From NCBI GenBank assembly GCA_021647205.1, contig JAKIVD010000013.1, forward strand, positions 1-64,000: a stretch of 64,000 bases of DNA. The letters are read 5' to 3'. This document shows, piece after piece, positions 1-64,000 of this stretch (positions are counted from its first letter, which is position 1; every line of letters begins with the position of its first letter). A model generated the notes under the pieces. That model made no database searches. It was not told the origin of the DNA and saw only the letters and a list, made by a program, of their open reading frames with translations. Source of the stretch: Bacteroidales bacterium (lineage in GTDB: Bacteria > Bacteroidota > Bacteroidia > Bacteroidales > F082). The position numbers and the translations under genes are program-made.

Positions 1-2288
1 ATACAAAAGTATGTTCCGGCACTCAGGTTTTCAAATAGCCCGTCATTGGTTTGGAAACTGCTGCTATCATCGATGGAATAAAAAACATCCCCATTGGAAA
101 CTGTTGCTGAAATGTCAATCTGCCCGTCGGCTGAGTAATCGGTTTCAGGGGAGGTGGTGACATTCGTAATTTCCGGTCCGGGAATGTTTTCAATTACGAC
201 CGGATTGTTTTCAAACACTGTTTCACAATCTCCCTGATCGCTGACCTTGACAAAATAATTGCCTGCCGGAAGGTCTGTAAAAACATTGTCGGTTTGCCAG
301 TTGTTGCCGTTATCGATGGAAAACAACAAATCAGTTCCTGCTCCCGATGTGGCACTGATTTGAATGCTACCGTTGTTTTGATCACAGTAAGAAACTGAGA
401 ACTCTACTTCCGATATTTCAATATCCCCTGCATCGGTGATGGTGTAAGCTTCGGAAATGGTTTCGCAGCCATTGCTGTCCAAAACATGCAGGAAGTAATT
501 GCCCACGGCCAGGTTGGAAATATCAAGTGTAGTAGCTATCAAATTGTTGTTACCATCGTACCAGGCAAAAGTCAGTGGTTCTGCCCCTTCAACCTGCAGG
601 CCTGCAATACTTCCACTGCTTCCACCGCAGGCGGTTGGGGTGATGAGCAAATTATTTTCTGCAAAAATAGCTTTGTCAAACCAGCCCACATGAATGGTGT
701 CGGACAAACTACAACCCAAATCGTTGGTAACTTTCACCCAGTAAGTTCCAGAATCTGAAACAGTGATGCTAAATACATTGTTCCCAATACTTCCTGTACT
801 CCACGCGTAAAAACCTGTATCGCTTCCTGCCGTAAGTACTGTTTCTTCTCCTTCACAAATTAGTTGATCTGGTCCCAAATTAGGGTTTGGAGAATCCTTT
901 ATGGTAATTACCCGTGAGGTTTCTTCTACCCTTCCGCTCGGGTAGGTGACTGTGACATATACTTCATACTCACCGCCATTCTCATAATAGTGTACCGGCC
1001 AAAGTTCGGTTGATGTTTGTAAATCCCCGAAATCCCAGAGGATACTACTGGGTTCTGGGAGAAAATTAGGCTGAAAAGCGATGGGATGATGGGCACATTC
1101 TCCTTCCCATTCAAAACGGTACAGATGGTCTAATAGCATATTGGGCAAGTAGTGATTCGTTTTTCGTCCATCTAAATAAACAGCATTGGCCTGAAAATTA
1201 CATTCAATACCCCGTTTCCAGGGTTTGTGGATAACACTAAGATATTCAGAATTTAAGCCATGCCGTGGTATTGTGGTATAAATCTTCCCGTCCCTGGCCA
1301 GTTGCAGTCCTTGCACAGGTCCGCGTGCAATAAAAATTTCCGATTCTTTAAACTGAAGCGAATCCTCAATATACTGCATGTCATATTGATAGAGTTCCAT
1401 TAGGTTGTTTTGTGAATTAAAATATGTTGTATACAAGAGCTTTGAATCTGGTGAAAATTCTACAGCCTGTGGCCAATATCGGCTCGTCCAATCATTCGGA
1501 TTTTTAGTAAGGGTGTAAAGCAAATCAATTTCACCGCTTGTGGCATTGAAGCTAGCAATATCCAATGATTGTTTCAAAGCCTCGTTCTGCAATCCATTCA
1601 TTGCGTATGTAGCTGCGATGTATTTCTTATTTGGCGAAACCTTCATACTCCCCTCATTATTCATGTCAGTCCTCCATGGAACAGGGCTAATTATACCTTC
1701 TGTTGATAATCCGTTAGAAGTCAATAAAAAAGCCACATACCATTGGTCGGTTTTGAAATTACGTGTAATGATCCAAACATCCTCCCCATTGGCATGACGG
1801 ACGGATGTAAGTTTATTGCTGGCTGCCCAGGCCTGCACCAGGGGTACGTTTTTATCTGAGGTAACATCGCCCAACCCCCCGTCTAAATTCATATCGACGA
1901 TGGAATAATACATGCCAATATTATCCGGAAATTCCTTACTTACTGTAAATACATAATACAGGTGATCTGATCCGGGCTGTTGGACAATTAAAGTACCCAT
2001 AGAAGCAAAACCAAACCCTAAAAGGTTACTACCATTTGGCATGGTGTGCCCTACCCTGTTCACTATTCTTCTGGCATTACAACAAAACAATAGGTTTCCA
2101 TTTGTGTCACTCATTACTGAAATTGCACTTGCAGAGCCAATATTTATTTCATGGGTATTAACGGGTACTCCGGTATTAAAGTCGAGCCCGGCATAGTCTC
2201 CAAAATACCAGATGTTGGCCTGGTTTTGGGCGGTTACAACAAGCCCTGAAAAGATAAGAAGCAGGATGAGGAGGGTTTTGCGTTTCAT
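1..2288 (-). CDS. Secreted PKD-domain protein, C-terminus beyond left edge
   Basis: The frame read leftward from the ATG at 2288 stays open to base 1, giving at least 762 residues without a stop. The first 21 residues form a clear signal peptide (MKRK, a run of Leu/Ile, then VTAQ). The next ~350 residues contain WYFGDYAGLDF and repeated blade-like segments, as in large Bacteroidota surface proteins with a propeller-like N-terminal domain. Around residues 395-440 lies a PKD-type segment (ILWDFGD ... HYYENGGEYEVYVTV). After that come SprB-like repeats with GSIQIS and LPAGNYFVKVSD motifs, typical of gliding or adhesion proteins exported by the type IX system. The expected C-terminal sorting domain would be outside the window. 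No catalytic residues were recognised, so the function is unknown beyond a likely cell-surface role. Confidence 0.85.
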   Translation of the reverse strand, partial: MKRKTLLILLLIFSGLVVTAQNQANIWYFGDYAGLDFNTGVPVNTHEINIGSASAISVMSDTNGNLLFCCNARRIVNRVGHTMPNGSNLLGFGFASMGTLIVQQPGSDHLYYVFTVSKEFPDNIGMYYSIVDMNLDGGLGDVTSDKNVPLVQAWAASNKLTSVRHANGEDVWIITRNFKTDQWYVAFLLTSNGLSTEGIISPVPWRTDMNNEGSMKVSPNKKYIAATYAMNGLQNEALKQSLDIASFNATSGEIDLLYTLTKNPNDWTSRYWPQAVEFSPDSKLLYTTYFNSQNNLMELYQYDMQYIEDSLQFKESEIFIARGPVQGLQLARDGKIYTTIPRHGLNSEYLSVIHKPWKRGIECNFQANAVYLDGRKTNHYLPNMLLDHLYRFEWEGECAHHPIAFQPNFLPEPSSILWDFGDLQTSTELWPVHYYENGGEYEVYVTVTYPSGRVEETSRVITIKDSPNPNLGPDQLICEGEETVLTAGSDTGFYAWSTGSIGNNVFSITVSDSGTYWVKVTNDLGCSLSDTIHVGWFDKAIFAENNLLITPTACGGSSGSIAGLQVEGAEPLTFAWYDGNNNLIATTLDISNLAVGNYFLHVLDSNGCETISEAYTITDAGDIEISEVEFSVSYCDQNNGSIQISATSGAGTDLLFSIDNGNNWQTDNVFTDLPAGNYFVKVSDQGDCETVFENNPVVIENIPGPEITNVTTSPETDYSADGQIDISATVSNGDVFYSIDDSSSFQTNDGLFENLSAGTYFC

Positions 2289-2640
2289 AGCAACTGTAAA
2301 GATAGGCAAAAAAAGGGATGGGCGGGTATGTTTTGTAAAATGTGTCACAGCTTGTAGCTTTTGTTTGACGTACTCATCAAAGGCATAACAGTTGCGCCCG
2401 GGTGTCTTTCCTCTTCGACCTTTCAGGAGTAAAGCCACCTGAAAGGTCTGTTCAATAACACTACGCGCTGCTGTTCGGGATTTGTAATCCCGGATTTGTA
2501 AGCATCGCACATACAAAGCTGAAAATGGATGTAATATCCTGTTCCTGAAATTTCCGGATTAAAAATCGGGAAGAGGCCAAAATCATTGTTAACAACTCCA
2601 CTTCCATTGTCGATAAATAAAAATTACCCTAGTACGAATT
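2289..2640. other. Intergenic region between divergent genes
   Basis: This gap between the divergent PKD gene and the pyr leader contains no recognisable coding sequence. It holds two palindromes. One is the inverted repeat at 2417-2448 (annotated separately). The other is a short hairpin at 2476-2492, where CGGGATT and AATCCCG are separated by 3 bases. A TATCTTTA sequence on the minus strand at 2297-2304 is one base off the TAnnTTTG consensus and could be the -7 element of the PKD gene, only 9 bases from its ATG. Confidence 0.5.
2417..2448. repeat. Palindromic intergenic element, variant copy
   Basis: An 11-bp perfect inverted repeat: GACCTTTCAGG at 2417-2427 pairs with CCTGAAAGGTC at 2438-2448 around a 10-base loop. 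The arms resemble the ACCTTCCAG arms of the dispersed element found after pyrB, pyrI, the DUF59 gene, lplA and the SLC12-type gene. I treat it as a diverged member of that family. Confidence 0.55.
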
Positions 2641-2645
2641 CGCCG

Positions 2646-2653
2646 TATTTTTG
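2646..2653 (+). promoter_or_regulatory. -7 promoter box for the pyr leader
   Basis: TATTTTTG matches the Bacteroidota sigma factor -7 consensus TAnnTTTG. Transcription would begin near 2659-2661, just before the leader ATG at 2663, so the leader transcript would be almost leaderless. No convincing -33 TTTG was seen. Confidence 0.5.
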
Positions 2654-2662
2654 TAAACTGAA

Positions 2663-2749
2663 ATGAATAACTTATCTGATTTCAGAAACCACACAAACAC
2701 AACAAAAGGTGCCGAAAAAGCACCGTTTCAAATTATTTTCAGACGGTAA
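2663..2749 (+). CDS. Candidate pyr leader peptide, 28 residues
   Basis: An ATG at 2663 opens a 28-codon frame ending at TAA 2747-2749. The product begins MNNLSDF and ends IIFRR. The stop codon lies inside the loop of the terminator hairpin at 2741-2759, so a ribosome reaching the stop would cover the 5' arm and prevent the hairpin. This mirrors the architecture of the enterobacterial pyrBI leader, where UTP-sensitive polymerase pausing couples leader translation to terminator disruption. The frame is short and its expression is inferred only from this arrangement. Because the predicted transcription start is only a few bases upstream, translation would have to be near-leaderless. Confidence 0.45.
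   Translation: MNNLSDFRNHTNTTKGAEKAPFQIIFRR
2708..2724 (+). promoter_or_regulatory. Candidate pause hairpin in the pyr leader
   Basis: GGTGC at 2708-2712 pairs with GCACC at 2720-2724 around a 7-base loop. A U-rich stretch follows (TTTCAAATTATTTTC, 2726-2740) before the terminator. In the enterobacterial pyrBI leader a pause hairpin and U-rich segment in this position sense UTP. Confidence 0.4.
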
Positions 2750-2765
2750 ACAGCCGTCTTTTTTT
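2741..2765 (+). terminator. Intrinsic terminator / attenuator ahead of pyrB
   Basis: AGACGG at 2741-2746 pairs with CCGTCT at 2754-2759, followed by a run of seven T (2759-2765). It sits only 18 bases before the pyrB start and inside the end of the leader peptide frame. A full terminator immediately before a gene with its own promoter upstream implies attenuation rather than simple termination. After it, a tiny frame of five codons (ATG 2766, TAA 2781-2783) abuts the pyrB ATG. Confidence 0.65.
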
Positions 2766-2783
2766 ATGCACAAACAAGAGTAA

Positions 2784-3704
2784 ATGATGAGCAAATTAAA
2801 AGGAAAAAGCCTGGTATCCATTACCGATTACAGCAAAGACGACATCCTCAGGATACTGGACACAGCCGAAGAATTTGAAGCCAACCAACGGCAAAACATC
2901 CTGAACGGATATGTGCTTGCCTCACTGTTTTTTGAGCCCTCCACCCGGACAAGGCTTAGTTTTGAAAGTGCCGTTCAGTATTTGGGTGGAAGCATCATCG
3001 GCTTTGCCAGTGCTGATACTTCCAGTGTTAAAAAAGGGGAAACACTGAAAGACACCATCCTGACCGTAAGCAATTATTCGGACCTGATCATCATGCGCAA
3101 CCCCATGGACGGCAGCGCGCGCTATGCCAGCGAAGTTTCGCCCGTTCCCATCATCAATGCCGGCGACGGTGCCAACCAGCACCCTACCCAGTGTTTGCTC
3201 GATTTATACTCCATCCGGAAAACACAGGGAACGCTCGACAACATCGACATTGCCATGATTGGTGACCTGAAATACGGTCGGACGGTGCACTCACTGGTAC
3301 AGGCACTTAGCTTGTTTGGTGCTACATTTCATTTTGTTTCGCCCGATTCGTTAAAAATGCCCAGCGCGGTGAAAACGGTCGTGAAAAACGCAGGGCTGGA
3401 ATACCACCAATATACTGAACTTACTGATGTAATTCCGATTGCAGATATTTTGTACATGACCCGTATCCAGGGAGAACGCTTCCCCGACCCGCTGGAATAC
3501 GAAAAGGTAAAAAATTCCTACATCCTTGAAAATGCGATGCTTGATGAATCAAAAGACAATATGAAAGTGCTCCATCCCCTGCCAAGGGTAAATGAAATAA
3601 CTGAAGATGTTGACGACAATCCGAAGGCCTATTATTTCCAACAGGCAAAGAATGGGGTTTATGTGAGACAGGCATTGATTGCCACTATTTTGGGATTGAA
3701 ATAA
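2784..3704 (+). CDS. pyrB: Aspartate carbamoyltransferase catalytic subunit
   Basis: Catalyses carbamoyl phosphate + L-aspartate to N-carbamoyl-L-aspartate, the first committed step of pyrimidine synthesis, in the cytoplasm. At 306 residues it has the usual length. The carbamoyl-phosphate signature STRTR is at 53-57, the mobile-loop Lys in SVKKGE near 83-84, HPTQ at 133-136 and HPLPR at 264-268. Two ATGs stand in tandem (2784 and 2787); either could be used. The gene is preceded by an attenuator and followed after 6 bases by a palindromic element. Its partner pyrI lies about 580 bases downstream, behind an intervening four-helix-bundle gene. Presence of a regulatory subunit implies a class B, E. 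coli-like dodecameric enzyme. Confidence 0.97.
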
Positions 3705-3710
3705 AACGGC

Positions 3711-3794
3711 AGACCTTCCAGCGCTTAAAAGAACCTGGAAGAGTCTGGCCTCCTGACAAAGACTCTTCCGGGAGCTGCGCACGCTGGAAGGTCT
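3711..3794. repeat. Inverted pair of dispersed palindromic elements
   Basis: Two units face each other right after the pyrB stop. The outer arms AGACCTTCCAGCG (3711-3723) and CGCTGGAAGGTCT (3782-3794) are a perfect 13-bp inverted repeat. The inner arms GGAAGAGTCT (3737-3746) and AGACTCTTCC (3760-3769) form a nested perfect 10-bp inverted repeat. Each unit follows the pattern ACCTTCCAGCGT, about 8 bases, then a second arm close to CTGGAAGCGTCT. Confidence 0.8.
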
Positions 3795-3801
3795 TGGATT
3801 A

Positions 3802-3811
3802 AGGGTTACGG
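3802..3811 (-). repeat. Inverted heptamer copy upstream of the four-helix gene
   Basis: GGGTTACGGG is the reverse complement of the CCCGTAACCC units in the array at 4188-4250. The four-helix-bundle gene is therefore bracketed by inverted copies of the same heptamer, which suggests that gene plus repeats entered the pyrB-pyrI interval as a unit. Confidence 0.5.
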
Positions 3812-3826
3812 GCTACAATTTGAACA

Positions 3827-4198
3827 ATGAAAGAGGAACTTAAAAAAAGAACAAAGGAATTTGCAATATCCGTATTTAAACTTTCTCAAGGATTAGACCA
3901 TAAGTTTAGAGATTATCAACGTCAATTAATCCGTTGTTCAAGTTCAGTAGGAGCTAATTACAGGGCAGCTTGTCGTGCTAAATCCTCCAAAGATTTTATC
4001 AACAAGATAAAAATAGTTGAAGAAGAATTGGATGAGTCGTTGTATTTCATTGAACTCATTCCGGATTTATCTGAAAAGCCAAATGATTTATGGAATAAAA
4101 CTATCAGGAAGGAGATAAACTACTCGCTATCATTGTCAAATCAATCATCACTTTACAAAAAAATCAAACCAAGGAACACTAAACTGCGTAACCTGTAA
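3827..4198 (+). CDS. Four-helix-bundle protein (23S rRNA IVP / S23 family)
   Basis: A 123-residue protein with KRTKEFAISVFKL at the start, then RQLIRCSSSVGANYRAACR and IKIVEEELDESLYFIELI. These are the hallmark helices of the four-helix-bundle family first found in 23S rRNA intervening sequences and related to the Avd protein of diversity-generating retroelements. The role of stand-alone members is not settled. It interrupts pyrB and pyrI, and its base composition is more AT-rich than its neighbours. The last codons (KLRNL and the stop) are formed by the heptamer array that begins at 4188. An inverted copy of the heptamer lies upstream. No reverse transcriptase or target repeat is present, so a DGR role is unsupported. 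Confidence 0.85.
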   Translation: MKEELKKRTKEFAISVFKLSQGLDHKFRDYQRQLIRCSSSVGANYRAACRAKSSKDFINKIKIVEEELDESLYFIELIPDLSEKPNDLWNKTIRKEINYSLSLSNQSSLYKKIKPRNTKLRNL

Positions 4199-4250
4199 CC
4201 CGTAACCTGTAACCCATAACCCGCAACCCGTAACCCGTAACCCGTAACAC
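4188..4250 (+). repeat. Tandem heptamer array (GTAACCC)n
   Basis: Nine consecutive 7-base units, variants of GTAACCC (GTAACCT, ATAACCC, GCAACCC, GTAACAC). The array starts inside the 3' end of the four-helix-bundle gene and provides its stop codon. It has no spacers, so it is a simple tandem repeat rather than a CRISPR. Confidence 0.85.
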
Positions 4251-4282
4251 TTTTTAGACATTTTTAAAGAAAACAAAATACA

Positions 4283-4756
4283 ATGAACATGAACCATAAA
4301 AGAACAGAACTCAAAGTATCCGCCATCCGCAACGGAACCGTTATTGATCACATACCCGCTGACAATACATTTCAGGTACTTAAGATGTTAAACTTGGACG
4401 AATCGAGCCGGCAGATTTATTTTGGCACCAACCTCGACAGCAAGAAGTATGGTAAAAAAGGCATCATTAAAATCAGTAATAAATTTTTTGAAAACGAAGA
4501 AATCAGCAAGATTGCTTTGGTTGCCCCCTCCGCCACGCTGATCGAGATCAAGGATTATGAAGTGACCAAAAAGGAAAAGGTGAACCTTCCGGAAACCGTC
4601 GAAAAAATTGTGAAATGTTTCAACCCGAAATGCGTGACCAATATCCAGAATATCCCAACCCGGTTTCAGGTAATCGAAGACCATAACGGCCAAATGAAAC
4701 TAGCCTGTCATTTCTGTGAAAAAACCATGGGCGAAAAATTGATTGAGTTTTTGTAG
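4283..4756 (+). CDS. pyrI: Aspartate carbamoyltransferase regulatory subunit
   Basis: Regulatory chain that binds CTP/ATP and links catalytic trimers through a zinc domain. The protein has 157 residues (or 155 from the second Met), the expected size. The four zinc-binding cysteines are at 112, 117, 142 and 145 (C-x4-C ... C-x2-C). The N-terminal effector domain shows the conserved RNGTVIDHI near 16-24. It was presumably once contiguous with pyrB and still lies on the same strand. A palindromic element begins about 8 bases after its stop. Confidence 0.96.
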   Translation: MNMNHKRTELKVSAIRNGTVIDHIPADNTFQVLKMLNLDESSRQIYFGTNLDSKKYGKKGIIKISNKFFENEEISKIALVAPSATLIEIKDYEVTKKEKVNLPETVEKIVKCFNPKCVTNIQNIPTRFQVIEDHNGQMKLACHFCEKTMGEKLIEFL

Positions 4757-4763
4757 AATACCA

Positions 4764-4921
4764 GAACCTTTCAGCGTCTTTGTAAACCTGGAAGCGTCTG
4801 AAGGCGAAAGCGGACCTGCAACAGTTTGTATTTCATCACCCATTGGAAAGAAGCACATGTCCCATTTTAAACCCGAAAGCAATCCGGGCTTTTCCAGCAG
4901 CTACGCCAGGAAGGTCTGCCT
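4764..4921. repeat. Palindromic element pair after pyrI
   Basis: A direct copy at 4764-4801 reads AACCTTTCAGCGTC, an 8-base gap, then CCTGGAAGCGTCTGA. A weaker copy in opposite orientation is at about 4890-4921 (TTTCCAG, gap, CAGGAAGGTCTGCC). The region between and around them carries no gene. A short GC hairpin (CCCG 4872-4875 with CGGG 4885-4888, then TTTT) between them may act as a weak terminator. Confidence 0.6.
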
Positions 4922-4927
4922 GTTTCC

Positions 4928-5572
4928 ATGAAAAAAACCCACCCCATAAAAAACCTCATCGCACAGGGCGAGCACCAGCAACTGGATTTCAAATTCGAGA
5001 TTTCGGATGCGGCCAAAATTGCCCGTTCACTGGTGGCCTTTGCCAATACAGACGGGGGGAAACTGTTAATCGGGGTAAAAGACAACGGCGTGATAGCCGG
5101 GGTGCGTTCGGAAGAAGAAAAGTTCATGCTGGAAAATGCGGCGAAACGCTATTGCCAACCGGAGGTTTCATTTACTGCCAAAGCCTGGGTAGTTGATGGA
5201 AAACAAGTACTGGAGGTAGATATTCCTGTCAGCCCCGCTGCGCCACACCGTGCCCCTGACCACAATGGAAACTACAAAGCCTTTATCAGGGTGCACGACC
5301 AGAACCTGTTGGCCAATGGTGTGTTGATGAAGGTGTGGAAGAAACGCCGGCCCGGATTAAACGTCCGCTTTGTGTATTCGCAACCGGAACAAAGACTACT
5401 TGGAAGCCTGAATGACAACGGGCGAATTACACTTTCCGAAACGAGGAAGATTACGGGTCTTTCCAAATTTAAAGCCGAGCAACTGCTTTCGGACCTGATT
5501 ATTTTAGGGGTGCTTGAAATGCGCACGACAGAATCGGAAACTATTTTTGTCAGAACAGAACCGGCTGAATGA
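4928..5572 (+). CDS. AlbA_2 (Schlafen/divergent AAA-4) domain protein
   Basis: A 214-residue protein. Residues ~8-115 match the AlbA_2 domain: an EHQQLDFKFE strand, then LVAFANTDGGKLLIGVKDNG at about 35-54 and an RVHDQ turn near 120. The C-terminal third (about 160-205) looks like a winged helix (ITLSETRKITGLSKFKAEQLL), so the protein probably binds nucleic acid. Such proteins are often annotated as ATP-binding transcriptional regulators, but substrates are not established. The start ATG follows the inverted copy of the palindromic element. It is not obviously in an operon with its neighbours. Confidence 0.8.
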   Translation: MKKTHPIKNLIAQGEHQQLDFKFEISDAAKIARSLVAFANTDGGKLLIGVKDNGVIAGVRSEEEKFMLENAAKRYCQPEVSFTAKAWVVDGKQVLEVDIPVSPAAPHRAPDHNGNYKAFIRVHDQNLLANGVLMKVWKKRRPGLNVRFVYSQPEQRLLGSLNDNGRITLSETRKITGLSKFKAEQLLSDLIILGVLEMRTTESETIFVRTEPAE

Positions 5573-5623
5573 TAAATTAGTGTTTACTTGAATCAACGAA
5601 AAAGCAATAATTGAAAAAAATAC

Positions 5624-5631
5624 TACATTTG
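5624..5631 (+). promoter_or_regulatory. -7 promoter box
   Basis: TACATTTG matches TAnnTTTG, 32 bases before the ATG of the outer-membrane protein at 5663. No clear -33 TTTG at standard spacing. Confidence 0.5.
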
Positions 5632-5662
5632 CAAACAAAAACAAATAATAGAATCTGGTATC

Positions 5663-6157
5663 ATGAAAAACAGTAAAATTACATCCACCTTCATTTTACT
5701 ATTTCTTTTTCTTGCTTCAGTTCAAACAATGGCACAGGAAGAAAAGAAATTAATTTCCGCAAACTCATTTAACCTCATTATTCCCCAGGGAAAACTGGCC
5801 GACACGTACAACCTTGGCTTAGGTATTTATGCGAATATTGATTATAATTTCAGCAAACATCTTGCTGCGAGATTTGACCTGGGATGGAATTCTTTATCCG
5901 GGCCTGAAGCTATTGACTCATTAGGTTTCACCGAAAAACCGAGAATGAATCTCTGGGAATTCACCGCCGGGCTTAAAGCCAGTGTTTCTATTGTTTATGT
6001 TGAAGTCCGCGGCGGGTACTTTACAGGAGTAAACAGTTGGGGTTTTGTGCCGGCCGTAGGTCTGCGGATTGGTAGGTTTGACCTACAGGGTAATTATACC
6101 TTTGCCGGGGATAACGAGTGGTTTACGGCCAGGATAGGTTTTTATTGGGGAAACTAA
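5663..6157 (+). CDS. Small outer-membrane beta-barrel protein, unknown function
   Basis: A 164-residue protein with a signal peptide cleaved after about residue 25 (LLFLFLASVQTMAQ). The mature part alternates short hydrophobic strands with turns (FNLIIPQGKL, YANIDYNF, HLAARFDLGWNSL, FTAGLKASVSIVYVEVRGGYF) and ends in an aromatic-rich strand ARIGFYWGN. This fits an eight-stranded barrel of the OmpW/OmpX size class, but no specific family was recognised. It has its own promoter and stands alone between the AlbA_2 gene and the riboswitch. Confidence 0.7.
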   Translation: MKNSKITSTFILLFLFLASVQTMAQEEKKLISANSFNLIIPQGKLADTYNLGLGIYANIDYNFSKHLAARFDLGWNSLSGPEAIDSLGFTEKPRMNLWEFTAGLKASVSIVYVEVRGGYFTGVNSWGFVPAVGLRIGRFDLQGNYTFAGDNEWFTARIGFYWGN

Positions 6158-6470
6158 GGAAATAGTGGTAATAATCAAAGTGTTTCTGTGAAAGCCAGCC
6201 GGTGCCTTGACAAAATTAAGGATCCGGATACAGTAATAGTCTTTGGTTTTACATTGCTTTTAAACGAAGGGGGTTGGTACAAATCAAGTCCCTTTTTCCT
6301 GTTTATTATTCTTTGGGCAGTTCGCAAAAGCAGTATTCATCTTCCTGCTTTTCATTCTGATGAATGACGGTCGAGTTTCCCACTCCGGCCTGTCATCTTT
6401 CCAACTGTCAGGCGTGTTCTGAGAATCGTAATTTAATTACTGAAAATCTACACTTCCGTATTTTTTTTCA
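6158..6470. other. Intergenic region without recognised feature
   Basis: About 310 bases between the small outer-membrane protein gene and the TPP riboswitch promoter. No coding frame, repeat or RNA was recognised on either strand. Confidence 0.4.
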
Positions 6471-6478
6471 TATTTTTG
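6471..6478 (+). promoter_or_regulatory. -7 promoter box for the TPP riboswitch transcript
   Basis: TATTTTTG matches TAnnTTTG. It would start transcription at about 6484, exactly at the 5' edge of the TPP aptamer. Confidence 0.55.
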
Positions 6479-6484
6479 CAACAC

Positions 6485-6570
6485 CAACAGGGGTGCCTTA
6501 ATACAACGGGCTGAGATCAAACCCTCTGAACCTGATACGGGTAATGCCGGCGTAGGGAAAGGGAAAAGTT
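6485..6570 (+). ncRNA. TPP riboswitch (THI element)
   Basis: The thi-box conserved blocks appear in order: GGGGTGCC at about 6490-6497, GGGCTGAGA at about 6508-6516, ACCCTCTGAACCTGATACGG in the middle, then GGTAATGCCGGCGTAGGGAAA. This is the thiamine pyrophosphate aptamer, which represses the downstream gene when TPP is abundant. It lies about 90-160 bases ahead of the TonB receptor gene, so that receptor probably imports thiamine or a precursor. Confidence 0.95.
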
Positions 6571-6605
6571 TCATTTTATCAGGGTCCCCGGTTAAATAGC
6601 AACTT

Positions 6606-6652
6606 GTTGTTTGCACAACCTCAAACAACGGGTTTCTGTTTGGCGTTAAACA
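6606..6652 (+). promoter_or_regulatory. Mutually exclusive hairpins: candidate riboswitch expression platform
   Basis: CAAACA at 6622-6627 can pair upstream with TGTTTG (inside GTTGTTTG, 6606-6613) or downstream with TGTTTG at 6637-6642. The downstream TGTTT can instead pair with AAACA at 6648-6652. There is no T-run, so switching at the level of translation start (6660 or 6732) is more likely than transcription termination. Confidence 0.4.
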
Positions 6653-6731
6653 AAATGTCATGAAACACCTATTAACTGACGGGTTAACCCGACGGTTCTC
6701 ACACGAGAATGATTATTTCAAAAAAAGAGAC

Positions 6732-9158
6732 ATGGCAAGACGATTCTGCTTTGTGTTGCTGATGGCCTTTTTGCCCCTGGCAACAATTGCGCAGTACAGC
6801 CTGAGCGGCACAATTAAGAATGCTGAATCCGGGGAATCCCTGCCTGGCGCCAACATCTTGCTGAAAGGGACTTACATTGCCACGGTTTCGGGAACTGACG
6901 GCACTTACAGTTTCAACCGCCTGAAAAAGGGAAATTACAGCATCAGGATAACTTTTGTTGGCTTTAAAACGATTGAACAGGACTTGCTGGTGGATGGACA
7001 GTTGCGCTTAGACTTTAAAATGGACCCGGTGGCCCTGCTCACCGATGAAATTATCGTTACGGCAACACGTGCACAAAGCAAATCTCCCCTGGCTTTTACG
7101 GAAGTGGGAGCGGAGCAGATAAACAGAGAAAACACCGGTAAAGACCTGCCTTATCTGCTGGCCTCTTCCCCATCGACGGTTGTTACCTCCGACGGGGGGG
7201 CGGGTATGGGTTATACCGGCATCCGGATCAGGGGAACCGATTTAACACGGATTAACGTCACACTAAACGGTGTCCCGGTAAACGATCCCGAATCGCAAAA
7301 TGTATTCTTTGTTGACCTGCCCGATCTGGCTTCGTCAGTTGACAACATTCAGGTTCAAAGGGGGGTGGGGACTTCTTCTAACGGGGCAGCCTCTTTTGGC
7401 GCCAGTATCAACATTAAAACCGACCCTTTCCGTCCCGATTTGTACACCGAACTCAGCAGTACTGCGGGTTCGTTCAATACCTTTAAAAATACGCTGAAAT
7501 TTGGTTCGGGGCTCATCAATGGAAAATTCAGCATTGACGGACGAATATCAATACTGAATTCCAGCGGTTATGTTGACAGGGCTTCGGCAGCTTTAAGGTC
7601 CGTACAACTTTCTGCGGCTTATTACGGCAAAAAAGACATTGTAAAACTGCTTTATATTCACGGGACGGAAAAAACCTACCAGGCCTGGTATGGCAACCCA
7701 AAGGACAGTCTTGCGGACAACCCCACCTACAACCCGGCCGGGGAGATATATGATGCAGAGGGCAATTTCCTGGGCTTTTACGACAACCAAACTGACAATT
7801 ACGGACAAACCTACTACCAACTGCATTATGCCCACGAGTTTACAAAAAAGCTGAACCTTGTGGGTACTTTGTTTTACACCAAAGGCAGGGGTTACTACGA
7901 GAACTACAAAAACAACAAGAAGTTTGCTGCTTACGGGATGAATGATACCATCATCGGCGGTGACACGATTACACGAACCAGCCTGATTGAACAAAGGTGG
8001 CTGGATAATGACTTTTACGGCATTAATTTGTTTTTAAACTACCAGGCGGGAAGGGTGGAGCTGAATTTTGGAAGTGGATGGAATCAGTACCTCGGTGATC
8101 ATTTCGGCAAGATAATCTGGGCGCAAATTGCCCGTCTCGGTGATTATGAACGGAACTGGTACTTCGGGACCGGCAACAAAACCGAGTTCAATATTTTCAC
8201 CAGGGCAAATTTCCAGGTGAACGATTATCTGAGCCTTTATGCCGATATGCAATTCAGAACCATCAGTTACAAGATTGCAGGCACCGATGATGACCTGCGC
8301 GATGTCAGCCAGCAGCACGACTATAATTTTTTCAACCCCAAGGCCGGCATCTTTTACGAGATGAACAAAAGCAACAAGCTCTATTTCTCGGTGGCGGTGG
8401 CCCACCGTGAGCCTAACCGTTCTGTTTTCCTTGATGCGGATCCCGGACAGCTTGTCAAGCCGGAACGCTTGATTGACTATGAACTGGGTTACCGTTTCAG
8501 GACATCCCATCTTTCGCTCGAAACGAACCTGTTTTATATGGACTACAAAGACCAGCTGGTACTGACAGGGAAAATCAACAATGTGGGAGCAGCCATACTC
8601 ACCAATGTGCCGGTGAGTTACCGGGCTGGTATCGAAGTAGTCGCCGGTTTTAATTTTTTAAAAGTAATTGACTGGAGCCTGAATGCCACCTTCAGCGAAA
8701 ACAAAATCAAGGGGTTTACTGAATATGTGGACAACTGGAATTATTGGGAAGACCCCGACAACCAGCCGTATCAATATGAAACTTATCTTGGTAAATCCGA
8801 CATTTCTTTTTCTCCCGCCTGGGTGGCCGGCAGCAATTTCAGGGTAACAGCTTTCAAGGGCTTCTCGGTGAGCCTGGTTTCGAACTATGTGGGCAGGCAA
8901 TACATCGACAATACTTCCAGCCGCGAAAGAAGCCTCGACCCGTATTTTGTGAACAACATCCGGTTTTTTTATGTCATTCAATCAAAATGGATGAGGCAGA
9001 TGGAGTTCCTTTTGGGCCTGAATAATATTTTTGACGAAAAATACGAAACCAATGCCTGGGTTTACCGCTATGTGTGGGGGGAAGAGGAATCTGAAATAAA
9101 CGGTTATTTCCCGCAAGCCGGTTTTCATTTTACTGTCGGGCTTAATTTGAAGTTTTGA
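6732..9158 (+). CDS. TonB-dependent outer-membrane receptor, probably for thiamine
   Basis: Gated beta-barrel that would import a vitamin across the outer membrane using TonB energy. From the ATG at 6732 the product has 808 residues and a proper signal peptide (MARRFCFVLLMAFLPLATIAQ); a longer frame starts at 6660 but adds 24 polar residues in front. Residues ~22-105 are a carboxypeptidase-regulatory-like domain (SGTIKNAESGESLPGANILL). The plug domain follows (EIIVTATRAQ, then GIRIRGTDLTRINVTLNGVP) and then a ~600-residue barrel ending in Phe (VGLNLKF). The TPP riboswitch upstream assigns the substrate. This assignment is inferred from regulation, not from binding residues. The inner-membrane thiamine transporter usually found next to such receptors is not in the window. 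Confidence 0.9.
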   Translation: MARRFCFVLLMAFLPLATIAQYSLSGTIKNAESGESLPGANILLKGTYIATVSGTDGTYSFNRLKKGNYSIRITFVGFKTIEQDLLVDGQLRLDFKMDPVALLTDEIIVTATRAQSKSPLAFTEVGAEQINRENTGKDLPYLLASSPSTVVTSDGGAGMGYTGIRIRGTDLTRINVTLNGVPVNDPESQNVFFVDLPDLASSVDNIQVQRGVGTSSNGAASFGASINIKTDPFRPDLYTELSSTAGSFNTFKNTLKFGSGLINGKFSIDGRISILNSSGYVDRASAALRSVQLSAAYYGKKDIVKLLYIHGTEKTYQAWYGNPKDSLADNPTYNPAGEIYDAEGNFLGFYDNQTDNYGQTYYQLHYAHEFTKKLNLVGTLFYTKGRGYYENYKNNKKFAAYGMNDTIIGGDTITRTSLIEQRWLDNDFYGINLFLNYQAGRVELNFGSGWNQYLGDHFGKIIWAQIARLGDYERNWYFGTGNKTEFNIFTRANFQVNDYLSLYADMQFRTISYKIAGTDDDLRDVSQQHDYNFFNPKAGIFYEMNKSNKLYFSVAVAHREPNRSVFLDADPGQLVKPERLIDYELGYRFRTSHLSLETNLFYMDYKDQLVLTGKINNVGAAILTNVPVSYRAGIEVVAGFNFLKVIDWSLNATFSENKIKGFTEYVDNWNYWEDPDNQPYQYETYLGKSDISFSPAWVAGSNFRVTAFKGFSVSLVSNYVGRQYIDNTSSRERSLDPYFVNNIRFFYVIQSKWMRQMEFLLGLNNIFDEKYETNAWVYRYVWGEEESEINGYFPQAGFHFTVGLNLKF

Positions 9159-9164
9159 CCGTGC

Positions 9165-9200
9165 CCAACCCGCCGGGTGGCCTTGCTACCGGTGGGTTGG
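9165..9200. repeat. Strong inverted repeat after the TonB receptor gene
   Basis: CCAACCCGCCGG (9165-9176) pairs with CCGGTGGGTTGG (9189-9200) over 12 positions, one of them G-U, around a 12-base loop. No T-run follows, so it is more likely an RNA-stabilising or processing hairpin than a terminator. Confidence 0.6.
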
Positions 9201-9246
9201 TAAGAATATATTCCTTCTTTCACTATATCTGGGTGCGGGACCACTT

Positions 9247-9290
9247 CAGCATGTTTCAGGTGTGGATGCCTGAAAGGGCTGTTTTTTTTT
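9247..9290 (+). terminator. Intrinsic terminator after the TonB receptor gene
   Basis: TTTCAGG (9254-9260) pairs with CCTGAAA (9269-9275), extended by CAGC (9247-9250) with GCTG (9278-9281), then nine T (9282-9290). It separates the riboswitch-controlled receptor from the following propeller gene. Confidence 0.75.
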
Positions 9291-9357
9291 GAAATATTGG
9301 AAAACTCAATACCGAATAATCATATTTTTACCTCAAATTTTTTCCACATCTGCTGCA

Positions 9358-10236
9358 ATGGGCCGTTTTCTGATGACTGTTTCGTTTCTGTTTTCCCTGC
9401 AACTTGCACTTGCCCAAACCTTGCGCATTGATTCCACTTGTCGAACAATTACTTTAGACGGCGATGAGTTATTTCCCAGCTGGTCAGCAGATGGGACAAA
9501 ACTGCTTTTTCAGTCAAACACCAATGGGAATTGGGATATTTATTTATATGAATTTGATGTGGACACCCTGCTGCAACTGACATCGGCTACAAGTAATGAA
9601 CAGCATCCTGTCTGGATGCCTGACGGGAAGCACCTTGTTTTTGATTCCGACCGGGAGGGGGGCTACTACCTGTACAAAATGGATGTGGGGCCTGGCGAAC
9701 AAAGTTTTCTGTTTCGAAGGGAAATCGAATGCCGGCAAGCCGCCTTTCCGCCGGCAAAGCGCCTGGTTTATTTTTCCGGCTTCGACCGCCAAAACGAAAA
9801 ATGGGCCATTTACAGCTACGATTTTGTTTCAGATAATTTAAACAAACTCACTCACCGGAAAGATGATTGCTCACATCCCGCTGTTTCCCCCAACGGGAAA
9901 CACATCCTTTATCTAAAATCGGCAAGTACTTATCCCTTTGAGCGCATGTCTGTTTTAAACTGGTACGGCAATCATGTAATTGAGATGGATTCGGTGTGGG
10001 CCATTGACCCGGCCTGGGGGCCGAATGGCTTGAAAATCTATTTTGTGTCGGGAAACAACCGCTTACAAAACGAAGTGTTCAGCCTTTGGAAAAACGGTTC
10101 ACACCTAGAACGCCTCACCAACGACAATTTGAATGTCAGAACCCCGGCGGTTTCCCCTGATGGCAGTAAGATGGCACTCGCTGTCATGTATGAAAACAGC
10201 TTTGATATTTTTATCATTCCCCTCAGCCAAGAATAA
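9358..10236 (+). CDS. TolB-like PD40 beta-propeller protein, exported
   Basis: From the ATG at 9358 the protein has 292 residues with a signal peptide (MGRFLMTVSFLFSLQLALAQ). The mature part is a series of PD40/WD40-like blades: FPSWSADGTKLLFQSNTNG, HPVWMPDGKHLVFDSDREGG, HPAVSPNGKHILYL, DPAWGPNGLKIYFVSGN and TPAVSPDGSKMALAV. Such propellers are seen in TolB and in many periplasmic Bacteroidota proteins that bind other proteins. The frame is open back to 9289, but that start overlaps the terminator T-run. It follows the thiamine receptor on the same strand, past a terminator, so co-regulation by the riboswitch is doubtful. No specific partner is evident. Confidence 0.75.
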   Translation: MGRFLMTVSFLFSLQLALAQTLRIDSTCRTITLDGDELFPSWSADGTKLLFQSNTNGNWDIYLYEFDVDTLLQLTSATSNEQHPVWMPDGKHLVFDSDREGGYYLYKMDVGPGEQSFLFRREIECRQAAFPPAKRLVYFSGFDRQNEKWAIYSYDFVSDNLNKLTHRKDDCSHPAVSPNGKHILYLKSASTYPFERMSVLNWYGNHVIEMDSVWAIDPAWGPNGLKIYFVSGNNRLQNEVFSLWKNGSHLERLTNDNLNVRTPAVSPDGSKMALAVMYENSFDIFIIPLSQE

Positions 10237-10261
10237 TTGTAGGTTTCTCTCCGCGATTAGC

Positions 10262-10269
10262 TATCTTTG
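10262..10269 (+). promoter_or_regulatory. -7 promoter box for the prohibitin-family gene
   Basis: TATCTTTG matches TAnnTTTG, with a TTG about 22 bases upstream (10237-10239). The resulting 5' leader of about 130 bases contains the tandem repeat at 10327-10400. Confidence 0.5.
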
Positions 10270-10326
10270 TCGAAAAATAACTGACAACATAACCAGAGAA
10301 TTAATTTCCCCTCAGAAAAAAATCAA

Positions 10327-10400
10327 AACTTTCAACTTTAAACTTTCAACTTTAAACTTTCAACTTTCAACTTTAAACTTTAAACTTTTAACCTTAAACC
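10327..10400 (+). repeat. Degenerate heptamer repeat (CTTTAAA/CTTTCAA)n
   Basis: About ten units alternating CTTTCAA and CTTTAAA fill the untranslated leader directly before the prohibitin-family ATG at 10408. It is low complexity and strand-asymmetric. Whether it is functional or slipped-strand expansion cannot be told from one genome. Confidence 0.75.
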
Positions 10401-10407
10401 AAATATC

Positions 10408-11241
10408 ATGGCACAGCAAGAAGTCAATTTAAAAAAAATGTTCCCCATCGGACTGGTTATTTTAGTCCTTATTCTACTTTTCGTTTTTTGGAGCCGTATT
10501 ACGGTTACCGTCGAGGCCGGCCATGCCGGAGTCCTTTTTAAGACCTTTAGCAATGGTGTTGACACGACTCATACCTACAGCGAGGGTTTTCATTTTATTG
10601 CACCCTGGAACAACATGATTATTTACGAAACGCGCCAGCAGGAAACGGCAGAAGACATGAATGTTTTGTCCTCAAACGGACTTGAGATCAAAGCCGATGT
10701 TTCGGCCTGGTACCGTCCCAAATACGAAAAGCTCGGCTTGTTGCACGCACGTATCGGGAAAGACTATTTACGGCGCGTGGTCATTCCGGCACTCAGGGCA
10801 TCGGCAAGAAGTGTCATCGGGCGTTACACGCCGGAGCAGATTTATTCCACCAAGCGGGATGCGATACAGGATGAAATTTTTGAAGAAACCAAAATCATCC
10901 TCGATGAGAAATTTGTCGACCTCAACCAGGTGCTTATCCGTTCCATCGTTTTGCCACCAACCATCAAAACTGCGATTGAGAGTAAACTGAAACAAGAGCA
11001 GGAATCTTTGGAGTACAAGTTCAAACTGGAAAAAGCCCTGAAAGAAGCCGAACGCCAGCGTATTGATGCCACGGGAAAAGCCAAGGCAAATGAGATTCTG
11101 AATGCCAGTTTAACGGATAAGATTTTACGCGAAAAGGGCATCAGTGCGACAGTGAGACTGGCCGAATCGCCCAATGCAAAAGTTGTTATTATCGGCAACA
11201 GCAAAGACGGCATGCCGCTGATTTTGGGCGACAGTAAATAA
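10408..11241 (+). CDS. SPFH/prohibitin-family membrane protein
   Basis: A 277-residue protein with one N-terminal membrane helix (about 14-31, IGLVILVLILLFVFW) and an SPFH domain at about 32-200 (EAGHAGVLFKTFSNGV, FHFIAPWNN, TAEDMNVLSSNGLEIKADVSAWYR, VVIPALRASARSVIGRYTPEQIYS). A charged coiled coil follows (ESKLKQEQESLEYKFKLEK, residues ~195-235). It should form large ring or cage assemblies at the inner membrane, as prohibitins and HflK/C do. It is a single-gene transcript, between its own promoter and the terminator at 11270-11302. HflK/HflC are less likely because there is no partner gene. Confidence 0.88.
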   Translation: MAQQEVNLKKMFPIGLVILVLILLFVFWSRITVTVEAGHAGVLFKTFSNGVDTTHTYSEGFHFIAPWNNMIIYETRQQETAEDMNVLSSNGLEIKADVSAWYRPKYEKLGLLHARIGKDYLRRVVIPALRASARSVIGRYTPEQIYSTKRDAIQDEIFEETKIILDEKFVDLNQVLIRSIVLPPTIKTAIESKLKQEQESLEYKFKLEKALKEAERQRIDATGKAKANEILNASLTDKILREKGISATVRLAESPNAKVVIIGNSKDGMPLILGDSK

Positions 11242-11269
11242 TTTCCGGAAAACCGTTAATTGATTTTAC

Positions 11270-11302
11270 GACCGGGAGACATTGGCTTTTCCGGTCTTTT
11301 TT
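11270..11302 (+). terminator. Intrinsic terminator after the prohibitin-family gene
   Basis: GACCGGGA (11270-11277) pairs with TTCCGGTC (11289-11296), including one G-U, followed by six T (11297-11302). Confidence 0.75.
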
Positions 11303-11361
11303 ATATCTTAGGTTGTCGGTTTATTGGATTGCTCATTCTGAACGCACGGTAGCGTTTTTAC

Positions 11362-11390
11362 AAAAAATTACCTTCTGTTGTTAAGGAAGG
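11362..11390 (-). terminator. Terminator of the nor operon
   Basis: On the minus strand CCTTC (11390-11386) pairs with GAAGG (11375-11371), followed after a short gap by six T (11367-11362). It lies about 50 bases after the last gene of the nor cluster. A run of ten G at 11417-11426 separates them. Confidence 0.55.
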
Positions 11391-11441
11391 GCTCCGTTGC
11401 TGGCAATGCTCAGGCAGGGGGGGGGGAAGCTCGCGACATTT

Positions 11442-11684
11442 CTAAACCCATCCCGCAATCACTGCAAAAAGCAGGATGAATACAATGAAAAGTACTTTCC
11501 ATCCGGGGTGGGCATTTTTCAAATCCATAAATCGGAAAACAACACCGAGGAACTTAAACAGTGTAACCAGCAAAATCACAATCAATGTCCATTTACCGGC
11601 AAGGGCAGAGAGCTCGGCAAGCCAGAAATTGAAGAGCATCAGCAGGATGAGCCCGAGCCAGAGCAGGGTGTTTTTTGTATTCAT
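11442..11684 (-). CDS. norF: NorF-like small membrane protein (COX4-type)
   Basis: An 80-residue protein with three membrane helices (about 7-26, 32-50 and 61-80). The pattern WKVLFIVFILLFAVIAGW matches the prokaryotic cytochrome oxidase subunit IV family, to which NorF belongs. It is the last gene of the nor cluster, 3 bases after the subunit III-like norE. NorF is not catalytic; it supports maturation or activity of the NO reductase. The symbol rests on family resemblance plus position. Confidence 0.75.
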   Translation of the reverse strand: MNTKNTLLWLGLILLMLFNFWLAELSALAGKWTLIVILLVTLFKFLGVVFRFMDLKNAHPGWKVLFIVFILLFAVIAGWV

Positions 11685-11687
11685 CGG

Positions 11688-12275
11688 TTAATGGAGTAAA
11701 TATAAAACGGGGAAAAGCAGAATCCAGATTAAGTCGCACATGTGCCAGAAAACGCCCCCGGATTCAACATCAAGGTAGTTACCGGAATGGTAATGCCCCT
11801 TTTGAAGTTTGTACAAAAGTACAGTAAGGATGAGCAAGCCGACAAGTACATGAATAAAATGGAAAAGCGTCAGCATCCAATAAAAATCAAAGAAGCTATC
11901 GAAACCAAAACCGTGCCCTTCCGTAATTTTAATACTGTATTCCCATGTTTTAACAATCAGGAACAAAACGCCGGTGAGAATAGTAAACAGCAGCCATCTG
12001 ACAGCATTTTTCTGTTTGGCGCGTTTGATGTTTATCATGGCAGTTGCCATAAAATAACCGCTTGTGATGAGGATGATGGTGTTAAAAAGCCCGACGTTTT
12101 TACTGAGCATATTTTGAGAGGACAAAAAAACATCGTAATGCTGGTGGAAGTTGACACGGAATACAATCAGGGCGATACCGAAAGTCAGCAGTTCCACCAA
12201 CACAATTATCCAGATTAGGATGCCCCCCGGTGGGTACAAAAACGATTTTTCTTCTCTTAAATCAGGCCCTGTCAT
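11688..12275 (-). CDS. norE: Cytochrome oxidase subunit III-like protein NorE
   Basis: A 195-residue membrane protein with five helices, including YPPGGILIWIIVLVELLTFG and FYWMLTLFHFIHVLVGLLIL, and ending SGGVFWHMCDLIWILLFPVLYL. These are the heme-copper oxidase subunit III signatures (HFIHVLVG and WHMCDLIWI). Subunit III-like proteins inside nor clusters are named NorE and are thought to help assemble or stabilise NO reductase. It is 2 bases from norD and 3 from norF, within one operon. Confidence 0.88.
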   Translation of the reverse strand: MTGPDLREEKSFLYPPGGILIWIIVLVELLTFGIALIVFRVNFHQHYDVFLSSQNMLSKNVGLFNTIILITSGYFMATAMINIKRAKQKNAVRWLLFTILTGVLFLIVKTWEYSIKITEGHGFGFDSFFDFYWMLTLFHFIHVLVGLLILTVLLYKLQKGHYHSGNYLDVESGGVFWHMCDLIWILLFPVLYLLH

Positions 12276-12277
12276 TG

Positions 12278-14032
12278 TTAATGGTTTTGAATGCGCTGAT
12301 AGAGTGTTGTCAGCGAATGCAGCAGCATATCGGGATGCGATAAAATAGTGTAATGGTTTTGCCCGAACATTTGGGGCAGGTAGTATTTTGCCGTCGATTC
12401 GATGGCAATGGCGTAAGTGTTGATGTGGTATTCATTCATTTCGCGTAAAGCCTGCTTGACATCGGCAATGCCGTAGCGGCCTTCGTATTTATCGTAGTCG
12501 TTGGGCTTGCCGTCAGACAGGAGGATAACCCATTTGTTTTGCATTTGTCTTTCGCTGATCAGTGCGTTGGAGTGCCGTAGGGCAGGGCCAATCCGGGTGT
12601 AGCCCCGCGGCTCAACAGCACCGATATTTCGTTTGGCTTTCGTCCAGTCATCATCAAAACCTTTTACCGGGATGTAGGCGCAATTATTTCTTGTTTTGGA
12701 ATAAAACCCGCCAATGGCGAAGTCAACGCCGTATTCGTGCAGTACTTGTCCGAAGAGGATGACAGCCTGCTTTTCGACGTCGAGGATGCGGTTTCCGGCA
12801 GCATAACTGTCCGTTGACAAACTTAAGTCCATGAGAAAAAGAATGGAAATGTCCGGTTCTTTTTTTCGCTTGGAAATATAGATGTTCTCCGAAGGAGTAT
12901 GCCCTGACTTAATGTCGGTCAGCATTTCCACGACGGCATCCATGTCAATTTCTTCACCGTCGTCCCTTCTGCGGGCGATTTGCCTTTTTTGGTGTATTTG
13001 GGCAAATTGACGGCGCAGCCCGTTGAGTGTGGCTGTATTCCCGCTCAGGGCAGCAGAGGCGTAATTGAGGTTGTCGCCCCGGATTGATTTGAGGTAAACC
13101 CGGCAATAATCGGTTTTGTACTGCTTGTTCTGGTAGTTCCATTCATCGTAACAGACGTGCCGGCCGTCGTCGGCTTTGTCGATACTTTCTGCAATGCCCT
13201 GCAAGTCCCTGAAATCGGCCTGGTAAACCGAATGCGCTTCGTCATCTGTTCGGACGAGGTGCTTGAGGTTGAGTTCGTTCAGCGCTTCAGCATCTTTTTC
13301 CAGGCTGTCGTCGCCATCAAAATTCCGCCAGACCCCCTTAAACTCTTCTGCTGTGTCAACCTTCTCAAAGTTGTGCATGAGTACATAGTCCTCCTGGGTT
13401 TTCTTGTCCACATTGATGACTTCGGCTTCTTCGACCGGTTTGGATTTCATTTCGGTTTTGGGGTTCAGGTTTTGCCGTCCTGTGTTGTCCAAATCGGGAT
13501 TGGATGTCAGCTTAGTGTTGCCCCTGCCGTGGTTCATGTATTTTCCATACAGCCAGTAGTCGGGTATTTTCCCCCCGTTTTTGCTTTCCGCTCCAAACAA
13601 ATCTTTAATGGAGTGGTAATATTTAGCAACTGAGGGGAAATCCTTTTCCATGATTTCGATAAGCCGTCCAGAATCAGCTTTTGCCAGCAGACGCGAATCG
13701 CTCACTGAGGTGTTTTCCTGTGAAAGTGTAAGTTCATGTTCAAGCTGGATGGAGAGGTAAACGACGCGGAAAAAGTAAAACCGGATATTTTTCTCAAGGC
13801 CGGGCAGCAAGGAAAAATTGGCCGGGAGATAGAAAAGGTGATCTTTCCGCCCGCCTTCCATTTCTGCGGACAGTACTTCAATCTTCCTGCCACAAAGTGC
13901 CGTTGCAATTAAGGTCAGCCGGCCACTGAGCACTTCCAGTTTGGCGGTTCTTTCCAAAAGCTCCGGATCGGTTTTTTTGAACCGCTTAAACAGGTCAACA
14001 AATTTTTTAAATATTAGCTGGTCGGGTTCCAT
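12278..14032 (-). CDS. norD: NorD, von Willebrand factor A protein for NO reductase activation
   Basis: 584 residues. The C-terminal ~190 residues are a VWA domain with the MIDAS motif DLSLS after ILFLM (around residue 400) and later ILLSDGKPNDYDKYEGRYG, the usual NorD/CbbO signature. The N-terminal ~230 residues are the helical NorD region. NorD works with the AAA+ ATPase NorQ to insert the non-heme iron into NorB. It is encoded directly after norQ (32 bases) and before norE (2 bases). Length and order agree with denitrifier nor operons. Confidence 0.93.
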   Translation of the reverse strand: MEPDQLIFKKFVDLFKRFKKTDPELLERTAKLEVLSGRLTLIATALCGRKIEVLSAEMEGGRKDHLFYLPANFSLLPGLEKNIRFYFFRVVYLSIQLEHELTLSQENTSVSDSRLLAKADSGRLIEIMEKDFPSVAKYYHSIKDLFGAESKNGGKIPDYWLYGKYMNHGRGNTKLTSNPDLDNTGRQNLNPKTEMKSKPVEEAEVINVDKKTQEDYVLMHNFEKVDTAEEFKGVWRNFDGDDSLEKDAEALNELNLKHLVRTDDEAHSVYQADFRDLQGIAESIDKADDGRHVCYDEWNYQNKQYKTDYCRVYLKSIRGDNLNYASAALSGNTATLNGLRRQFAQIHQKRQIARRRDDGEEIDMDAVVEMLTDIKSGHTPSENIYISKRKKEPDISILFLMDLSLSTDSYAAGNRILDVEKQAVILFGQVLHEYGVDFAIGGFYSKTRNNCAYIPVKGFDDDWTKAKRNIGAVEPRGYTRIGPALRHSNALISERQMQNKWVILLSDGKPNDYDKYEGRYGIADVKQALREMNEYHINTYAIAIESTAKYYLPQMFGQNHYTILSHPDMLLHSLTTLYQRIQNH

Positions 14033-14064
14033 TTTCCGGATAGGTGAATGTTGTTAGCTTGAAC

Positions 14065-14847
14065 TTAAATCATCAGGTCAGCAATGTCTTTCAGGGCTTG
14101 TAGGATTTCATCATCATCTGTTAAAGGTTGAATCATCCCCACTTCCACGGACAGGCGCTTGCCCAAACCGGAATGCATCAATTTGGCTGCATCAACCACC
14201 AGGCGTGTCGAAACGGTTTCCATCAGCCCCAGCTCCCGGAGGTTCCTGATTTTGTTGGCAATTTTCACCAGTTTCCTGCTGTCATTGTCATTTAAGCCGG
14301 TTTCGTTAACAACTATTTCTGCCTCCAGCTTTTCATCAGGGTAATCGAAAGCCAGCGAAACAAAACGTTGCCGGGTTGAGGGTTTCAGTTCTTTAAAACC
14401 TTTTTGGTAACCGGGGTTAAAAGAGGCCACGAGCATAAAATCGTCATGAGCCTTGATTTCTTCCGAAAGTTTATCAAGGTACAATTGCCTGCGGTGGTCG
14501 GTCAGCGAGTGGATGGCCACAATTACATCCGGCCTGGCTTCGGCAATTTCATCAAGGTAAATAATGCATCCGTTTTTTACGGCCGTCGTCAACGGGCCGT
14601 CCATCCAAATGGTTTCGGCACCTTTCAGGATGAAACGCCCCAATAAATCTGTCGCCGATGTTTCTTCGTGACAGGCCACGGTAATCATTTTTGTGCCCAG
14701 CTGAAAAGCCATGTGCTCAAGGAAACGTGTTTTTCCCGTTCCTGTCGGGCCTTTGAGCAGCACCGGTAATTTTTGGCCATAACAATGATTAAAAATCTCA
14801 ATCTCTTTGGCAACCGGTCTGTAATAGGGTTCGTTATTTGTCTTCAT
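14065..14847 (-). CDS. norQ: NorQ/CbbQ-type AAA+ ATPase
   Basis: A 260-residue MoxR-like ATPase. Walker A GPTGTGKT is at 33-40 and Walker B CIIYLDE at 94-100. The sensor-1 region VASFNPG and the arginine-finger segment RQRFVSLAF follow. NorQ acts as a chaperone with NorD for NO reductase metal loading. It sits between norB and norD on the minus strand. The family also includes CbbQ (RuBisCO activase) and NirQ, but the norB/norD neighbours settle the assignment. Confidence 0.94.
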   Translation of the reverse strand: MKTNNEPYYRPVAKEIEIFNHCYGQKLPVLLKGPTGTGKTRFLEHMAFQLGTKMITVACHEETSATDLLGRFILKGAETIWMDGPLTTAVKNGCIIYLDEIAEARPDVIVAIHSLTDHRRQLYLDKLSEEIKAHDDFMLVASFNPGYQKGFKELKPSTRQRFVSLAFDYPDEKLEAEIVVNETGLNDNDSRKLVKIANKIRNLRELGLMETVSTRLVVDAAKLMHSGLGKRLSVEVGMIQPLTDDDEILQALKDIADLMI

Positions 14848-14934
14848 TTTTCTAAATTGATGAAGGCTGGTAATATTGAATCATACAACCAGCCTTCATG
14901 AAACATATCGTAAATCAACACCTAAACAGCCGCT

Positions 14935-16269
14935 TTACTCTTTAACGAGTGCTTCGTCGGTTGGCAGGCCATGTTGGAAGAAATTGACGGCATAATAAAT
15001 TATCCCGATGGTAAACAGGGTGGCAGCGCCAATCAAAATCCAAAAATGCACTTCGATGGCTTTCTGCGCATCCATAAACGACATGCCCACTTTTCTTTCG
15101 AGGTACACCTGGGCGACCCCGGCTGCGGCAAAGGCAGTCGTCATACCAATCATGCCGATGTTGGACAACCAGAAGGCGTAATGTGCAGCCGGCCTGTCGT
15201 AAAGCTTTCTGCCTGTCATCAATGGCATGGCGTAAGTAATTATGGCAATCACAATCATGGCATAAGCGCCCCAGAAAGCAAGGTGGCCATGCATGGCCGT
15301 AATCAGTGTGCCGTGTGTCCAGATATTTACCGAGGGGATGGTGTGAGCAATACCCAGCAAACCGGCCCCGGCAAAGGAAACAATTGCCGAACCCAGTGTC
15401 CAGTACAGGGCAATTTTATTGGGATGGTTTTTCTCGCCTTTGCGGTACATCGCCAGGGCAAACAAGGCCATGCCAAGGAATGCCAGTGGTTCCAGCGCCG
15501 AGAAAATTCCGCCGACCATCAGCCAATACTTTGGCGCGCCGATATAGTAGTAGTGGTGTCCGGTACCCAAAATTCCCGAAAGAAAAGTAAGGCCTACGAT
15601 AACGTACAGCCATTTTTCTATCAGTTCCCGGTCAACGCCGGTAAGCTTAATCAAGAGGAAGGCCAGAATACCGCCCATGATCAATTCCCAAACGCCCTCA
15701 ACCCACAGGTGGACAACCCACCAGCGGAAGAACGAATCGACAGACTGGTTGTCGAACCAAACCATGCCTGGAAGGTAAAGCAGGGCAGCAAAAAACAAAC
15801 CCATTGCCAAGACCATTGCTGTGGTTGTTTTTTCTTTTCCTTTGAACAGGGTTACTAAAATAATGCCGAGGAAAAGCAATACGTTAACTACCACGAGGTA
15901 GTCCAGCGGACGTGGGATTTCAAGGAATTTACGTCCTTCCCACCAGTTAAAATGAAAGCCGATAACGGCTGTTACCCCAACAGCAGCCAAACTCCAGAAT
16001 TGCAGTTTCGCCAGGGGAACCGAAACCAGCTCGCGCTGTGATTCTTCGGGTATGATGTAATAAGCGGCACCCATGAAACCACTGAGCAACCAGACCACCA
16101 GTAAATTTTTGTGGGTGGCTGTGGCCGTGTTAAAAGGAATAAAGTCGTGCAAGCCATCAAAACCGGCATGTGCAAAACCCATGATAAAACCATAAACTAT
16201 TTGTAGCAGCAAGAGTACTATGCTCAGGGCAAAGAACATATAGGCTACTTTCTGAGATTTATATTTCAT
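14935..16269 (-). CDS. norB: Nitric oxide reductase catalytic subunit (cNOR)
   Basis: Reduces 2 NO to N2O at a heme b3/non-heme iron centre in the inner membrane. 444 residues and about 12 helices, slightly shorter than the ~465-residue proteobacterial proteins. All metal ligands expected from Pseudomonas NorB are present with a constant offset of about 20: H187 and H238/H239 for FeB, glutamates E191 and E195, E260, H327 and H329 for the hemes, and H53 for low-spin heme b. It lacks the N-terminal extension of quinol-type qNOR and has a NorC partner, so it is the cytochrome c-dependent type. The operon order is C-B-Q-D-E-F. Confidence 0.96.
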   Translation of the reverse strand: MKYKSQKVAYMFFALSIVLLLLQIVYGFIMGFAHAGFDGLHDFIPFNTATATHKNLLVVWLLSGFMGAAYYIIPEESQRELVSVPLAKLQFWSLAAVGVTAVIGFHFNWWEGRKFLEIPRPLDYLVVVNVLLFLGIILVTLFKGKEKTTTAMVLAMGLFFAALLYLPGMVWFDNQSVDSFFRWWVVHLWVEGVWELIMGGILAFLLIKLTGVDRELIEKWLYVIVGLTFLSGILGTGHHYYYIGAPKYWLMVGGIFSALEPLAFLGMALFALAMYRKGEKNHPNKIALYWTLGSAIVSFAGAGLLGIAHTIPSVNIWTHGTLITAMHGHLAFWGAYAMIVIAIITYAMPLMTGRKLYDRPAAHYAFWLSNIGMIGMTTAFAAAGVAQVYLERKVGMSFMDAQKAIEVHFWILIGAATLFTIGIIYYAVNFFQHGLPTDEALVKE

Positions 16270-16304
16270 TTTATTGTGTCTTTTTGGTGAATAATATGTT
16301 TGGG

Positions 16305-16730
16305 TTATTTCTTGAGGTCGGGTTCCGGTGGAAAGCCATTAAGGTCAATTTCACCAATCCAGGTAAAGAATGCAATGAGATCACTGGCTTCTTTGTCGTT
16401 AAAACCGTAAGCAACCATTTTCCGTCCACTTAAGGTCCAGGGTTGTTTGGAGGTTAAAACGGCTTTGATAAAACCCGCGCCCCTGCGGTCGACGACCTTG
16501 GTGAGTTCCGGGGCGTAATAGGCGCCTTCGCCCAAGATGGTATGACAACCCATGCAGTTGTTTTCGTCAAACAATATTTTCCCGTCAATGACGGCTTGCG
16601 AAACTTTGTCAGCATGCGTCTGTCGTGGTATCCCGCTGGAAAGCGTATTGGCCGATAGCACCAGGAATACCAGGAAGAACACAACGGTTCCCCCGAGAAA
16701 AAACAATCTGGCCTGATTTTTTGATAACAT
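16305..16730 (-). CDS. norC: Nitric oxide reductase cytochrome c subunit
   Basis: 141 residues: one N-terminal membrane anchor (about 8-27) and a periplasmic monoheme cytochrome c domain. The heme site CMGCH is at 59-63, followed by TILGEGAYYAPELTKV, a NorC signature. The distal Met is M105 in GRKMVAYGF. It passes electrons to NorB, encoded 35 bases downstream, and is the first gene of the nor operon. No canonical TAnnTTTG box was found in the 250 bases upstream, so an activator-dependent promoter is possible. Confidence 0.95.
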   Translation of the reverse strand: MLSKNQARLFFLGGTVVFFLVFLVLSANTLSSGIPRQTHADKVSQAVIDGKILFDENNCMGCHTILGEGAYYAPELTKVVDRRGAGFIKAVLTSKQPWTLSGRKMVAYGFNDKEASDLIAFFTWIGEIDLNGFPPEPDLKK

Positions 16731-16884
16731 AATATTAGAATTTAGTGAATAAGATAATTGAATAATTGCTGATACAAACGGCTGTAAAAATAAGAAGAAT
16801 TAAAAGCCAAAAGGCAATTGTGAATATCATTTTTATAATTTAAGTTCTTAATTTCTGAAATATGTATTTTTCAATGATTTACTC

Positions 16885-16916
16885 AGGCAGACTTTTCCCC
16901 AGGCTTTTATCTGCCT
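16885..16916. repeat. Inverted repeat between norC and smpB
   Basis: AGGCAGA (16885-16891) and TCTGCCT (16910-16916) are 18 bases apart in the divergent norC-smpB interval. It lies about 155-185 bases from norC and is too far for a simple operator. Role unknown. Confidence 0.3.
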
Positions 16917-16936
16917 TAGAATAGAATGGCAATTTC

Positions 16937-16966
16937 TTTTGAGGCTTTTAGTTTTGCGTACCTTTG
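16937..16966 (+). promoter_or_regulatory. smpB promoter (-33 TTTTG and -7 TACCTTTG)
   Basis: TACCTTTG at 16959-16966 is a perfect TAnnTTTG match, with TTTTG at 16937-16941 upstream. Transcription would start near 16972, 12 bases before the ATG at 16984. This rules out the longer frame starting at 16939. Confidence 0.65.
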
Positions 16967-16983
16967 CCCCGGCAAAAAAACAG

Positions 16984-17433
16984 ATGGATACAAGAATTCG
17001 CATAAAAAATAAAAGGGTCTCCTGGGAGTATTTCGTTCTTGAGAAGCTGGTGGCAGGCATTGTGTTGACGGGCACCGAGATAAAATCCATCCGTTCGGGA
17101 AAAGCCAACCTGAGTGATTCGTTTTGTGTTTTTGAAGAAGGGGAGTTGTTTGTCAGAAACATGCACATTGCCGAATACACTTATGGAACTTACAACAACC
17201 ACGAAGCCAAGCGCGACCGCAAATTACTGCTTACTGCCAGGGAGTTGAAAAAACTCAACATGAAAGTGCGTGAAAAAGGCATGTCGGTGGTACCGCTTAC
17301 TTTGTTCATTAACGACCGGGGGCTGGCAAAGCTGGAAATTGCCCTGGTGAAAGGCAAGCATTTTTACGACAAGCGCGAAAGCCTGAAAGAAAAAGACCAC
17401 AAGCGTGAGATAGACCGGCATTTGAAAAGGTGA
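16984..17433 (+). CDS. smpB: SsrA-binding protein
   Basis: Binds tmRNA and brings it to stalled ribosomes for trans-translation. From the ATG at 16984 the protein has 149 residues, the usual length. Characteristic blocks are [35 protein letters not shown] near 20-40, [20 protein letters not shown] and [20 protein letters not shown] near the C-terminus, which forms the helix that enters the mRNA channel. The promoter box lies within the longer upstream frame, which fixes the start. It is a single-gene unit and the ssrA RNA gene was not seen in the window. Confidence 0.96.
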
Positions 17434-17563
17434 TGTAAACTTCCAGGATCCGAAAGTGCTGAAAACATTGAGTTCAGCAGTATTTCTGTGAAGTGATTTA
17501 GACCGGGCTCTACCGGGTGAGGGTATCGGAAAGTGTAACTATTCTACAACCGGCATGCCTTCA

Positions 17564-17589
17564 GTTGATGATTTTAATCAACATTTTTT
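17564..17589 (+). terminator. Terminator after smpB
   Basis: GTTGAT (17564-17569) pairs with ATCAAC (17577-17582) around 7 bases, then six T (17584-17589). It ends just before the stop of the convergent HD-domain gene. Confidence 0.6.
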
Positions 17590-17591
17590 AT

Positions 17592-18251
17592 TCAACGTTC
17601 CCCTTCCCATTCCCCGAGAAACTGTTCCAGGTAGGTTTCCATAAAACGGTGGCGCTGTTCCGCCAGCTTTTTCCCCGTAACGGTTTTCATCTTAACTTTT
17701 AACAAGAAAAGTTTTTCATAGAAATGATTGACCGTTGGCGCTTTGCTGCTTTTGTAGGCTTCTTTGCTCTTGAATTTTTGCGGTGGGATATCAGGGTCGT
17801 ACAGCGCAAACCCTTTGTGCCCGCCATAATTAAAAGTGCGGGCAATGCCGATGGCGCCCAGGGCATCAAGCCGGTCTGCATCGCCAACCACGTCCAGTTC
17901 TTTTGAAGCAAAGACACTTTTTTCAAAGCTGTTTTTAAAAGAAATGTTTTTAATAATGTCAACAACCTTTGTAATCACTTCTTTCTTCACCCCAAGCCCT
18001 TCTAAAAATTGCTGCGCCATTTCCGGTCCGATTTCTTCGTCCCCGTCATAAAACTTTGCATCGGCGATGTCGTGCAACAGGGCAGCCAATTGAACGGTAA
18101 ATGGCTCGGCCTTTTCTTCTTCCGCAAGGCGGATGGATGTTTTCCATACACGGTACGCATGCCACCAGTCGTGTCCGCCCTCTGCACCGTCCAATGATTT
18201 CCTGACGAAATCCATTGCGCTTTTAACGATCTTGTTTTCTTTTTCTGTCAT
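17592..18251 (-). CDS. HD-domain phosphohydrolase (YedJ-like)
   Basis: 219 residues. Metal-binding HD motif residues are visible: H27 and H31 in GGHDWWHAYRV, H60-D61 in LLHDIAD, and a later Asp in GDADRLDALG near 130. Proteins of this YedJ/YpgQ group hydrolyse nucleoside phosphates in the cytoplasm; the exact substrate is not known. The start overlaps the stop of the upstream SGNH gene by 4 bases (ATGA), so the two are translationally coupled, though no functional link is apparent. Confidence 0.85.
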   Translation of the reverse strand: MTEKENKIVKSAMDFVRKSLDGAEGGHDWWHAYRVWKTSIRLAEEEKAEPFTVQLAALLHDIADAKFYDGDEEIGPEMAQQFLEGLGVKKEVITKVVDIIKNISFKNSFEKSVFASKELDVVGDADRLDALGAIGIARTFNYGGHKGFALYDPDIPPQKFKSKEAYKSSKAPTVNHFYEKLFLLKVKMKTVTGKKLAEQRHRFMETYLEQFLGEWEGER

Positions 18252-19387
18252 TTTTCAGCTTGGTTTGAAATCAATGAATTGTCCTGCTTTCCCTTCTTTT
18301 TCTGCAATGATTTCAACAAACGTATTGCTTCCCTGGCATAGGCCATGTGGGCAGCTGGTTGCGGATGTTTGCCCTTGTACTCGGTTTTGGGAATATGATA
18401 GTTTTTAATTGCCTGGGCACCATTTACAAAAGCAATGTCCTGGTGATTGCTGAGGGCTTTTGTAAGGGCTTCACCCGGGTGTTCCTGCTCCTTAACCGGC
18501 ATGTACAAAACGATTAGCTTGCTGTTAAAAGGTGCAAATACTTTCTCAATTTCTGAAAAATAAAAATTATACAAAGCATAATCGGACAGCGTGTTCTCAA
18601 TATGCCCTCCTTTCATCTTTTGTAGCAATTGGTTGTTTTTCAGGTAAACGAAGGCGAAACGGGGTATGGCGAAAAATATCTTGAAGAACTTGCCGAAGTT
18701 CATTTCGGCCCCTTCTTTCCTGTACATTGTTGCCAGCTCAAAAAAGAGCTTTGAACTTGAAGGATACTGTATGCTGAGCTTGCTGCCGTCATGGTCAAGA
18801 TAAGCTGCCGTTAGCGGGATGTTTTTCGAGGCAATGGGCGGGAAGGGGGTTTTGGACCGTGCCGGCAGGCCGTTCCAGCAACCGAGGATAACGTATTTTG
18901 GTTGTAGTTTGTTGAGTATCCCATCGTCTCTCAGGTTTTGGGCCTTTACCAAGGCATGGATGTATGAAAAAGAACACACACCGTAATTATAGGCTGGCAG
19001 GTGCAGGCTGTCTGCTATTAATTGCGTAAAAGTTTGCCCGGCATTTACTTCGTCGCCATAAGTCAAAGAACAACCGAGCGACAAAATACCGCCCGGGCTG
19101 AAAGCGGAAGCATCCTGTGTTTCCCCAATCCTGTAGCCAAGCCGGTGACTTTTTACGTAGAAACTGTGATCGCTGACAGGCCCCGAAATACCGGGGGCAA
19201 AATCAAAACCGATCTTCGGCTCAAAAACATAGGCACCCACCGGCCAGCGCCCCGGCTTTTTTACCAACTCGCTTAATTGGTTGTGTACCTGGAAAGTGAC
19301 GTAGCTGTTAAAAGCAGCAAATATCAACACAATGACGCCAAGCATGTAAATCCAATAATACAGCTTCTTTTTATTCAGGGTTTTCAT
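18248..19387 (-). CDS. SGNH-like hydrolase with N-terminal membrane anchor
   Basis: 379 residues. A single membrane helix at about 10-28 precedes an extracytoplasmic domain. The nucleophile region reads SLGCSLTYGDEV (about 105-116), i.e. GCS instead of the classical GDS, as seen in one branch of SGNH/GDSL enzymes. A block ILGCWNGLP could supply the Asn, and KHPQPAAHMAYARE near 345-358 could carry the catalytic His. It may deacylate or modify envelope glycans or lipids; the substrate is unknown. Coupled to the HD-domain gene by a 4-base overlap. Confidence 0.75.
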   Translation of the reverse strand: MKTLNKKKLYYWIYMLGVIVLIFAAFNSYVTFQVHNQLSELVKKPGRWPVGAYVFEPKIGFDFAPGISGPVSDHSFYVKSHRLGYRIGETQDASAFSPGGILSLGCSLTYGDEVNAGQTFTQLIADSLHLPAYNYGVCSFSYIHALVKAQNLRDDGILNKLQPKYVILGCWNGLPARSKTPFPPIASKNIPLTAAYLDHDGSKLSIQYPSSSKLFFELATMYRKEGAEMNFGKFFKIFFAIPRFAFVYLKNNQLLQKMKGGHIENTLSDYALYNFYFSEIEKVFAPFNSKLIVLYMPVKEQEHPGEALTKALSNHQDIAFVNGAQAIKNYHIPKTEYKGKHPQPAAHMAYAREAIRLLKSLQKKKGKQDNSLISNQAEK

Positions 19388-19599
19388 GCAGATAATTTAC
19401 TTTGGTGAAGGGGATGTGTTTTCCCAGCCTTATGTTTATCACAGCTAATGCCAAAATAGAAAGCAAAATTAAACCATCTTCCTTCCGGCATGCAAAAATC
19501 AATAAAATTCCCGAACACCGTCGATGGCATTTCAGTTTTCTTATTTAGAATCGGATAAAATAAATTTGAGAATTGTTAGCTATTGCAAGACCGAATTGA

Positions 19600-19607
19600 T
19601 ATTTTTG
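19600..19607 (+). promoter_or_regulatory. -7 promoter box for lpdA
   Basis: TATTTTTG matches TAnnTTTG and lies 29 bases before the ATG at 19637. It falls inside the longer frame that starts at 19583, supporting the later start. Confidence 0.55.
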
Positions 19608-19636
19608 CAATTCAAACGAATCAAAATCAGAACAAA

Positions 19637-21028
19637 ATGAAATACGATATTTTAGTGCTGGGCAGTGGCCCCGGTGGTTATGTTGCTGCCATCCGTGCAT
19701 CGCAATTGGGAAAAAAAGTTGCTGTTGTCGAAAAAGGGGAAATCGGTGGAATTTGTCTGAACTGGGGATGCATCCCCACCAAGGCACTGCTCAAGAGTGC
19801 CCAGGTTTTTAACTATGCCAGCCACGCAGCCGATTACGGTGTAAAAGTGGGAGGGAAGGTGAGTGCCGACCTCAAGGAAATGGTGAAACGCAGCCGTGGC
19901 GTTGCCGATGGCATGAGCAAAGGTGTGCAATTTCTTTTTAAGAAGAACAAGATTGATTTGATTGCCGGTTTCGGGAAACTAAAAGCCGGAAAGAAAATTG
20001 AAGTAACCGACGATAAAGGGAAAACCACCGACTACAGTGCCGACCAGATTATCATCGCCACGGGCGCACGCTCGCGCGAATTGCCGAACCTGCCGCAGGA
20101 CGGCAAAAAGATTATCGGTTACCGGGAAGCCCTGGTACTGGACAAAATGCCCAAAAGCATGGTGGTGGTGGGCTCCGGTGCCATTGGTTCCGAATTTGCC
20201 TATTTCTTCAACAGCATCGGCGTGGAGGTAACGCTGGTTGAATTCCTGCCCAATGTGGTTCCTTTGGAAGACGAAGAAGTCTCGAAAGCCCTGGCCCGTT
20301 CGTTCAAAAAAGCCAAAATGAAAGTGATGCTCGATTCGAGTGTCGAGAAAGTGGACACCTCCGGCACAGGCTGCAAAGTAACAATCAAAACCAAAAAAGG
20401 GGAAGTTGTGCTTGATACCGATATCGTACTCTCAGCCGTTGGTATTGCCACCAACCTCGAAGGCATCGGCCTGGAAGAGGTCGGTATTAAAACCGACAAA
20501 GGCAAAGTGCTTGTGGATGATTTTTATCAGACGAATGTGGATGGTTATTATGCCATTGGCGATATTGTCCACGGCCCTGCACTGGCGCATGTTGCTTCGC
20601 ACGAAGGCATTAGCTGTGTCGAGAAGATTGCCGGAATGGATGTCGAGCCCATCGACTACGGCAACATCCCGGCCTGTACCTACACCAGCCCCGAAGTGGC
20701 TTCGGTTGGCCTCACCGAGAAGGCAGCCAAAGCAGCCGGTTACGAAATCAAGGTAGGGAAATTTCCCTTTACCGCTTCCGGGAAAGCCAGCGCCGCCGGG
20801 AAGAAAGATGGTTTTGTCAAAGTGATTTTCGATGCCAAATACGGCGAATGGCTGGGTTGCCATATGATAGGTGAGAATGTGACCGAAATGATTGCCGAAG
20901 CCGTTGTGGCCCGCAAACTGGAAACCACCGGCCACGAAATCCTGAAAGCCGTCCACCCGCACCCCACCATGAGTGAAGCCATTATGGAAGCCACCGCCGC
21001 CGCTTATGGGGAGGTGATACATTTGTAG
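19637..21028 (+). CDS. lpdA: Dihydrolipoyl dehydrogenase
   Basis: FAD-dependent E3 component of 2-oxoacid dehydrogenases and the glycine cleavage system: it reoxidises dihydrolipoyl groups with NAD+. 463 residues from the chosen start. FAD motif GSGPGGYVAA at 9-18, redox disulfide in CLNWGC (C40 and C45), NAD motif VVGSGAIGSEFAYFF near 175, and the C-terminal HPHPTMSE containing the active-site His. It is a single gene here; the 2-oxoacid dehydrogenase subunits are not adjacent. Lipoate for its partners may come through the LplA encoded at 49-50 kb. Confidence 0.96.
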   Translation: MKYDILVLGSGPGGYVAAIRASQLGKKVAVVEKGEIGGICLNWGCIPTKALLKSAQVFNYASHAADYGVKVGGKVSADLKEMVKRSRGVADGMSKGVQFLFKKNKIDLIAGFGKLKAGKKIEVTDDKGKTTDYSADQIIIATGARSRELPNLPQDGKKIIGYREALVLDKMPKSMVVVGSGAIGSEFAYFFNSIGVEVTLVEFLPNVVPLEDEEVSKALARSFKKAKMKVMLDSSVEKVDTSGTGCKVTIKTKKGEVVLDTDIVLSAVGIATNLEGIGLEEVGIKTDKGKVLVDDFYQTNVDGYYAIGDIVHGPALAHVASHEGISCVEKIAGMDVEPIDYGNIPACTYTSPEVASVGLTEKAAKAAGYEIKVGKFPFTASGKASAAGKKDGFVKVIFDAKYGEWLGCHMIGENVTEMIAEAVVARKLETTGHEILKAVHPHPTMSEAIMEATAAAYGEVIHL

Positions 21029-21081
21029 TATTATAATCTCCCTGGTTTTTTTGTATTTTTGTTTGACAAAAGCATTTACAG

Positions 21082-21834
21082 ATGTATGTAAGTTTTATTA
21101 CTGATGCCCATTTTAAGGCCTGTGTACGTTATGTGCTGTCATCTTATTCCAATGCAGTAAATCTTCGTGATTCAATTTCAAAATCAATAGACAAGGGGGA
21201 TATTTTCAAAAGCGATCTGTTTTCAAATGTCGTTGACCCATTTAAAATGACTTTTGACATCCAAAAGATTGGCCTCAAAGAATGGGTCAACAAAGAGGTT
21301 CTACGGCAGTTGGACAAATCTGTTGAACAAAAAATGGGCGAGTTTCACCAACGCTTGCTGGGTGGTATTGATGGTTGGGTTGACCTTGGCATTGGTCACG
21401 AAGTTGACCTTATGAAGGAAGATAAAACAGTTTACCTTGAAATAAAGAACAAATACAACACTTGCAGCAGTGATGCCTTAAAGGGAGTTCGGGGAAAATT
21501 AGAGGAAATTACAAAGGAAAACCATCAGGCTGTGGGTTATTGGGCATATATAATTTCAAATACTGTTCAAAAATCAGGTGTTGAAGTGTGGGTTAAAAGG
21601 GGTTTTAACCAGATTGATGCCATTCGTAAAATTTGGGGGGAAGAGGTTTATTCACTTGTAACCGGTCAAGAAAAAGCTTTGGAACAGGTTTACAATATCT
21701 TACCAACTGTGATTAGAGATGTGGTGAAAGAAGATGAAATAGAAGACTTATCATTTATTATAAATCAGATTGCACTTTTAATTGAACCTTTTCTGGATGA
21801 AATAAAGGAAAGGATTTACCGGGAAGTTTTTTAA
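21082..21834 (+). CDS. Eco47II-family type II restriction endonuclease
   Basis: 250 residues resembling the RE_Eco47II family (GGNCC-type cutters). Recognisable blocks are VVDPFKMTFDIQ near 50-61, then HEVDLMKEDKTVYLEIKNKYNT at about 112-133. The latter is a PD-(D/E)xK-like core with D and E-x-K, followed by a GYWAYII strand. The gene converges with the cytosine methylase gene; their stop codons share a TTAA at 21831-21834. The cassette is more AT-rich than flanking genes, consistent with transfer. The exact recognition site cannot be read from sequence, though the Eco47II/Sau96I relationship suggests GGNCC. Confidence 0.8.
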   Translation: MYVSFITDAHFKACVRYVLSSYSNAVNLRDSISKSIDKGDIFKSDLFSNVVDPFKMTFDIQKIGLKEWVNKEVLRQLDKSVEQKMGEFHQRLLGGIDGWVDLGIGHEVDLMKEDKTVYLEIKNKYNTCSSDALKGVRGKLEEITKENHQAVGYWAYIISNTVQKSGVEVWVKRGFNQIDAIRKIWGEEVYSLVTGQEKALEQVYNILPTVIRDVVKEDEIEDLSFIINQIALLIEPFLDEIKERIYREVF

Positions 21835-23060
21835 ACTGTTTTATCAATCCCATTTAAAAATTTAATTAAAGCATATCCAATTTCTTTTGCCAGGTTTACC
21901 GGAACAGCATTTCCAATCTGTTTATATTGTTGAGATACCGAGCCCATAAACTGCCAGTCATCCGGGAACGTTTGGATGCGGGCATATTCCCTTACTGTAA
22001 AAGGCCGTGTTTCTTCCGGATGGCATCTTTCGGTTTGCTTTTGGGCCGGGCTGCATGTTAGGGTAAGGCTTGGCTCGTACCAACTCATTCTTCGTGCCAT
22101 GCCTGTTTTCCCCCCACCTAAAAAAAAGCTTTTTCCCATATATTCTTTCTGGACATCAATAGGTAAATCACGCCAATAACCGCCTTGTGGAACAAGCTCA
22201 AGAACCTGTTTTTTATGCTCGGGATAACCTGAACCGTCTGATTTTGGAACGTCCGTATCAAAAAGCTCTCCCTTTTTAAGGGCATCCCTCAAATTATAGA
22301 TTTTTCTGTAAGGCTTTGGGAATTCAAAGAATGAAGCATCCAGGTCTTTCCGTATTCCAATCAACAATACCCTTTCCCGCTTTTGGGGAACATTATAAAA
22401 GATGGCCTTTAGTAACTTTGGGGGCAAGGGTGTGTAGCCGATTTCATCAAGAATAGAAACCATACCTTTAATAGTTCGTCCCTCATCGTGACTGAGAAGG
22501 CCACGGACATTTTCACCAACGCAGATAAGCGGCCTTGTTTCATTTACTACCCTTGCAAACTCGTAAAACAACGTTCCCCTGGCGTCTTCCATGCCCAGTT
22601 TTTTACCTGCATAACTAAAAGCCTGGCAAGGAAAACCACCTGTAACAATATCAACTTTACCTTTGTATTCTTTAAAGGAAACATTTTTGATATCACTTTC
22701 AATGACATTCCAATTAGGCCTGTTGGATTTAAGTGTGGCACATGCCCAGTGGTCTATTTCGTTGAGCGCTAAACAATGAATGCCAGCTTTCTCAAGCCCA
22801 AGCCCAAGGCCGCCCGCACCGGCAAAAAGTTCAATAGCTGTATAATTCGTTTTCGGTTTAACAAAGTTGTCCTTTTCCTCACTATTGAACAGGAAGTCCA
22901 GTTCGTCGAAGATTCTTAATTGTTCTTTACGGTAAATCCGGTATTGACTCATCGGCTCACGGACTGCCGGCAATTTCCCATTTCTGTCCCATCTTCTTAG
23001 CGTCTCTTTGCTAACCGACAATAAATCTGCGACTTCGGATAATGAGTAATATTCTTTCAT
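21831..23060 (-). CDS. DNA (cytosine-5) methyltransferase with N-terminal HTH
   Basis: 409 residues. Residues 1-50 are a MerR/excisionase-like helix-turn-helix (YSLSEVADLLSVSKETLRRWDRNGKLP). The methylase follows: motif I AIELFAGAGGLGLGLE at about 75-90, catalytic PCQ with C145 (GGFPCQAFSYAG), ENV at 183-185, QKRERVLLIGI (motif VIII) and QIGNAVPVNLAKEIG (motif X). It protects DNA against the convergent Eco47II-like nuclease. The fused HTH suggests it represses its own promoter, and an inverted repeat lies directly upstream at 23062-23092. The fold of the HTH is inferred from sequence pattern only. Confidence 0.93.
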   Translation of the reverse strand: MKEYYSLSEVADLLSVSKETLRRWDRNGKLPAVREPMSQYRIYRKEQLRIFDELDFLFNSEEKDNFVKPKTNYTAIELFAGAGGLGLGLEKAGIHCLALNEIDHWACATLKSNRPNWNVIESDIKNVSFKEYKGKVDIVTGGFPCQAFSYAGKKLGMEDARGTLFYEFARVVNETRPLICVGENVRGLLSHDEGRTIKGMVSILDEIGYTPLPPKLLKAIFYNVPQKRERVLLIGIRKDLDASFFEFPKPYRKIYNLRDALKKGELFDTDVPKSDGSGYPEHKKQVLELVPQGGYWRDLPIDVQKEYMGKSFFLGGGKTGMARRMSWYEPSLTLTCSPAQKQTERCHPEETRPFTVREYARIQTFPDDWQFMGSVSQQYKQIGNAVPVNLAKEIGYALIKFLNGIDKTV

Positions 23061-23061
23061 A

Positions 23062-23092
23062 TAACCATCTTATACAAGATTAAACATGGTTA
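23062..23092. promoter_or_regulatory. Nested inverted repeat, candidate operator of the methylase
   Basis: TAACCAT (23062-23068) and ATGGTTA (23086-23092) form a perfect 7-bp inverted repeat. Inside it ATCTT (23067-23071) and AAGAT (23076-23080) form a second. The element lies between the -7 box of the methylase (23093-23100) and its ATG at 23060, the position expected for a repressor site. The HTH-fused methylase is the obvious candidate ligand. Confidence 0.6.
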
Positions 23093-23100
23093 CAAAAATA
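23093..23100 (-). promoter_or_regulatory. -7 promoter box of the methylase gene
   Basis: TATTTTTG on the minus strand matches TAnnTTTG and would start transcription near 23086, inside the inverted repeat. Confidence 0.55.
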
Positions 23101-23122
23101 ATTGTTTTATTGGAATAAATAA

Positions 23123-23620
23123 ATGAAATTTGCAGAAGATATGAACAGTGATATGTCAGACTACAAGCCGGGTAGAATTAAGGTTCCGCGTTTTTCAGAA
23201 AAGGAGGGTTTTTATACAACGCCACAGCGCTCTAAAACAATGAGCAAAATTCGTTCAAAAGACACTAAACCAGAATTGTTGTTGCGAAAGGCACTTTGGG
23301 CCAAAGGGCATCGGTACAGGCTTCGTGTTAAGAAACTAATTGGCTCACCCGATATCGTTTTTAGAAAATATAAATTGGTGGTTTTTGTGGATGGCGAGTT
23401 TTGGCATGGTTATAATTGGGAGGAAAAGAAGCAGAAGATTAAATCAAACCGAAAATTCTGGATTCCAAAAATTGAAAGAAATATGCAACGCGATATTGAA
23501 GTCAACAATTTACTGAAGGAGCAAGGCTGGACTGTCTTAAGGTTTTGGGACAGTTCTGTTAAAAAAGAGATTCAAAAATGCGTAGAAATAATTGAACAAA
23601 ATATGTTGATAAAAAACTAA
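23123..23620 (+). CDS. vsr: Very short patch repair endonuclease
   Basis: 165 residues of the Vsr family, which nicks 5' of T in T:G mismatches produced by deamination of 5-methylcytosine. Conserved blocks are RSKTMSKIRSKDTKPE (37-51), SPDIVF near 75-80, FVDGEFWHG at about 88-96, and FWIPKIERNMQRD followed by GWTVLRFWDS. It is divergent from the methylase with a 62-base shared control region, completing the R-M-V cassette. It ends 3 bases before the next gene's ATG, so the cassette may have been inserted into, or now drives, the OYE gene. Confidence 0.93.
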   Translation: MKFAEDMNSDMSDYKPGRIKVPRFSEKEGFYTTPQRSKTMSKIRSKDTKPELLLRKALWAKGHRYRLRVKKLIGSPDIVFRKYKLVVFVDGEFWHGYNWEEKKQKIKSNRKFWIPKIERNMQRDIEVNNLLKEQGWTVLRFWDSSVKKEIQKCVEIIEQNMLIKN

Positions 23621-23623
23621 ATA

Positions 23624-24715
23624 ATGAACAACCTCTTCACCCCCATCCAAATCGGCGGCCTCACCCTTGCCAACCGCATTGTGATGGCACCTTTAACCCG
23701 TAGCAGGGCTGATAATGCTGAACACAAAGCTACTCCGTTAATTGCAGAATATTATCGCCAACGGGCAAGTGCCGGACTGATTATTTCAGAAGGTTCACAA
23801 ATTTCGGAAATGGCAGTGGGTTATTTGAATACCCCCGGCATTTATTCCAAAGCACAAACCGAAGCCTGGAAACAGGTAACCGAAGCCGTGCATGGGGCAG
23901 GGGGGAAGATTTTTATACAGCTTTGGCACGTGGGCCGCATGTCGCATCCTGATTTTCATGGCGGTAAATTGCCGGTGGCACCCTCTGCCATTAACTCCAA
24001 TGGGTTTTCGAATACGGCAAACGGAAGAAAACCTGCTGTTACGCCGCATGCGCTTTCGATACCGGAAATCAAACACATCGTTGCTGATTTTAAAAATGCA
24101 GCCGCCAATGCCATGGAGGCCGGTTTCGACGGGGTGGAAATCCATTCGTCCAATGGTTATTTGTTGCACCAGTTTTTTGCGCCCTGTTCCAATGTCAGGA
24201 CGGACGAATACGGAGGGAGCATCGAAAACCGTTGCCGCATCCTTTTTGAAGTACTGGATGAAATGAAAACAGTGATGCCCGAAAACCGCATTGGTGTGCG
24301 GTTAAACCCGTCAGCACACGACTACCACGGTTTGACGATTACCGAAGACACCCTCCCGACTTTTGACTACCTCATTGATAAACTGAACGATTACAATTTG
24401 TCGTACCTCCATCTTTCAGAGCCATTTACGGATGTGACCAATGTACCTTTTGCCGAGCCACACATCGCCCGGCGATACCGTAAAATTTATAGGGGAAACC
24501 TAATGATCAACAAAGGTTTTACCGCTGAAAGCGGGAATAAAATTATTGCAGAAAATGGTGCAGACCTGGTTGCTTTTGGTGTGCCTTTTATTGCCAACCC
24601 GGATTTGGTGAAGCGTTTCGAGTTGGGTTTACCCCTTGCCGAAGCGGATAAGACAACATACTATACCAGTGGTGCAAAGGGTTATACAGACTATCCCGCT
24701 TTTACGGCTGGTTAA
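23624..24715 (+). CDS. Old yellow enzyme-family alkene reductase (NemA-like)
   Basis: FMN-dependent ene-reductase, 363 residues, reducing activated C=C bonds with NAD(P)H. Family blocks: NRIVMAPLTRSRA near 18-30, IISEGSQIS, IFIQLWHVGRMSHPD, the substrate-binding pair in HSSNGYLLHQFF (His and Asn), NVRTDEYGGSIENRCR, and the phosphate-binding end LVAFGVPFIANPDLV. The usual H-x-A-N is H-S-S-N here. It starts 3 bases after vsr and converges with the nuclease gene, overlapping it by 4 bases. Physiological substrate unknown; glutathione-independent detoxification of electrophiles is typical. Confidence 0.92.
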   Translation: MNNLFTPIQIGGLTLANRIVMAPLTRSRADNAEHKATPLIAEYYRQRASAGLIISEGSQISEMAVGYLNTPGIYSKAQTEAWKQVTEAVHGAGGKIFIQLWHVGRMSHPDFHGGKLPVAPSAINSNGFSNTANGRKPAVTPHALSIPEIKHIVADFKNAAANAMEAGFDGVEIHSSNGYLLHQFFAPCSNVRTDEYGGSIENRCRILFEVLDEMKTVMPENRIGVRLNPSAHDYHGLTITEDTLPTFDYLIDKLNDYNLSYLHLSEPFTDVTNVPFAEPHIARRYRKIYRGNLMINKGFTAESGNKIIAENGADLVAFGVPFIANPDLVKRFELGLPLAEADKTTYYTSGAKGYTDYPAFTAG

Positions 24716-25062
24716 TAATGTACAACCTTTGCCAATCCCTTTTCCACCAATTCATCATTCAGGGAAGTCCCGCTGTCGGCAAACCAGATAACCCCGATAT
24801 ACCGGCCATATTTCCCCGTCAGTTTGGAGGTTTCTATCCGTACAATATTATTGTTTTCCGTAAATCTTTTTATCACATAATTCTTGGCCTTCATCCCGGC
24901 TTTGTATTCCTCTGAATTGTGCTTCTGTCCATAGGTTTCAGGAGTATTGATGTCGGCCAGGCGGATGCGCTGGTTGGTGGTCATTTTAAAACCCATGTCA
25001 ATAATCAGGTCAATGGTGTCGCCATCAACTACCCTGTCTAAGGTTGCTTTGTATTCGTACAT
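24712..25062 (-). CDS. Staphylococcal nuclease-like (thermonuclease) protein
   Basis: From the ATG at 25062 the product has 116 residues, close to a bare SNase domain. Visible are DRVVDGDTIDLIID, RIRLADINTPE (containing the catalytic Arg and metal-binding Asp), a QKHNSEEYKAGMKAKNYV helix, and GKYGRYIGVIWF. No signal peptide remains with this start. A longer frame begins at 25131, but its first 23 codons overlap the promoter box. It would cleave DNA or RNA with Ca2+. It converges on the OYE gene with a 4-base overlap. Confidence 0.85.
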   Translation of the reverse strand: MYEYKATLDRVVDGDTIDLIIDMGFKMTTNQRIRLADINTPETYGQKHNSEEYKAGMKAKNYVIKRFTENNNIVRIETSKLTGKYGRYIGVIWFADSGTSLNDELVEKGLAKVVHY

Positions 25063-25082
25063 TTTAGTTGTTTTTGTTTGTA

Positions 25083-25090
25083 CAAAAGTA
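25083..25090 (-). promoter_or_regulatory. -7 promoter box for the SNase-like gene
   Basis: TACTTTTG on the minus strand, a TAnnTTTG match, 20 bases before the ATG at 25062. It decides the start in favour of 25062. Confidence 0.55.
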
Positions 25091-25132
25091 GTATTTATTG
25101 TTTCAAAAACCAGATAAGATGAAATGAACAAA

Positions 25133-26416
25133 TCATCCCGGCCATTTCAATATCCAGTGTGTGTATTGTGCCCAGTCCCAAACACTTTCGCCAAACCAGC
25201 AGCCACCATAGGAATAAATCATTTTCAGGTTGTATGCGCTAAAGAAGATCATCAAAAAGTAAAACAGGAATTGGACTGTTTTTTGTTTGGGGTATTGAAT
25301 TAAATAAGCCAAAGGAAAACTAAGCAGTGCATAATATTCCACAAAGTTTCTGGCAGCAAAACCACAACCAAAATGCCAGCTCCACCAGGAAGCAGAAAGA
25401 TAAATCAAGAGCAGGGCCGTCATCAGTATCAGCCATCCATTTTTATGTTTATTTCGAATCATCAGTATCAGTCCGAAAAACATGAACAGCACGAGCGGAT
25501 TGTAAAGAATAAGCCCGTTGTTCGGGGCAAACAGGAATTCAATAATCCGTGGATACATCCAGTTACTAAAGCTTTCACCCGAATAAGTATCCGCAATCAG
25601 CGAACCACTCAGGTATTTCCAGTAGGCAAGCTGTGGTGAGGCGACCATCAGAGCAGCAAATACAAATGGAAGCAGGAACTGCCACTTCATCTGAGCACGC
25701 AGGCGCTGAAGAAAATCGCGATTTAAAAAAATACTTGTCAGCAAAAACAGCAGGTTTAGCGGCCTGACAAAAATAATGAGAGCGGCAATAATTCCGGAAG
25801 AAAAACCAAAAAGGCCGGGTTGTTTATCCAGCTTCTTCCAAAAGGTCAACTGATAAATCCAGGCGGTAAAGAGAAAGAAAGAATATACATGCGACATGCC
25901 CGTTTCCTGAATGCTGTAATAAAACAGATTGGTTCCTGCAAAAAGAAATGCAATGGTTAAAAAGGCTGTTTTTTCCGGGAAACGCCGATGAAGGATTTTG
26001 AACAATAAGTAAAAGGAGAGCAGCAGGTAAAAAAGGGCAGCAAAATCAATGGCCCAGTGATAAACCAAAGAAAAACCATTTGACTCGAAGCCGAGGGGTT
26101 TGGCAATAAAATGAGCTATCAGGAAGAACGGAAGTTCCATCAGCGAAACACCGTAAAAGTATTTGGTGATGACCTTGTTGTTTTTCCTGTCAAGCTGAAA
26201 ACCATTTCCCGTGAGGCTGTCCACCTTTTCCGGAAATCTAGCGGCATCAAAATGCTGAATAAAAGCAGCCGGCAGATAAACATAATATCCTGCTTTATCA
26301 GCGTAAACCTGGCTGCGGTAATAGAAAACGCCGGTTTTGCTGTGGCGGTTAAAAGCAAGGAAAACAAGCAACCCACTCAGGAAAACCCAAAAAAAAGACT
26401 TGAGCAAAGGTTTCAT
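25133..26416 (-). CDS. Polytopic membrane protein, GT-C glycosyltransferase-like
   Basis: 427 residues with about 11 membrane helices. The first loop after helix 1 carries YRSQVYADKAGYYVYLPAAFI, where the acidic residue early in the first periplasmic loop is typical of GT-C enzymes using lipid-linked sugars. Other notable blocks are FLFAGTNLFYYSIQETGMSHVYSF and FVRPLNLLFLL. No specific family name was recognised. It is 3 bases downstream of the DUF5916 gene, so the two are probably co-transcribed. A role in glycosylating surface structures is inferred. Confidence 0.6.
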   Translation of the reverse strand: MKPLLKSFFWVFLSGLLVFLAFNRHSKTGVFYYRSQVYADKAGYYVYLPAAFIQHFDAARFPEKVDSLTGNGFQLDRKNNKVITKYFYGVSLMELPFFLIAHFIAKPLGFESNGFSLVYHWAIDFAALFYLLLSFYLLFKILHRRFPEKTAFLTIAFLFAGTNLFYYSIQETGMSHVYSFFLFTAWIYQLTFWKKLDKQPGLFGFSSGIIAALIIFVRPLNLLFLLTSIFLNRDFLQRLRAQMKWQFLLPFVFAALMVASPQLAYWKYLSGSLIADTYSGESFSNWMYPRIIEFLFAPNNGLILYNPLVLFMFFGLILMIRNKHKNGWLILMTALLLIYLSASWWSWHFGCGFAARNFVEYYALLSFPLAYLIQYPKQKTVQFLFYFLMIFFSAYNLKMIYSYGGCWFGESVWDWAQYTHWILKWPG

Positions 26417-26419
26417 GGT

Positions 26420-29044
26420 TTAAAAGCTGAAGCGATACGAAAATTTCAGGAGGAAGATATTGCGCGGTGTCTGGTCGAACAGGTTGTTTACGTTCTCACT
26501 CAGGCTGAACTGACCATCGGGAGTGCTGCCCGTCCGCCCCTGCGACCAGACAAAAAATGCAGTTGAGCCCGGTACGTATTCCCAGCGGATAACAAAATTG
26601 GAACGAAATTCAAAAAAGCTGAAGTCGGGGTTTCCAAAACTGTAATCGGTCTGCCCGTCGCCATTCTCATCTATTACATATTCATTATCGTTTTCTTCAT
26701 ATCTAATCTCATTTTCGTTAAAAACATGAAACTGGCTGAAATAATCTTTGCTGCCGGCCTTAACCACATCTTTATAATTCCAGTAATCGCCCGAAAAGAA
26801 GTAAGGTTGTCCCCAGAATTGGATGGTAAGGTCAGGGGTAATGGAATAATTGATGCGCAGGTTCATCACCAGGCTTATGCGGTCCAGGTTGGCCACGATG
26901 TATTTATTTTCTCCCTGAAACTCACTTGTGGTAACGTAAAATGCTGTTTCACGATCGTGCACATACGTAGGTCCTGCTGACAATTTGAGGCTTGGCAGAG
27001 GCTGGTAAGTGAGGTTGAACCCGATGTCGAAGGCCTGGCGGTAATTCACATCCCCCCAGGCACGCATGATAAAGAAATCCCCGGTTAGTTTTTTACGGTT
27101 GTCGCTGGAAAAACCTCCGCCTGTCCGCCAGGTACCAGGTTTGCGGATAGCCGGTCCGCCCCTGAGTTGGTGCCGGTCGATGTCAAAACCATTTCTTGAG
27201 CCCCAGGTTCTCGCCGACCAGTAATTCTTAAACTGCGTACTCCAGCGGGTGCGTGTCCCCCAAAAAAGCTGCTTTCCACTAAAGTCCCATCCCGACCATT
27301 GCGAGATCCCCATGTCCATTTTACGAAAGAGGGAGAACGGTTTCCAGATGACATAATTCACCCATGCTGACTGGTCGATGGCATCGGAACGTACAAGAAA
27401 CCCCATATCATTAATAGCCAGTCCGGGGCTGAGCCATCCACCTTTGAGGCCGTACCGCCAATGGCCTTTGCCAATTTTTGCCGCCCGGAACGAAAAGCCT
27501 GTTCCCTGCATCAAGGTCAGTGTTGAGTCAACTGTCCGGTGGGTGGCATCGGGACGCTGGTAGAAACGGCGTGGTGCTTCCTGCAGGCGCAGTATGGCTT
27601 CCTTGCTTCCGGAAACGCTGCTGAAAACGGCTTTGGCTTTCAGGTTCCATGTCCGGTCATCCCAAAACTGTTCAAAATCAATTCCTGCCGTATAAGCCGA
27701 AGCCGGTAAAAAACGGAGTGTTGAATCCCTGATAAAACGGTTGGTGGCGGTAAAAATCCCGCCGATAATTGTCTTACCTTTGTTGATGTCCTTTTGCAAG
27801 CGGGCGTTAAAGAAACTGGTGAGCGGCTCGACGGGTTCTTTTCTGCGTTGTCCCCCCTTGTCGATTGTTGCATACTCTTCGTTGGTAATGCTCTCCAAAA
27901 CTCCGATGGACCAACCGTTGCGTGTTTTTCCAGAGAGTTTGAAAGCGCCAAGGATTCTTGTGAAATCAGGTATGCTGGCGTATTCATCAGTATTCAAATC
28001 CGGATAATACTGGGGGCGCCTGCCAATGCGCCGTGAATAAAATAAATTGTCGCGGCCACCGAAACCACCACCTGCCGAAAGCTGGTAATTGAAGATGTTA
28101 CTGCCTTCAACAAAGAATGGTCTTTGCTCCTTAAAGTATAATTCGAAGGCGGAAAGGTTAACCTGGGAAGGGTCGGCTTCTACCTGGCCGAAATCAGGAT
28201 TGATGGTGAAGTTGAGTGTCAGGTCGTTGGTGATGGCCACTTTACCGTCAAGCCCGGCGTTATACTGCCAGTTGGTCCCGGTCCGGAAAGGGTTCCCTTC
28301 TTCTTTCTCACTGGTTTCCACACCGCCCATCAGGTAGGGGGTCAGGGCAATTTCCTTCTTGGGCTTAATATTTTTGATGCCGTGTAGTTCGCCCCAGCGG
28401 CTCACCCAGGCATCGGCATCCTGCGGCACCATTTGCCAAACCGAGAATTCTTCTTTTCTGAAAATGGTACGCATCACCTCCAGGCCCCAGACGTAGTTTT
28501 CTACCTTGGCAAAACGCAATTGGTTTAATGGGATACGCATTTCAGCCACCCATCCCAGGACGTCAATACTGGTCTTGACGTACCAAACAGGTTGGGGGGT
28601 GTCGTCCCATTCGGTGTCGTTGTTCACAACGCCGTCACCCTTCACCCCGGCCGCATTAACGGAAAAACCGAAGGCGCTCAATTTATCGTTGTAACTGCTG
28701 ATGCCGATGGCGACCCAGTCGCCTTCGCCGTTGTCGCGTCTGCCCAGGCGACGTTCTATTTTGTCCGGTTCGGTGTCAAAAGCACGGATGGCCACGTAAA
28801 GGTTGTTGTCGTCGTAAAGAATTTTAAAGGCCGTTTTCTGGGAGGGCTCGGCGTATTCGTAAGGTTCTTTTTGGGTAAAGTCGCCAGCCCATTCCACGGC
28901 TTCCCAGACGGCTTCATCAATGCGGCCGTCAATGTCGGGTGGATCTCCGTTCAAGCGTGCTGTGGTGTAGGTTCTTACTTGTGCTTCGGCAAGAAATTGA
29001 CTGACCAGAAACAATATGAAAAACAGCAGCTTTTTCAATCCCAT
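26420..29044 (-). CDS. DUF5916 outer-membrane protein with CBM9-like N-terminus
   Basis: 874 residues with a signal peptide (LLFFILFLVSQFLAEAQ). Residues ~28-215 are a carbohydrate-binding family 9-like domain (PDIDGRIDEAVWEAVEWAGDF, ILYDDNNLYVAIRAFD). The rest is a DUF5916 barrel with the typical NPDFGQVEADPSQVNLSAFELYF and EQRPFFVEGSNIFNY segments. It ends in an aromatic strand (LLKFSYRFSF), expected for an outer-membrane barrel. Family members are widespread in Bacteroidota but have no established substrate. Followed directly by the GT-C-like gene. Confidence 0.88.
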   Translation of the reverse strand: MGLKKLLFFILFLVSQFLAEAQVRTYTTARLNGDPPDIDGRIDEAVWEAVEWAGDFTQKEPYEYAEPSQKTAFKILYDDNNLYVAIRAFDTEPDKIERRLGRRDNGEGDWVAIGISSYNDKLSAFGFSVNAAGVKGDGVVNNDTEWDDTPQPVWYVKTSIDVLGWVAEMRIPLNQLRFAKVENYVWGLEVMRTIFRKEEFSVWQMVPQDADAWVSRWGELHGIKNIKPKKEIALTPYLMGGVETSEKEEGNPFRTGTNWQYNAGLDGKVAITNDLTLNFTINPDFGQVEADPSQVNLSAFELYFKEQRPFFVEGSNIFNYQLSAGGGFGGRDNLFYSRRIGRRPQYYPDLNTDEYASIPDFTRILGAFKLSGKTRNGWSIGVLESITNEEYATIDKGGQRRKEPVEPLTSFFNARLQKDINKGKTIIGGIFTATNRFIRDSTLRFLPASAYTAGIDFEQFWDDRTWNLKAKAVFSSVSGSKEAILRLQEAPRRFYQRPDATHRTVDSTLTLMQGTGFSFRAAKIGKGHWRYGLKGGWLSPGLAINDMGFLVRSDAIDQSAWVNYVIWKPFSLFRKMDMGISQWSGWDFSGKQLFWGTRTRWSTQFKNYWSARTWGSRNGFDIDRHQLRGGPAIRKPGTWRTGGGFSSDNRKKLTGDFFIMRAWGDVNYRQAFDIGFNLTYQPLPSLKLSAGPTYVHDRETAFYVTTSEFQGENKYIVANLDRISLVMNLRINYSITPDLTIQFWGQPYFFSGDYWNYKDVVKAGSKDYFSQFHVFNENEIRYEENDNEYVIDENGDGQTDYSFGNPDFSFFEFRSNFVIRWEYVPGSTAFFVWSQGRTGSTPDGQFSLSENVNNLFDQTPRNIFLLKFSYRFSF

Positions 29045-29146
29045 TTCAATAAAATAATGAAGCGCGAAAATACTGAATATTTAAGTTTTATCAGCATATG
29101 AGTTTAAGGAAATCTTATCTTTCCTGGTGTTGCATTTTTCAAAAAC

Positions 29147-30334
29147 CTAATCTGTATTGTCTTTCTGATGACGGGAATAAACTGACTGTTGCTCAGTTAA
29201 AAACCGACTGAGGTCGATGCGCAATCGTCTGCCGTAATTGGCGATTAATTTTAGCTGATAATCTTTCAGTTGTTCTGTTTCGCCGGCAATTAAGGCGGCA
29301 ATTGCCCGGTTTCCCAATATCAGCGTGGCAGCATGTTCCCCGTGCTCTTTAATAATTTCGCTTTGAATGGGTTTAAAAAACTGTTTCTTTATTTGTTCGG
29401 CCTTGCTGCGTTCTGCCCGTTGCCGCATGGCCTCTTCTTTTGTCAGAGGCTTGATGGCGGGCGCTGTATGCGACAAATTCAGGTTTTCTGCTTCCGCCTG
29501 GAATTTTTTCAAATGCGTTTTAAACGCTCCGAGGTGCAGGATCTTCTGTTCCCCTTTCCTGTTCCCCCGACGGTTAATTTTATCGGGCTGTAAAGCTATT
29601 TCTTTCAGCAATTCTTTGTTTGCAACCTGGTAACTTGGTTTCCCTGTTTTTTCCCCGACTTCTTCCCTGAAGAAAAGCAGCTTTTTAAAAAGGTGCCATT
29701 CAAATTCGGTAAGGCCTACTTTGTCTTTGTTTTTGATAAAGTTGTTGTTTTCCAGGCCCGCAAACGACAGTTTGTCAAAGCCGGCATTTTCTTCTTTTAT
29801 CCAGGAAAGTTTCTTGTTTTTCACGGCTTCCCCGACGATTATTTTGTGGAGTTTTAACAGGTGAACAACATCCCGGGAAGCGTAACTCAATTGCTTTTCA
29901 CTCAAGGGCCTCCTTAACCAGTTGCTGTTTTGTGAAGATTTATTGAGCTGGATTTTCAGGGTTTCTTCCAGCAATGCGGCAAGCGAACCCGGGGGGTAAT
30001 TGAGCAATTTGGCTGCCACGGCAAGATCGAACAGGTTTCTGGGGAAGCATCCCAGCGAATGCAGAAGCCTGAGGTCTTCGCCGAAGGAAAACACTACTTT
30101 CTGTATCTTTTCGTTTTCCAGGAGTGGGAACAAAAGCCCTATGTCCAGGTCTTTGGCGAGCGGGTCAATCAGGTAACAGTACTCTCCCGAATAAATCTGT
30201 ACAAGGCATAAATTAAACCCGTAAGCATACCTGTTTTTGTCAAACTCCAGGTCGATGGCAAAAGACGGAACATTAATCAGATGGTTAAGGCTTTCATTGA
30301 GCTCCGGGGAAGTTGTGATGTACTTTAATTGCAT
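29147..30334 (-). CDS. rnd: Ribonuclease D-like 3'-5' exonuclease
   Basis: 395 residues. The DEDDy exonuclease motifs are visible: DLEFD near 28-32 (Exo I), the SFGEDLRLLHSLG block near 83-95 (Exo II) and YASRDVVHLLKLH around 150 (Exo III, Y-x3-D). An HRDC-like helical region follows (TEFEWHLFKKLLFFREEVGE, about 208-245). It trims structured RNA 3' ends such as tRNA precursors. The C-terminal ~100 residues are Lys/Glu-rich and less typical. Stand-alone gene. Confidence 0.9.
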   Translation of the reverse strand: MQLKYITTSPELNESLNHLINVPSFAIDLEFDKNRYAYGFNLCLVQIYSGEYCYLIDPLAKDLDIGLLFPLLENEKIQKVVFSFGEDLRLLHSLGCFPRNLFDLAVAAKLLNYPPGSLAALLEETLKIQLNKSSQNSNWLRRPLSEKQLSYASRDVVHLLKLHKIIVGEAVKNKKLSWIKEENAGFDKLSFAGLENNNFIKNKDKVGLTEFEWHLFKKLLFFREEVGEKTGKPSYQVANKELLKEIALQPDKINRRGNRKGEQKILHLGAFKTHLKKFQAEAENLNLSHTAPAIKPLTKEEAMRQRAERSKAEQIKKQFFKPIQSEIIKEHGEHAATLILGNRAIAALIAGETEQLKDYQLKLIANYGRRLRIDLSRFLTEQQSVYSRHQKDNTD

Positions 30335-30465
30335 TTACTTGATTTGAAGGACGGCCGGTTATCAGGCAGGTGAGGTTCCTGGTTTCAACTGTTTATAATT
30401 TTGAAATATTTATTCTCGTGTGTGAAAAGAGGGGATGCCCCGTCAGTTACTGGATGTTTCATTAC

Positions 30466-31260
30466 TTATTCCCGTTGGTTGCCCCGGAAAGTGTAAACAA
30501 TACCGGCATTCAGTTTTAGTACCCGGCTCCACCGGCTGTTGATTGATGGGTCTTCGTAAACGTTGGCCATGCCCCAGGTAAACCCGGGCGCAATGGTGAG
30601 GCCTAAATTCGATGACAATTTAATGAGCCCTCCAATAGTAAAACGAATGCCAAAATCAGAAGAATTGAAAAGCCCTTCAACCGCTTCATCAAAGGCTTTG
30701 AAGTTGTGCCCGATATTGATGCTTGTGTCGCTAATGTTTTGATAGTCCAACGAATCGATATACAAGTCGTTTGAGCCAATCAGATGTGCATTTAGGTAAA
30801 GGGAATAATAAAAGCTGAACTGGATGTATATTTTAAACTTATCACTGCCTTTCACATAAGCCACACTCAGGGGGATGGTCAGGAAATTGATGTCGTAATC
30901 GCGTTCGATTTGGAGGTAACTGTTCCGGAGGACAGCACCCGAATCCGAGATCCTGTAAGGGGGTTCGTTCAGGGAGAATGCCCTTTTATCGTAGTTGAGG
31001 CCGATCTGTAATTTTACACTTGGCGACACATGGTATTCAACATAGGGCCCAAAACTAAAGCCGGTTCCGCTGTTTGGGGAATTAATGAGATAATTGGAGC
31101 CGACGCTCACATCGGTAAACTGAACGCCGCCTTCAAAACCGATATTGATATCGCCCTTTTGGAAGTTCTGTGCCAACAGCGTTTCGGAAAGCAGAGATAC
31201 AATAAAAGCGAGCACCAAAGGTGTAATGAACCATTTGCTTTTTTGATGTGGTATTTTCAT
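30466..31260 (-). CDS. PorT-like outer-membrane beta-barrel protein
   Basis: 264 residues with a signal peptide (LVLAFIVSLLSETLLAQ). The mature part shows alternating barrel strands: INIGFEGGVQF, GFSFGPYVEYHVSPSVKLQIGLNY, INFLTIPLSVAYVK, FGIRFTIGGLIKL and LNAGIVYTF. This pattern occurs in the outer membrane beta-barrel (PorT/OMP_b-brl_2) group. PorT itself belongs to type IX secretion, but nothing specific links this gene to it. Function unknown. Confidence 0.65.
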   Translation of the reverse strand: MKIPHQKSKWFITPLVLAFIVSLLSETLLAQNFQKGDINIGFEGGVQFTDVSVGSNYLINSPNSGTGFSFGPYVEYHVSPSVKLQIGLNYDKRAFSLNEPPYRISDSGAVLRNSYLQIERDYDINFLTIPLSVAYVKGSDKFKIYIQFSFYYSLYLNAHLIGSNDLYIDSLDYQNISDTSINIGHNFKAFDEAVEGLFNSSDFGIRFTIGGLIKLSSNLGLTIAPGFTWGMANVYEDPSINSRWSRVLKLNAGIVYTFRGNQRE

Positions 31261-31292
31261 CTTAAACTAAGATTTTTCAAACCCGATAAGCG

Positions 31293-32021
31293 CTACCAGG
31301 TACTCCATATCCAGAAAATCCCGACAAAAATAGCACTTATTCCCGCAACACCATTGATGGTCTTAAAAAGAAGATCTTTTCTGGAACGGCTGGCCTTTTT
31401 CCCAATTAAACCAAGGGCCGTTGAGAACATCACCATCGACAAAACAGTCCCTGCACCAAAGCCCGTCAGGTACATGGCCGAATCAATATTGCGTTCGAAG
31501 GCAAGTGTGGGCAGTAAGCCGATAAAATGCGATACGCCCGCCAGGCCATGAATTACACCGATACCCAGTGCGGCAAAGTAATTCTGCCGGCTCCTTTTTG
31601 CATGGGCATGCCCGTGTGTCAGGCTTGATTTGTGCTGGTGCTGGTGCCGGTGAACATACGCATCACCCGCGACGTCCAGGTGGGTGTGGTCGTGGCTGTG
31701 CGTGTCTGTACGGCGGTAATTTATCATTTTATAGATGGCCCATCCGCCAATAAAAATAAGCAATAAGCCAACAAACCTTTCGCTGTTTGCAGAGATGAAC
31801 TCAACGGGGATAAGATCTTTCAGGTAAAAGAAAAGCAGGCCAATCAGCAACATTCCGGTCAGGTGCCCCAAGCCCCAGGCAACGCCAATAAGCCAGGGAC
31901 GACGGTTCGTGTTTATGGCCAGCGGGCCAATTGCAGCAAGGTGGTCAGGCCCCGCAAATACGTGTGCCAGTGAGGCAAGCAGGCCAAAGAGCAAGGGGAA
32001 ATTTGTGATGGGTTCGGGCAT
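31293..32021 (-). CDS. NiCoT/UreH-like metal transporter with His-rich loop
   Basis: From the ATG at 32021 the protein has 242 residues and about six helices. Helix 1 contains HVFAGPDHLAAI, the counterpart of the H-x4-D-H metal signature of nickel/cobalt transporters. The central cytoplasmic loop is strikingly His-rich (THSHDHTH, then VHRHQHQH and LTHGHAHA). Helix 4 has GVIHGLAG, a second conserved His. It probably moves Ni2+ or Co2+, import or efflux. The frame is open to 32090 but the promoter lies at 32033-32040. Neighbours give no substrate clue. Confidence 0.75.
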   Translation of the reverse strand: MPEPITNFPLLFGLLASLAHVFAGPDHLAAIGPLAINTNRRPWLIGVAWGLGHLTGMLLIGLLFFYLKDLIPVEFISANSERFVGLLLIFIGGWAIYKMINYRRTDTHSHDHTHLDVAGDAYVHRHQHQHKSSLTHGHAHAKRSRQNYFAALGIGVIHGLAGVSHFIGLLPTLAFERNIDSAMYLTGFGAGTVLSMVMFSTALGLIGKKASRSRKDLLFKTINGVAGISAIFVGIFWIWSTW

Positions 32022-32032
32022 GGTAAAAAGGC

Positions 32033-32040
32033 CAAAGATA
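32033..32040 (-). promoter_or_regulatory. -7 promoter box for the NiCoT-like gene
   Basis: TATCTTTG on the minus strand (TAnnTTTG). Transcription would start about 5 bases before the ATG at 32021, i.e. an almost leaderless mRNA. Confidence 0.5.
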
Positions 32041-32094
32041 AATTTATTTGTGAAAACATTAACGAAAATGACAAATTTAGTGTGGGACAAGTAT

Positions 32095-32102
32095 TATCTT
32101 TG
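32095..32102 (+). promoter_or_regulatory. -7 promoter box for truA
   Basis: TATCTTTG, a TAnnTTTG match, 22 bases before the truA ATG. It is divergent from the NiCoT promoter. Confidence 0.55.
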
Positions 32103-32124
32103 AACGCTAATATATATCCAACCG

Positions 32125-32877
32125 ATGAGCAGGTATTTTATAAGACTGGCCTACGATGGAACCAATTACCACGGTTGGCAGGTGCAAAAGAATGCACATT
32201 CTGTCCAGGCCGAATTGAATGACAAACTTTCTACTTTGTTGAACGAAAACATCAATGTTATGGGTTGCGGAAGGACTGACACAGGGGTGCATGCCAGGGA
32301 GTTTTTTGCCCATTTTGATGTTAACAGCCTTCACCTGGAAACGAAAGACCTGGCCTATAAAATGAACCGTTTTCTACCTGAAGATATTGCCATCGACCGT
32401 ATTTTTAAGGTGGAAGAAGAAATGCACGCCCGTTTCTCTGCCACCAGCCGGACATATAAATATTTTATCTGCAGGAAAGAGTCGCCCTTTGACAGGCATT
32501 TCAGTTATTTTCTGCATGTTCCCCTTGACCTGGGGGCCATGCAGCATGCCGCCGAAATTTTGCTCTGTTATGAAGACTTCACCAGCTTTTCCAGGCTGCA
32601 TACCCAAACAGCTACCAACCTCTGCCGGATAACAGAAATACATTGGGAAACTGTTCAGGATAAGCTTGTCTTTACCATTACCGCTGACCGGTTTTTGCGG
32701 AATATGGTCAGGGCGATAGTGGGAACGCTGCTGGAAATCGGGATGGGAAAATTAAGAGTGGGGGAGATGCAACGGATCATTGAGGCCAAAGACCGCTCAC
32801 AGGCCGGTTTCTCTGTACCGGCCAAAGGCCTGTTTTTGGAGCGGGTGGTGTATCCGGGGCACTTTAACATTTTTTAA
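32125..32877 (+). CDS. truA: tRNA pseudouridine(38-40) synthase
   Basis: 250 residues, the normal TruA length. Converts uridines 38-40 of the anticodon arm to pseudouridine. Conserved blocks are RLAYDGTNYHGWQVQ (7-21), the catalytic GCGRTDTGVHA with D52, RFLPEDIAI, RTYKYFI near 110 and RFLRNMVRAIVGTLLEIG. It has its own promoter. The next gene begins 54 bases downstream with another promoter between. Confidence 0.96.
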   Translation: MSRYFIRLAYDGTNYHGWQVQKNAHSVQAELNDKLSTLLNENINVMGCGRTDTGVHAREFFAHFDVNSLHLETKDLAYKMNRFLPEDIAIDRIFKVEEEMHARFSATSRTYKYFICRKESPFDRHFSYFLHVPLDLGAMQHAAEILLCYEDFTSFSRLHTQTATNLCRITEIHWETVQDKLVFTITADRFLRNMVRAIVGTLLEIGMGKLRVGEMQRIIEAKDRSQAGFSVPAKGLFLERVVYPGHFNIF

Positions 32878-32908
32878 CCGCCTCAGTCCGGATATCTGCC
32901 GCTTTTCT

Positions 32909-32916
32909 TATCTTTG
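32909..32916 (+). promoter_or_regulatory. -7 promoter box
   Basis: TATCTTTG (TAnnTTTG), 15 bases before the ATG at 32932. It excludes the TTG at 32914 as a start. Confidence 0.6.
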
Positions 32917-32931
32917 CTCCGTAAATTTATC

Positions 32932-33585
32932 ATGGGCAGGTTCGCAATAATAACAGCTTTTATTCTTTTTGGCACCCTGTTGTCTGCAAGCCTGGGATAT
33001 GCCCAAACGTTTGGCGACAACGTTAAAACCGATAAGGGGGAGGAAACCGAAATCAGTTTGCCGGCGCAGCAGGGCTTTACACCGGACGTGCGTGTAACGA
33101 TGGGGACTTCGTTTTCTTCTTTTGGCCCGGGCCTGAATTCTTTTGGAACATTTATTGCCCCTGAAATCAGTATGCCGGTTACCAGGAAATTCAGTATGCA
33201 GCTCGGGTTGGGTTATTCGAGTATGTTTTACAGTGTCCCGGGCGAAACCGTGTTTTCAGGAAATGCTTTGCAATACGGCAGTGTTTTTGTTTCGGGTACG
33301 TACCAGGTGAATGAAAAACTGACAGTCCGCGGAACCGGCTACAAAACATTCATGCTCAATCAAGCCCCCCCGGGAGAAACAGCAAATCCCTTTGCCACCG
33401 ATTTCAGCAACCAGGGTGTTGTCCTTGATGTGGATTATAAGGTTACCGAAAAATTCAGGATTGCTGTCAGTTTTGAATACCGCGAACAGAATTCCCCATC
33501 GTTCTACCCATACAGCCCCAATGGGATGAATACTTACAGCGGCTCCCCATTTCGCCGCAATCCGGCCTTTGGGAGAGGGTTTTAG
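32932..33585 (+). CDS. Secreted/outer-membrane protein of unknown function
   Basis: 217 residues from the ATG at 32932, with a signal peptide (FAIITAFILFGTLLSASLGYAQ). The mature part has barrel-like strands: VTMGTSFSSFG, FSMQLGLGYSSMFYSV, SVFVSGTYQV, LDVDYKVTEKFRIAVSFEY. The C-terminus is rich in Asn, Ser, Pro and Gly (SPNGMNTYSGSPFRRNPAFG). No family was recognised. The Rrf2 gene converges 51 bases away. Confidence 0.6.
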   Translation: MGRFAIITAFILFGTLLSASLGYAQTFGDNVKTDKGEETEISLPAQQGFTPDVRVTMGTSFSSFGPGLNSFGTFIAPEISMPVTRKFSMQLGLGYSSMFYSVPGETVFSGNALQYGSVFVSGTYQVNEKLTVRGTGYKTFMLNQAPPGETANPFATDFSNQGVVLDVDYKVTEKFRIAVSFEYREQNSPSFYPYSPNGMNTYSGSPFRRNPAFGRGF

Positions 33586-33636
33586 TTGAAGAAGGTCGGA
33601 AACCGGCATGCTCTCTTCCTGCACAGCGCAAAAACA

Positions 33637-34080
33637 TTACCCCACACCAATATCCATAAAGGCAATACCATTATTGATGTCTTCTTTCATGTCTTTGATG
33701 GTTTTCTCAGAGAGCATTTTATAAAAATCCCCGCGAAATATCTGGTAATCTTTGTGAATGGGGCAGGGCTTTTCGTCGTTGCATTCGCGCAGGCCCAATC
33801 CGCAGGTGCCGAAAAAAGTAAGGCCATCAATTGATTCGATGATTTTCAGCAAGGAGATTTCTGTTGCTTTTTCGTCCACATAAAATCCGCCGTTGGGCCC
33901 TTTCAGCGAAGTAATCATGTTTTTTCTTGCCAGCTCCTGTAGTACTTTTCCGAGGTAATGTTCTGGAAACCCGAGGTCTTCTGCAATCCGTTTTGTGCCG
34001 ACACAACGGTTGGGCGCCGCATTCACGGCCAGGTAAACCATTGCACGGATGGCGTATTCTGTAGAACTTGAAAAAATCAT
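33637..34080 (-). CDS. Rrf2-family regulator with three-cysteine cluster motif
   Basis: 147 residues. The N-terminal winged helix contains STEYAIRAMVYLAVN and RIAEDLGFPEHYLGKVLQELARKNMI, then the wing LKGPNGGFYV. Cysteines C93, C100 and C106 (C-x6-C-x5-C) match the Fe-S ligand set of NsrR/IscR-type members, whose clusters sense NO or Fe-S status. It is the last gene of a minus-strand group with DUF59, NnrS-like and DUF1858/DUF2249 genes, so a nitrosative-stress role is likely. Candidate operators are the palindrome at 34115-34124 and the inverted repeat at 36669-36694. An IscR-type role is possible, but no isc/suf genes are adjacent. Confidence 0.88.
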   Translation of the reverse strand: MIFSSSTEYAIRAMVYLAVNAAPNRCVGTKRIAEDLGFPEHYLGKVLQELARKNMITSLKGPNGGFYVDEKATEISLLKIIESIDGLTFFGTCGLGLRECNDEKPCPIHKDYQIFRGDFYKMLSEKTIKDMKEDINNGIAFMDIGVG

Positions 34081-34114
34081 TTGTTCGTGGATTTAGAGTA
34101 AATGAGCATTCATT

Positions 34115-34124
34115 CAATTAATTG
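34115..34124. promoter_or_regulatory. Palindrome upstream of the Rrf2 gene
   Basis: CAATTAATTG is a perfect 10-bp palindrome 35 bases before the Rrf2 ATG. It may be an autoregulatory site; AT-rich palindromes of this size also arise by chance. Confidence 0.3.
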
Positions 34125-34167
34125 TTCGCAAGGCGTCATTCATTATCGCAGTATGTTATACCTGTAC

Positions 34168-34205
34168 TGACGCTTCCAGGTTCTGCAAACGCTGGAAGGT
34201 CCTGC
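34168..34205. repeat. Dispersed palindromic element after the DUF59 gene
   Basis: Arms CTTCCAG (34173-34179) and CTGGAAG (34192-34198) around a 12-base centre. Read on the minus strand it is the standard unit, starting 9 bases after the DUF59 stop codon. Confidence 0.7.
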
Positions 34206-34213
34206 CGACTTTC

Positions 34214-34531
34214 CTACCCAATCGCTTCCCTTCCCGCTTCGGTAATCAGATCAGGAGTCCATTCAGGTTCCCAAACCAACTCAACTTTGACGATGTAATC
34301 GGGGTAGCTGCCCTGGATAACGACTTCCACATTCTGAAGGATGGTATCGCCCAGCGGGCAGCCACGCGTTGAAAGTGTCATTACTACATGTATCAGCTTC
34401 TCCTCTTCGTTTAAATGTACTTCATAAATCAGGCCCAGGTCAACAATGTTTACTGCCACCTCCGGATCCATCACATTTTTCAATAACTCAAATATTTTCT
34501 GCTCCTCAGGAGTTAAATTGTGAATGTTCAT
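34214..34531 (-). CDS. DUF59/MIP18-family Fe-S assembly factor
   Basis: 105 residues. DUF59 signatures are LKNVMDPEVAVNIVDLGLIYEV near 16-37, VVMTLSTRGCPLGDTI with the reactive Cys near 59, and the C-terminal VELVWEPEWTPDLITE. Proteins like this (PaaD, SufT, CIAO2) help insert Fe-S clusters. The start overlaps the end of the NnrS-like gene by 4 bases (ATGA). In this group it may repair clusters damaged by NO. Confidence 0.88.
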   Translation of the reverse strand: MNIHNLTPEEQKIFELLKNVMDPEVAVNIVDLGLIYEVHLNEEEKLIHVVMTLSTRGCPLGDTILQNVEVVIQGSYPDYIVKVELVWEPEWTPDLITEAGREAIG

Positions 34532-35817
34532 TGTACTTTTTCTTTATGGAATAAAATTTTAAAAACATTGTAATTGTATAAAAGGCCGGTTACAAAAATC
34601 AGGGCTGCGGCAATCCGAATCACCAAAACACTGGCCATCAGCATGCCGGCAACAAGAAAGATGATGCCTGCCAGGTAAGTGTAAAAATGCCGGTTAGCTA
34701 CTTTATCTGAATATAATTCCTGTGGCAATGGTACTTTTTGCTTACCGACTTTTGAATGGTATTTTTTCAGCCAGATAATAAATGGAAGTGTTTTGTAGGT
34801 TTGTCCCAGAACCAGCGAACTCAGGAAACCAAAAATTATCAGGACGCCGTAAAGCATGTCGATTCTAAGTTGTACAGCTTGAAAGAATTCCGGTTTCAGC
34901 AAAGAAGTAAGCCCGAGCAAAAGGGTAAGGGCCAGTAAAATAAAACCCATGGCTGACATCTTCATCCCCACATCCAGTTTTTTGCGCAGCCGTTTGCCGA
35001 AAGCAAGCTGGTTAAAGCGCAGGAAGAGCACAATTCCGCTGACAATCAACAGGCCCGAGAATGTCAGGAACCAGGTTTGGGGGTAAAAAGTATAGGCAAC
35101 CGAGAGCAGCACCAGGCCGCCATTAATCAGGTAATAGGCATAGGTTAGCAGCCTTTTGGGCAGTTTGTGAACGATTAAAAACATCGGCATCAGCTTGCTG
35201 GCAACGCCAATTACCAACAACAAAAACCAACCGGCCAGTCCCATGTGGGCGTGCGTTTTTAGCAATTGCAGGTGGGATGTCGAAATAAAATGCATCGAAA
35301 AATTCAATACAATGACGATGGCCAGGATGACCGTGATGACCAACCATATTACCGCAGTTATGATGAAGGTGTTTTCGATGGTCTTCCTCTCGGTTTTGGC
35401 AGCGCTTTTGATGGCATTCCATGCAAACAGGATAACGGCGAGCAACACCAAAGTTCCACCAATGTCAATCCCCATGTTGTGTCCAAAGTTAAAACTCCAG
35501 AACGAAACCGATAAAATGACAAGGCCACTGCCAAACAAAATAAAGGTAGCGATGGCCAGCTTCTCGCTGTACAATTTAACCTCCATCACCACCGGGATAA
35601 GTTGGTAAAGCGAACCAAAAATAACCATGCTTATCCAGCCCAGTACCAGCAGGTGTGTCAGGCTCAGCAGATGTGGGCTTAAATAATGCCCGACAAGGTC
35701 AGGTGCAACGAAAAACAAAATGACAGAAGCCGCAAGAAAAGCGACTGCGCCAAACGCAAAATGTGGCAACACTACTGCTGCCGATGGCGCGTTCTTTGTG
35801 CTTAATCCCGCTTGCAT
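34528..35817 (-). CDS. NnrS-like / heme-copper oxidase subunit I-like membrane protein
   Basis: 429 residues with about 12 membrane helices. Histidines in membrane segments (HLLSLTHLLVLGW near 46-58, KTHAHMGLAGW near 190-200) resemble those of NnrS and of stripped-down heme-copper subunit I homologues found in Bacteroidota. NnrS is a heme- and copper-binding membrane protein that protects against NO-derived iron nitrosyls. The gene overlaps the DUF2249 gene by 16 bases upstream and the DUF59 gene by 4 bases downstream. It lacks the full FeB/CuB histidine set of NorB, so it is probably not an NO reductase itself. Confidence 0.65.
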   Translation of the reverse strand: MQAGLSTKNAPSAAVVLPHFAFGAVAFLAASVILFFVAPDLVGHYLSPHLLSLTHLLVLGWISMVIFGSLYQLIPVVMEVKLYSEKLAIATFILFGSGLVILSVSFWSFNFGHNMGIDIGGTLVLLAVILFAWNAIKSAAKTERKTIENTFIITAVIWLVITVILAIVIVLNFSMHFISTSHLQLLKTHAHMGLAGWFLLLVIGVASKLMPMFLIVHKLPKRLLTYAYYLINGGLVLLSVAYTFYPQTWFLTFSGLLIVSGIVLFLRFNQLAFGKRLRKKLDVGMKMSAMGFILLALTLLLGLTSLLKPEFFQAVQLRIDMLYGVLIIFGFLSSLVLGQTYKTLPFIIWLKKYHSKVGKQKVPLPQELYSDKVANRHFYTYLAGIIFLVAGMLMASVLVIRIAAALIFVTGLLYNYNVFKILFHKEKVQ

Positions 35818-36632
35818 AACTTAAATATTATCAGTTTTAAATCGCCTTCACCCATTTCTTTGGAAACCCATTTGTAAGCCCTGTCTTTCAGTTCCGGCAA
35901 CAAATACTGCGGTAGTTTTTTGTGGTTGACAAAAAGTGCTTCTTCTTCGTTCAGTTTCTCCAGTTCTTCCAGGATGGTAACCATCGGCATGGGCATCTCC
36001 AAATCGCGGACATCAATTTCTTTCATCTTTCCGGCAAACTTCTCAAGTGCAAAGTCGTAGGTTAGTTCGGCTTCCTGATTTGTTTCGCCCTGCGTTTCTT
36101 TCGGCGCTGCAGCCGACTTCTCCAGGAAGGTATGTACAACGCCGGCTTCGGGTCGTTCAGTCTGGTATTCGTAACCTTTTTTCTTCAGAATATTTAATAA
36201 AGGAATCGGTTCAAAAGTATTGATGATGCGGAGGGTCTCGTCATCGTTCAGGGTCTTCAGTATTGCCATGATGGCCTCAAAAGGATCAGTGCCTCCCGCA
36301 AGTATGGGGCGCACGTCCAAGTCGATTATGCTTGCTTTTTTCATGCTCTTTTCGGTATTAGTATGTTTAAAAATTTCTGGTTCAAGCTCGTTATCACAAA
36401 TACACTCCTCTTCCACCTCAAAACCAAAGTCCCTGAGTTTGTCAATCATCACACAAACCGGGACGCCACCAATTTTTGCCGCGTCGGCAATGCGCACCCT
36501 TGGTGCCAGCATCTTGCGCAAAACAGGGTTCCGTAATTTCCTAAAATGACGGTTGATTGAGCTGATGACATCAATCACCCCTTCGTTTTCGTCAATCAGG
36601 GCAGAGATTCTTGTATTTGCATTAATTTTCAA
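35802..36632 (-). CDS. DUF1858 + tandem DUF2249 protein
   Basis: From the TTG at 36632 the protein has 276 residues. Residues ~1-70 are a DUF1858-like domain (RISALIDENEGVIDVISSIN, LRNPVLRKMLAPRVRIADAA). Two DUF2249 domains follow: IDLDVRPILAGG with FEPIPLLNILKKKGY, then EIDVRDLEMPMPMVTILEELEKL with KKLPQYLLPELKDR. DUF2249 and DUF1858 occur with hybrid-cluster, RIC/YtfE and NO-metabolism genes. The frame is open to 36650, but that first codon lies in the -7 box. First gene of a four-gene group with overlapping stops and starts. Biochemical role unknown. Confidence 0.8.
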   Translation of the reverse strand: MKINANTRISALIDENEGVIDVISSINRHFRKLRNPVLRKMLAPRVRIADAAKIGGVPVCVMIDKLRDFGFEVEEECICDNELEPEIFKHTNTEKSMKKASIIDLDVRPILAGGTDPFEAIMAILKTLNDDETLRIINTFEPIPLLNILKKKGYEYQTERPEAGVVHTFLEKSAAAPKETQGETNQEAELTYDFALEKFAGKMKEIDVRDLEMPMPMVTILEELEKLNEEEALFVNHKKLPQYLLPELKDRAYKWVSKEMGEGDLKLIIFKLCKRD

Positions 36633-36647
36633 AGTAAGAACTTTCTG

Positions 36648-36655
36648 CAAAAATA
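36648..36655 (-). promoter_or_regulatory. -7 promoter box of the DUF2249 operon
   Basis: TATTTTTG on the minus strand (TAnnTTTG), 15 bases before the proposed TTG start at 36632. Confidence 0.55.
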
Positions 36656-36668
36656 GACAATCTTTTTA

Positions 36669-36694
36669 AATAAAAGATAAAAAGGTCTTTTATT
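36669..36694. promoter_or_regulatory. Inverted repeat upstream of the DUF2249 operon, candidate operator
   Basis: AATAAAAGA (36669-36677) and TCTTTTATT (36686-36694) form a perfect 9-bp inverted repeat with an 8-base spacer. It covers roughly the -20 to -45 region relative to the -7 box at 36648-36655, a good place for a regulator. The operon's own Rrf2 protein, or a Crp/Fnr-type NO regulator, are candidates. Confidence 0.5.
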
Positions 36695-36833
36695 CTTTTA
36701 ATAAATAATTTCAGACAGTGCTCCAGTCATTTAGGGCATCAAAAGTTCCAAGACCAGCTGGCTTTTTTTAACCCGGGGGGGCATATACTATCCCTGAACA
36801 AGAATTTCTTCTGTTGTTGGAAAGCTTGACTGG

Positions 36834-38444
36834 TTACAAGCGCGCTGTCAGGTTGATATAAAGCCGGTGGTAAATATTGGCGGTTTCGAAAATACCTTCG
36901 TAGGATACGGAAAGGGAAAGGTTTTTGATGATTCTCCAGCTCAGGTTGATGTCGCCCATCTGTTGTTTGAGCGAGGATTCATAGTATGTATAGCGGTAAT
37001 CAACGTAACGGTAAGTTAAACTGCTGTACAGTTTTCCGGGGACAAGGTCACGGGAAAGGCGCAGGCTGTAAATTCTTCCGTTCAGGTAGGATGATTCGAG
37101 GAAAGTAGCCGACAGCGTAGCAGAAGCATTGATCCACGGCACACGGCTGTACGACACATAAGCGTAAGCATTTTTAGAAGGGGAGGGGTCGTCCTTGCGT
37201 GAGCGGTAACCGGCTTTAAGACCGATGGATAAATTTCTTACCGGACGGTAATTGACCTGAAAGCGGAATCCCTGCAAGCTTTCCTGTTCAATTAAGCGTT
37301 CCACAAAACTTTTGTACGACTCGTAATAAATCAGGTTTTTCCTTGAGCTGTAGGAAAGGGAAAATGAAAGTTGCCTGATGATACGGTAGCGGAGCATCAG
37401 GTACAAATTGGTCAGGTTCAAACCTGAGCGCGGCACACTGTCCACAACCTGGTACAACTCCAATTCGGCTGTGCCAAAAAAGTACAGGTTTTTAGCCAGG
37501 GTGTTGGAATGCTGGAAATAGGCAAACCTCCTGTCTGTTTTCCCCTTGTTGGTTTGCTGAACAAACGAAAGAATGGTGCGCATTTCACGCTTATTCTTGT
37601 TTTTAAAAACATGGCCAAAATAAGCCCCGTACTGTAAAAGATTGATATTAAAACCATAATCGGTATAATCGGGACGGGTGCCCACGAAAGCCCCTACAAG
37701 TAGCGATTTAAAACTTTTGTCAATCTGTAATCCGTCGATCGCACCAATACTTGAAAGGTTGGGGTTTATTTTCCGCCCCACCAGGATATTCATGCTTTCT
37801 ACAGGTTGGTATTTTACAGCCAGGTTGTATACTTTCAGTCCGTTGAACAGGTTGTTTTTAATTTCATCCCAATTGACATTACTGTGTACAAACGACATAT
37901 AAGTTTCTACTGAGAATTTCGAGTCGGCAATATTGTTGGCTTGTAAGGATAAAGAATAGCGCATGCGCTGGTTATTCCCTCCCGCCGTATTTGACAAATT
38001 TGAGTAAGAAGAAACAGACAGCCGTCCGTTAATTTGTTGTTTGTTTACAGGATGAACAATGCTGTCAGGCGGAGGTACGGTATTGACCTGCGGAACAACC
38101 TCAGCCGTTTCCCCGACCGGTTCTTCTGATTCAGCATTTTTCGTGACGGCTGGCTTCTTTCGGGCCACCATCTTGTCATTAACTTTTAATTGTATTGACG
38201 AAAGCGGGGTGCAAACACAAGAGATTGACGAGAGGTTGTTTACCAGCAAAGCCGGGGCCAAATGACCATCCTGTAGGAAATAAAGTGTATCACCAACCGA
38301 AATATCCGCTGTTGACTTGAACTTGACATAAACATTCTGCGAGGTGATATAGGAAACAGTCCCTTCCTCTGTTTCAACAATGTTTTGTGCTTTCAGGAAC
38401 AAACCCGAAAGAAAAAAGAGTGTGATGAGTGCAAGATATTTCAT
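36834..38444 (-). CDS. Outer-membrane beta-barrel of the multiheme cytochrome operon
   Basis: 536 residues with a signal peptide (LALITLFFLSGLFLKAQ). Residues ~22-95 form a small beta domain (GTVSYITSQNVYVKFKS, SVGDTLYFLQDGHL) with two Cys in SCVCTP. A Pro/Glu-rich linker follows (~100-140). The last ~390 residues alternate amphipathic strands (RMRYSLSLQAN, RQLSFSLSYSSR, FRFQVNYRPV, NLSIGLKAGYRSR) ending HRLYINLTARL, consistent with a large barrel of 20 or more strands. It is the last gene of the operon, sharing one base with the stop of the 25-heme cytochrome gene. By position and topology it could be the pore holding cytochromes in the outer membrane, as MtrB does, but no sequence homology to MtrB is claimed. 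Confidence 0.7.
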   Translation of the reverse strand: MKYLALITLFFLSGLFLKAQNIVETEEGTVSYITSQNVYVKFKSTADISVGDTLYFLQDGHLAPALLVNNLSSISCVCTPLSSIQLKVNDKMVARKKPAVTKNAESEEPVGETAEVVPQVNTVPPPDSIVHPVNKQQINGRLSVSSYSNLSNTAGGNNQRMRYSLSLQANNIADSKFSVETYMSFVHSNVNWDEIKNNLFNGLKVYNLAVKYQPVESMNILVGRKINPNLSSIGAIDGLQIDKSFKSLLVGAFVGTRPDYTDYGFNINLLQYGAYFGHVFKNKNKREMRTILSFVQQTNKGKTDRRFAYFQHSNTLAKNLYFFGTAELELYQVVDSVPRSGLNLTNLYLMLRYRIIRQLSFSLSYSSRKNLIYYESYKSFVERLIEQESLQGFRFQVNYRPVRNLSIGLKAGYRSRKDDPSPSKNAYAYVSYSRVPWINASATLSATFLESSYLNGRIYSLRLSRDLVPGKLYSSLTYRYVDYRYTYYESSLKQQMGDINLSWRIIKNLSLSVSYEGIFETANIYHRLYINLTARL

Positions 38445-40396
38445 TACCGTATTTTAAACTGATTGTGTGTTTTGCCAAAATCTTCGCTACCTGTCGGATG
38501 GCAATCCAGACATGCAATGCTGTTGTAAACATATCCGCTCACACCATTGTGCTCACCGTCCGTATCGGCTTTGTTGTGTTCGTGGCAGTCGATGCAGCTG
38601 AAGAGGGAATAATCGCTGGGCACGGTATGGCAATCGGCACAAACATCCCATTCGCCATTGTGTTCGCCACTGTAAATCGGGAAATATTGTCCATCGTGGT
38701 CAAAGGTCGATGGTTTCCAGACAGATTCTGTATGGCACAACACGCAGTCGGTAGAAAACTGGGCCGAAGCATGTGGCGGGTCGTTGGTTTGGTTGTAGTC
38801 TTCCAAATGGCAGCCCACACAAGTATTGGGGGTGCTGTTGTAATTCCCCTCGTGGCAGTCGATGCAGTTGTTGGCAATGCTGGCGTGGGCACCATTCAAT
38901 TGATAATAATCATTGTGGTTATTAAATGTTGCCGGTTGCCAGCCTGCCTGGGTGGTATGGCAGGCCTCGCAATCGTTGGACAATCCAATGGCAAGGTGAT
39001 TTGGGTTGGTGGTCTGGTTATAATTTTCCTCATGGCATCCAGTGCAGGTGTTCGCGGTATTGTTGTAATCACCGTGATGGCAATTCGCACAATCGTTGGC
39101 GATTGTGGTGTGCGCACCGGTAAGGGCATAATAATCGTTGTGGTTGTTAAAGGTTGCCGGCTGCCAGCCAGGATCTGTTGTATGGCAACTTTCGCAATCA
39201 TCGGAAAGGCCGATTCCCACATGGTTGGGGTTGGTGGTTTCGGTATAATTTGCGTTGTGGCAATCTACACAAACAGTGGATGTCCCGGAATAACCATCGG
39301 CATGGCAGTTTTCACATTCGGCATCAGTATGCGCCCCTGTTAAAGGGAAAGCTGATGTATTGTGGTTGAACCCGTCTCCTGAGCCATTGGGATGACAATC
39401 CAGACAGGCAATACTTTCGTATATATAGCCGCCTACACCTTTGTGTTCGTCATCCATATCGTTTTTTTCGTGGCATTGCGAAGTGGTACAGGTAAACAGG
39501 GCGTAATTATCGGGGTTTGTATGGCAATCCACACAATCATTCCATTCGCCATTATGTTCTCCTGAATAAATAGGGAAATACAGGTTGTCATGTGCTGTAA
39601 AAGCGGCCGGTTTCCAGCCGGGATTAGTTGTATGGCACTCAAGGCAGTCAGTGGATAAGCCCACCTGCTGATGGTTGGGGTTTGTTGTGGCAAAGTAATT
39701 CGTCTCGTGACAGGCAAAACATTCCGAAGAAATATTCGAATAGTCATTGGGGTCTTTGTGGCACTCGGCACAATCGTTAATGGCATGTCCCTGCGTGAGC
39801 GGGAAAGTAGTGTGGGCAAAATCGGCACCCGACCAGGAGAACGCGTTCATGCGGTGGCAGATGGCACAATCGGTTGAATAATCACTTTCCACGTGGTTCG
39901 GGCTGGTTGTGGCGAGGTAATTGTCGCGGTGGCAATCGACGCACTCCACACCCACAGGGTCAAAACGCAAAAGCGAAGCCGTCAGGTGGCAATCGTAACA
40001 ATCGGCCGTGATGTGCCCTCCCAACAAAGGGAAACGGCTGTGCTGGTGAAGTTCCGTAATGTCTTCAACTATCCACGAATTGGTGTTGTGGCAACGTTCG
40101 CAGTCGAAACCGACAGTTTGCTCGTGCATGTCGGTGTGACAGCTCATGCACTCCGGTTCGGCCTCGGAAAAGACAAGGCTGCTGTGGCACGATGTACAAT
40201 TCACGTCCCGGTGTGTTCCCTGCAAGGGGAAATCTGTTATGTTATGGTCGAACGAAATGTTGTTTTTGTCAACTTTCCAGCCTTCTGAAGTATGGCAGTC
40301 CTCGCAGCTCAAGTTAAAATTTTTCCCGTGCGATGAATCGGAGGAAGGATTGAACAAGCTGACAAACAGCAGTACAATTAATGACAGTTCTCGCAT
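38444..40396 (-). CDS. 25-heme c-type cytochrome
   Basis: 650 residues: signal peptide (LSLIVLLFVSLFN) then 24 CxxCH sites plus one CTTSQCH (C-x4-C-H), so up to 25 hemes c, at roughly one per 25 residues. The sequence is built from repeats: a 75-residue three-heme unit (CESCH ... CANCH ... CTGCH) is repeated from about residue 390 to 560. A larger block (YFPIYSGEHNGEW ... ACLDCH) occurs twice, near the middle and at the C-terminus. In the first copy of that block the C-x4-C-H site replaces CIDCH. The many His-rich linkers (HNDYY, PNH) offer distal ligands. It probably acts in the periplasm or at the outer membrane, passing electrons between the 20-heme protein and the barrel. Its start overlaps the end of the 20-heme gene by 19 bases. 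Confidence 0.93.
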   Translation of the reverse strand: MRELSLIVLLFVSLFNPSSDSSHGKNFNLSCEDCHTSEGWKVDKNNISFDHNITDFPLQGTHRDVNCTSCHSSLVFSEAEPECMSCHTDMHEQTVGFDCERCHNTNSWIVEDITELHQHSRFPLLGGHITADCYDCHLTASLLRFDPVGVECVDCHRDNYLATTSPNHVESDYSTDCAICHRMNAFSWSGADFAHTTFPLTQGHAINDCAECHKDPNDYSNISSECFACHETNYFATTNPNHQQVGLSTDCLECHTTNPGWKPAAFTAHDNLYFPIYSGEHNGEWNDCVDCHTNPDNYALFTCTTSQCHEKNDMDDEHKGVGGYIYESIACLDCHPNGSGDGFNHNTSAFPLTGAHTDAECENCHADGYSGTSTVCVDCHNANYTETTNPNHVGIGLSDDCESCHTTDPGWQPATFNNHNDYYALTGAHTTIANDCANCHHGDYNNTANTCTGCHEENYNQTTNPNHLAIGLSNDCEACHTTQAGWQPATFNNHNDYYQLNGAHASIANNCIDCHEGNYNSTPNTCVGCHLEDYNQTNDPPHASAQFSTDCVLCHTESVWKPSTFDHDGQYFPIYSGEHNGEWDVCADCHTVPSDYSLFSCIDCHEHNKADTDGEHNGVSGYVYNSIACLDCHPTGSEDFGKTHNQFKIR

Positions 40397-42000
40397 CTGA
40401 ATTTGTTTATTTTATATTGAACAAAAGTTGTCCCGCCCCTTTGCTTTTCTTTATGACAAGCTGAGCAGGCTACGTTTATATGTTTTCCGTCAAGCGGGAA
40501 GTGGGTTTTGCTGTGGTCAAATTTACCGGCCTTCCAATTGTTAAAGTCGTGACATTTCATACAATCGGTTTTTCCGTCGATTTCAAACTGGCCGAAATGC
40601 TTGTCGTTGTGGCATTCGTTGCAATTGCCAGTTAAAGTGCCAAAACGCTGCAACTGCTGACCATTGGCAAGGGTTTCAAAATGGCAGGCGCGGCAAGTTG
40701 GGTTTTGGTGTTTGCCTTCTAATTTGTATCCTGTTTTGGCATGGTCAAAGTTGATACTGGCCCATTTGTCCACAGTGTGGCAGCTTTTGCAAGCGGCTTG
40801 AGGATAATATTTTTTATCGATGTATGATTTGTGGATGTCATCGTGGCAGTCGGCACATTTTTCGCCGATATTATTGAATGCCCATTTCTCCTGTTTTTTG
40901 TGACAGGCGAAACACGGTGTTGCGAGGTGTGCGCCTTCCAGTTTAAAGCCACTACTGTTGTGCTTTTCGATACTGAAGCTGAATGATGTGAAGCCCGCAG
41001 TGCTATGGCATTCGGAGCAATCCGGGCTAACGCCTTGTTTCGTAAACTGGCCTTTGTGGTAATCATTGTGGCAATCGGTACAGCGGTTGTGCCGGATATG
41101 GTCTGTAAACTTTGTTTTGTGACATTTCTTGCACTCAACATCCCTGTGCTTGTTTTCCAATTTGAAGTTGGTTTGGTCATGGTTGAAGGACGACATTGAC
41201 TTGATGACATGAAATGATTGTTCGCTGTGGCATTTGGTACAGTTTTGGCCAAACTTGTTGTTGTGGACATCTTTGTGGCAATTGGTACAGGACGCGAAGG
41301 CAATACCTGAAAACTCCTGAAACTTTTTCCCGTTTAGAGTGGTGGTTTTATGACAAAGCCGGCATTCAACATCCCGGTGCTTTCCATGCAGATGAAATTT
41401 TGCGTTGTCGTGGTTGAATGCTGCTGCTGGCTTGAATTTCTGGAAGCCATGACACTGTTTACAATCAGTTGAAAGCGTTTTTTGGTGGTAATCGTCATGG
41501 CAGTTCAGGCAATCGGTATTCAGGCCGAGAAAAGTATTTTTGTTTTTTTTGATTTCTTTGTCACCAATGAATTCCGCTTTGTGGCATTTTTCACACTGCA
41601 ATTTTTCGTGGGCACCCAACAAATCATATCCGGTGAGCGCATGTTTAAAATTGTCTTTGTCGAAACGGATCATTTGAAATTTTCGGCCATGGTGTTCGCT
41701 GTGGCAACTGGTGCACTCCTTGCCGCGAATGTCTGTTGAAACGTGGTAACCTTTCTGTCGGTCGATTTGTTTTTTCAGCGCCTTGTGGCAGGCCAGGCAT
41801 TTTTCGTTGGATACCTTTTCGCCAAGTACATGGCACTTGGTACAATTCGACATACCTTCGAGTGCAGCATGGGCATACGAGAGGTCGCCGGGTGACAATT
41901 GGGCAAGGCTGCTGTTTGTGTACAGGAAATACACAGACAAAACAAAAAACAAACGGACACCCGCTTTCAACAAGCTCATGAAGTTACTTACCTGTTTCAT
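40378..42000 (-). CDS. 20-heme c-type cytochrome
   Basis: 540 residues with a signal peptide (RLFFVLSVYFLYTNSSLAQ). Twenty CxxCH sites are spread evenly from residue ~52 to the very C-terminus, where CENCH are the last five residues. Repeating KHRDVECRLCHK and GKHINVACSACHK segments resemble class III (c3) and cytochrome c7-type modules. Lys-rich, so basic overall. It follows the FAD/Fe-S gene by 1 base and overlaps the 25-heme gene. Likely a periplasmic electron wire accepting electrons from the membrane cytochrome b-like protein. Confidence 0.93.
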   Translation of the reverse strand: MKQVSNFMSLLKAGVRLFFVLSVYFLYTNSSLAQLSPGDLSYAHAALEGMSNCTKCHVLGEKVSNEKCLACHKALKKQIDRQKGYHVSTDIRGKECTSCHSEHHGRKFQMIRFDKDNFKHALTGYDLLGAHEKLQCEKCHKAEFIGDKEIKKNKNTFLGLNTDCLNCHDDYHQKTLSTDCKQCHGFQKFKPAAAFNHDNAKFHLHGKHRDVECRLCHKTTTLNGKKFQEFSGIAFASCTNCHKDVHNNKFGQNCTKCHSEQSFHVIKSMSSFNHDQTNFKLENKHRDVECKKCHKTKFTDHIRHNRCTDCHNDYHKGQFTKQGVSPDCSECHSTAGFTSFSFSIEKHNSSGFKLEGAHLATPCFACHKKQEKWAFNNIGEKCADCHDDIHKSYIDKKYYPQAACKSCHTVDKWASINFDHAKTGYKLEGKHQNPTCRACHFETLANGQQLQRFGTLTGNCNECHNDKHFGQFEIDGKTDCMKCHDFNNWKAGKFDHSKTHFPLDGKHINVACSACHKEKQRGGTTFVQYKINKFRCENCH

Positions 42001-42001
42001 A

Positions 42002-43336
42002 TTACTTATGCTTTAAAACTGTTTCCCCGAATTTCTTGGTAATTTGCAAACCAATCTTCTGTAAAAACTGGGTGGGCAGTTCCCCGCCGGCAAAAATATA
42101 AACAAGGTCATTTGGCAAAGGTTGTCTGCTGTGGTCAAGTGTTGAGCCAAGTATAACCTGATCCTCACTTATGGCAAGCAGGTTTGTATTGAAACGCATT
42201 TCTATTTTTCCCTGTTGAATGGCGGCATTGATCCTTTCGCTGTTTTTCGGTTTTATCCGTTGAAAAGCCTCTTTGCGGTAGGAGAGTGTCACCTTATTTT
42301 GGTCGGCGAGCAACATGGCCGACTCCACGGCAGAATCGCCACCACCGACCACCAGGATGTTTTTTCCTTCAATATCTTCGGGTTCCAGTAATTTGTAAGC
42401 AACCTTTTCTGAGTTTTCCCCGGGCACATTCAGCTTTCTCGGTGTGCCCCGCCGACCAATGGCAAGCAGAACACGGTGGGCGGTGATGTCGGTTTCCTTG
42501 TTGGTACTTATCTTAAAATGCCCGTTCTCAGCAACAATCGATTCAACTTTTGTCTTCTCTTCTATTTTAATCCCGTTCTTGTCAAGGGCCCTGTTCCAGA
42601 GGTCAAGCAAGTCAGCCTTGCTGGTTTCGTACAGTTTTACTTTACCAACCAGTGGCAGGTTCATGGCAGAGGTCATAACTATTTTCGACCTGGGGAAGGT
42701 AAAGACCGTCCCGCCGAGCGAATCCTGCTCCAGGGTAATGCAGCTTAGTTTGTGCTTTTTTGCCGTTAATGAAGCGGATATTCCAGCCGGTCCGGCACCA
42801 ACAACCAAAAGGTCGAAATCGGCCCCGTGCTTTTTCTTTACAGATTTTTCAATGTTTTCAACTGCCTGTTTGCCTTGTTCAACAGCATTCTTGATCAGTC
42901 CCATGCCGCCCAGTTCACCGGCAATAAAAATACCTGGAATATTGGTCTCAAAATTATAATTGACATGGGGGAGTTCAACTCCGCGCTTTTCCGTGCCAAT
43001 GCAAAGTGAAATGGCTTCGGTAGGACAGGCATGGAAACAGGCCCCGTGCCCGATGCAGTGCGAAGCATTGATGGTTGTTGCTTTTCCGTCCTTGATGCCA
43101 AGTATGTCTTTTTCGGGACAAGCGGCAATGCAGGCGCCTGTCTGGATACAGTCGTTGATATCGATGACCGGGTGCAGTGAAACCGGCTCATGAATGCCTG
43201 CTATTTTCGCAACCTTAATTTTTTCGGCAACAATCCGGGAGGCTTTTTTTTGCCTGCGCAGATAAATAATGACCACCAGCAAAATGAGGGCGAACACAAC
43301 TCCGTAAATAGCAATCTCTTCTAATAGAATTTCCAT
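42002..43336 (-). CDS. Membrane-anchored FAD/NAD(P) oxidoreductase with ferredoxin domain
   Basis: From the ATG at 43336 (right after the upstream stop) the protein has 444 residues. One membrane helix at about 9-26 is followed by a ferredoxin-like domain (60-112) and a thioredoxin reductase-like flavoprotein. FAD motif GAGPAG is at 180-185 and a second Rossmann motif VVGGGDSAVESA near 325. The block GIFIAGELGGMGLIKNAVEQG, usually C-terminal in such flavoproteins, lies at 135-155, between the Fe-S and FAD parts. Both ferredoxin motifs lack the second Cys: C63, C69, C73 and C94, C100, C104, with Thr and His at the missing positions. It would link cytoplasmic NAD(P)H or ferredoxin to the cytochrome b-like protein encoded just upstream. 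Confidence 0.88.
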   Translation of the reverse strand: MEILLEEIAIYGVVFALILLVVIIYLRRQKKASRIVAEKIKVAKIAGIHEPVSLHPVIDINDCIQTGACIAACPEKDILGIKDGKATTINASHCIGHGACFHACPTEAISLCIGTEKRGVELPHVNYNFETNIPGIFIAGELGGMGLIKNAVEQGKQAVENIEKSVKKKHGADFDLLVVGAGPAGISASLTAKKHKLSCITLEQDSLGGTVFTFPRSKIVMTSAMNLPLVGKVKLYETSKADLLDLWNRALDKNGIKIEEKTKVESIVAENGHFKISTNKETDITAHRVLLAIGRRGTPRKLNVPGENSEKVAYKLLEPEDIEGKNILVVGGGDSAVESAMLLADQNKVTLSYRKEAFQRIKPKNSERINAAIQQGKIEMRFNTNLLAISEDQVILGSTLDHSRQPLPNDLVYIFAGGELPTQFLQKIGLQITKKFGETVLKHK

Positions 43337-43337
43337 T

Positions 43338-44207
43338 TTAAAAAATCCAACGGTAGCCAAGAGTGAGCGTTACAATAACATGAATAATCATGATAACGAG
43401 CATAATAATGGCAAAAGGCAAGTGGGCAACATGCCAGTGCTTAAATAAATTCTGCATGGTTGTCAGGCGATCGATGCGGCGGTTGAGCGAAATTTCGTTG
43501 TTCACCAGTTTTACGATTTTTCTGGTTTCGGCCCGGCTCAGTTTATTCCGCTTCAAAACAGATTTTATTTTGTAGAGGTTCTGCTTGTCTTCAATGTATT
43601 TTTTTGTATATCTGATAAAAATATTTTTGTGGTAAACATCGACTCTTTTTTTTGTTGACTCCACGATGGTGGAGTAACTCTCCTCATTCAGCTTGTAATC
43701 GTTACGAAGTATCCCGCCAATATCTGTTTTCATTTCCCTGACCTCGCTTAAGCTAAGTTCGCGCCCTTCGATAGTTCTTGGTATTTGTATGTATATAAAA
43801 CGTCCGATTACCCCACTGGCAAACACGGCCACCATGCTCCAGAAACTGATTGAGACCAATCCGCCAAATTTAAAGGAAGTGTGAAAAAGTACCAGGATGG
43901 GGCCCAGTGTGCACAAGAAGATATGAAATTCGAGCCAGTGCTTCAACAGTCCCCAACGGGAAAAAGCCTTTGCCCTTTTCCTTAACATGTAGGTGCCAAC
44001 CCCGATGAACATGAACAAAGAGCCAGCAATACCCAGACCGTGCCCGATGGCACCACTTGACTTCATTGCTTGATAATCAGGATGGTAAAAGCGCTCTTCG
44101 ATACTGGTATTGTAAAATGAGCTGCCTTTAAGAATCAGTAATAAGGTTACGACGATGACAATGGTGGTCATTGTTGCAATGAAGAGGAAGTGCGTTGTTC
44201 TCGACAT
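43338..44207 (-). CDS. Membrane cytochrome b-like protein of the multiheme operon
   Basis: 289 residues with about five membrane helices: 8-27, 54-74, 88-110, 118-140 and 262-284. Histidines inside or near the helices (H56, H90, H95, H109, H257, H259, H262, H276) could bind b-type hemes, as in di-heme cytochrome b557/NarI-like proteins. A long charged cytoplasmic segment (~145-255) separates helices 4 and 5. It is the first gene of the five-gene operon, with its own promoter at 44242-44270, and its stop lies 1 base before the next ATG. It probably moves electrons across the inner membrane to the multiheme proteins, perhaps through quinol. No exact family was recognised. Confidence 0.75.
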   Translation of the reverse strand: MSRTTHFLFIATMTTIVIVVTLLLILKGSSFYNTSIEERFYHPDYQAMKSSGAIGHGLGIAGSLFMFIGVGTYMLRKRAKAFSRWGLLKHWLEFHIFLCTLGPILVLFHTSFKFGGLVSISFWSMVAVFASGVIGRFIYIQIPRTIEGRELSLSEVREMKTDIGGILRNDYKLNEESYSTIVESTKKRVDVYHKNIFIRYTKKYIEDKQNLYKIKSVLKRNKLSRAETRKIVKLVNNEISLNRRIDRLTTMQNLFKHWHVAHLPFAIIMLVIMIIHVIVTLTLGYRWIF

Positions 44208-44241
44208 TCTTAATTCAAATGAGGTTTTAGTTAAGCAACTA

Positions 44242-44270
44242 CAAAAGTATAAAAACAGTCATAATTCAAA
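44242..44270 (-). promoter_or_regulatory. Promoter of the multiheme cytochrome operon
   Basis: On the minus strand TACTTTTG (44249-44242) is a TAnnTTTG match, and TTTG (44270-44267) sits 17 bases upstream as a possible -33 element. The 5' untranslated leader would be about 28 bases. Confidence 0.55.
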
Positions 44271-44294
44271 GGGTAAATTGGCATTTAATCTTAA

Positions 44295-44444
44295 TCCCGG
44301 TTTGAAGAGCGGTACGGAAATGCTGATTTTCCGAATAACTTGTTGTTCGAGCGCAGCTTACTGATATTGCCCCACAACGAAGAAAAACGCATGATAAAGG
44401 AATTCCTCAGTAAAAACCAAAAAAAGATTTCTGCAATTGCATAA
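44295..44444 (+). pseudogene. Gene remnant, possibly C-terminal tail of a DegT/DnrJ aminotransferase
   Basis: A 49-codon open stretch without a start codon ends at TAA 44442-44444. Its translation (RFEERYGNADFPNN, then LLFERSLLILPHNEEKRMI) reads like the end of a DegT/DnrJ/EryC1-type aminotransferase, where a motif of the sort FP-A-x-L-x-E-x-x-L-x-LP precedes the last helix. Upstream there is a stop and no continuation. The stretch sits on the opposite strand to both flanking genes. It may be a decayed relic; the family assignment is tentative. Confidence 0.3.
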
Positions 44445-44497
44445 CAGGCAAGTTGCAATATTAGAAATAATAGTAAGGCATAATTGTATCTTCCTCT

Positions 44498-46018
44498 TCA
44501 TTCTGCCAGGCCGGCATCATGCTTTTTGTATTCCCTCATTTGTTCGGTCGGTTCAATAATTGAAAAGCCTTTCCATAATTTGTCGTCAAACTGATCGACA
44601 TAAATTATCTCCATACTTTCTTTTTGCTCAACATCCGCAAATTGGTTGTCAGAAATCCCCGTATCATCCAAAATCAAAAATTCAACAGATTCTTCAGAAT
44701 TGACCCTGAACTCGACACCAACTTTAATCTCGTTGAGTTTTTTATCAAAAAGGAAGCTTTCCCTTTTTTTCAACAAAGCCACATTTCTGTCGAAACTGAT
44801 GAAAGTGCCTGTTTTTTGGGAGAAATATTTCAGCCCGTAATTATCCTGATTTTTTTCAAAATAAATTGATCCGCTAAAATAATTTTCGGTATATCCCACG
44901 CCAAAAAGATGGATGTCCCTGCCTGTTTTTTCAGGGGCATATTCGTAATCAGCCCTGATTAAAGCATAAGTGGTTGTTGAAATATATACCCTTCCGATAT
45001 ATTTCCCGTTTCTTTTCGGTGTGAAATCGATGATGTAAACATCTTCCCCGTTTACGCTGGTTCCCCCCACAAGGGTGAAGTTGTATTTTCCGGTTTTGTG
45101 CAAGAATTCCCATTGGTCCTTATCCTCCAACAATGTATAATTCAACTGTTGTTCCACACCTTTGCGAAAATAGTAGAGCCTTTTGTTGTTCAGGGTATCA
45201 GCCCCTGATTTCTCTTCGTTATCCTCCATATCAATCTTCTGGCCAAAAATTCCACTTTTTACTTTCCAGTATTCTTTTTCCCCAGTGTCGTTAAATAAGT
45301 CTTCAAAAACGGATTCCAATTGTTCCAGTTCTGCCATGTCCTTTTCTTTCAGGGAAACAGCCCTGATGGCCTCAATTTTAAGGCTTAGTGAGTCCCCGTC
45401 ATTGTTAGTAAAATAGAGGTTCCCCAAAAAATCGGTATAGGAAGTTGAATGCTCAGGTGTAGCTGTCTCTGCCAGTTTTATCAAGTCTTCATCCAGCTGT
45501 GAAAATGAGCTCTTCTTTAATTTTAGCTTGTTACCGATATCATAGGTATTTCGTTCACGGATAAATGCCTGCTTCCTGCTCGTCGTTCTTCTATAATTTG
45601 AGTCTTTGTTCATCAATACTTTTTTCACGATTGATTCAGCACCAGGGGCATTCCCAAAGATTAAAGTTTCACTCAAATTGATAATGTCTTCTTTTAGATA
45701 AACGACCGAAGAGCTGTCTAATTCGCCTATTGTTATGTTCCTGGTCTTGTAACCGATGTATTGAAAACGTACAGTGTCAGTTTTGTTGAGGTCTGAAATG
45801 CTTAACGCGAAGCGTCCCTTCTCGTTGGTAATTACACCTTTGTTTCTATGCAAAACAAGAACTGTTGCGTACTGGAGGGGAATATGTTCATCGATGTCAA
45901 GAACAACCCCTTTTAGCTCCCCGGCTGCATTGGTTATTGAGTCCTGCTTTGTTTGCGGGTAGCCATCAACAATTGGTATCAAAGCAATAAATGCGGATAA
46001 TAAGACTGCTCCCCTCAT
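44498..46018 (-). CDS. Exported protein with carboxypeptidase-regulatory-like domain
   Basis: From the ATG at 46018 the protein has 506 residues with a signal peptide (AVLLSAFIALIPIVDG). Residues ~35-110 form a CarboxypepD_reg-like domain (GELKGVVLDIDEHIPLQYATVLVL, FQYIGYKTRNITIG). The rest (~125-500) is a beta-rich region resembling the N-terminal half of DUF5686-type proteins (SIVKKVLMNKDSNYRR, FTPKRNGKYIGRVYISTTTYALIRADYEY). The codon at 46021 is TTG in the same frame and is less likely as start. It is probably periplasmic or outer-membrane-associated; function unknown. Confidence 0.7.
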   Translation of the reverse strand: MRGAVLLSAFIALIPIVDGYPQTKQDSITNAAGELKGVVLDIDEHIPLQYATVLVLHRNKGVITNEKGRFALSISDLNKTDTVRFQYIGYKTRNITIGELDSSSVVYLKEDIINLSETLIFGNAPGAESIVKKVLMNKDSNYRRTTSRKQAFIRERNTYDIGNKLKLKKSSFSQLDEDLIKLAETATPEHSTSYTDFLGNLYFTNNDGDSLSLKIEAIRAVSLKEKDMAELEQLESVFEDLFNDTGEKEYWKVKSGIFGQKIDMEDNEEKSGADTLNNKRLYYFRKGVEQQLNYTLLEDKDQWEFLHKTGKYNFTLVGGTSVNGEDVYIIDFTPKRNGKYIGRVYISTTTYALIRADYEYAPEKTGRDIHLFGVGYTENYFSGSIYFEKNQDNYGLKYFSQKTGTFISFDRNVALLKKRESFLFDKKLNEIKVGVEFRVNSEESVEFLILDDTGISDNQFADVEQKESMEIIYVDQFDDKLWKGFSIIEPTEQMREYKKHDAGLAE

Positions 46019-46045
46019 CAACTTTGCGATTATAATATGGTTTAC

Positions 46046-46072
46046 AAAAAAACCACCCCTAATAGAGTGGTT
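46046..46072 (-). terminator. Terminator after tRNA-Arg
   Basis: On the minus strand AACCAC (46072-46067) pairs with GTGGTT (46056-46051), followed by a T-run (46052-46046). It lies 5 bases past the tRNA 3' end. Confidence 0.75.
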
Positions 46073-46077
46073 CTTTG

Positions 46078-46151
46078 TGATCCCGGCAGGACTCGAACCT
46101 GCGACCCGCAGCTTAGAAGGCTGCTGCTCTATCCAGCTGAGCTACGAGACC
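46078..46151 (-). tRNA. tRNA-Arg (anticodon TCT)
   Basis: A 74-base cloverleaf. Acceptor GGTCTCG pairs with CGGGATC (two G-U pairs). The D arm GCTCAGCTGGATAGAGC and the T arm with GGTTCGAGTCC are canonical. The anticodon loop CTTCTAA gives anticodon TCT (positions 46117-46115), reading AGA. The 3' CCA is not encoded. The gene overlaps no other feature. Confidence 0.95.
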
Positions 46152-46184
46152 ATTTTGCGGCGGCAAAGGTACAACAAATCAAAA

Positions 46185-49115
46185 TCAAACCAAAGCCTCA
46201 AAAAGAATTTCAACAGGATGCAGGGCAGTGCGTTCGGTGCCATCTTTGATTTGGTGGCGGCAGGAAGTGCCGGGGGCTGCGATGAGGGTTTCTTTGCCGG
46301 CACTGCGGATTGCAGGAAACAGTACCAGTTCGCCCACTTTCATCGAGATTTCATAATGCTCTTTTTCAAAACCAAACGAACCGGCCATGCCACAGCAGCC
46401 CGAGGGGATTTCTTCAACATTGTAGTTTTCAGGGAAGCCGAGGATGAACAGGGTAGGGGCAGTGGAGGCCAGTGATTTCTGGTGGCAGTGCCCGTGCAGT
46501 TTGATGTGTTTTGAAGCTGTCGAAAATTGCTCCTTCCTGATTTTTCCTGCTTTCATTTCCCGCTCTAAAAATTCATCAATCATCAGTGCGTTTTTACCCA
46601 AAGTCCGGGCTTCTTTTACTGCCGAAGCAGGGACCAGTTCGGGGTACTCATCGCGGAAGCTTAATATCGCAGAAGGTTCGATACCAACCAGCGGGCTTGT
46701 TGCTGAAACAATATTCTTGAGCATTTCCACATTTTTAGTGGCCAGCGCTTTCGCTTTCTTCACCAGGCCTTTGGATAAATAAGTCCGGGCACTTTCAAGG
46801 TGTTTCGGGATAATGACTTCATAGCCGAGTCTGGTCAATAATCGAATCGCTTTGATGCCGATGTCGGTATCGTTAAAACGGGTGAATTCGTCATTGAACA
46901 AATAGACTTTTCCATTGGGGTGCTTTTCCTTTTTTGTTTCTTTTTGGGAAGAGAACCATTTTTCGAGCGGCTTTTTGCTGAGGAGGGGAAATTGCCGTTT
47001 GGGGGTAAATCCCATCAGTTTCGCGGTGAGTTTTGAGAGGAAAGGATTGCTGTTCACAAAATTGTACATCCCCGGGAAATAGCTGCCCAGTTTGTTCACT
47101 TTGGCAATGTTGGCAATCAGCCGGGTACGCAGCGGAACGCCATTGGATTCATAATAATGTTGCAGGAATTCCGCTTTCATCTTGGCCACGTCCACGCTCG
47201 ATGGGCATTCTGATTTACAGGCTTTGCAGGACAGGCAAAGGTCGAGGGAATCGTAAATTTCCTGGTGGTCAAAGGGATTCTCCTTGTCAGAATTGGTCAA
47301 AAACTCCCGCAAGATATTTGAGCGTGCCCGTGTCGAATGGCTTTCGTCGCGGGTGGCCATATAACTCGGGCACATGGTCCCGCCCATGATTTCTGTTTTG
47401 CGGCAAGCCCCGGTACCATTGCATTTTTCGGCGGCACGCAAAATGCCGAGGTCTTTCGAAAAATCAAAAAAGGTTTTGAATTCACGGGTTTTCTTGCCGG
47501 GAACATAGCGCAGGCTGCTGTTCATTTTCGGGGTATCGACAATTTTTCCCGGATTGAAAATACTGTCAGGATCCCATGTTTGCTTGATTTCCTTCAGCAA
47601 GCGGTAATTGTTTTCCCCAATCATTAAGGGGATAAATTCACCCCGCAAACGGCCATCACCATGCTCACCACTCAAAGACCCCTTGTATTTTTTAACGAGA
47701 ACAGCCGTGTCCTTCGCAATCTGGTGAAACAGTTCAACATCTCTTTCATCCTTTAGGTTGAGGATGGGGCGCAGGTGCAGTTCGCCCGTAGAAATATGCG
47801 CATAATACACGCACTCTTTCCCGTGCCGCCGGAGCATTTGTTCAAATTCTTCGATGTATTCGGGTAGCAATTTGGGGCTTACGGCCGTATCTTCGATAAC
47901 GGCCACCGGTTTGGCATCGCCCGGCATATTGCTGAGGATGCCCAAGCCTGCTTTTCTCAAATCCCAGACCTTTTTGATGTCTTTGCCGCTGACTTCAGGA
48001 AAATGAAAGCCCATTTGTCCGGCCTTCATTTCCGTTACCATCGCAGCTACTTTCGACTTGATTATTTCACGACTGTTTTCTGCAAACTCAACAATTAAAA
48101 TTGCCCCCGGATCGCCCTCCACAAAAAAGCGGTTTTCTTTTTGTCCGAGACTTTCTTTGGTCAGGTCGAGGATAACTTTATCCATCAATTCGATGGCAAC
48201 CGGCTGGTGTTTTAAGGCAATCAGGTTGGCCTTCAAAGCTTCTGCAATCGTTTTGTGGTGCACACAAACCAGCACTTTTTCCTTTGGGGGTAGGTCCGCC
48301 AGATTGAGTTTGATTTCAGTCGTAAAAGCCAGGGTGCCTTCCGAGCCTGCCAATAACTTTGCGAAATTAAAAGCTTCGCCCTCTGCGGTAAATGGTTCTG
48401 CATCCAAAAGCAGGTCGATGGCATAACCGGTATTTCTCCGCCGCAGTGATTTGTCGGGGTATTCACGAAGTATTTCTTCCTGATTGTTTTTGTTGGAAAG
48501 TATGCTGTTGATCTGTTGGTAAATCTCTCCTTCAAGATTTTCTGTTTGGCACTTGTCTTCAAATTCCTTTTTTGACAATGCTTTGAAAACAGCTTCAGAG
48601 CCGTCACTCAAAAATGCTTTTACTTCGAGGGTGTGGTCGCGGGTACTTCCGTAAACCAAAGAGTGCGCTCCACAGGCATTGTTGCCCAACATCCCGCCCA
48701 TCATGCAGCGGTTGGATGTGGAGGTTTCGGGGCCGAAGAACAAAGCTTTGGGGGCAAGCAATTGGTTGAGTTCATCCAGAATGACACCCGGCTCAACCCT
48801 CACCCATTTTTCCTCTTCGTTGACTTCAAGAATGCGTGTCATGTGCTTGGAAACATCGATAACAATTCCGCCACCAACTACCTGTCCGGCCAGTGAAGTT
48901 CCGGCTGTACGGGGGATGATGGAAGTTTTGTTTTCCTTCGCAAAGCGGATGAGCTTTTGAATGTCTTCCTTGCTTTTCGGGTAAGTTACGGCCAGTGGTT
49001 TTTCACGGTAGGCCGAGGCATCGGTGGCGTATATCAGGCGGATGGATTCATCGAATAGGATTTCCCCTTCAAATGTGGCTTTTAAGGCGTCCAGATTTTT
49101 ATACAGTTTTTCCAT
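46185..49115 (-). CDS. YdiJ-like FAD-linked dehydrogenase with Fe-S and CCG domains
   Basis: From the ATG at 49115 the protein has 976 residues. Order of domains: FAD-binding PCMH (PRTAGTSLAGQVVGGGIVIDVS near 70-91), FAD-linked oxidase C-terminal domain (~280-520, ending DPDSIFNPGKIV), a first Cys group CNGTGACRK ... GGTMCPSY with HSTRARSNILRE, a 4Fe-4S motif CLSCKACKSECP, and CCG-type cysteine clusters (HGHCHQKSL and PSGCCGMAGSFG). This layout is that of YdiJ, a D-2-hydroxyglutarate or D-lactate dehydrogenase feeding the quinone pool. The substrate cannot be settled here. The frame is open 9 codons further to 49142. Confidence 0.9.
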   Translation of the reverse strand: MEKLYKNLDALKATFEGEILFDESIRLIYATDASAYREKPLAVTYPKSKEDIQKLIRFAKENKTSIIPRTAGTSLAGQVVGGGIVIDVSKHMTRILEVNEEEKWVRVEPGVILDELNQLLAPKALFFGPETSTSNRCMMGGMLGNNACGAHSLVYGSTRDHTLEVKAFLSDGSEAVFKALSKKEFEDKCQTENLEGEIYQQINSILSNKNNQEEILREYPDKSLRRRNTGYAIDLLLDAEPFTAEGEAFNFAKLLAGSEGTLAFTTEIKLNLADLPPKEKVLVCVHHKTIAEALKANLIALKHQPVAIELMDKVILDLTKESLGQKENRFFVEGDPGAILIVEFAENSREIIKSKVAAMVTEMKAGQMGFHFPEVSGKDIKKVWDLRKAGLGILSNMPGDAKPVAVIEDTAVSPKLLPEYIEEFEQMLRRHGKECVYYAHISTGELHLRPILNLKDERDVELFHQIAKDTAVLVKKYKGSLSGEHGDGRLRGEFIPLMIGENNYRLLKEIKQTWDPDSIFNPGKIVDTPKMNSSLRYVPGKKTREFKTFFDFSKDLGILRAAEKCNGTGACRKTEIMGGTMCPSYMATRDESHSTRARSNILREFLTNSDKENPFDHQEIYDSLDLCLSCKACKSECPSSVDVAKMKAEFLQHYYESNGVPLRTRLIANIAKVNKLGSYFPGMYNFVNSNPFLSKLTAKLMGFTPKRQFPLLSKKPLEKWFSSQKETKKEKHPNGKVYLFNDEFTRFNDTDIGIKAIRLLTRLGYEVIIPKHLESARTYLSKGLVKKAKALATKNVEMLKNIVSATSPLVGIEPSAILSFRDEYPELVPASAVKEARTLGKNALMIDEFLEREMKAGKIRKEQFSTASKHIKLHGHCHQKSLASTAPTLFILGFPENYNVEEIPSGCCGMAGSFGFEKEHYEISMKVGELVLFPAIRSAGKETLIAAPGTSCRHQIKDGTERTALHPVEILFEALV

Positions 49116-49190
49116 GCCGGCTTGTTGATTTGCAAATATCAAATATTAATCGATGCGGTATGATGAATAGGATAATTTGTAATAGAGAAT

Positions 49191-49328
49191 CAACCTTCCA
49201 GCGTCCGGAAGGACCTGGAAGCGTTGTTACTAAAACTGTCAGGTTATTTATAAATTGACTCAGGCTCAATCAATAAATCGCCTGCTATACTCAGACGCTT
49301 CCAGGAGCAATCATGCTGGAGGGTCTTT
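49191..49328. repeat. Inverted pair of dispersed palindromic elements
   Basis: A direct copy at 49191-49227 has arms CTTCCAG (49195-49201) and CTGGAAG (49215-49221). A reverse copy at 49291-49327 has arms CTTCCAG (49298-49304) and CTGGAGG (49316-49322) and begins, read on the minus strand, about 4 bases after the lplA stop. The ~60 bases between the two hold nothing else recognisable. Confidence 0.75.
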
Positions 49329-49330
49329 GA

Positions 49331-50281
49331 TTAAAATCCGAATAATTTTATCGCTAAACTGTTGTCTCCATTAGAATAAACAGCTTCTATCAAGTCGGTA
49401 ATTTCTTTAGGATGATGAGCTAATCCAACCAACTTTTCTTGTAACAACATTTTACCCCCCAGTTCCCCATCAATCTCAACTTCAATGATAATTCCATTCT
49501 TAACCGCCAGTTTTAAGGAGAGCCCATCCACTTCATTTTGAAAAGTGTAGGCCGGAGAATAGCCATAATTCCATTTCCACTGTTTGTATTTTTCATCTGC
49601 CAGTTTGTTGATTGCTGCTTTATCGGCAGGGGAGAGGGGGCGGATTTCTGAAATGTGAAAATAAGCTAACAGGAAACGCTTAAAGGAATTTTTGAATTGT
49701 TCGATGGAATAATCAGCTGGCAAATGTTCGGCAATATTTCCCACTGTCGCCCGGACAGACTGCACAGCTTTGTCTCTGATATTTGCGCCTCCAGGAAGGA
49801 TTGATTTTTCTAATCGTTCAAGGTTTGTTTCAAACAAAAGCGTGCCGTGGTGCATCACCCGCTTTTTGAAAACATGGGCCGAATTGCCCGAGAATTTTCT
49901 TCCTTTAATGGTCATATTGTTTTTCCCCTCAAATTCGGATTGAATGCCAAGTGTTTTTAAAAATCCCCTGACCGGTGCTGTAAATTTGTGAAAGTCGATG
50001 AGCTTCTCTGGACTACTTCCTGTAGAAATCAAAGTGTAATTTAGGTTACCCAAATCATGATAAACCGTTCCCCCGCCAGAAATTCGCCGGATGACAAGAA
50101 CATTATTTTGACGGATAAAATCAAGGTTGACCTCTTTAAGCGTGTTCTGGTGTTTCCCGACAACAACCGAAGCTTCACTTTGCCAGAGCATCAGCACATC
50201 TTCTTCAAAATACTTTAAAACATATTCTTCGGCAGCAATGTTGAAAAAGGGATTGGTTTCGGGGCGCTCAATGAAAATCAT
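49331..50281 (-). CDS. lplA: Lipoate-protein ligase A
   Basis: 316 residues. Activates lipoate with ATP and attaches it to E2 and H proteins. Signatures are RRISGGGTVYHDLGNLNYTLI near 65-85, the lysine in GRKFSGNSAH (~127-136) that binds lipoyl-AMP, and HHGTLLFETNLERLEKSI. A C-terminal accessory domain (~240-316) is present, as in the full bacterial LplA. It has its own promoter at 50301-50308. Its product would serve complexes using the LpdA encoded at 19.6-21.0 kb. Confidence 0.93.
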   Translation of the reverse strand: MIFIERPETNPFFNIAAEEYVLKYFEEDVLMLWQSEASVVVGKHQNTLKEVNLDFIRQNNVLVIRRISGGGTVYHDLGNLNYTLISTGSSPEKLIDFHKFTAPVRGFLKTLGIQSEFEGKNNMTIKGRKFSGNSAHVFKKRVMHHGTLLFETNLERLEKSILPGGANIRDKAVQSVRATVGNIAEHLPADYSIEQFKNSFKRFLLAYFHISEIRPLSPADKAAINKLADEKYKQWKWNYGYSPAYTFQNEVDGLSLKLAVKNGIIIEVEIDGELGGKMLLQEKLVGLAHHPKEITDLIEAVYSNGDNSLAIKLFGF

Positions 50282-50300
50282 GCAGGGATAATTGGAACAG

Positions 50301-50308
50301 CAAAAGTA
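50301..50308 (-). promoter_or_regulatory. -7 promoter box for lplA
   Basis: TACTTTTG on the minus strand (TAnnTTTG), 20 bases before the lplA ATG. Confidence 0.55.
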
Positions 50309-50433
50309 GGGATTTCTGTTTTTCCTGCGGTGCCATTTGTCTTTGGTGTCAGTTGCTGCTCATTTGATGGTCCTTCCTTTCTGGAAAACAAGACCACCAA
50401 ACCATTAAACAGCGCAAATTTTTACTTTTTAGG

Positions 50434-50474
50434 TCAGACGCTCCCAGGTCTAAAAGCACATAGGAAGGTCTTAC
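50434..50474. repeat. Dispersed palindromic element after the SLC12-type gene
   Basis: Reverse-oriented copy (TCAGACGCTCCCAGGTC, a centre, then GGAAGGTCTTAC). Read on the minus strand it begins about 11 bases after the cotransporter stop codon. One arm is diverged (CTCCCAG against GGAAGG). Confidence 0.6.
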
Positions 50475-50484
50475 ATCAAACACC

Positions 50485-52695
50485 CTAAATCCCGATATGC
50501 AATTCCTTGAAAAAGGAGGAGGCTTTCACCAATGCCAGTGTGCCCAGGTCTTTGTACAAATTATCTGCGCGCTCCACAAATTCCATTTCCTTCCCTTTTT
50601 GCACTTCGGCTATCCCCAAAAAGATGAGATCGGCTTCCTTTGATTCTTCCTTAATAATTTCATTGACGGGCCTGGGATTTTTTTCATTGTTTATCACCCG
50701 GACTGTAATGTTCATGCGCATCTTATCCAAAACTTTTTTGGCGTCCCTGACGATGCGAGCTTTTCTTTTCTCCTCAGGATTGATAATCATCAACCGTACA
50801 ACGGCATTGCGCCATTTGTAGGAAACCTTGATAAATTTAATCAGGGAAAGCACCAGGTTGCCGTTGTTGGAGCCGCCGCGCCACCAAATATCTATTTGAC
50901 TGTATTTCCCGAAACCTTTTGCCTGATCGTAGTCGAGCATTACGATATTCATGTCAAGGTCGGCCAGTCGGCGGAGCATGCGCGCAAAGCCGATGGGGTC
51001 TTTGGTCTGTCGTCCCCATCCGAAAACAACGGTATTTGGCTCCACGCCGGAAAAGCCATAAGTAGCCGCAATACTCACAATTCCTTCATAAATATCGCTG
51101 CACTCCTGGCGTCTTGAGAAAACGCCTTCATCCCCTTCCCTTTCCTCGCTCGGAATGGCCTGCTGGTGTTTGGGAAACAGGACTTTGGAGGTCTTATTGA
51201 GCACCAGGTCAAAGTTTGAAATCAATCCCTGGTTGCCGACCAGGTATTTTCCAAATTCAATCAGGTGGGGCCTGTTGTTCGTCCCACCACTAAAAAGCAG
51301 AATATTGGGGCGCCAGTTTCTTTCATTCAACTGGTTCCGCGCCAGCTTGGTAAGCATCCTCCGAATAACTGATGCGCGGACGCTTTGCCAGACATCCCCC
51401 ATATCGAGATGCAATTGCTTTTTGTGAATGTAGTAATAAATAGCACCGATAATGGAGAGGGCGATGAACATTAAAATAATATCCAATTGCATCATAATGA
51501 GAAAGGTGGCTAGGAAGCCGATAAGACCAACCCAGAGCGAAATTTTGAAGGAGGGGCGGAAGTCGGTACTGGCCCATTTTTCAAGAGCGAACGCGAGGTT
51601 GATAAATCCGTAAGCTGTGAGATAAAACATGGTAACCACACCCGCAATAACATTTAAATCGCCAATCAGAATACCGATTTCAGCCAGGAAGAAAGTGAAG
51701 AAAAGTGCATTTCTCGGTTCTTTGTTCGGCCCGTGGACCTTTCCAAGAAATTTGGGGACAATCCTGTCATGGGCAACAGCCTGTAGAATTCTCGGCCCAC
51801 CCAATATGCCCCCGAGTGCCGAGGAAAGCGTCGCCCCCCAAACGCCGGCGATGACGAGCAGCGGCATCCAGGCAACTTTCATTAAAAAATTATAATCGTT
51901 CAGAAGTAATCTGTGGTCTACAAAAAAGTAAAAGCTAATGGCCAGGGCAAGGTAAACAAGCAGGCCTGCACCAATAGAAAGCATGGTGCCCAGCGGAATA
52001 TCCCTTTTCGGGTTTTTTAAATCACCCGACATCGCAACACCCGCAGTGAAGCCGGTAACGGCAGGAAAAAAGATGGCAAAAACTTCAACAAATGAAAAAT
52101 CCCGGAAGGGCACTGCCGGATTGGTGGAAATAATTTCTGTGCCTGAGTTGATATAAATCCCGCTAAAGATAGAAACCAATGAAAGAATGATGACACCCAA
52201 AATAATGAATTGGGTCTTGATGGCAAAATTAGTGCTGATAAGGGCAATGATAATAAGGACAAGTAAAACAGATGAACCGACTACCCTGATAGTGTTCAGT
52301 CTTTCCGGTAATAAATCCATCACCTGCTGTACAGCGGGCAGGGCCAGAAAAGTTTCGGCAAACCCCACGATGTACAAGGCAATACTCAGGGCGGTCCCCA
52401 CAAAAAGCGTTATACCAATGGAACCTCCCATGGGCAGGCCCAGCGAGCGCGACAAAATGTAATAAATGCCACCGGCCTCAATCTTCTTGTCGGTGGCAAT
52501 GGATGAAATACTTAATCCCGTTGAAATGGAAATGATATGAGAGATCAAAATAACCGCAATCACACCCCAGAGTCCGGCCACCCCGGTCACCCATCCAAGG
52601 CGCAAATACATAATTACACCAAGTATGGTCAGTATCGAAGGAGTGAAGACTCCGGCAAACGCACCAAATTTTATGGACTTAATCTTTGACGGCAA
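50485..52695 (-). CDS. SLC12-type cation-chloride cotransporter (APC superfamily)
   Basis: 736 residues with about 12 membrane helices, then a ~270-residue cytosolic domain. The start FGAFAGVFTPSILTILGVIMYLRLGW and IEAGGIYYILSRSLG are characteristic of Na-K-Cl/K-Cl cotransporters. ATLSSALGGILGGPRILQA is the conserved segment of helix 8. The C-terminal part (NWRPNILLFSGGTNNRPHLIEF, ADLIFLGI) matches the SLC12 C-terminal domain. It would exchange K+/Na+ and Cl- across the inner membrane. The start codon is TTG: the frame is closed just upstream and no ATG precedes the first helix. Confidence 0.88.
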   Translation of the reverse strand: MPSKIKSIKFGAFAGVFTPSILTILGVIMYLRLGWVTGVAGLWGVIAVILISHIISISTGLSISSIATDKKIEAGGIYYILSRSLGLPMGGSIGITLFVGTALSIALYIVGFAETFLALPAVQQVMDLLPERLNTIRVVGSSVLLVLIIIALISTNFAIKTQFIILGVIILSLVSIFSGIYINSGTEIISTNPAVPFRDFSFVEVFAIFFPAVTGFTAGVAMSGDLKNPKRDIPLGTMLSIGAGLLVYLALAISFYFFVDHRLLLNDYNFLMKVAWMPLLVIAGVWGATLSSALGGILGGPRILQAVAHDRIVPKFLGKVHGPNKEPRNALFFTFFLAEIGILIGDLNVIAGVVTMFYLTAYGFINLAFALEKWASTDFRPSFKISLWVGLIGFLATFLIMMQLDIILMFIALSIIGAIYYYIHKKQLHLDMGDVWQSVRASVIRRMLTKLARNQLNERNWRPNILLFSGGTNNRPHLIEFGKYLVGNQGLISNFDLVLNKTSKVLFPKHQQAIPSEEREGDEGVFSRRQECSDIYEGIVSIAATYGFSGVEPNTVVFGWGRQTKDPIGFARMLRRLADLDMNIVMLDYDQAKGFGKYSQIDIWWRGGSNNGNLVLSLIKFIKVSYKWRNAVVRLMIINPEEKRKARIVRDAKKVLDKMRMNITVRVINNEKNPRPVNEIIKEESKEADLIFLGIAEVQKGKEMEFVERADNLYKDLGTLALVKASSFFKELHIGI

Positions 52696-52732
52696 GGTGT
52701 TCTGATTTCTTCAGGTGTGGGTAAACCATTCC

Positions 52733-52740
52733 CAAAAATA
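52733..52740 (-). promoter_or_regulatory. -7 promoter box for the SLC12-type gene
   Basis: TATTTTTG on the minus strand (TAnnTTTG), 38 bases before the TTG start at 52695. Confidence 0.5.
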
Positions 52741-52934
52741 AAACAATTACAGCATTTATTCTCCGCTTCAAACATACTCAAATTCTAAGAACTTTCGAAA
52801 ATAGATGAGGAATTTGCCATCCTTAACAACGTTTCGGCATGTGATTTGCAATAAATGGCAATTATCTATCCTTGAAAAAAGCAAACCACTTACCCGTTTA
52901 CACCATAGTAAAGGGTGGGTATAAAAAAAGAAAA

Positions 52935-53738
52935 ATGAAAAAGCCTGAATTAATGATGGTGATTTTTATTGCCGCACTCTTTTTCGGAAGTGCCTGCAAC
53001 AAAACCGAAGACCCGGAAAACAAAGCGGGGAAATTGCATTTGTATTTTCAACATGAAATTGACAGTGTCCCTATTGAGTTCGACACCCTGAAATATACCA
53101 ATGCAGCAGGAAACCCCTATCTTGTGACGGAAATTCAATATTTTATTTCGGATGTTGTTTTGTACAGGAACGACAAAACACAGCAATTGCTTGATGCAGG
53201 AGAGGACATCCATTATGTGGACACCGACTTGCCTGAAACCCTGACGTACAAACTAACTGACGACATCGTCCCCGGGACTTTTGACAGCATCAGTTTTACT
53301 TTTGGAATTAATGAGGTCAAAAACCAGTCGCAGCTATTTGTGAACCCGCCGGAATCCAATATGTTTTGGCCTGAACTCCTTGGGGGAGGCTACCATTACA
53401 TGAAACTCAACGGAAAGTGGAAAGATACCGGTGATACAATCAGGCCATTCAACTTTCACATGGGTATCGGACAAATTTATGATACCGCAACGGGTGAGAT
53501 AACGGCTTATGTGCAAAACTATTTCAGGGTTTCGCTACCCAATTCATCGTTCACTATTTCCAATGCGGAAGAACTTGCCCTCACGCTTGTGATGGATGTA
53601 AACCAGTGGTTTGAGGCCCCGCATAATTATGATTTCAATGAATGGGGCGGTATGATCATGCAGAACCAGGCTGCCATGCAAACAGCCAGGGAGAACGGTC
53701 ACAATGTATTTAACCTGCTTAAGAACAATTCTAAATGA
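52935..53738 (+). CDS. MbnP-family copper-binding lipoprotein
   Basis: From the ATG at 52935 the protein has 267 residues and a lipoprotein signal ending FFGSAC, so it is anchored by a lipidated Cys. The mature domain has KLHLYFQHEID, EIQYFISDVVLYR, SISFTFGIN and a Trp/His-rich stretch (NMFWPELLGGGYHYMKLNGKW, then FNFHMGIG), as in MbnP. Known MbnP proteins bind copper after a Trp is oxidised to kynurenine by the partner di-heme enzyme MbnH. Here the MbnH-like gene overlaps the stop by 4 bases (ATGA). A near-consensus TATCCTTG at 52867-52874 may be the promoter; the upstream frame start at 52872 lies within it. Confidence 0.88.
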   Translation: MKKPELMMVIFIAALFFGSACNKTEDPENKAGKLHLYFQHEIDSVPIEFDTLKYTNAAGNPYLVTEIQYFISDVVLYRNDKTQQLLDAGEDIHYVDTDLPETLTYKLTDDIVPGTFDSISFTFGINEVKNQSQLFVNPPESNMFWPELLGGGYHYMKLNGKWKDTGDTIRPFNFHMGIGQIYDTATGEITAYVQNYFRVSLPNSSFTISNAEELALTLVMDVNQWFEAPHNYDFNEWGGMIMQNQAAMQTARENGHNVFNLLKNNSK

Positions 53739-54928
53739 AAAAGTGCATAAAGAATGGCCGGGGGAAAAACAAGGCGCTTGAGATGAGTCGTTCCTTTTTG
53801 TTTTGGCTGGGTCTTGCGTTTCTTTTTTTTAGTTCCTGTCGCGAAAAGAACACGCTTGAAGATGATTTCAAGCCGACTCCCTACCAGATTGATATCCCTT
53901 TTGGATTTCCCACCAAATTGAACATACCGGAAGACAATCCCATGACAGTGGAAGGGGTAAAACTGGGCAGGTTTTTGTTTTACGATGGCCGCTTGTCGGG
54001 GCGCACGCACCCCGACTCTTTAATGTCCTGCGCTACCTGCCACCGGCAGGAACGTTCGTTTGAGGCTGGTGTTGACCACCCCGATTTTCCCGGTGGTTTC
54101 CCACATGGCTTAAGCGGCGTGCAAACCCATCATGTGATGTTGCCCATGATAAACCTTGCTTGGAACCTCAACGGTTATGGGTGGAGTGGCTTTTTGTACC
54201 CGGAAAACGAGATGCCTTATTTTCGGAACATTGAAGATTTTGTCCGCCTTGCTGTTATGGCAAAAGATGAAATTGACGGGGATACCTCCCGGACAAAAGC
54301 TCTTATCCAGTCTATACCGGGTTACCCCGAGTTGTTTCGGAAAGCATTTGGCAGCGAGCAGGTAACTTTCACCAACATCGGCAAAGCCATCGCGCAATTT
54401 GTCAGAACATTGATCTCGGCCAACTCCAGATTCGACAAATACATGAAGGGGGAAGTGCAGCTCTCCCAATCCGAATTAAACGGTTACGTCTTATTTACGA
54501 CCGAAGAGGGAGCCGACTGCTTCCACTGCCATGGCGGGTTTGGGAACCCGCTTTTTACTACCCACCTGTTTTACAACAACGGAAAGGACAGCTTGTTCAC
54601 CGATCCCATGGACCGGTTTTTGGTTACGCAAGACCCCATGGATCGTGGAGCCTACAAAGCAACAACCCTGCGCAATATTGAACTTACCGGACCCTATATG
54701 CACGACGGACGGTTCGCCACACTCGAAGAAGTCATCGGGTTTTATTCACAGGGGCTGAAACCATCACCTTCCGTCAGCCCGTTGATGCACCACATAAACG
54801 ACGGCGGGATACAACTAACCCCTTCCGAAAAAGAGGACCTGCTTAATTTTATTAAAACCTTGCGGGATGATGAGTTTCTGTCGAATCCCGACTTTGCCAA
54901 ACCTGACAAGTTTCCTGATGAGGATTAA
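53735..54928 (+). CDS. MbnH-like di-heme cytochrome c peroxidase-family protein
   Basis: 397 residues from the ATG overlapping the MbnP stop, or 381 from the ATG at 53783, which gives a tidier lipoprotein signal (FLFWLGLAFLFFSSC). Two heme c sites are present: CATCH (near 97 of the long form) and CFHCH (near 265). FLFYDGRLSGRTHPDSLMSCATCHRQERSF and YMHDGRFATLEEVIGFYSQG are MauG/CcpA family blocks. In MbnP/MbnH pairs such enzymes form a bis-Fe(IV) state and modify a Trp of MbnP rather than detoxify peroxide. Tight coupling to MbnP supports that reading. Confidence 0.9.
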   Translation: MKKCIKNGRGKNKALEMSRSFLFWLGLAFLFFSSCREKNTLEDDFKPTPYQIDIPFGFPTKLNIPEDNPMTVEGVKLGRFLFYDGRLSGRTHPDSLMSCATCHRQERSFEAGVDHPDFPGGFPHGLSGVQTHHVMLPMINLAWNLNGYGWSGFLYPENEMPYFRNIEDFVRLAVMAKDEIDGDTSRTKALIQSIPGYPELFRKAFGSEQVTFTNIGKAIAQFVRTLISANSRFDKYMKGEVQLSQSELNGYVLFTTEEGADCFHCHGGFGNPLFTTHLFYNNGKDSLFTDPMDRFLVTQDPMDRGAYKATTLRNIELTGPYMHDGRFATLEEVIGFYSQGLKPSPSVSPLMHHINDGGIQLTPSEKEDLLNFIKTLRDDEFLSNPDFAKPDKFPDED

Positions 54929-55009
54929 GCGATATGCCTAATCACCGGCCCCGGAGCCTGCTTGCTGTAAACTGCCCCGGGCTTCAAAGTAGCTGCTCAT
55001 TAATTTTTC

Positions 55010-55017
55010 TAATTTTG
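55010..55017 (+). promoter_or_regulatory. -7 promoter box for the SDR gene
   Basis: TAATTTTG (TAnnTTTG), about 70 bases before the ATG at 55090. No -33 element was recognised. Confidence 0.4.
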
Positions 55018-55089
55018 CCGAACCAAAACCGGCACGCAACTTTTCGTTGGCAGGCCTGTCTTTGTTTGTAGATTCAATTGTTCGTATAA

Positions 55090-55887
55090 ATGAATTATTT
55101 GAAAGGTAAAACTGTTTGGATTACCGGCGCCTCTTCGGGTATTGGTGAACAGCTTGCTTACGCCTGTGCCAAAAGGGGTGCCAGGCTCATCCTTTCTGCA
55201 AGGCGCGAATCGTCACTGGACATAATCAGAAAAAAATGCAGGCTGCTGGGTGCTGACTGCTTTGTGGCGGTTTTCGACCTTTCGATACCTGAACAAGTTG
55301 ACCGCACTGCACGAAAAATACTTAGTGAACACCCCGCAATTGATGTGCTGATCAATAATGGGGGAATCAGCCAAAGATCAACGGCTGTTGAAACTTCTGC
55401 GGAAACTGTCCGAAAGATTATGGAGGTTAATTTCTTTGCCGCTGTGCGACTTAGTCAGTGGGTTGTTCCCGTGATGATTAAAAACGGGGGAGGGGTGATC
55501 GCGGTAACCAGTAGCATTGCAGGCAAGTTTGGCTTTCCGTTGCGCTCGGCTTATGCAGCTTCAAAACATGCCCTGCATGGTTATTTTGAAAGCCTTCGCC
55601 TGGAAAACCGCAACAACAATATTCAGGTAACCCTTGTTTGCCCGGGCCGGGTAAAAACAGAAATTTCGCTAAATGCACTGTCGGGCCAAGGCACTGTTTA
55701 CGGAAAAATGGATAGCGGGCAGAAAAGCGGCATGTCTGCTGAGCGGTGTGCAGAAAAGTACATCGCAGCCATCGAAAAGAACAAAAGAGAAGTATTGATT
55801 GGCGGCAGGGAGTTGATGATGGTTCACCTGAAAAGGTTTCTCCCCGCTTTGTTTTACAAGATTGCATCAAGAATAAAAACAACTTAA
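55090..55887 (+). CDS. Short-chain dehydrogenase/reductase
   Basis: 265 residues. Classical SDR motifs: cofactor loop TGASSGIG (14-21), NNGG in place of NNAG near 92-95, catalytic Ser in VTSSIAG, Y-x3-K in YAASK near 155-159, and VCPGRVKT. The Arg after the first strand (SARRESSL) favours NADP(H). It resembles the DHRS7/YqjQ-type group; substrate unknown. The VOC gene starts 8 bases after its stop, so the two are probably co-transcribed. Confidence 0.9.
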   Translation: MNYLKGKTVWITGASSGIGEQLAYACAKRGARLILSARRESSLDIIRKKCRLLGADCFVAVFDLSIPEQVDRTARKILSEHPAIDVLINNGGISQRSTAVETSAETVRKIMEVNFFAAVRLSQWVVPVMIKNGGGVIAVTSSIAGKFGFPLRSAYAASKHALHGYFESLRLENRNNNIQVTLVCPGRVKTEISLNALSGQGTVYGKMDSGQKSGMSAERCAEKYIAAIEKNKREVLIGGRELMMVHLKRFLPALFYKIASRIKTT

Positions 55888-55895
55888 CAGACCAG

Positions 55896-56960
55896 ATGAT
55901 GGAACAAAAGATAATTTGTGGCATACAGCAAATGGGCATTGGTGTCAGTAACTTTGGCGAAGCCTGGAAATGGTATCGCCAGCATTTTGGTATGGACATC
56001 AAGGTGTTTGAGGAAGAAGCCGTTGCCGAACTGATGTTGCCGCATACGGGTGGGAAAACAAGGAAACGTCGTGCTGCCCTGGCCATGAACATGCAGGGTG
56101 GCGGTGGTTTTGAAATCTGGCAACACACCGGTAAAACCCCCGAACCGCAGAATTTTGAAGTGCAGGTTGGCTGCCACGGTATTTTTGCCACGAAAATTAA
56201 AAGCAACAACCTCAGCGCCCTTTACGGACAACTGAAAAAGAAAAATGTCAATATCCCCGGGGGTATCAAAAAAGACCCTTCCGGCAATGAACATTTTTTT
56301 GTTTTGGATCCTTACGGCAATTATTTTCAGCTTGTAAGCGAAACCAGTATTTACAAAAACGAAGGTGCTTTTAACGGGGGGGTATTTGGTGCGGTCATCG
56401 GTGTTTCCGATTTTGAAAAAGCAAAACCGGTCTATTGTGATATTCTGGGTTATGACGAAATTGTTTACGACAAATCGGGTGTGCACCACGACCTGGCACT
56501 GCTGCCCGGCGGCGACCAGCCATTGAGAAGGGTTTTGTTAAAACACAGCAAAGACCGAAAAGGGCCGTTTTCCCGCTTACTGGGCCCTTCACAAATCGAA
56601 CTTGTCATTTCTGCATCCAGAAAAACAAAACCAATCTACAGCGGCCGTATCTGGGGCGACCTGGGATTTATTCATTTGTGCTTCGATATTCAGGGCATGA
56701 ACGATTTGCGCACGGAGTGTAAGTCGAAAGGCTTTCCGTTTACCGTTGACAGCAGCAACAGTTTCGATATGGGGGTGGCAGCAGGCCATTTTGCTTATAT
56801 CGAAGACCCGGACGGTACGCTCATTGAGTTTGTAGAAACACACAAAGTCCCTATCATTAAAAAACTGGGCTGGTACATGAACTTAAAAAACCGCCCCCCT
56901 GATAAACCCCTCCCGAACTGGATGGTAAATACACTTGCCTGGAACAGGGTGAAAGATTAG
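55896..56960 (+). CDS. Two-domain VOC (glyoxalase/dioxygenase-fold) protein
   Basis: From the ATG at 55896 the protein has 354 residues; a longer frame from 55746 overlaps the SDR gene and is unlikely. The N-terminal VOC module begins GIQQMGIGVSNFGEAWKWYRQHFG and contains FFVLDPYGNYFQLVSE. The C-terminal one begins GAVIGVSDFEKAKPVYCDILG and ends FAYIEDPDGTLIEFVETHKV. Each has an acidic metal-ligand candidate in its last strand. The reaction is unknown. The upstream SDR suggests a shared pathway, possibly sugar or lipid derivative metabolism. Confidence 0.85.
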   Translation: MMEQKIICGIQQMGIGVSNFGEAWKWYRQHFGMDIKVFEEEAVAELMLPHTGGKTRKRRAALAMNMQGGGGFEIWQHTGKTPEPQNFEVQVGCHGIFATKIKSNNLSALYGQLKKKNVNIPGGIKKDPSGNEHFFVLDPYGNYFQLVSETSIYKNEGAFNGGVFGAVIGVSDFEKAKPVYCDILGYDEIVYDKSGVHHDLALLPGGDQPLRRVLLKHSKDRKGPFSRLLGPSQIELVISASRKTKPIYSGRIWGDLGFIHLCFDIQGMNDLRTECKSKGFPFTVDSSNSFDMGVAAGHFAYIEDPDGTLIEFVETHKVPIIKKLGWYMNLKNRPPDKPLPNWMVNTLAWNRVKD

Positions 56961-57001
56961 CCGGCATCCGGTTGCGGGTAACGAATTTGTTTTCCAATTG
57001 C

Positions 57002-57009
57002 TACATTTG
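57002..57009 (+). promoter_or_regulatory. -7 promoter box for the YggS-like gene
   Basis: TACATTTG (TAnnTTTG) 13 bases before the ATG at 57022. It lies inside the longer frame starting at 56998 and fixes the later start. Confidence 0.55.
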
Positions 57010-57021
57010 CAAAAAAATCTG

Positions 57022-57690
57022 ATGGAGATAAAACAACGCCTGACAGCTTTCCTGCAAACCATTCCAAAGCAAGTTCAACTGGTTGCGGTTTCCAAAACAA
57101 AACCCGACGGGCTCATCCTTGAAGCCTACCAATGCGGACAACGCGCTTTTGGGGAAAACAAAGTGCAGGAGCTGGCTGCAAAAAAGCCTCGTTTGCCCGA
57201 TGATATTGAGTGGCACTTTGTGGGCCACCTGCAAAGAAATAAAGTGAAATACATTGCCGGGTTTGTCAGTTTGTTGCACGGTATCGACAGCCTGAAATTA
57301 TTGCTGGAAGTGGACCGGCAGGCTGCCAGGCATCAGCGGATAATCCCCTGCCTGCTTCAATTTCACATAGCCGAAGAAGAAAGCAAGTTCGGCCTGAACC
57401 TCACGGAAGCCGAAAACTTGCTGCAGGACGAAAGCTTCAAACAACTGAAACACATACAAATTTCCGGGGTGATGGGAATGGCAACCAACACCGCGAATGA
57501 ACAACAAATCAGTAAGGAATTCAGAAACTTGAAACGGTATTACCTGATACTAAAAGAAAAATACTTCCCCAACGATTCAGCATTCAGGGAAATCTCGATG
57601 GGCATGTCGGGCGATTACCGGCTTGCCATCCGTGAGGGCAGCACCATGATACGTATCGGCACAAAAATATTTGGAGAAAGAAATCAATAA
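57022..57690 (+). CDS. YggS/PLPBP-family pyridoxal phosphate homeostasis protein
   Basis: 222 residues. Single-domain PLP-binding barrel without known catalysis, controlling PLP and amino-acid/keto-acid balance. The PLP lysine lies in VAVSKTKP (near residue 27). FGENKVQEL, EWHFVGHLQRNKVKYI, GVMGMATNT and the C-terminal SMGMSGDYRLAIREGSTMIRIG are the family landmarks. Start chosen from the promoter position. It stands alone, about 80 bases before the exchanger gene. Confidence 0.94.
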   Translation: MEIKQRLTAFLQTIPKQVQLVAVSKTKPDGLILEAYQCGQRAFGENKVQELAAKKPRLPDDIEWHFVGHLQRNKVKYIAGFVSLLHGIDSLKLLLEVDRQAARHQRIIPCLLQFHIAEEESKFGLNLTEAENLLQDESFKQLKHIQISGVMGMATNTANEQQISKEFRNLKRYYLILKEKYFPNDSAFREISMGMSGDYRLAIREGSTMIRIGTKIFGERNQ

Positions 57691-57768
57691 TTAAATGCTT
57701 GTGGAGCAGCAGCAGCTTATTGTATTCAGGCCTGTTTTGAAAAACCAACCAACCCGCAAAAATCAACC

Positions 57769-58734
57769 ATGGTTTATTTCCTTTTTGTCCTTGGTTTCAT
57801 CTTGCTCATTTTAGGGGCAAAGTTTCTGGTCGACGGTGCGGCCTCCATCGGTAAAAAATCCGGGCTTTCTCAATTGGTCATCGGGCTTACCGTGGTGGCA
57901 CTGGGCACTTCCCTGCCCGAATTGGTCATCAATGTATTTGCAAGCATCGACGGTAATACGGGGCTGGCCATTGGTAATGTCTTGGGGAGCAACATCATGA
58001 ACACCCTGCTCATTATCGGGATTGCCGCAATTATTTATCCCATCAAAATGGCCGGCAGAAAATGTCGTACTGACGTGCTTTTTAACCTGCTGGCCATTTT
58101 CGTTTTGCTGATCCTGGCCAACGACCGCTTTTTCGGAAAACCGGAAAACCAAATCAACCAAACTGACGGGCTTATCCTGATTGCATTTTTGGCGGCTTTT
58201 CTTTATTATACTTTTTTTGTTGAGAAGAAGGCACAACCAAAAGAAAACCGTGTGAAGGAGTATTCTCTGGCGCTGTCGTTGATTTACCTTGCCGGCGGCG
58301 GGCTTGGTTTGTTTTTTGGCGGGAAATGGATCGTAAGCGGTGCCTCTCAGATTGCCGGCGACATAGGGGTGGGCAATACGTTTATCGGTTTGACAATCAT
58401 TGCGGTCTCAACATCCCTTCCTGAACTTGTTACATCCGTCATTGCCGCCCTGAAGAAAAATACCGACCTCGCCCTGGGGAATGCGGTCGGCTCAAATATT
58501 TTTAACATCTTTCTGGTACTCGGAAGCAGTTCCCTTATCGCGCCCATTCCGTTTCATGTTGATTTAAATGTGGAGTTGGGTATTCTCATCGGCGCCGGCC
58601 TGCTGCTCATACTTTTTATCAGGATGGATTTTGGCAGGCAGAAGATGGCCGTATCACGTATTGAAGGGGTACTGCTTATTCTTGCCTATCTTTTTTATGT
58701 CGTTTATCTTGTGTTGTTCAAAACATCTTTTTAA
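57769..58734 (+). CDS. Calcium/sodium antiporter (CaCA family, YrbG-like)
   Basis: 321 residues, about ten membrane helices in two inverted halves. Each half carries the alpha-repeat: GLTVVALGTSLPELVINVFAS with GNVLGSNIMN in the first, and GLTIIAVSTSLPELVTSVIAAL with GNAVGSNIFN in the second, including the ion-binding Glu and Asn residues. It exchanges Ca2+ (or K+-independent Na+/Ca2+) across the inner membrane. The following outer-membrane protein gene begins only 2 bases downstream if the first ATG is used. Confidence 0.95.
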   Translation: MVYFLFVLGFILLILGAKFLVDGAASIGKKSGLSQLVIGLTVVALGTSLPELVINVFASIDGNTGLAIGNVLGSNIMNTLLIIGIAAIIYPIKMAGRKCRTDVLFNLLAIFVLLILANDRFFGKPENQINQTDGLILIAFLAAFLYYTFFVEKKAQPKENRVKEYSLALSLIYLAGGGLGLFFGGKWIVSGASQIAGDIGVGNTFIGLTIIAVSTSLPELVTSVIAALKKNTDLALGNAVGSNIFNIFLVLGSSSLIAPIPFHVDLNVELGILIGAGLLLILFIRMDFGRQKMAVSRIEGVLLILAYLFYVVYLVLFKTSF

Positions 58735-58793
58735 GCATGCATTCTGAAAAACATTCTTTACTGATACCTGTTTGCCCGCCAAACCCAGCGGTG

Positions 58794-59747
58794 ATGAAAA
58801 CAAAAGCAATCCTCATTTTTCTCAGCTTGCTCCTGTCCCCTGTTTTTTCTTTCCCGCAACAGCAGGGGATGGGCATTATATTTCAGGAGAAACTACCGGG
58901 AGGAACAATGGAAAAGCCTTCGGCCGATAAACCCATCTTACAAATCCCGCCGGTCTGTGGGAAAAAAAGAAGAAGTGAAGGTTTTAAGCTGCCTTATCCT
59001 TTCGGAACAAGTCTTTACGGAATGTGGTACCGCCAAAGCTTCACCGCCGATAATCTGTTGATTACTGATTCTACCGGAAAGATTACCGTAACACCTGACT
59101 CAATGGTACAAAGCACAACGGCCGGCGAGTTTAAACTCAGTGTAAGGCCCGATGTCTGGCTGCTGCCGTTTTTAAATGTGTACGGTATTTTTGGTTATAC
59201 CGAAGGGAAGGTTAACCCCAAGCTGAGCGTCTCCTCTTTCACTATGCACATCGAAGGACTGCCAGGCATTCCCGTTGACACTTCTTTTGCCCTGACCGAC
59301 GAACTGACCTACCACGGCCCCACCGTAGGTGCAGGTGTTACTTTTGCGATGGGTTTTCATAACTTCTTTGTGCTTGCCGATTACAATTACACAGTAACCT
59401 ATCCCAACGACCAGGATGCGAAACTGGTCAACCATGCTTTCAGCCCGAAGTTCGGCATCATCCTTTCCCAAAAAAAGGGGGGGGGCCGCATTGCAATCTG
59501 GCTCGGTGGCATGTACCTGACCAACAACCAAAGCTTCAGTGGTGTCCTGAATGTAGAAGAAATCTCACCGGCTTTGGCGCTTATTCTGGGAAAAGAAGCC
59601 GATTATACCGGCAACATCGCCGCACAGCAGGAATGGAATATGCTTATTGGTGCTGCCTACTTCATCAACAAGCACCACAACATCCTGCTTGAAGGCGGGT
59701 TCGCTGGCAGACAGCAGCTTTCGCTGGGCTACGGCTTCCGCTTTTAA
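58794..59747 (+). CDS. Outer-membrane beta-barrel protein, unknown function
   Basis: From the ATG at 58794 the protein has 317 residues with a signal peptide (AILIFLSLLLSPVFSFPQQ). The frame extends 19 codons upstream to 58737. The mature part shows barrel strands (EFKLSVRPDVWLLPFLNVYGIFGYTEG, TVGAGVTFAMGFHNFFVLADYNYTV, FGIILSQKKGGGRIAIWLGGMYL) and ends SLGYGFRF with a terminal Phe. It resembles transport-channel-like barrels of Bacteroidota, without a specific match. Close spacing suggests co-transcription with the exchanger gene. Confidence 0.65.
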   Translation: MKTKAILIFLSLLLSPVFSFPQQQGMGIIFQEKLPGGTMEKPSADKPILQIPPVCGKKRRSEGFKLPYPFGTSLYGMWYRQSFTADNLLITDSTGKITVTPDSMVQSTTAGEFKLSVRPDVWLLPFLNVYGIFGYTEGKVNPKLSVSSFTMHIEGLPGIPVDTSFALTDELTYHGPTVGAGVTFAMGFHNFFVLADYNYTVTYPNDQDAKLVNHAFSPKFGIILSQKKGGGRIAIWLGGMYLTNNQSFSGVLNVEEISPALALILGKEADYTGNIAAQQEWNMLIGAAYFINKHHNILLEGGFAGRQQLSLGYGFRF

Positions 59748-59808
59748 AGCCAGCTGTCAGTCGCTTGTTTTGTTTGAACAAAGATTTCCACATTTCAATA
59801 ATTTGTAC

Positions 59809-59816
59809 TACTTTTG
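59809..59816 (+). promoter_or_regulatory. -7 promoter box for rpsA
   Basis: TACTTTTG (TAnnTTTG). The transcript would carry a leader of about 130 bases before the rpsA ATG at 59955, long enough for autoregulatory structure, but none was resolved by eye. Confidence 0.55.
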
Positions 59817-59954
59817 CAGCCCGATTTTGAGAGGCCCGGATTTAAGGTAAGTCATTGCCGGATAAATTCTTGAAATCTGTTGTTTAACATTTTGTTTAAT
59901 CCGTTTTTAATTACGGGAACCGGGCGGTTAATTTTAAACATATTTTATTTATTG

Positions 59955-62114
59955 ATGTCAGAAAAAGAAAAAAACATCACCCCTGAAATGGAAGCAGATG
60001 AAACTTCGGAGAAAGTTGCAACTGCAGAAAATGAAACTGAAGCACCGAAAGCGGAAGAAGTAAAGCCGGATACCGGTGAAGTTGAAGAAAAAGCTTCAGA
60101 AATGGTTAATGAAGAAGCTGCCGAAGTAACCGAAGAACCGCCAAAAGACGAGCCTGTTGCAGCTGAAACTCCAGACACCGAAACACCGGTTGAGGAAAAA
60201 ACGACTGAAACTGCTGAAGAACCGGCTGCTGAGAAAGCTGAAGAAGCCCCAAAGGCCGGGGAAACACCTGAAGTTGCAGCAACAGAAGTCAGTGCAAGCA
60301 CGGAAGCCGAAGAAACACCTGCCAAAACAAATGAACCTCCCGAGTTCGACTGGGACGCTCTGGGAAAAAAGCAAGACGCTTATTCGCCGGAAGAACGGAA
60401 CAAACTCGAAGACCTATACGCCGATACGCTGAGTGCCATTGTCGAGCATGAAGTAATTGAAGGAATGATTGTAGGCATTACAAGCCGCGAAGTTGTCGTG
60501 AATATTGGTTATAAATCTGACGGAATTATCCCATTTAACGAATTCAGGTACAATCCTGACCTGAAAGTGGGGGACACAGTCGACATCTATGTTGAGAATC
60601 AGGAAGACGCCAGCGGACAAATGGTTTTGTCACACAAAAAAGCCCGTTTGCTTAAATCGTGGGATCGCATTAATGATGCGTTCAATGGCGATGAAATCAT
60701 TAACGGTTATGTGAAATGCCGCACCAAAGGCGGACTGATTGTGGATGTTTTCGGCATCGAAGCCTTCCTCCCCGGTTCGCAAATCGATGTAAAGCCCATT
60801 CGCGACTACGATGCTTTCGTGGACAAAACAATGGAATTCAAAGTGGTTAAAATCAACCACGAATACAAGAATGTCGTGGTTTCCCATAAGGCACTTATTG
60901 AAGATGAACTTGAAGTACAAAGGGCCGAAATTATTGCCAAACTTGAAAAAGGGCAAGTACTGGAAGGTACTGTTAAAAACATTACATCTTATGGTGTATT
61001 CATCGACCTGGGCGGTGTTGACGGACTGATTCACATTACAGACCTTTCCTGGGGACGCATTAACCATCCTGACGAGATTGTGGAACTGGACCAGAAATTG
61101 AAGGTGGTTATCCTCGACTTTAACGAAAATAAAAAACGAATTGCCCTGGGCCTGAAACAACTAACACCCCACCCGTGGGATGCTCTGGACGAGAAACTGA
61201 AACTCGGCGACACGGTCAGCGGCAAAGTAGTTGTTATTGCCGATTATGGCGCTTTCATTGAAATTGCACCCGGCGTTGAAGGACTTATCCATGTTTCGGA
61301 AATGTCCTGGTCGCAACATTTGCGCACAGCACAGGATTTCCTGAAAAAAGGTGATGAAGTCAAAGCTGTCATCCTTACCCTTGACCGCGAAGAAAGGCGA
61401 ATGTCTCTTGGGATGAAGCAACTGATGCCCGACCCCTGGAGCAATATCCGCGAAAAATATCCGGTTGGGTCGAAACACACCGCTAAGGTCCGCAACTTTA
61501 CCAACTTTGGTATTTTTGTTGAAATTGAAGAAGGTGTTGACGGACTGATTCATATCAGCGACCTTTCCTGGTCCAAACGCATCAAGCATCCCGCAGAGTT
61601 TACCAAAACGGGAGAAGACATTGATGTTGTTGTACTTGACGTTGATGAAGAAAACCGCCGCCTGAGCTTAGGCCACAAACAGTTGGAAGAAAATCCCTGG
61701 GACGTATTCGAAACTGTGTTCACTGTCGATTCGGTTCATTCCGGTACAGTAACTACAATGAACGAAAAAGGCGCTATCGTTTCGTTGCCCTATGGGGTTG
61801 AAGGTTTTGCCCCTTCGCGTCATTTGAAAAAAGAAGACGGGACGTCCATTAAAGCTGACGACACCATCGACTTTAAAGTGATTGAGTTTTCAAAAGACAA
61901 CAAGAAAATCATTCTCTCGCACACACGTTTGTTTGAAGAAGATCCGCGCGTTACCAAAGAAAAAGGTGCGGCGAAACAAAAAGCCGGCGCAAAGTCGGCC
62001 AAACAGGCAGTGAAGAAAGTAAACGACAAAGTGGAAAAGACCACTTTTGGTGACCTCGATGTGTTGGCTAACCTGAAGTCAGAAATTGAAAAAGAAGAAA
62101 ACGTGAAGAAGTAA
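59955..62114 (+). CDS. rpsA: Ribosomal protein S1 with acidic N-terminal extension
   Basis: 719 residues from the ATG at 59955, longer than the usual ~560-600. The first ~130 residues are almost only Glu, Ala, Thr, Pro and Lys (for example EKVATAENETEAPKAEEVKP) and should be disordered and acidic. Six S1 OB-fold repeats follow; those at mid-protein have the canonical form GVFIDLGGVDGLIHITDLSW, GAFIEIAPGVEGLIHVSEMSW and GIFVEIEEGVDGLIHISDLSW. The C-terminus is Lys-rich. S1 recruits mRNA to the 30S subunit, which matters in a group largely without Shine-Dalgarno pairing. A strong terminator follows. Confidence 0.95.
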   Translation: MSEKEKNITPEMEADETSEKVATAENETEAPKAEEVKPDTGEVEEKASEMVNEEAAEVTEEPPKDEPVAAETPDTETPVEEKTTETAEEPAAEKAEEAPKAGETPEVAATEVSASTEAEETPAKTNEPPEFDWDALGKKQDAYSPEERNKLEDLYADTLSAIVEHEVIEGMIVGITSREVVVNIGYKSDGIIPFNEFRYNPDLKVGDTVDIYVENQEDASGQMVLSHKKARLLKSWDRINDAFNGDEIINGYVKCRTKGGLIVDVFGIEAFLPGSQIDVKPIRDYDAFVDKTMEFKVVKINHEYKNVVVSHKALIEDELEVQRAEIIAKLEKGQVLEGTVKNITSYGVFIDLGGVDGLIHITDLSWGRINHPDEIVELDQKLKVVILDFNENKKRIALGLKQLTPHPWDALDEKLKLGDTVSGKVVVIADYGAFIEIAPGVEGLIHVSEMSWSQHLRTAQDFLKKGDEVKAVILTLDREERRMSLGMKQLMPDPWSNIREKYPVGSKHTAKVRNFTNFGIFVEIEEGVDGLIHISDLSWSKRIKHPAEFTKTGEDIDVVVLDVDEENRRLSLGHKQLEENPWDVFETVFTVDSVHSGTVTTMNEKGAIVSLPYGVEGFAPSRHLKKEDGTSIKADDTIDFKVIEFSKDNKKIILSHTRLFEEDPRVTKEKGAAKQKAGAKSAKQAVKKVNDKVEKTTFGDLDVLANLKSEIEKEENVKK

Positions 62115-62137
62115 GTTTTGCTTTTCTGCTGCTGAAT

Positions 62138-62175
62138 ATCCCCTTCCGAACTAAGCACCGGAAGGGGATTTTTTT
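62138..62175 (+). terminator. Strong intrinsic terminator after rpsA
   Basis: ATCCCCTTCCG (62138-62148) pairs perfectly with CGGAAGGGGAT (62159-62169), followed by seven T. The T-run merges into the -7 box of the next gene. Confidence 0.92.
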
Positions 62176-62182
62176 ATTTTTG
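62175..62182 (+). promoter_or_regulatory. -7 promoter box for rnz
   Basis: TATTTTTG (TAnnTTTG) begins at the last T of the rpsA terminator. It gives a leader of about 107 bases before the rnz ATG. A 27-codon frame at 62187-62270 would start at the transcription start itself and is probably not a gene. Confidence 0.45.
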
Positions 62183-62295
62183 AGGGATGAAATACCGGCC
62201 AATTGCCAAAGTGCGCCATTTTAATGCCTTTCTTTTCCCGCAAGGTGATTTAAAAGATGCATTCTGATAATGAACAGCTATAAAATACGAGCACA

Positions 62296-63222
62296 ATGAT
62301 TGATTTTAAACTTACAGTTTTGGGGTGCGGTTCGGCAGTACCAAATCAAAACGCAAACCCCTCATCCCAATTGCTTACTTACAGGAACAAACAGTTTTTG
62401 ATTGATTGTGGTGAGGGAACACAAATGCGGATGATTAAGTACAAACTCAGGCACCGCAAGCTCGACCATGTTTTAATCAGTCACCTGCACGGCGATCACT
62501 TTTTTGGATTGGTCGGCCTTCTATCAACTTACCACCTGAGTGGACGCCAGTCTGTCATCAACATTTTCGCACCGCGAAAACTGGAAGCCTTAATTGGTCA
62601 TCATTTTCAGCTTACCGGAACGATCCTTTCTTTTCCCCTGCTATTTCATGCCCTTGAAGATTATAAAGGAGCTTTCCTTTACGAAGACGACGAGCTTTTT
62701 GTTCGCTCCTTTCCCTTAAAACACAGTACGCCTGCCTGGGGGTTCCTGCTGAAGGAAAAAGAGAAGAAACGCAGAATTGACAAAGCCTTTATTACGGCCC
62801 ATAAACCGGAAGTGGAGGAAATTAAGCGCATCCTGAATGGAGCGGACTTTATATCAAATGATGGCATTTTGCTCAAAAACAAGACAATTACCCACGACCC
62901 CCTTCCGCCCCGGGCTTACGCTTACTGCTCAGACACTGCCTACGCGCCATCCATTGTAAAGGTCATCGACCGGGTCAACCTCCTTTATCATGAAGCCACC
63001 TTTGACAACTCAATGCAGGACAAAGCGCAGCAGAGAAAGCATTCCACAGCCAAACAAGCTGCAATGATCGCAAAACAGGCAGGAGCCGGGAAATTACTTA
63101 TCGGACACTTTTCAAACAGCATTAACGATGTTGGGGTGTTGCTCAAAGAAGCAGTAGAAGTTTTTGAGCACACAGAAATCTGCAGGGAGGGGGAGACCTA
63201 TCCGGTTGCACCGACCAATTAA
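62296..63222 (+). CDS. rnz: Ribonuclease Z
   Basis: 308 residues. Zinc-dependent endonuclease that cuts the 3' trailer of tRNA precursors, relevant here because the tRNA in this window lacks an encoded CCA. Metallo-beta-lactamase motif HLHGDH with H63, H65, D67 and H68; also FLIDCGEGTQMRM near 34-46, SDTAYAPS for the bridging Asp, and HEATF followed by GHFSNS near the end. The length is that of the short bacterial form. Confidence 0.96.
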   Translation: MIDFKLTVLGCGSAVPNQNANPSSQLLTYRNKQFLIDCGEGTQMRMIKYKLRHRKLDHVLISHLHGDHFFGLVGLLSTYHLSGRQSVINIFAPRKLEALIGHHFQLTGTILSFPLLFHALEDYKGAFLYEDDELFVRSFPLKHSTPAWGFLLKEKEKKRRIDKAFITAHKPEVEEIKRILNGADFISNDGILLKNKTITHDPLPPRAYAYCSDTAYAPSIVKVIDRVNLLYHEATFDNSMQDKAQQRKHSTAKQAAMIAKQAGAGKLLIGHFSNSINDVGVLLKEAVEVFEHTEICREGETYPVAPTN

Positions 63223-63270
63223 AGAGGAGCCCAGAACAGAAAGAACCGGAATATTCAACACCGACGACCA

Positions 63271-63651
63271 TTGAAGGATTTCCCGGGGCGTTCAGTTTTG
63301 TTTATTGCGAAAACGGTTGGTTGCCGGGAGAGGCAGATGTCCTGGGATTCATCCCGATTGCAAAAAAGAAACCCGCACTTTTCAAGGACCCTCACCGAGG
63401 CACGGTTGGCGCATTTGCAACGGGCTTTCACCGAAAGAAAAACGCATTTGTCTTACATCACCCTGAAAAAACTACCGGTAATTTTGACTGAGAACTTCGT
63501 CAGGGTACACAAATCTTTCATCGTGCAGTTCAACAAGATTGACAGCATGAAAACCTTCCCGAGTCAGCAAGACCCGGACGCGTTGTGTGCACTTCGTCAG
63601 GACAGGCTCTTCCAGGTGCAGGCACTCAGGAAGAGCTTTTGCTTTTCTTAA
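63271..63651 (+). pseudogene. Decayed LytTR-type regulator fragment
   Basis: The translated frame contains THLSYITLKKLPVILTE followed by NFVRVHKSFIVQFNKID (residues ~58-92), which matches the second half of a LytTR DNA-binding domain. The preceding half of the domain and any receiver domain are missing, and the residues after KID do not continue the fold. Another frame is open across much of the same stretch. I read it as a truncated relic rather than an active regulator. Confidence 0.45.
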
Positions 63652-63797
63652 AACCAGTCCAGCTTCTTCCTCGTCAGGGGATTGGTTTTGTCACCAGTAT
63701 TTAAGGTGGTCAGGGGCTCAAACAGCATGGGCGAAACCTCTTCGTCGGCAATGGGCCCGGTGTTCCACACCTTTGGAATACGACGCGTTTTAAAGAA
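63648..63797 (-). pseudogene. Unrecognised C-terminal gene fragment
   Basis: On the minus strand a frame without start reads KTRRIPKVWNTGPIADEEVS, then FEPLTTLNTGDKTNPLTRKK and ends LDWF before the TAA at 63650-63648. The composition looks protein-coding, but I do not recognise the family. It overlaps the end of the LytTR fragment and lies between it and the T9SS cargo gene, so this interval appears to be a graveyard of gene ends. Confidence 0.25.
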
Positions 63798-63814
63798 GCT
63801 AAAATGAAACCGAA

Positions 63815-64000
63815 CTAATTTGCTTTCACTATTTTGTGGTTGAAGATCCTGCCATCAACACTAATATTTACCACATAGGTGCCATTTGGCAAACCGGAAA
63901 TATCAAGAGTCTCCTCGTTAATACCGGTTTTTGCTTTCCCTTTATCGTGCAGCACCAACTGGCCATAAATATTGAAAATACTGATTTCAAATTGATTACT
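63815..64000 (-). CDS. C-terminal T9SS sorting domain of a secreted protein, cut by the right edge
   Basis: The last 61 codons of a minus-strand gene, ending at TAG 63817-63815. The sequence FEISIFNIYGQLVLHDKGKA, LDISGLPNGTYVVNIS and a final Lys-containing strand (HKIVKAN) is the type A sorting domain that directs cargo through the type IX secretion system to the cell surface. The body of the protein lies outside the window. Confidence 0.9.
   Translation of the reverse strand, partial: SNQFEISIFNIYGQLVLHDKGKAKTGINEETLDISGLPNGTYVVNISVDGRIFNHKIVKAN

Follow-up and report, generated by a model that had tools for sequence, protein, structure and literature searches.

A five-gene locus of Bacteroidota as a putative PCC3-type electron conduit across the cell envelope, with a linked flavoprotein gene

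A cluster of five genes found in a Bacteroidales bacterium encodes an inner-membrane protein (cytb), an anchored flavoprotein (flav), two multiheme cytochromes (cyt20 and cyt25) and a predicted outer-membrane barrel (barrel), and probably constitutes a Bacteroidota form of the PCC3 kind of trans-envelope electron conduit, leading from NAD(P)H to the outside of the cell. Cytoplasmic NAD(P)H would reduce the FAD of flav, the Fe-S clusters of which would pass electrons to two b hemes of cytb and on to the periplasmic face; cyt20, of fixed length, would carry them across the periplasm, and the conserved 10-13-heme head of cyt25, seated in or on an unplugged 22-strand barrel, would continue as a triheme rail reaching outside to an extracellular acceptor (a mineral, humics, an electrode or another cell).

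The five genes share the minus strand of the 64,000 nt analysed (the window), where their ORFs follow the order cytb, flav, cyt20, cyt25, barrel:

44242..44270, minus strand: promoter-like match of the Bacteroidota type, TTTG-N17-TATACTTTTG (consensus match only)
43338..44207, minus strand: cytb, inner-membrane protein of 289 aa, predicted diheme-b type
42002..43360, minus strand: flav, TTG start, predicted anchored FAD/4Fe-4S oxidoreductase
43025..43150, minus strand: Fe-S motifs of flav, CIQTGACIAACP and CIGHGACFHACP
40378..42000, minus strand: cyt20, putative 20-heme cytochrome c
38444..40396, minus strand: cyt25, putative 25-heme cytochrome c
39536..40306, minus strand: head of cyt25, first 10 hemes
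38447..39535, minus strand: rail of cyt25, five triheme units of ~75 aa each
36834..38444, minus strand: barrel, predicted outer-membrane beta-barrel protein of 536 aa
38160..38372, minus strand: small N-terminal beta domain of barrel (residues 25-95, AlphaFold2)
36840..38036, minus strand: 22-strand barrel domain (residues 137-535, AlphaFold2)

The original prediction of five tightly packed genes on one strand with 45 heme sites agrees with the coordinates, the joints and the sites counted (20 in cyt20 and 25 in cyt25). The cytb/flav joint is a 1-base gap if flav begins at the in-frame ATG at 43336; the others are a gap of 1 base (flav/cyt20) and overlaps of 19 (cyt20/cyt25) and 1 (cyt25/barrel). 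Median gaps in loci L046-L125, with start codons picked mechanically, are -13 (n=79), +18 (n=75), -22 (n=70) and +9 (n=62) in gene order. A terminal reductase within the operon, which had been predicted to lack one, is ruled out by gene content and a Pfam scan of its five genes. A stop-to-stop scan of the window returned one further frame with at least two CxxCH motifs, holding two. The host has three COX1-family genes, one of them in the window (14935-16269) beside NorQ- and VWA-type genes.

The single promoter that had been proposed holds in part. The promoter-like match, to what we take to be the Bacteroidota consensus, sits 34 bases before cytb, but the pattern occurs eight times in the window against 3.6 expected, once inside flav (42091-42119), so that a single promoter is plausible only. 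Among relatives the motif lies within 250 bases upstream of cytb in 6 of 109 cases (shuffles predict 0.7), most being without it, and at the other genes in 0/112 (flav), 0/107 (cyt20), 0/103 (cyt25) and 1/75 (barrel). A sigma-70 scan of the window is uninformative for this phylum.

Homologous loci in many Bacteroidota rule out a unique operon. The gene set is conserved together, all five genes being present in 87 of 119 gathered loci (a count that uses the longest cyt25 per locus and in which pairs are not independent); one relatives search kept 80 of 216 reported relatives. Among the 32 incomplete loci, 21 stop at a contig edge by our own reading, four have a gene split in pieces (L078, L108, L109, L130), three have no barrel recognised by blastp (L152, L154, L155), L138 holds only cytb and a TPR gene (in this genome, G334, a barrel lies ~20 kb from cytb) and L162-L164 contain only weak cytb relatives. 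Flav occurs in all 92 loci having cytb and barrel, 81 with the gene order of the window and 11 with flav at the end instead; this count restores ORFs that the first locus table had dropped because of overlap, such as those for cytb in L145 and L147 and for flav in L149. Of 395 Bacteroidota genomes (host included), 40 encode a strong cytb (E <= 1e-40) and 36 match the barrel profile, 35 of these being within the 40. In the type strain Emticicia oligotrophica DSM 17448 the five-gene set is located on a plasmid (pEMTOL02), just downstream of ccsA, which makes the system accessible.

The number of heme sites is constant in one cytochrome and varies stepwise in the other. Cyt20 has 20 CxxCH motifs, a net charge of +23, a hydrophobic N-terminus that may act as a signal peptide and a last heme-binding His that is the end of the protein; 20 sites occur in 92 and 23 sites in seven of 109 complete ORFs. 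Cyt25 has 24 CxxCH motifs and one CxxxxCH at residue 303, with a net charge of -72. Its head shows a heme spacing (36 16 16 34 19 25 32 17 25) near-identical in most relatives. Across 109 complete cyt25 ORFs the sites number from 9 to 73, and in 103 of these ORFs the number is 1 mod 3, two of the six exceptions being halves of one broken ORF. Cyt25 is a fixed head plus a rail growing by whole triheme units, while the length of cyt20 stays constant. These site counts are confined to ORFs clear of contig ends (109 of 113 cyt20 and 109 of 122 cyt25) and include broken-gene fragments, second copies and paralogues; a complete cyt25 is present in 96 loci, and in 12 of them (one with a broken ORF) nothing exceeds 13 sites, L107 and L114 being examples of 13-heme versions. 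Cyt20 behaves like a fixed-length span and may be the wire that spans the periplasm; cyt25 behaves as if a constant head were extended freely.

Total cysteines of 40 in cyt20 and 50 in cyt25 leave none outside the heme motifs, and a C..CK motif is absent from the five proteins. The rail units of the window share at most 70% DNA identity, so no recent duplication is evident there; a pair of units at least 90% identical occurs in 9 of 77 relatives with at least 22 sites. Charge medians per 100 aa are +3.7 for cyt20 (n=99, 20 or 23 sites) versus -3.0 for cyt25 (n=96, at least 13 sites, 1 mod 3), with overlapping ranges (-11.3 to 6.9 and -14.9 to 2.2).

A cyt20 profile built from a 29-row alignment (59 sequences available) matches the c7-type PDB chain 3ov0_A (E 1e-8), presumably GSU1996, and weakly 6r2q_A (E 0.005), the listed molecule name of which is unrelated; the available text of PMC12133095 identifies 6R2Q as an Mtr complex. 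As single sequences, cyt20 and cyt25 have no PDB match at E 0.01. PF14522 (Cytochrome_C7) scores 77 bits in cyt20 and cyt25 (cut-off 24.8), and TIGR04257 (nanowire_3heme) falls below the family cut-off in cyt20 of the window and, in a scan of 25 cyt25 members, is found in four (best 3e-16). The cyt25 alignment holds 25 of 66 available sequences. A profile of 21 cyt25 heads gives weak c cytochrome matches in PDB (best 1z1n, E 5e-5), with no 6r2q or MtrA among the 24 listed, so that an MtrA-like head is unsupported by sequence.

In the ORFs listed, cyt25 ends 7-37 residues past the Cys that opens its final heme motif (93 in the broken L124), and 81 of 109 ORFs have no spare cysteine, so that a long sorting domain would not fit; the window cyt25 has no lipobox. 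Surface export by way of such a domain at the C-terminus, or in lipoprotein form, was accordingly dropped. These features, and the head profile without MtrA among its matches listed, count against a conduit, as do the weak model of cytb, the six cyt25 ORFs that are not 1 mod 3 and the G334 barrel lying apart from cytb. The missing room for a sorting domain would also suit cytochromes that store electrons in the periplasm or supply a soluble reductase there, with another role for the barrel; giant cytochromes have been proposed to act as capacitors (PMC11495043, in the text available). Such an arrangement is very improbable given the co-occurrence of barrel with strong cytb in 35 of 36 barrel genomes, an operon without a reductase and a rail with as many as 73 sites that would be hard to fit across the periplasm with cyt20 constant.

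The outer-membrane barrel of the proposed conduit is backed by structure prediction. AlphaFold2 models barrel as a 22-strand barrel rather than a non-barrel protein (mean pLDDT 85, pTM 0.63; best VIA-align Z 19.4, rmsd 4.3, 331 aligned). Two of three outcomes that would have spoken against the original prediction, no barrel and a gene set not conserved, were thus both examined, and the opposite was found. At E 0.1 the protein matches neither a Pfam family, MtrB/PioB porins included, nor an NCBIfam model, and its profile (53 of 54 available sequences) gives chance-level matches only in PDB; MtrB is absent from the 50 fold-match rows listed, which does not exclude a likeness to MtrB.

At the inner membrane, cytb carries the signature of the "IMP" of PCC3 and PCC4 (~300 aa, five TM segments, SGxxG on TM4, WX3HX13H on TM3 and TM5): it has five predicted TM segments, SGxxG at 131 inside TM4 and WX3HX13H at 91 (TM3) and 258 (TM5). 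Among 112 homologues of at least 250 aa and at least 33% identity (four weak ones are listed apart) SGxxG is present in all and two WX3HX13H in 105, the other seven retaining two HX13H. H56, H95, H109, H259, H262 and H276 are invariant in 63 aligned rows (71 sequences available, from the window and the gathered list), and the pairs H95/H262 and H109/H276 would hold two b hemes. Pfam returned no family at E 0.1, including the Ferric reductase/NOX domain PF01794, as which cytb may still act. Its AlphaFold model is weak (pLDDT 75) and yielded helical-bundle look-alikes and nothing usable in a fold search, and a profile search of PDB gave chance-level matches only. The charge pattern suggests that a 130-residue basic loop and the flavoprotein body face the cytoplasm.

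Flav has a TM anchor at its N-terminus (16-34), followed by two motifs of the [4Fe-4S] type (71-112) and a Pyr_redox_3/Pyr_redox_2 domain (182-442); 27 of 72 available sequences were aligned. The usual second Cys is replaced by Thr in the first motif (CIQTGACIAACP) and by His in the second (CIGHGACFHACP). A YpdA bacillithiol disulfide reductase was rejected (TIGR04018, 161.6 bits against a cut-off of 339.9); the Cys of the GAGPC loop, which we take to be a YpdA feature, is Ala in flav. The linkage of this flavin/Fe-S gene to the set speaks for NAD(P)H of the cytoplasm as the electron donor, and flav is, by its domains, a candidate for the NAD(P)H-oxidising protein.

Against such a donor stands the proposal of He et al. 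that the IMP exchanges electrons with quinone (PMC5566968, in the text available). Cytb would then exchange with menaquinone and flav would be accessory, e.g., in repair or regulation; two HX13H motifs are common to cytb and quinone-active b cytochromes (available text of PMC5566968), and the invariant H56 with W91/E93 could form a quinone site. A quinol-fed conduit is nevertheless unlikely, as flav accompanies cytb and barrel in all 92 loci across two gene orders, has a TM anchor and Fe-S motifs, and has counterparts of other flavin/Fe-S architectures adjoining remote cytb relatives in Proteobacteria. Such relatives on proteobacterial plasmids are 22-23% identical. With NAD(P)H as donor, a tentative extension, possible rather than probable, is a quinone-bypassing wire in which flav and cytb form a split NADPH-oxidase-like pair, followed by the fixed span and an extracellular antenna that would thread the barrel and evolve by gain or loss of whole triheme units, with a reach tunable across Bacteroidota.

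The claim that the arrangement was undescribed finds no support, since PCC3 already unites a porin with two multiheme cytochromes, one large and periplasmic, the other giant and extracellular, and with a membrane protein of ~300 aa (available text of PMC5566968). Judged from its genes, the locus is best classed as a Bacteroidota variant of PCC3, itself a predicted conduit class. Shared are the porin (here the 22-strand model), the large periplasmic cytochrome, the variable extracellular one and the 5-TM protein with SGxxG and two WX3HX13H, with cytochrome repeats in both and 26-27 aa per heme here versus 22-39 reported for PCC3. Two multiheme cytochromes of ~21 and of a large, variable number of sites are typical of PCC3; 20 and 25 are found here, and the relatives have chiefly 20 or 23 in cyt20 and 9-73 in cyt25. 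As far as the accessible texts go, the periplasmic cytochrome has 21, 24 or 27 sites in Gallionellaceae and the extracellular one 10-35 (PMC10734462), the first survey giving for the latter a median of 34 and up to 85 (PMC5566968). The Bacteroidota form differs in its 20/23 sites in cyt20, the near-strict 1 mod 3 rail on a fixed head, the integral NAD(P)H-type flavin/Fe-S gene and its phylum, whereas the 2017 list was mostly Proteobacteria (PMC5566968, same text). The barrel, of 536 aa, has 22 strands versus up to 42 predicted segments in PCC3 porins, a feature of "most" of these and not a defining one.

Other systems, compared in the text available of each source, are more distant. PCC4 shares the IMP signature, and in its subgroup II the IMP gene is preceded by one for an Fe-S protein (pfam13247), with other redox proteins in addition, but PCC4 lacks an extracellular cytochrome and its cytochromes have 4, 5 and 10 hemes (PMC5566968). 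Pcc of Geobacter and others (OmbB-OmaB-OmcB) combines a porin of 18-22 predicted strands with two multiheme cytochromes, whereas its periplasmic cytochromes have 5-14 hemes and the available descriptions of Pcc contain no cytb and flavoprotein pair (PMC4245776). MtrCAB likewise joins a barrel to a multiheme conduit, with the weak cyt20 link to 6r2q_A; MtrB has 26 strands (PMC12133095). The "Bacteroidetes_1" cluster of an anode-enriched bacterium, likened by description only, places Bacteroidota multiheme genes beside a predicted barrel but has seven genes, six called multiheme (PMC8258643). The c7-type multi-domain wires (3ov0) and TIGR04257 proteins repeat a triheme c7-like unit in one chain, whereas here the unit belongs to an envelope operon and its copy number is highly variable. 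New here are the linked NAD(P)H-type flavin/Fe-S gene, the triheme-stepped rail beside a constant cyt20 and the set in a named type strain; a flavoprotein donor was not found in the available PCC3 descriptions (PMC5566968), nor the five-gene set with a flavoprotein in the accessible open-licence literature, supplements excluded, an absence that is weak evidence.

The conduit might instead import electrons, with iron (Fe(II) or the metal) or a partner cell as the source and flav or quinone as the recipient, and the three COX1-family genes of the host, one in the window, would fit this; transfer to NAD(P)+ would be uphill and against the membrane potential. In the texts available, PCC3 occurs in some Fe(II) oxidisers (PMC5566968) and Sideroxydans CL21 showed increased expression of the inner-membrane gene from one of its PCC3 copies during Fe(II) oxidation (PMC12442390), whereas both PCC3 clusters of Sideroxydans ES-1 were down-regulated on Fe(II) (PMC8788666), a result that we count against uptake and against a conduit as well. 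Electron uptake is therefore quite improbable, and outward flow from NAD(P)H is the reading preferred.

Bacteroidota are better known for polymer degradation. If the proposed conduit is true, about a tenth of the sampled Bacteroidota species (40 of 395 with a strong cytb, 35 also with barrel) would have a self-contained trans-envelope electron route. The constant cyt20 and variable cyt25 would provide a natural ruler with which to learn how the length of a cytochrome wire is set. What feeds the membrane protein of PCC3 and PCC4 had been left open, and the linked flav suggests an answer that can be tested.

The five genes occupy the minus strand at 44207-36834 and their joints measure +1, +1, -19 and -1 bases when the flavoprotein gene is started at an in-frame ATG; with these tight joints and the expected heme motifs, the operon is as the original prediction described it. 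They encode a predicted inner-membrane diheme-b type protein (cytb), an anchored FAD/4Fe-4S oxidoreductase (flav), two multiheme cytochromes c (cyt20 and cyt25) and a predicted outer-membrane beta-barrel. Pfam places c7/c3-type cytochrome domains in both cytochromes and Pyr_redox_3 and 4Fe-4S domains in flav, and finds none in cytb or the barrel. In the window cyt20 contains 20 CxxCH motifs and 40 cysteines in total, and cyt25 24 CxxCH, one CxxxxCH and 50 cysteines. The terminus of cyt20 (window 40378) is the heme-binding His itself, and 0 or 1 residue follows the last CxxCH in 79 of 99 relatives.

Other genes of the window include a COX1-family protein (444 aa) with NorQ/CbbQ-type AAA and VWA proteins beside it (12278-16269), a grouping suggestive of a nitric oxide reductase cluster, and a di-heme cytochrome c peroxidase (CCP_MauG, 397 aa; 53735-54928). 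Downstream of the operon on the same strand, a possible NO-response group (33637-36650) comprises a DUF1858/DUF2249/TusA-like protein, a protein of 429 aa that weakly resembles COX1, an assembly protein of SUF type and an Rrf2 regulator.

Six histidines of cytb (H56, H95, H109, H259, H262, and H276) are invariant in 63 aligned rows. Five hydrophobic segments and positive charges assign H95/H109 to TM3 and H262/H276 to TM5, 14 residues apart within each pair, and the positive charges of a 130-residue basic loop put it on the cytoplasmic side; by analogy, cytb would carry two trans-membrane b hemes. The inner-membrane proteins (IMP) of the predicted porin-cytochrome conduit classes PCC3 and PCC4 are described, in the passages of He et al. 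dealing with them (PMC5566968), as five-helix membrane proteins in which TM4 carries SGXXG and TM3 and TM5 each carry WX3HX13H, with a size of about 300 aa for PCC3. In the window cytb, SGxxG occurs at 131 and once more at 51, and the two WX3HX13H motifs start at 91 and 258. Among 112 homologues SGxxG is present in all and both WX3HX13H in 105, the remaining 7 retaining two HX13H. The original prediction did not make this link and did not recognize the combination as a described one; PCC3 already joins a porin, two multiheme cytochromes and a membrane protein with the signature that cytb bears.

Relatives of cytb occur in 15 of 41 close genomes and in 100 of 395 across the phylum (E 0.001), 40 of these at E <= 1e-40 and the other 60 weak and mostly limited to around residues 54-146. 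The barrel profile matches 36 of the 395 genomes, 35 among the 40 with strong cytb and one outside (weak, E 4e-4). One Bacteroidota family accounts for 58 genomes in which the protein matched is short, mostly 190-250 aa, and resembles cytb only around residues 54-146; it would be a relative of the membrane protein. Among 119 loci (80 from one collection, kept of 216 reported relatives, and 39 from further ones), all five genes are found in 87, and flav in 92/92 that have cytb and barrel; the set is kept together in relatives, which speaks for the original prediction. The order cytb-flav-cyt20-cyt25-barrel occurs in 81 loci, 4 of them with an extra cyt25-like gene behind, and cytb-cyt20-cyt25-barrel-flav in 11. 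After cytb, 17 loci have a gene of about 200 aa for a membrane-anchored TPR protein, which we take to resemble NrfG/CcmH-type assembly factors. In 25/119 loci (e.g., L069, L085, L098; see also L176 19713-20483), a relative of the Emticicia GW-domain protein is encoded close to the operon, on either side. The window's own genome has a single cyt25, the remaining matches being to cyt20; a 14-heme ORF on its contig C35 (L002 2151-3578), cut by the locus end, adjoins a Ni_hydr_CYTB-type cytochrome b. In two Bacteroidota loci (L162, L164) weak cytb relatives lie near multiheme ORFs and large ORFs (763 and 835 aa) that weakly resemble flav; these genes may form another module, distinct from the first.

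The flav protein combines a TM anchor (16-34) and two Fe-S motifs with a TrxR-like FAD/NAD(P)H domain. Among proteins of solved structure, thioredoxin reductase/YpdA-type enzymes are nearest to it in sequence, but its score against TIGR04018 is below cut-off. The motifs were located by a motif parse of flav relatives:

Window 43025-43150, minus strand: Fe-S motifs of flav

Both motifs were obtained in 112 of 116 entries parsed. All 112 have His at the second-Cys position of motif 2, whereas the corresponding residue of motif 1 varies: Thr (77), Ser (22), Cys (12) or Ala (1). Among 15 listed second-order or weak loci the motifs are visible in 13, with four Cys in motif 1 in 11 and His in motif 2 in all 13. 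Because of this constancy, a motif 2 of three Cys and one His is, judged from sequence, the rule for the family, and in motif 1 the window's branch departs from the second-order branch.

The barrel was modeled with 22 strands and a small N-terminal beta domain (AlphaFold2, 53 family sequences; pLDDT 85, pTM 0.63) and groups with outer-membrane barrels (VIA-align: best Z 19.4, rmsd 4.3, 331 aligned, 5fp2_B), so that structure prediction bears out its assignment.

Heme-site numbers are constant in cyt20 and stepwise in cyt25. Complete cyt20 ORFs have 20 sites in 92/109, 23 in 7, 19 in 3 and fewer in 7 pieces, whereas those of cyt25 have 9-73, a number that is 1 mod 3 in 103/109 and most commonly 13 (13 ORFs). 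Behind a 10-heme head of nearly constant spacing (36 16 16 34 19 25 32 16 25, with local shifts of a few residues), cyt25 continues as a rail of triheme units spaced about 31-37, 14-22, and 19-29; the 10-site form misses three head sites. The biggest rail, from a relative of the same family, has 73 sites in 1853 aa (L161 2507-8068). When locus pairs, which are not independent, were binned by flav identity using the longest cyt25 per locus, pairs at 90-97% (n = 5) always had equal cyt20 numbers and equal cyt25 numbers in 40%, and pairs at 60-70% (n = 1962) in 84 and 7%, respectively; the sole pair above 97% had equal numbers. Examples are L095 vs. L102/L103 (flav 93% identical, 34 vs. 49 cyt25 sites) and L047 vs. 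L048 (92%, 28 vs. 22). Rail unit pairs with at least 90% DNA identity occur in 9/77 relatives. The simplest reading is that rails would gain and lose whole triheme units; assembly errors in repeats are possible, most loci being metagenome assemblies. Variability as such is not new, because varying heme numbers and repeats have been reported for PCC3 (PMC5566968, PMC10734462) and very large cytochromes for sludge Bacteroidota (PMC11495043); in the accessible portions of the PCC3 and giant-cytochrome literature we found no account of the fixed head, the mod-3 rule or the contrast with a constant partner.

Electrons would most likely pass from NAD(P)H through flavin and Fe-S to the two b hemes of cytb, then along cyt20 across the periplasm to the cyt25 head at the barrel, with the rail outside the cell. 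The strongest argument for an outside rail is that its length is free and that of cyt20 fixed, and that 12 of 96 loci with complete cyt25 (one a broken ORF) have no copy above 13 sites. Net charges in the window (cyt25 -72, cyt20 +23) fit electrostatic docking of an acidic rail protein on a basic span, family ranges overlapping. The exit route of the rail is the main gap of the model, as cyt25 has no lipobox and space too short for a long sorting domain; folded triheme units could in principle pass the predicted 22-strand pore.

As to the donor, He et al. favor in their IMP model (PMC5566968) quinone, which competes with NAD(P)H through flavin. Emticicia oligotrophica pEMTOL02 carries the full set, with 23 and 40 sites, behind ccsA (tblastn, plasmids), and proteobacterial plasmids encode remote cytb relatives (tblastn; 22-23% identity over 213-249 columns, three compared). 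Of 14 plasmid records, 5 were inspected, one Alteromonas record representing seven. Sphingobium pMSHV has as the neighbor a protein of 825 aa in which Pyr_redox, cNMP-binding and 4Fe-4S domains are combined; in Methylophaga, Alteromonas, and Acetobacter the neighbor is an FNR-type FAD/NAD/2Fe-2S protein. Since three different flavin/Fe-S architectures adjoin one membrane-protein family, the neighborhoods suggest NAD(P)H through flavin as its usual donor. Three-gene plasmid modules (L178 7962-11445; L179 6657-9379; L177 10064-13418) combine genes for an FNR-type flavoprotein and a short relative of cytb with a third gene, either multiheme or hypothetical, and adjoin hydrogenase (Alteromonas), copper-resistance (Acetobacter) or heavy-metal and ccm genes (Methylophaga).

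Outward flow through the conduit is favored because of the donor, and inward flow may also occur. On the putative function of PCC3, both clusters of Sideroxydans ES-1 are reported down on Fe(II) (PMC8788666), while one of the PCC3 copies in Sideroxydans CL21 is reported to have its inner-membrane gene up with Fe(II) oxidation (PMC12442390). The five-gene set is real and conserved, and is a form of PCC3, not a separate kind.
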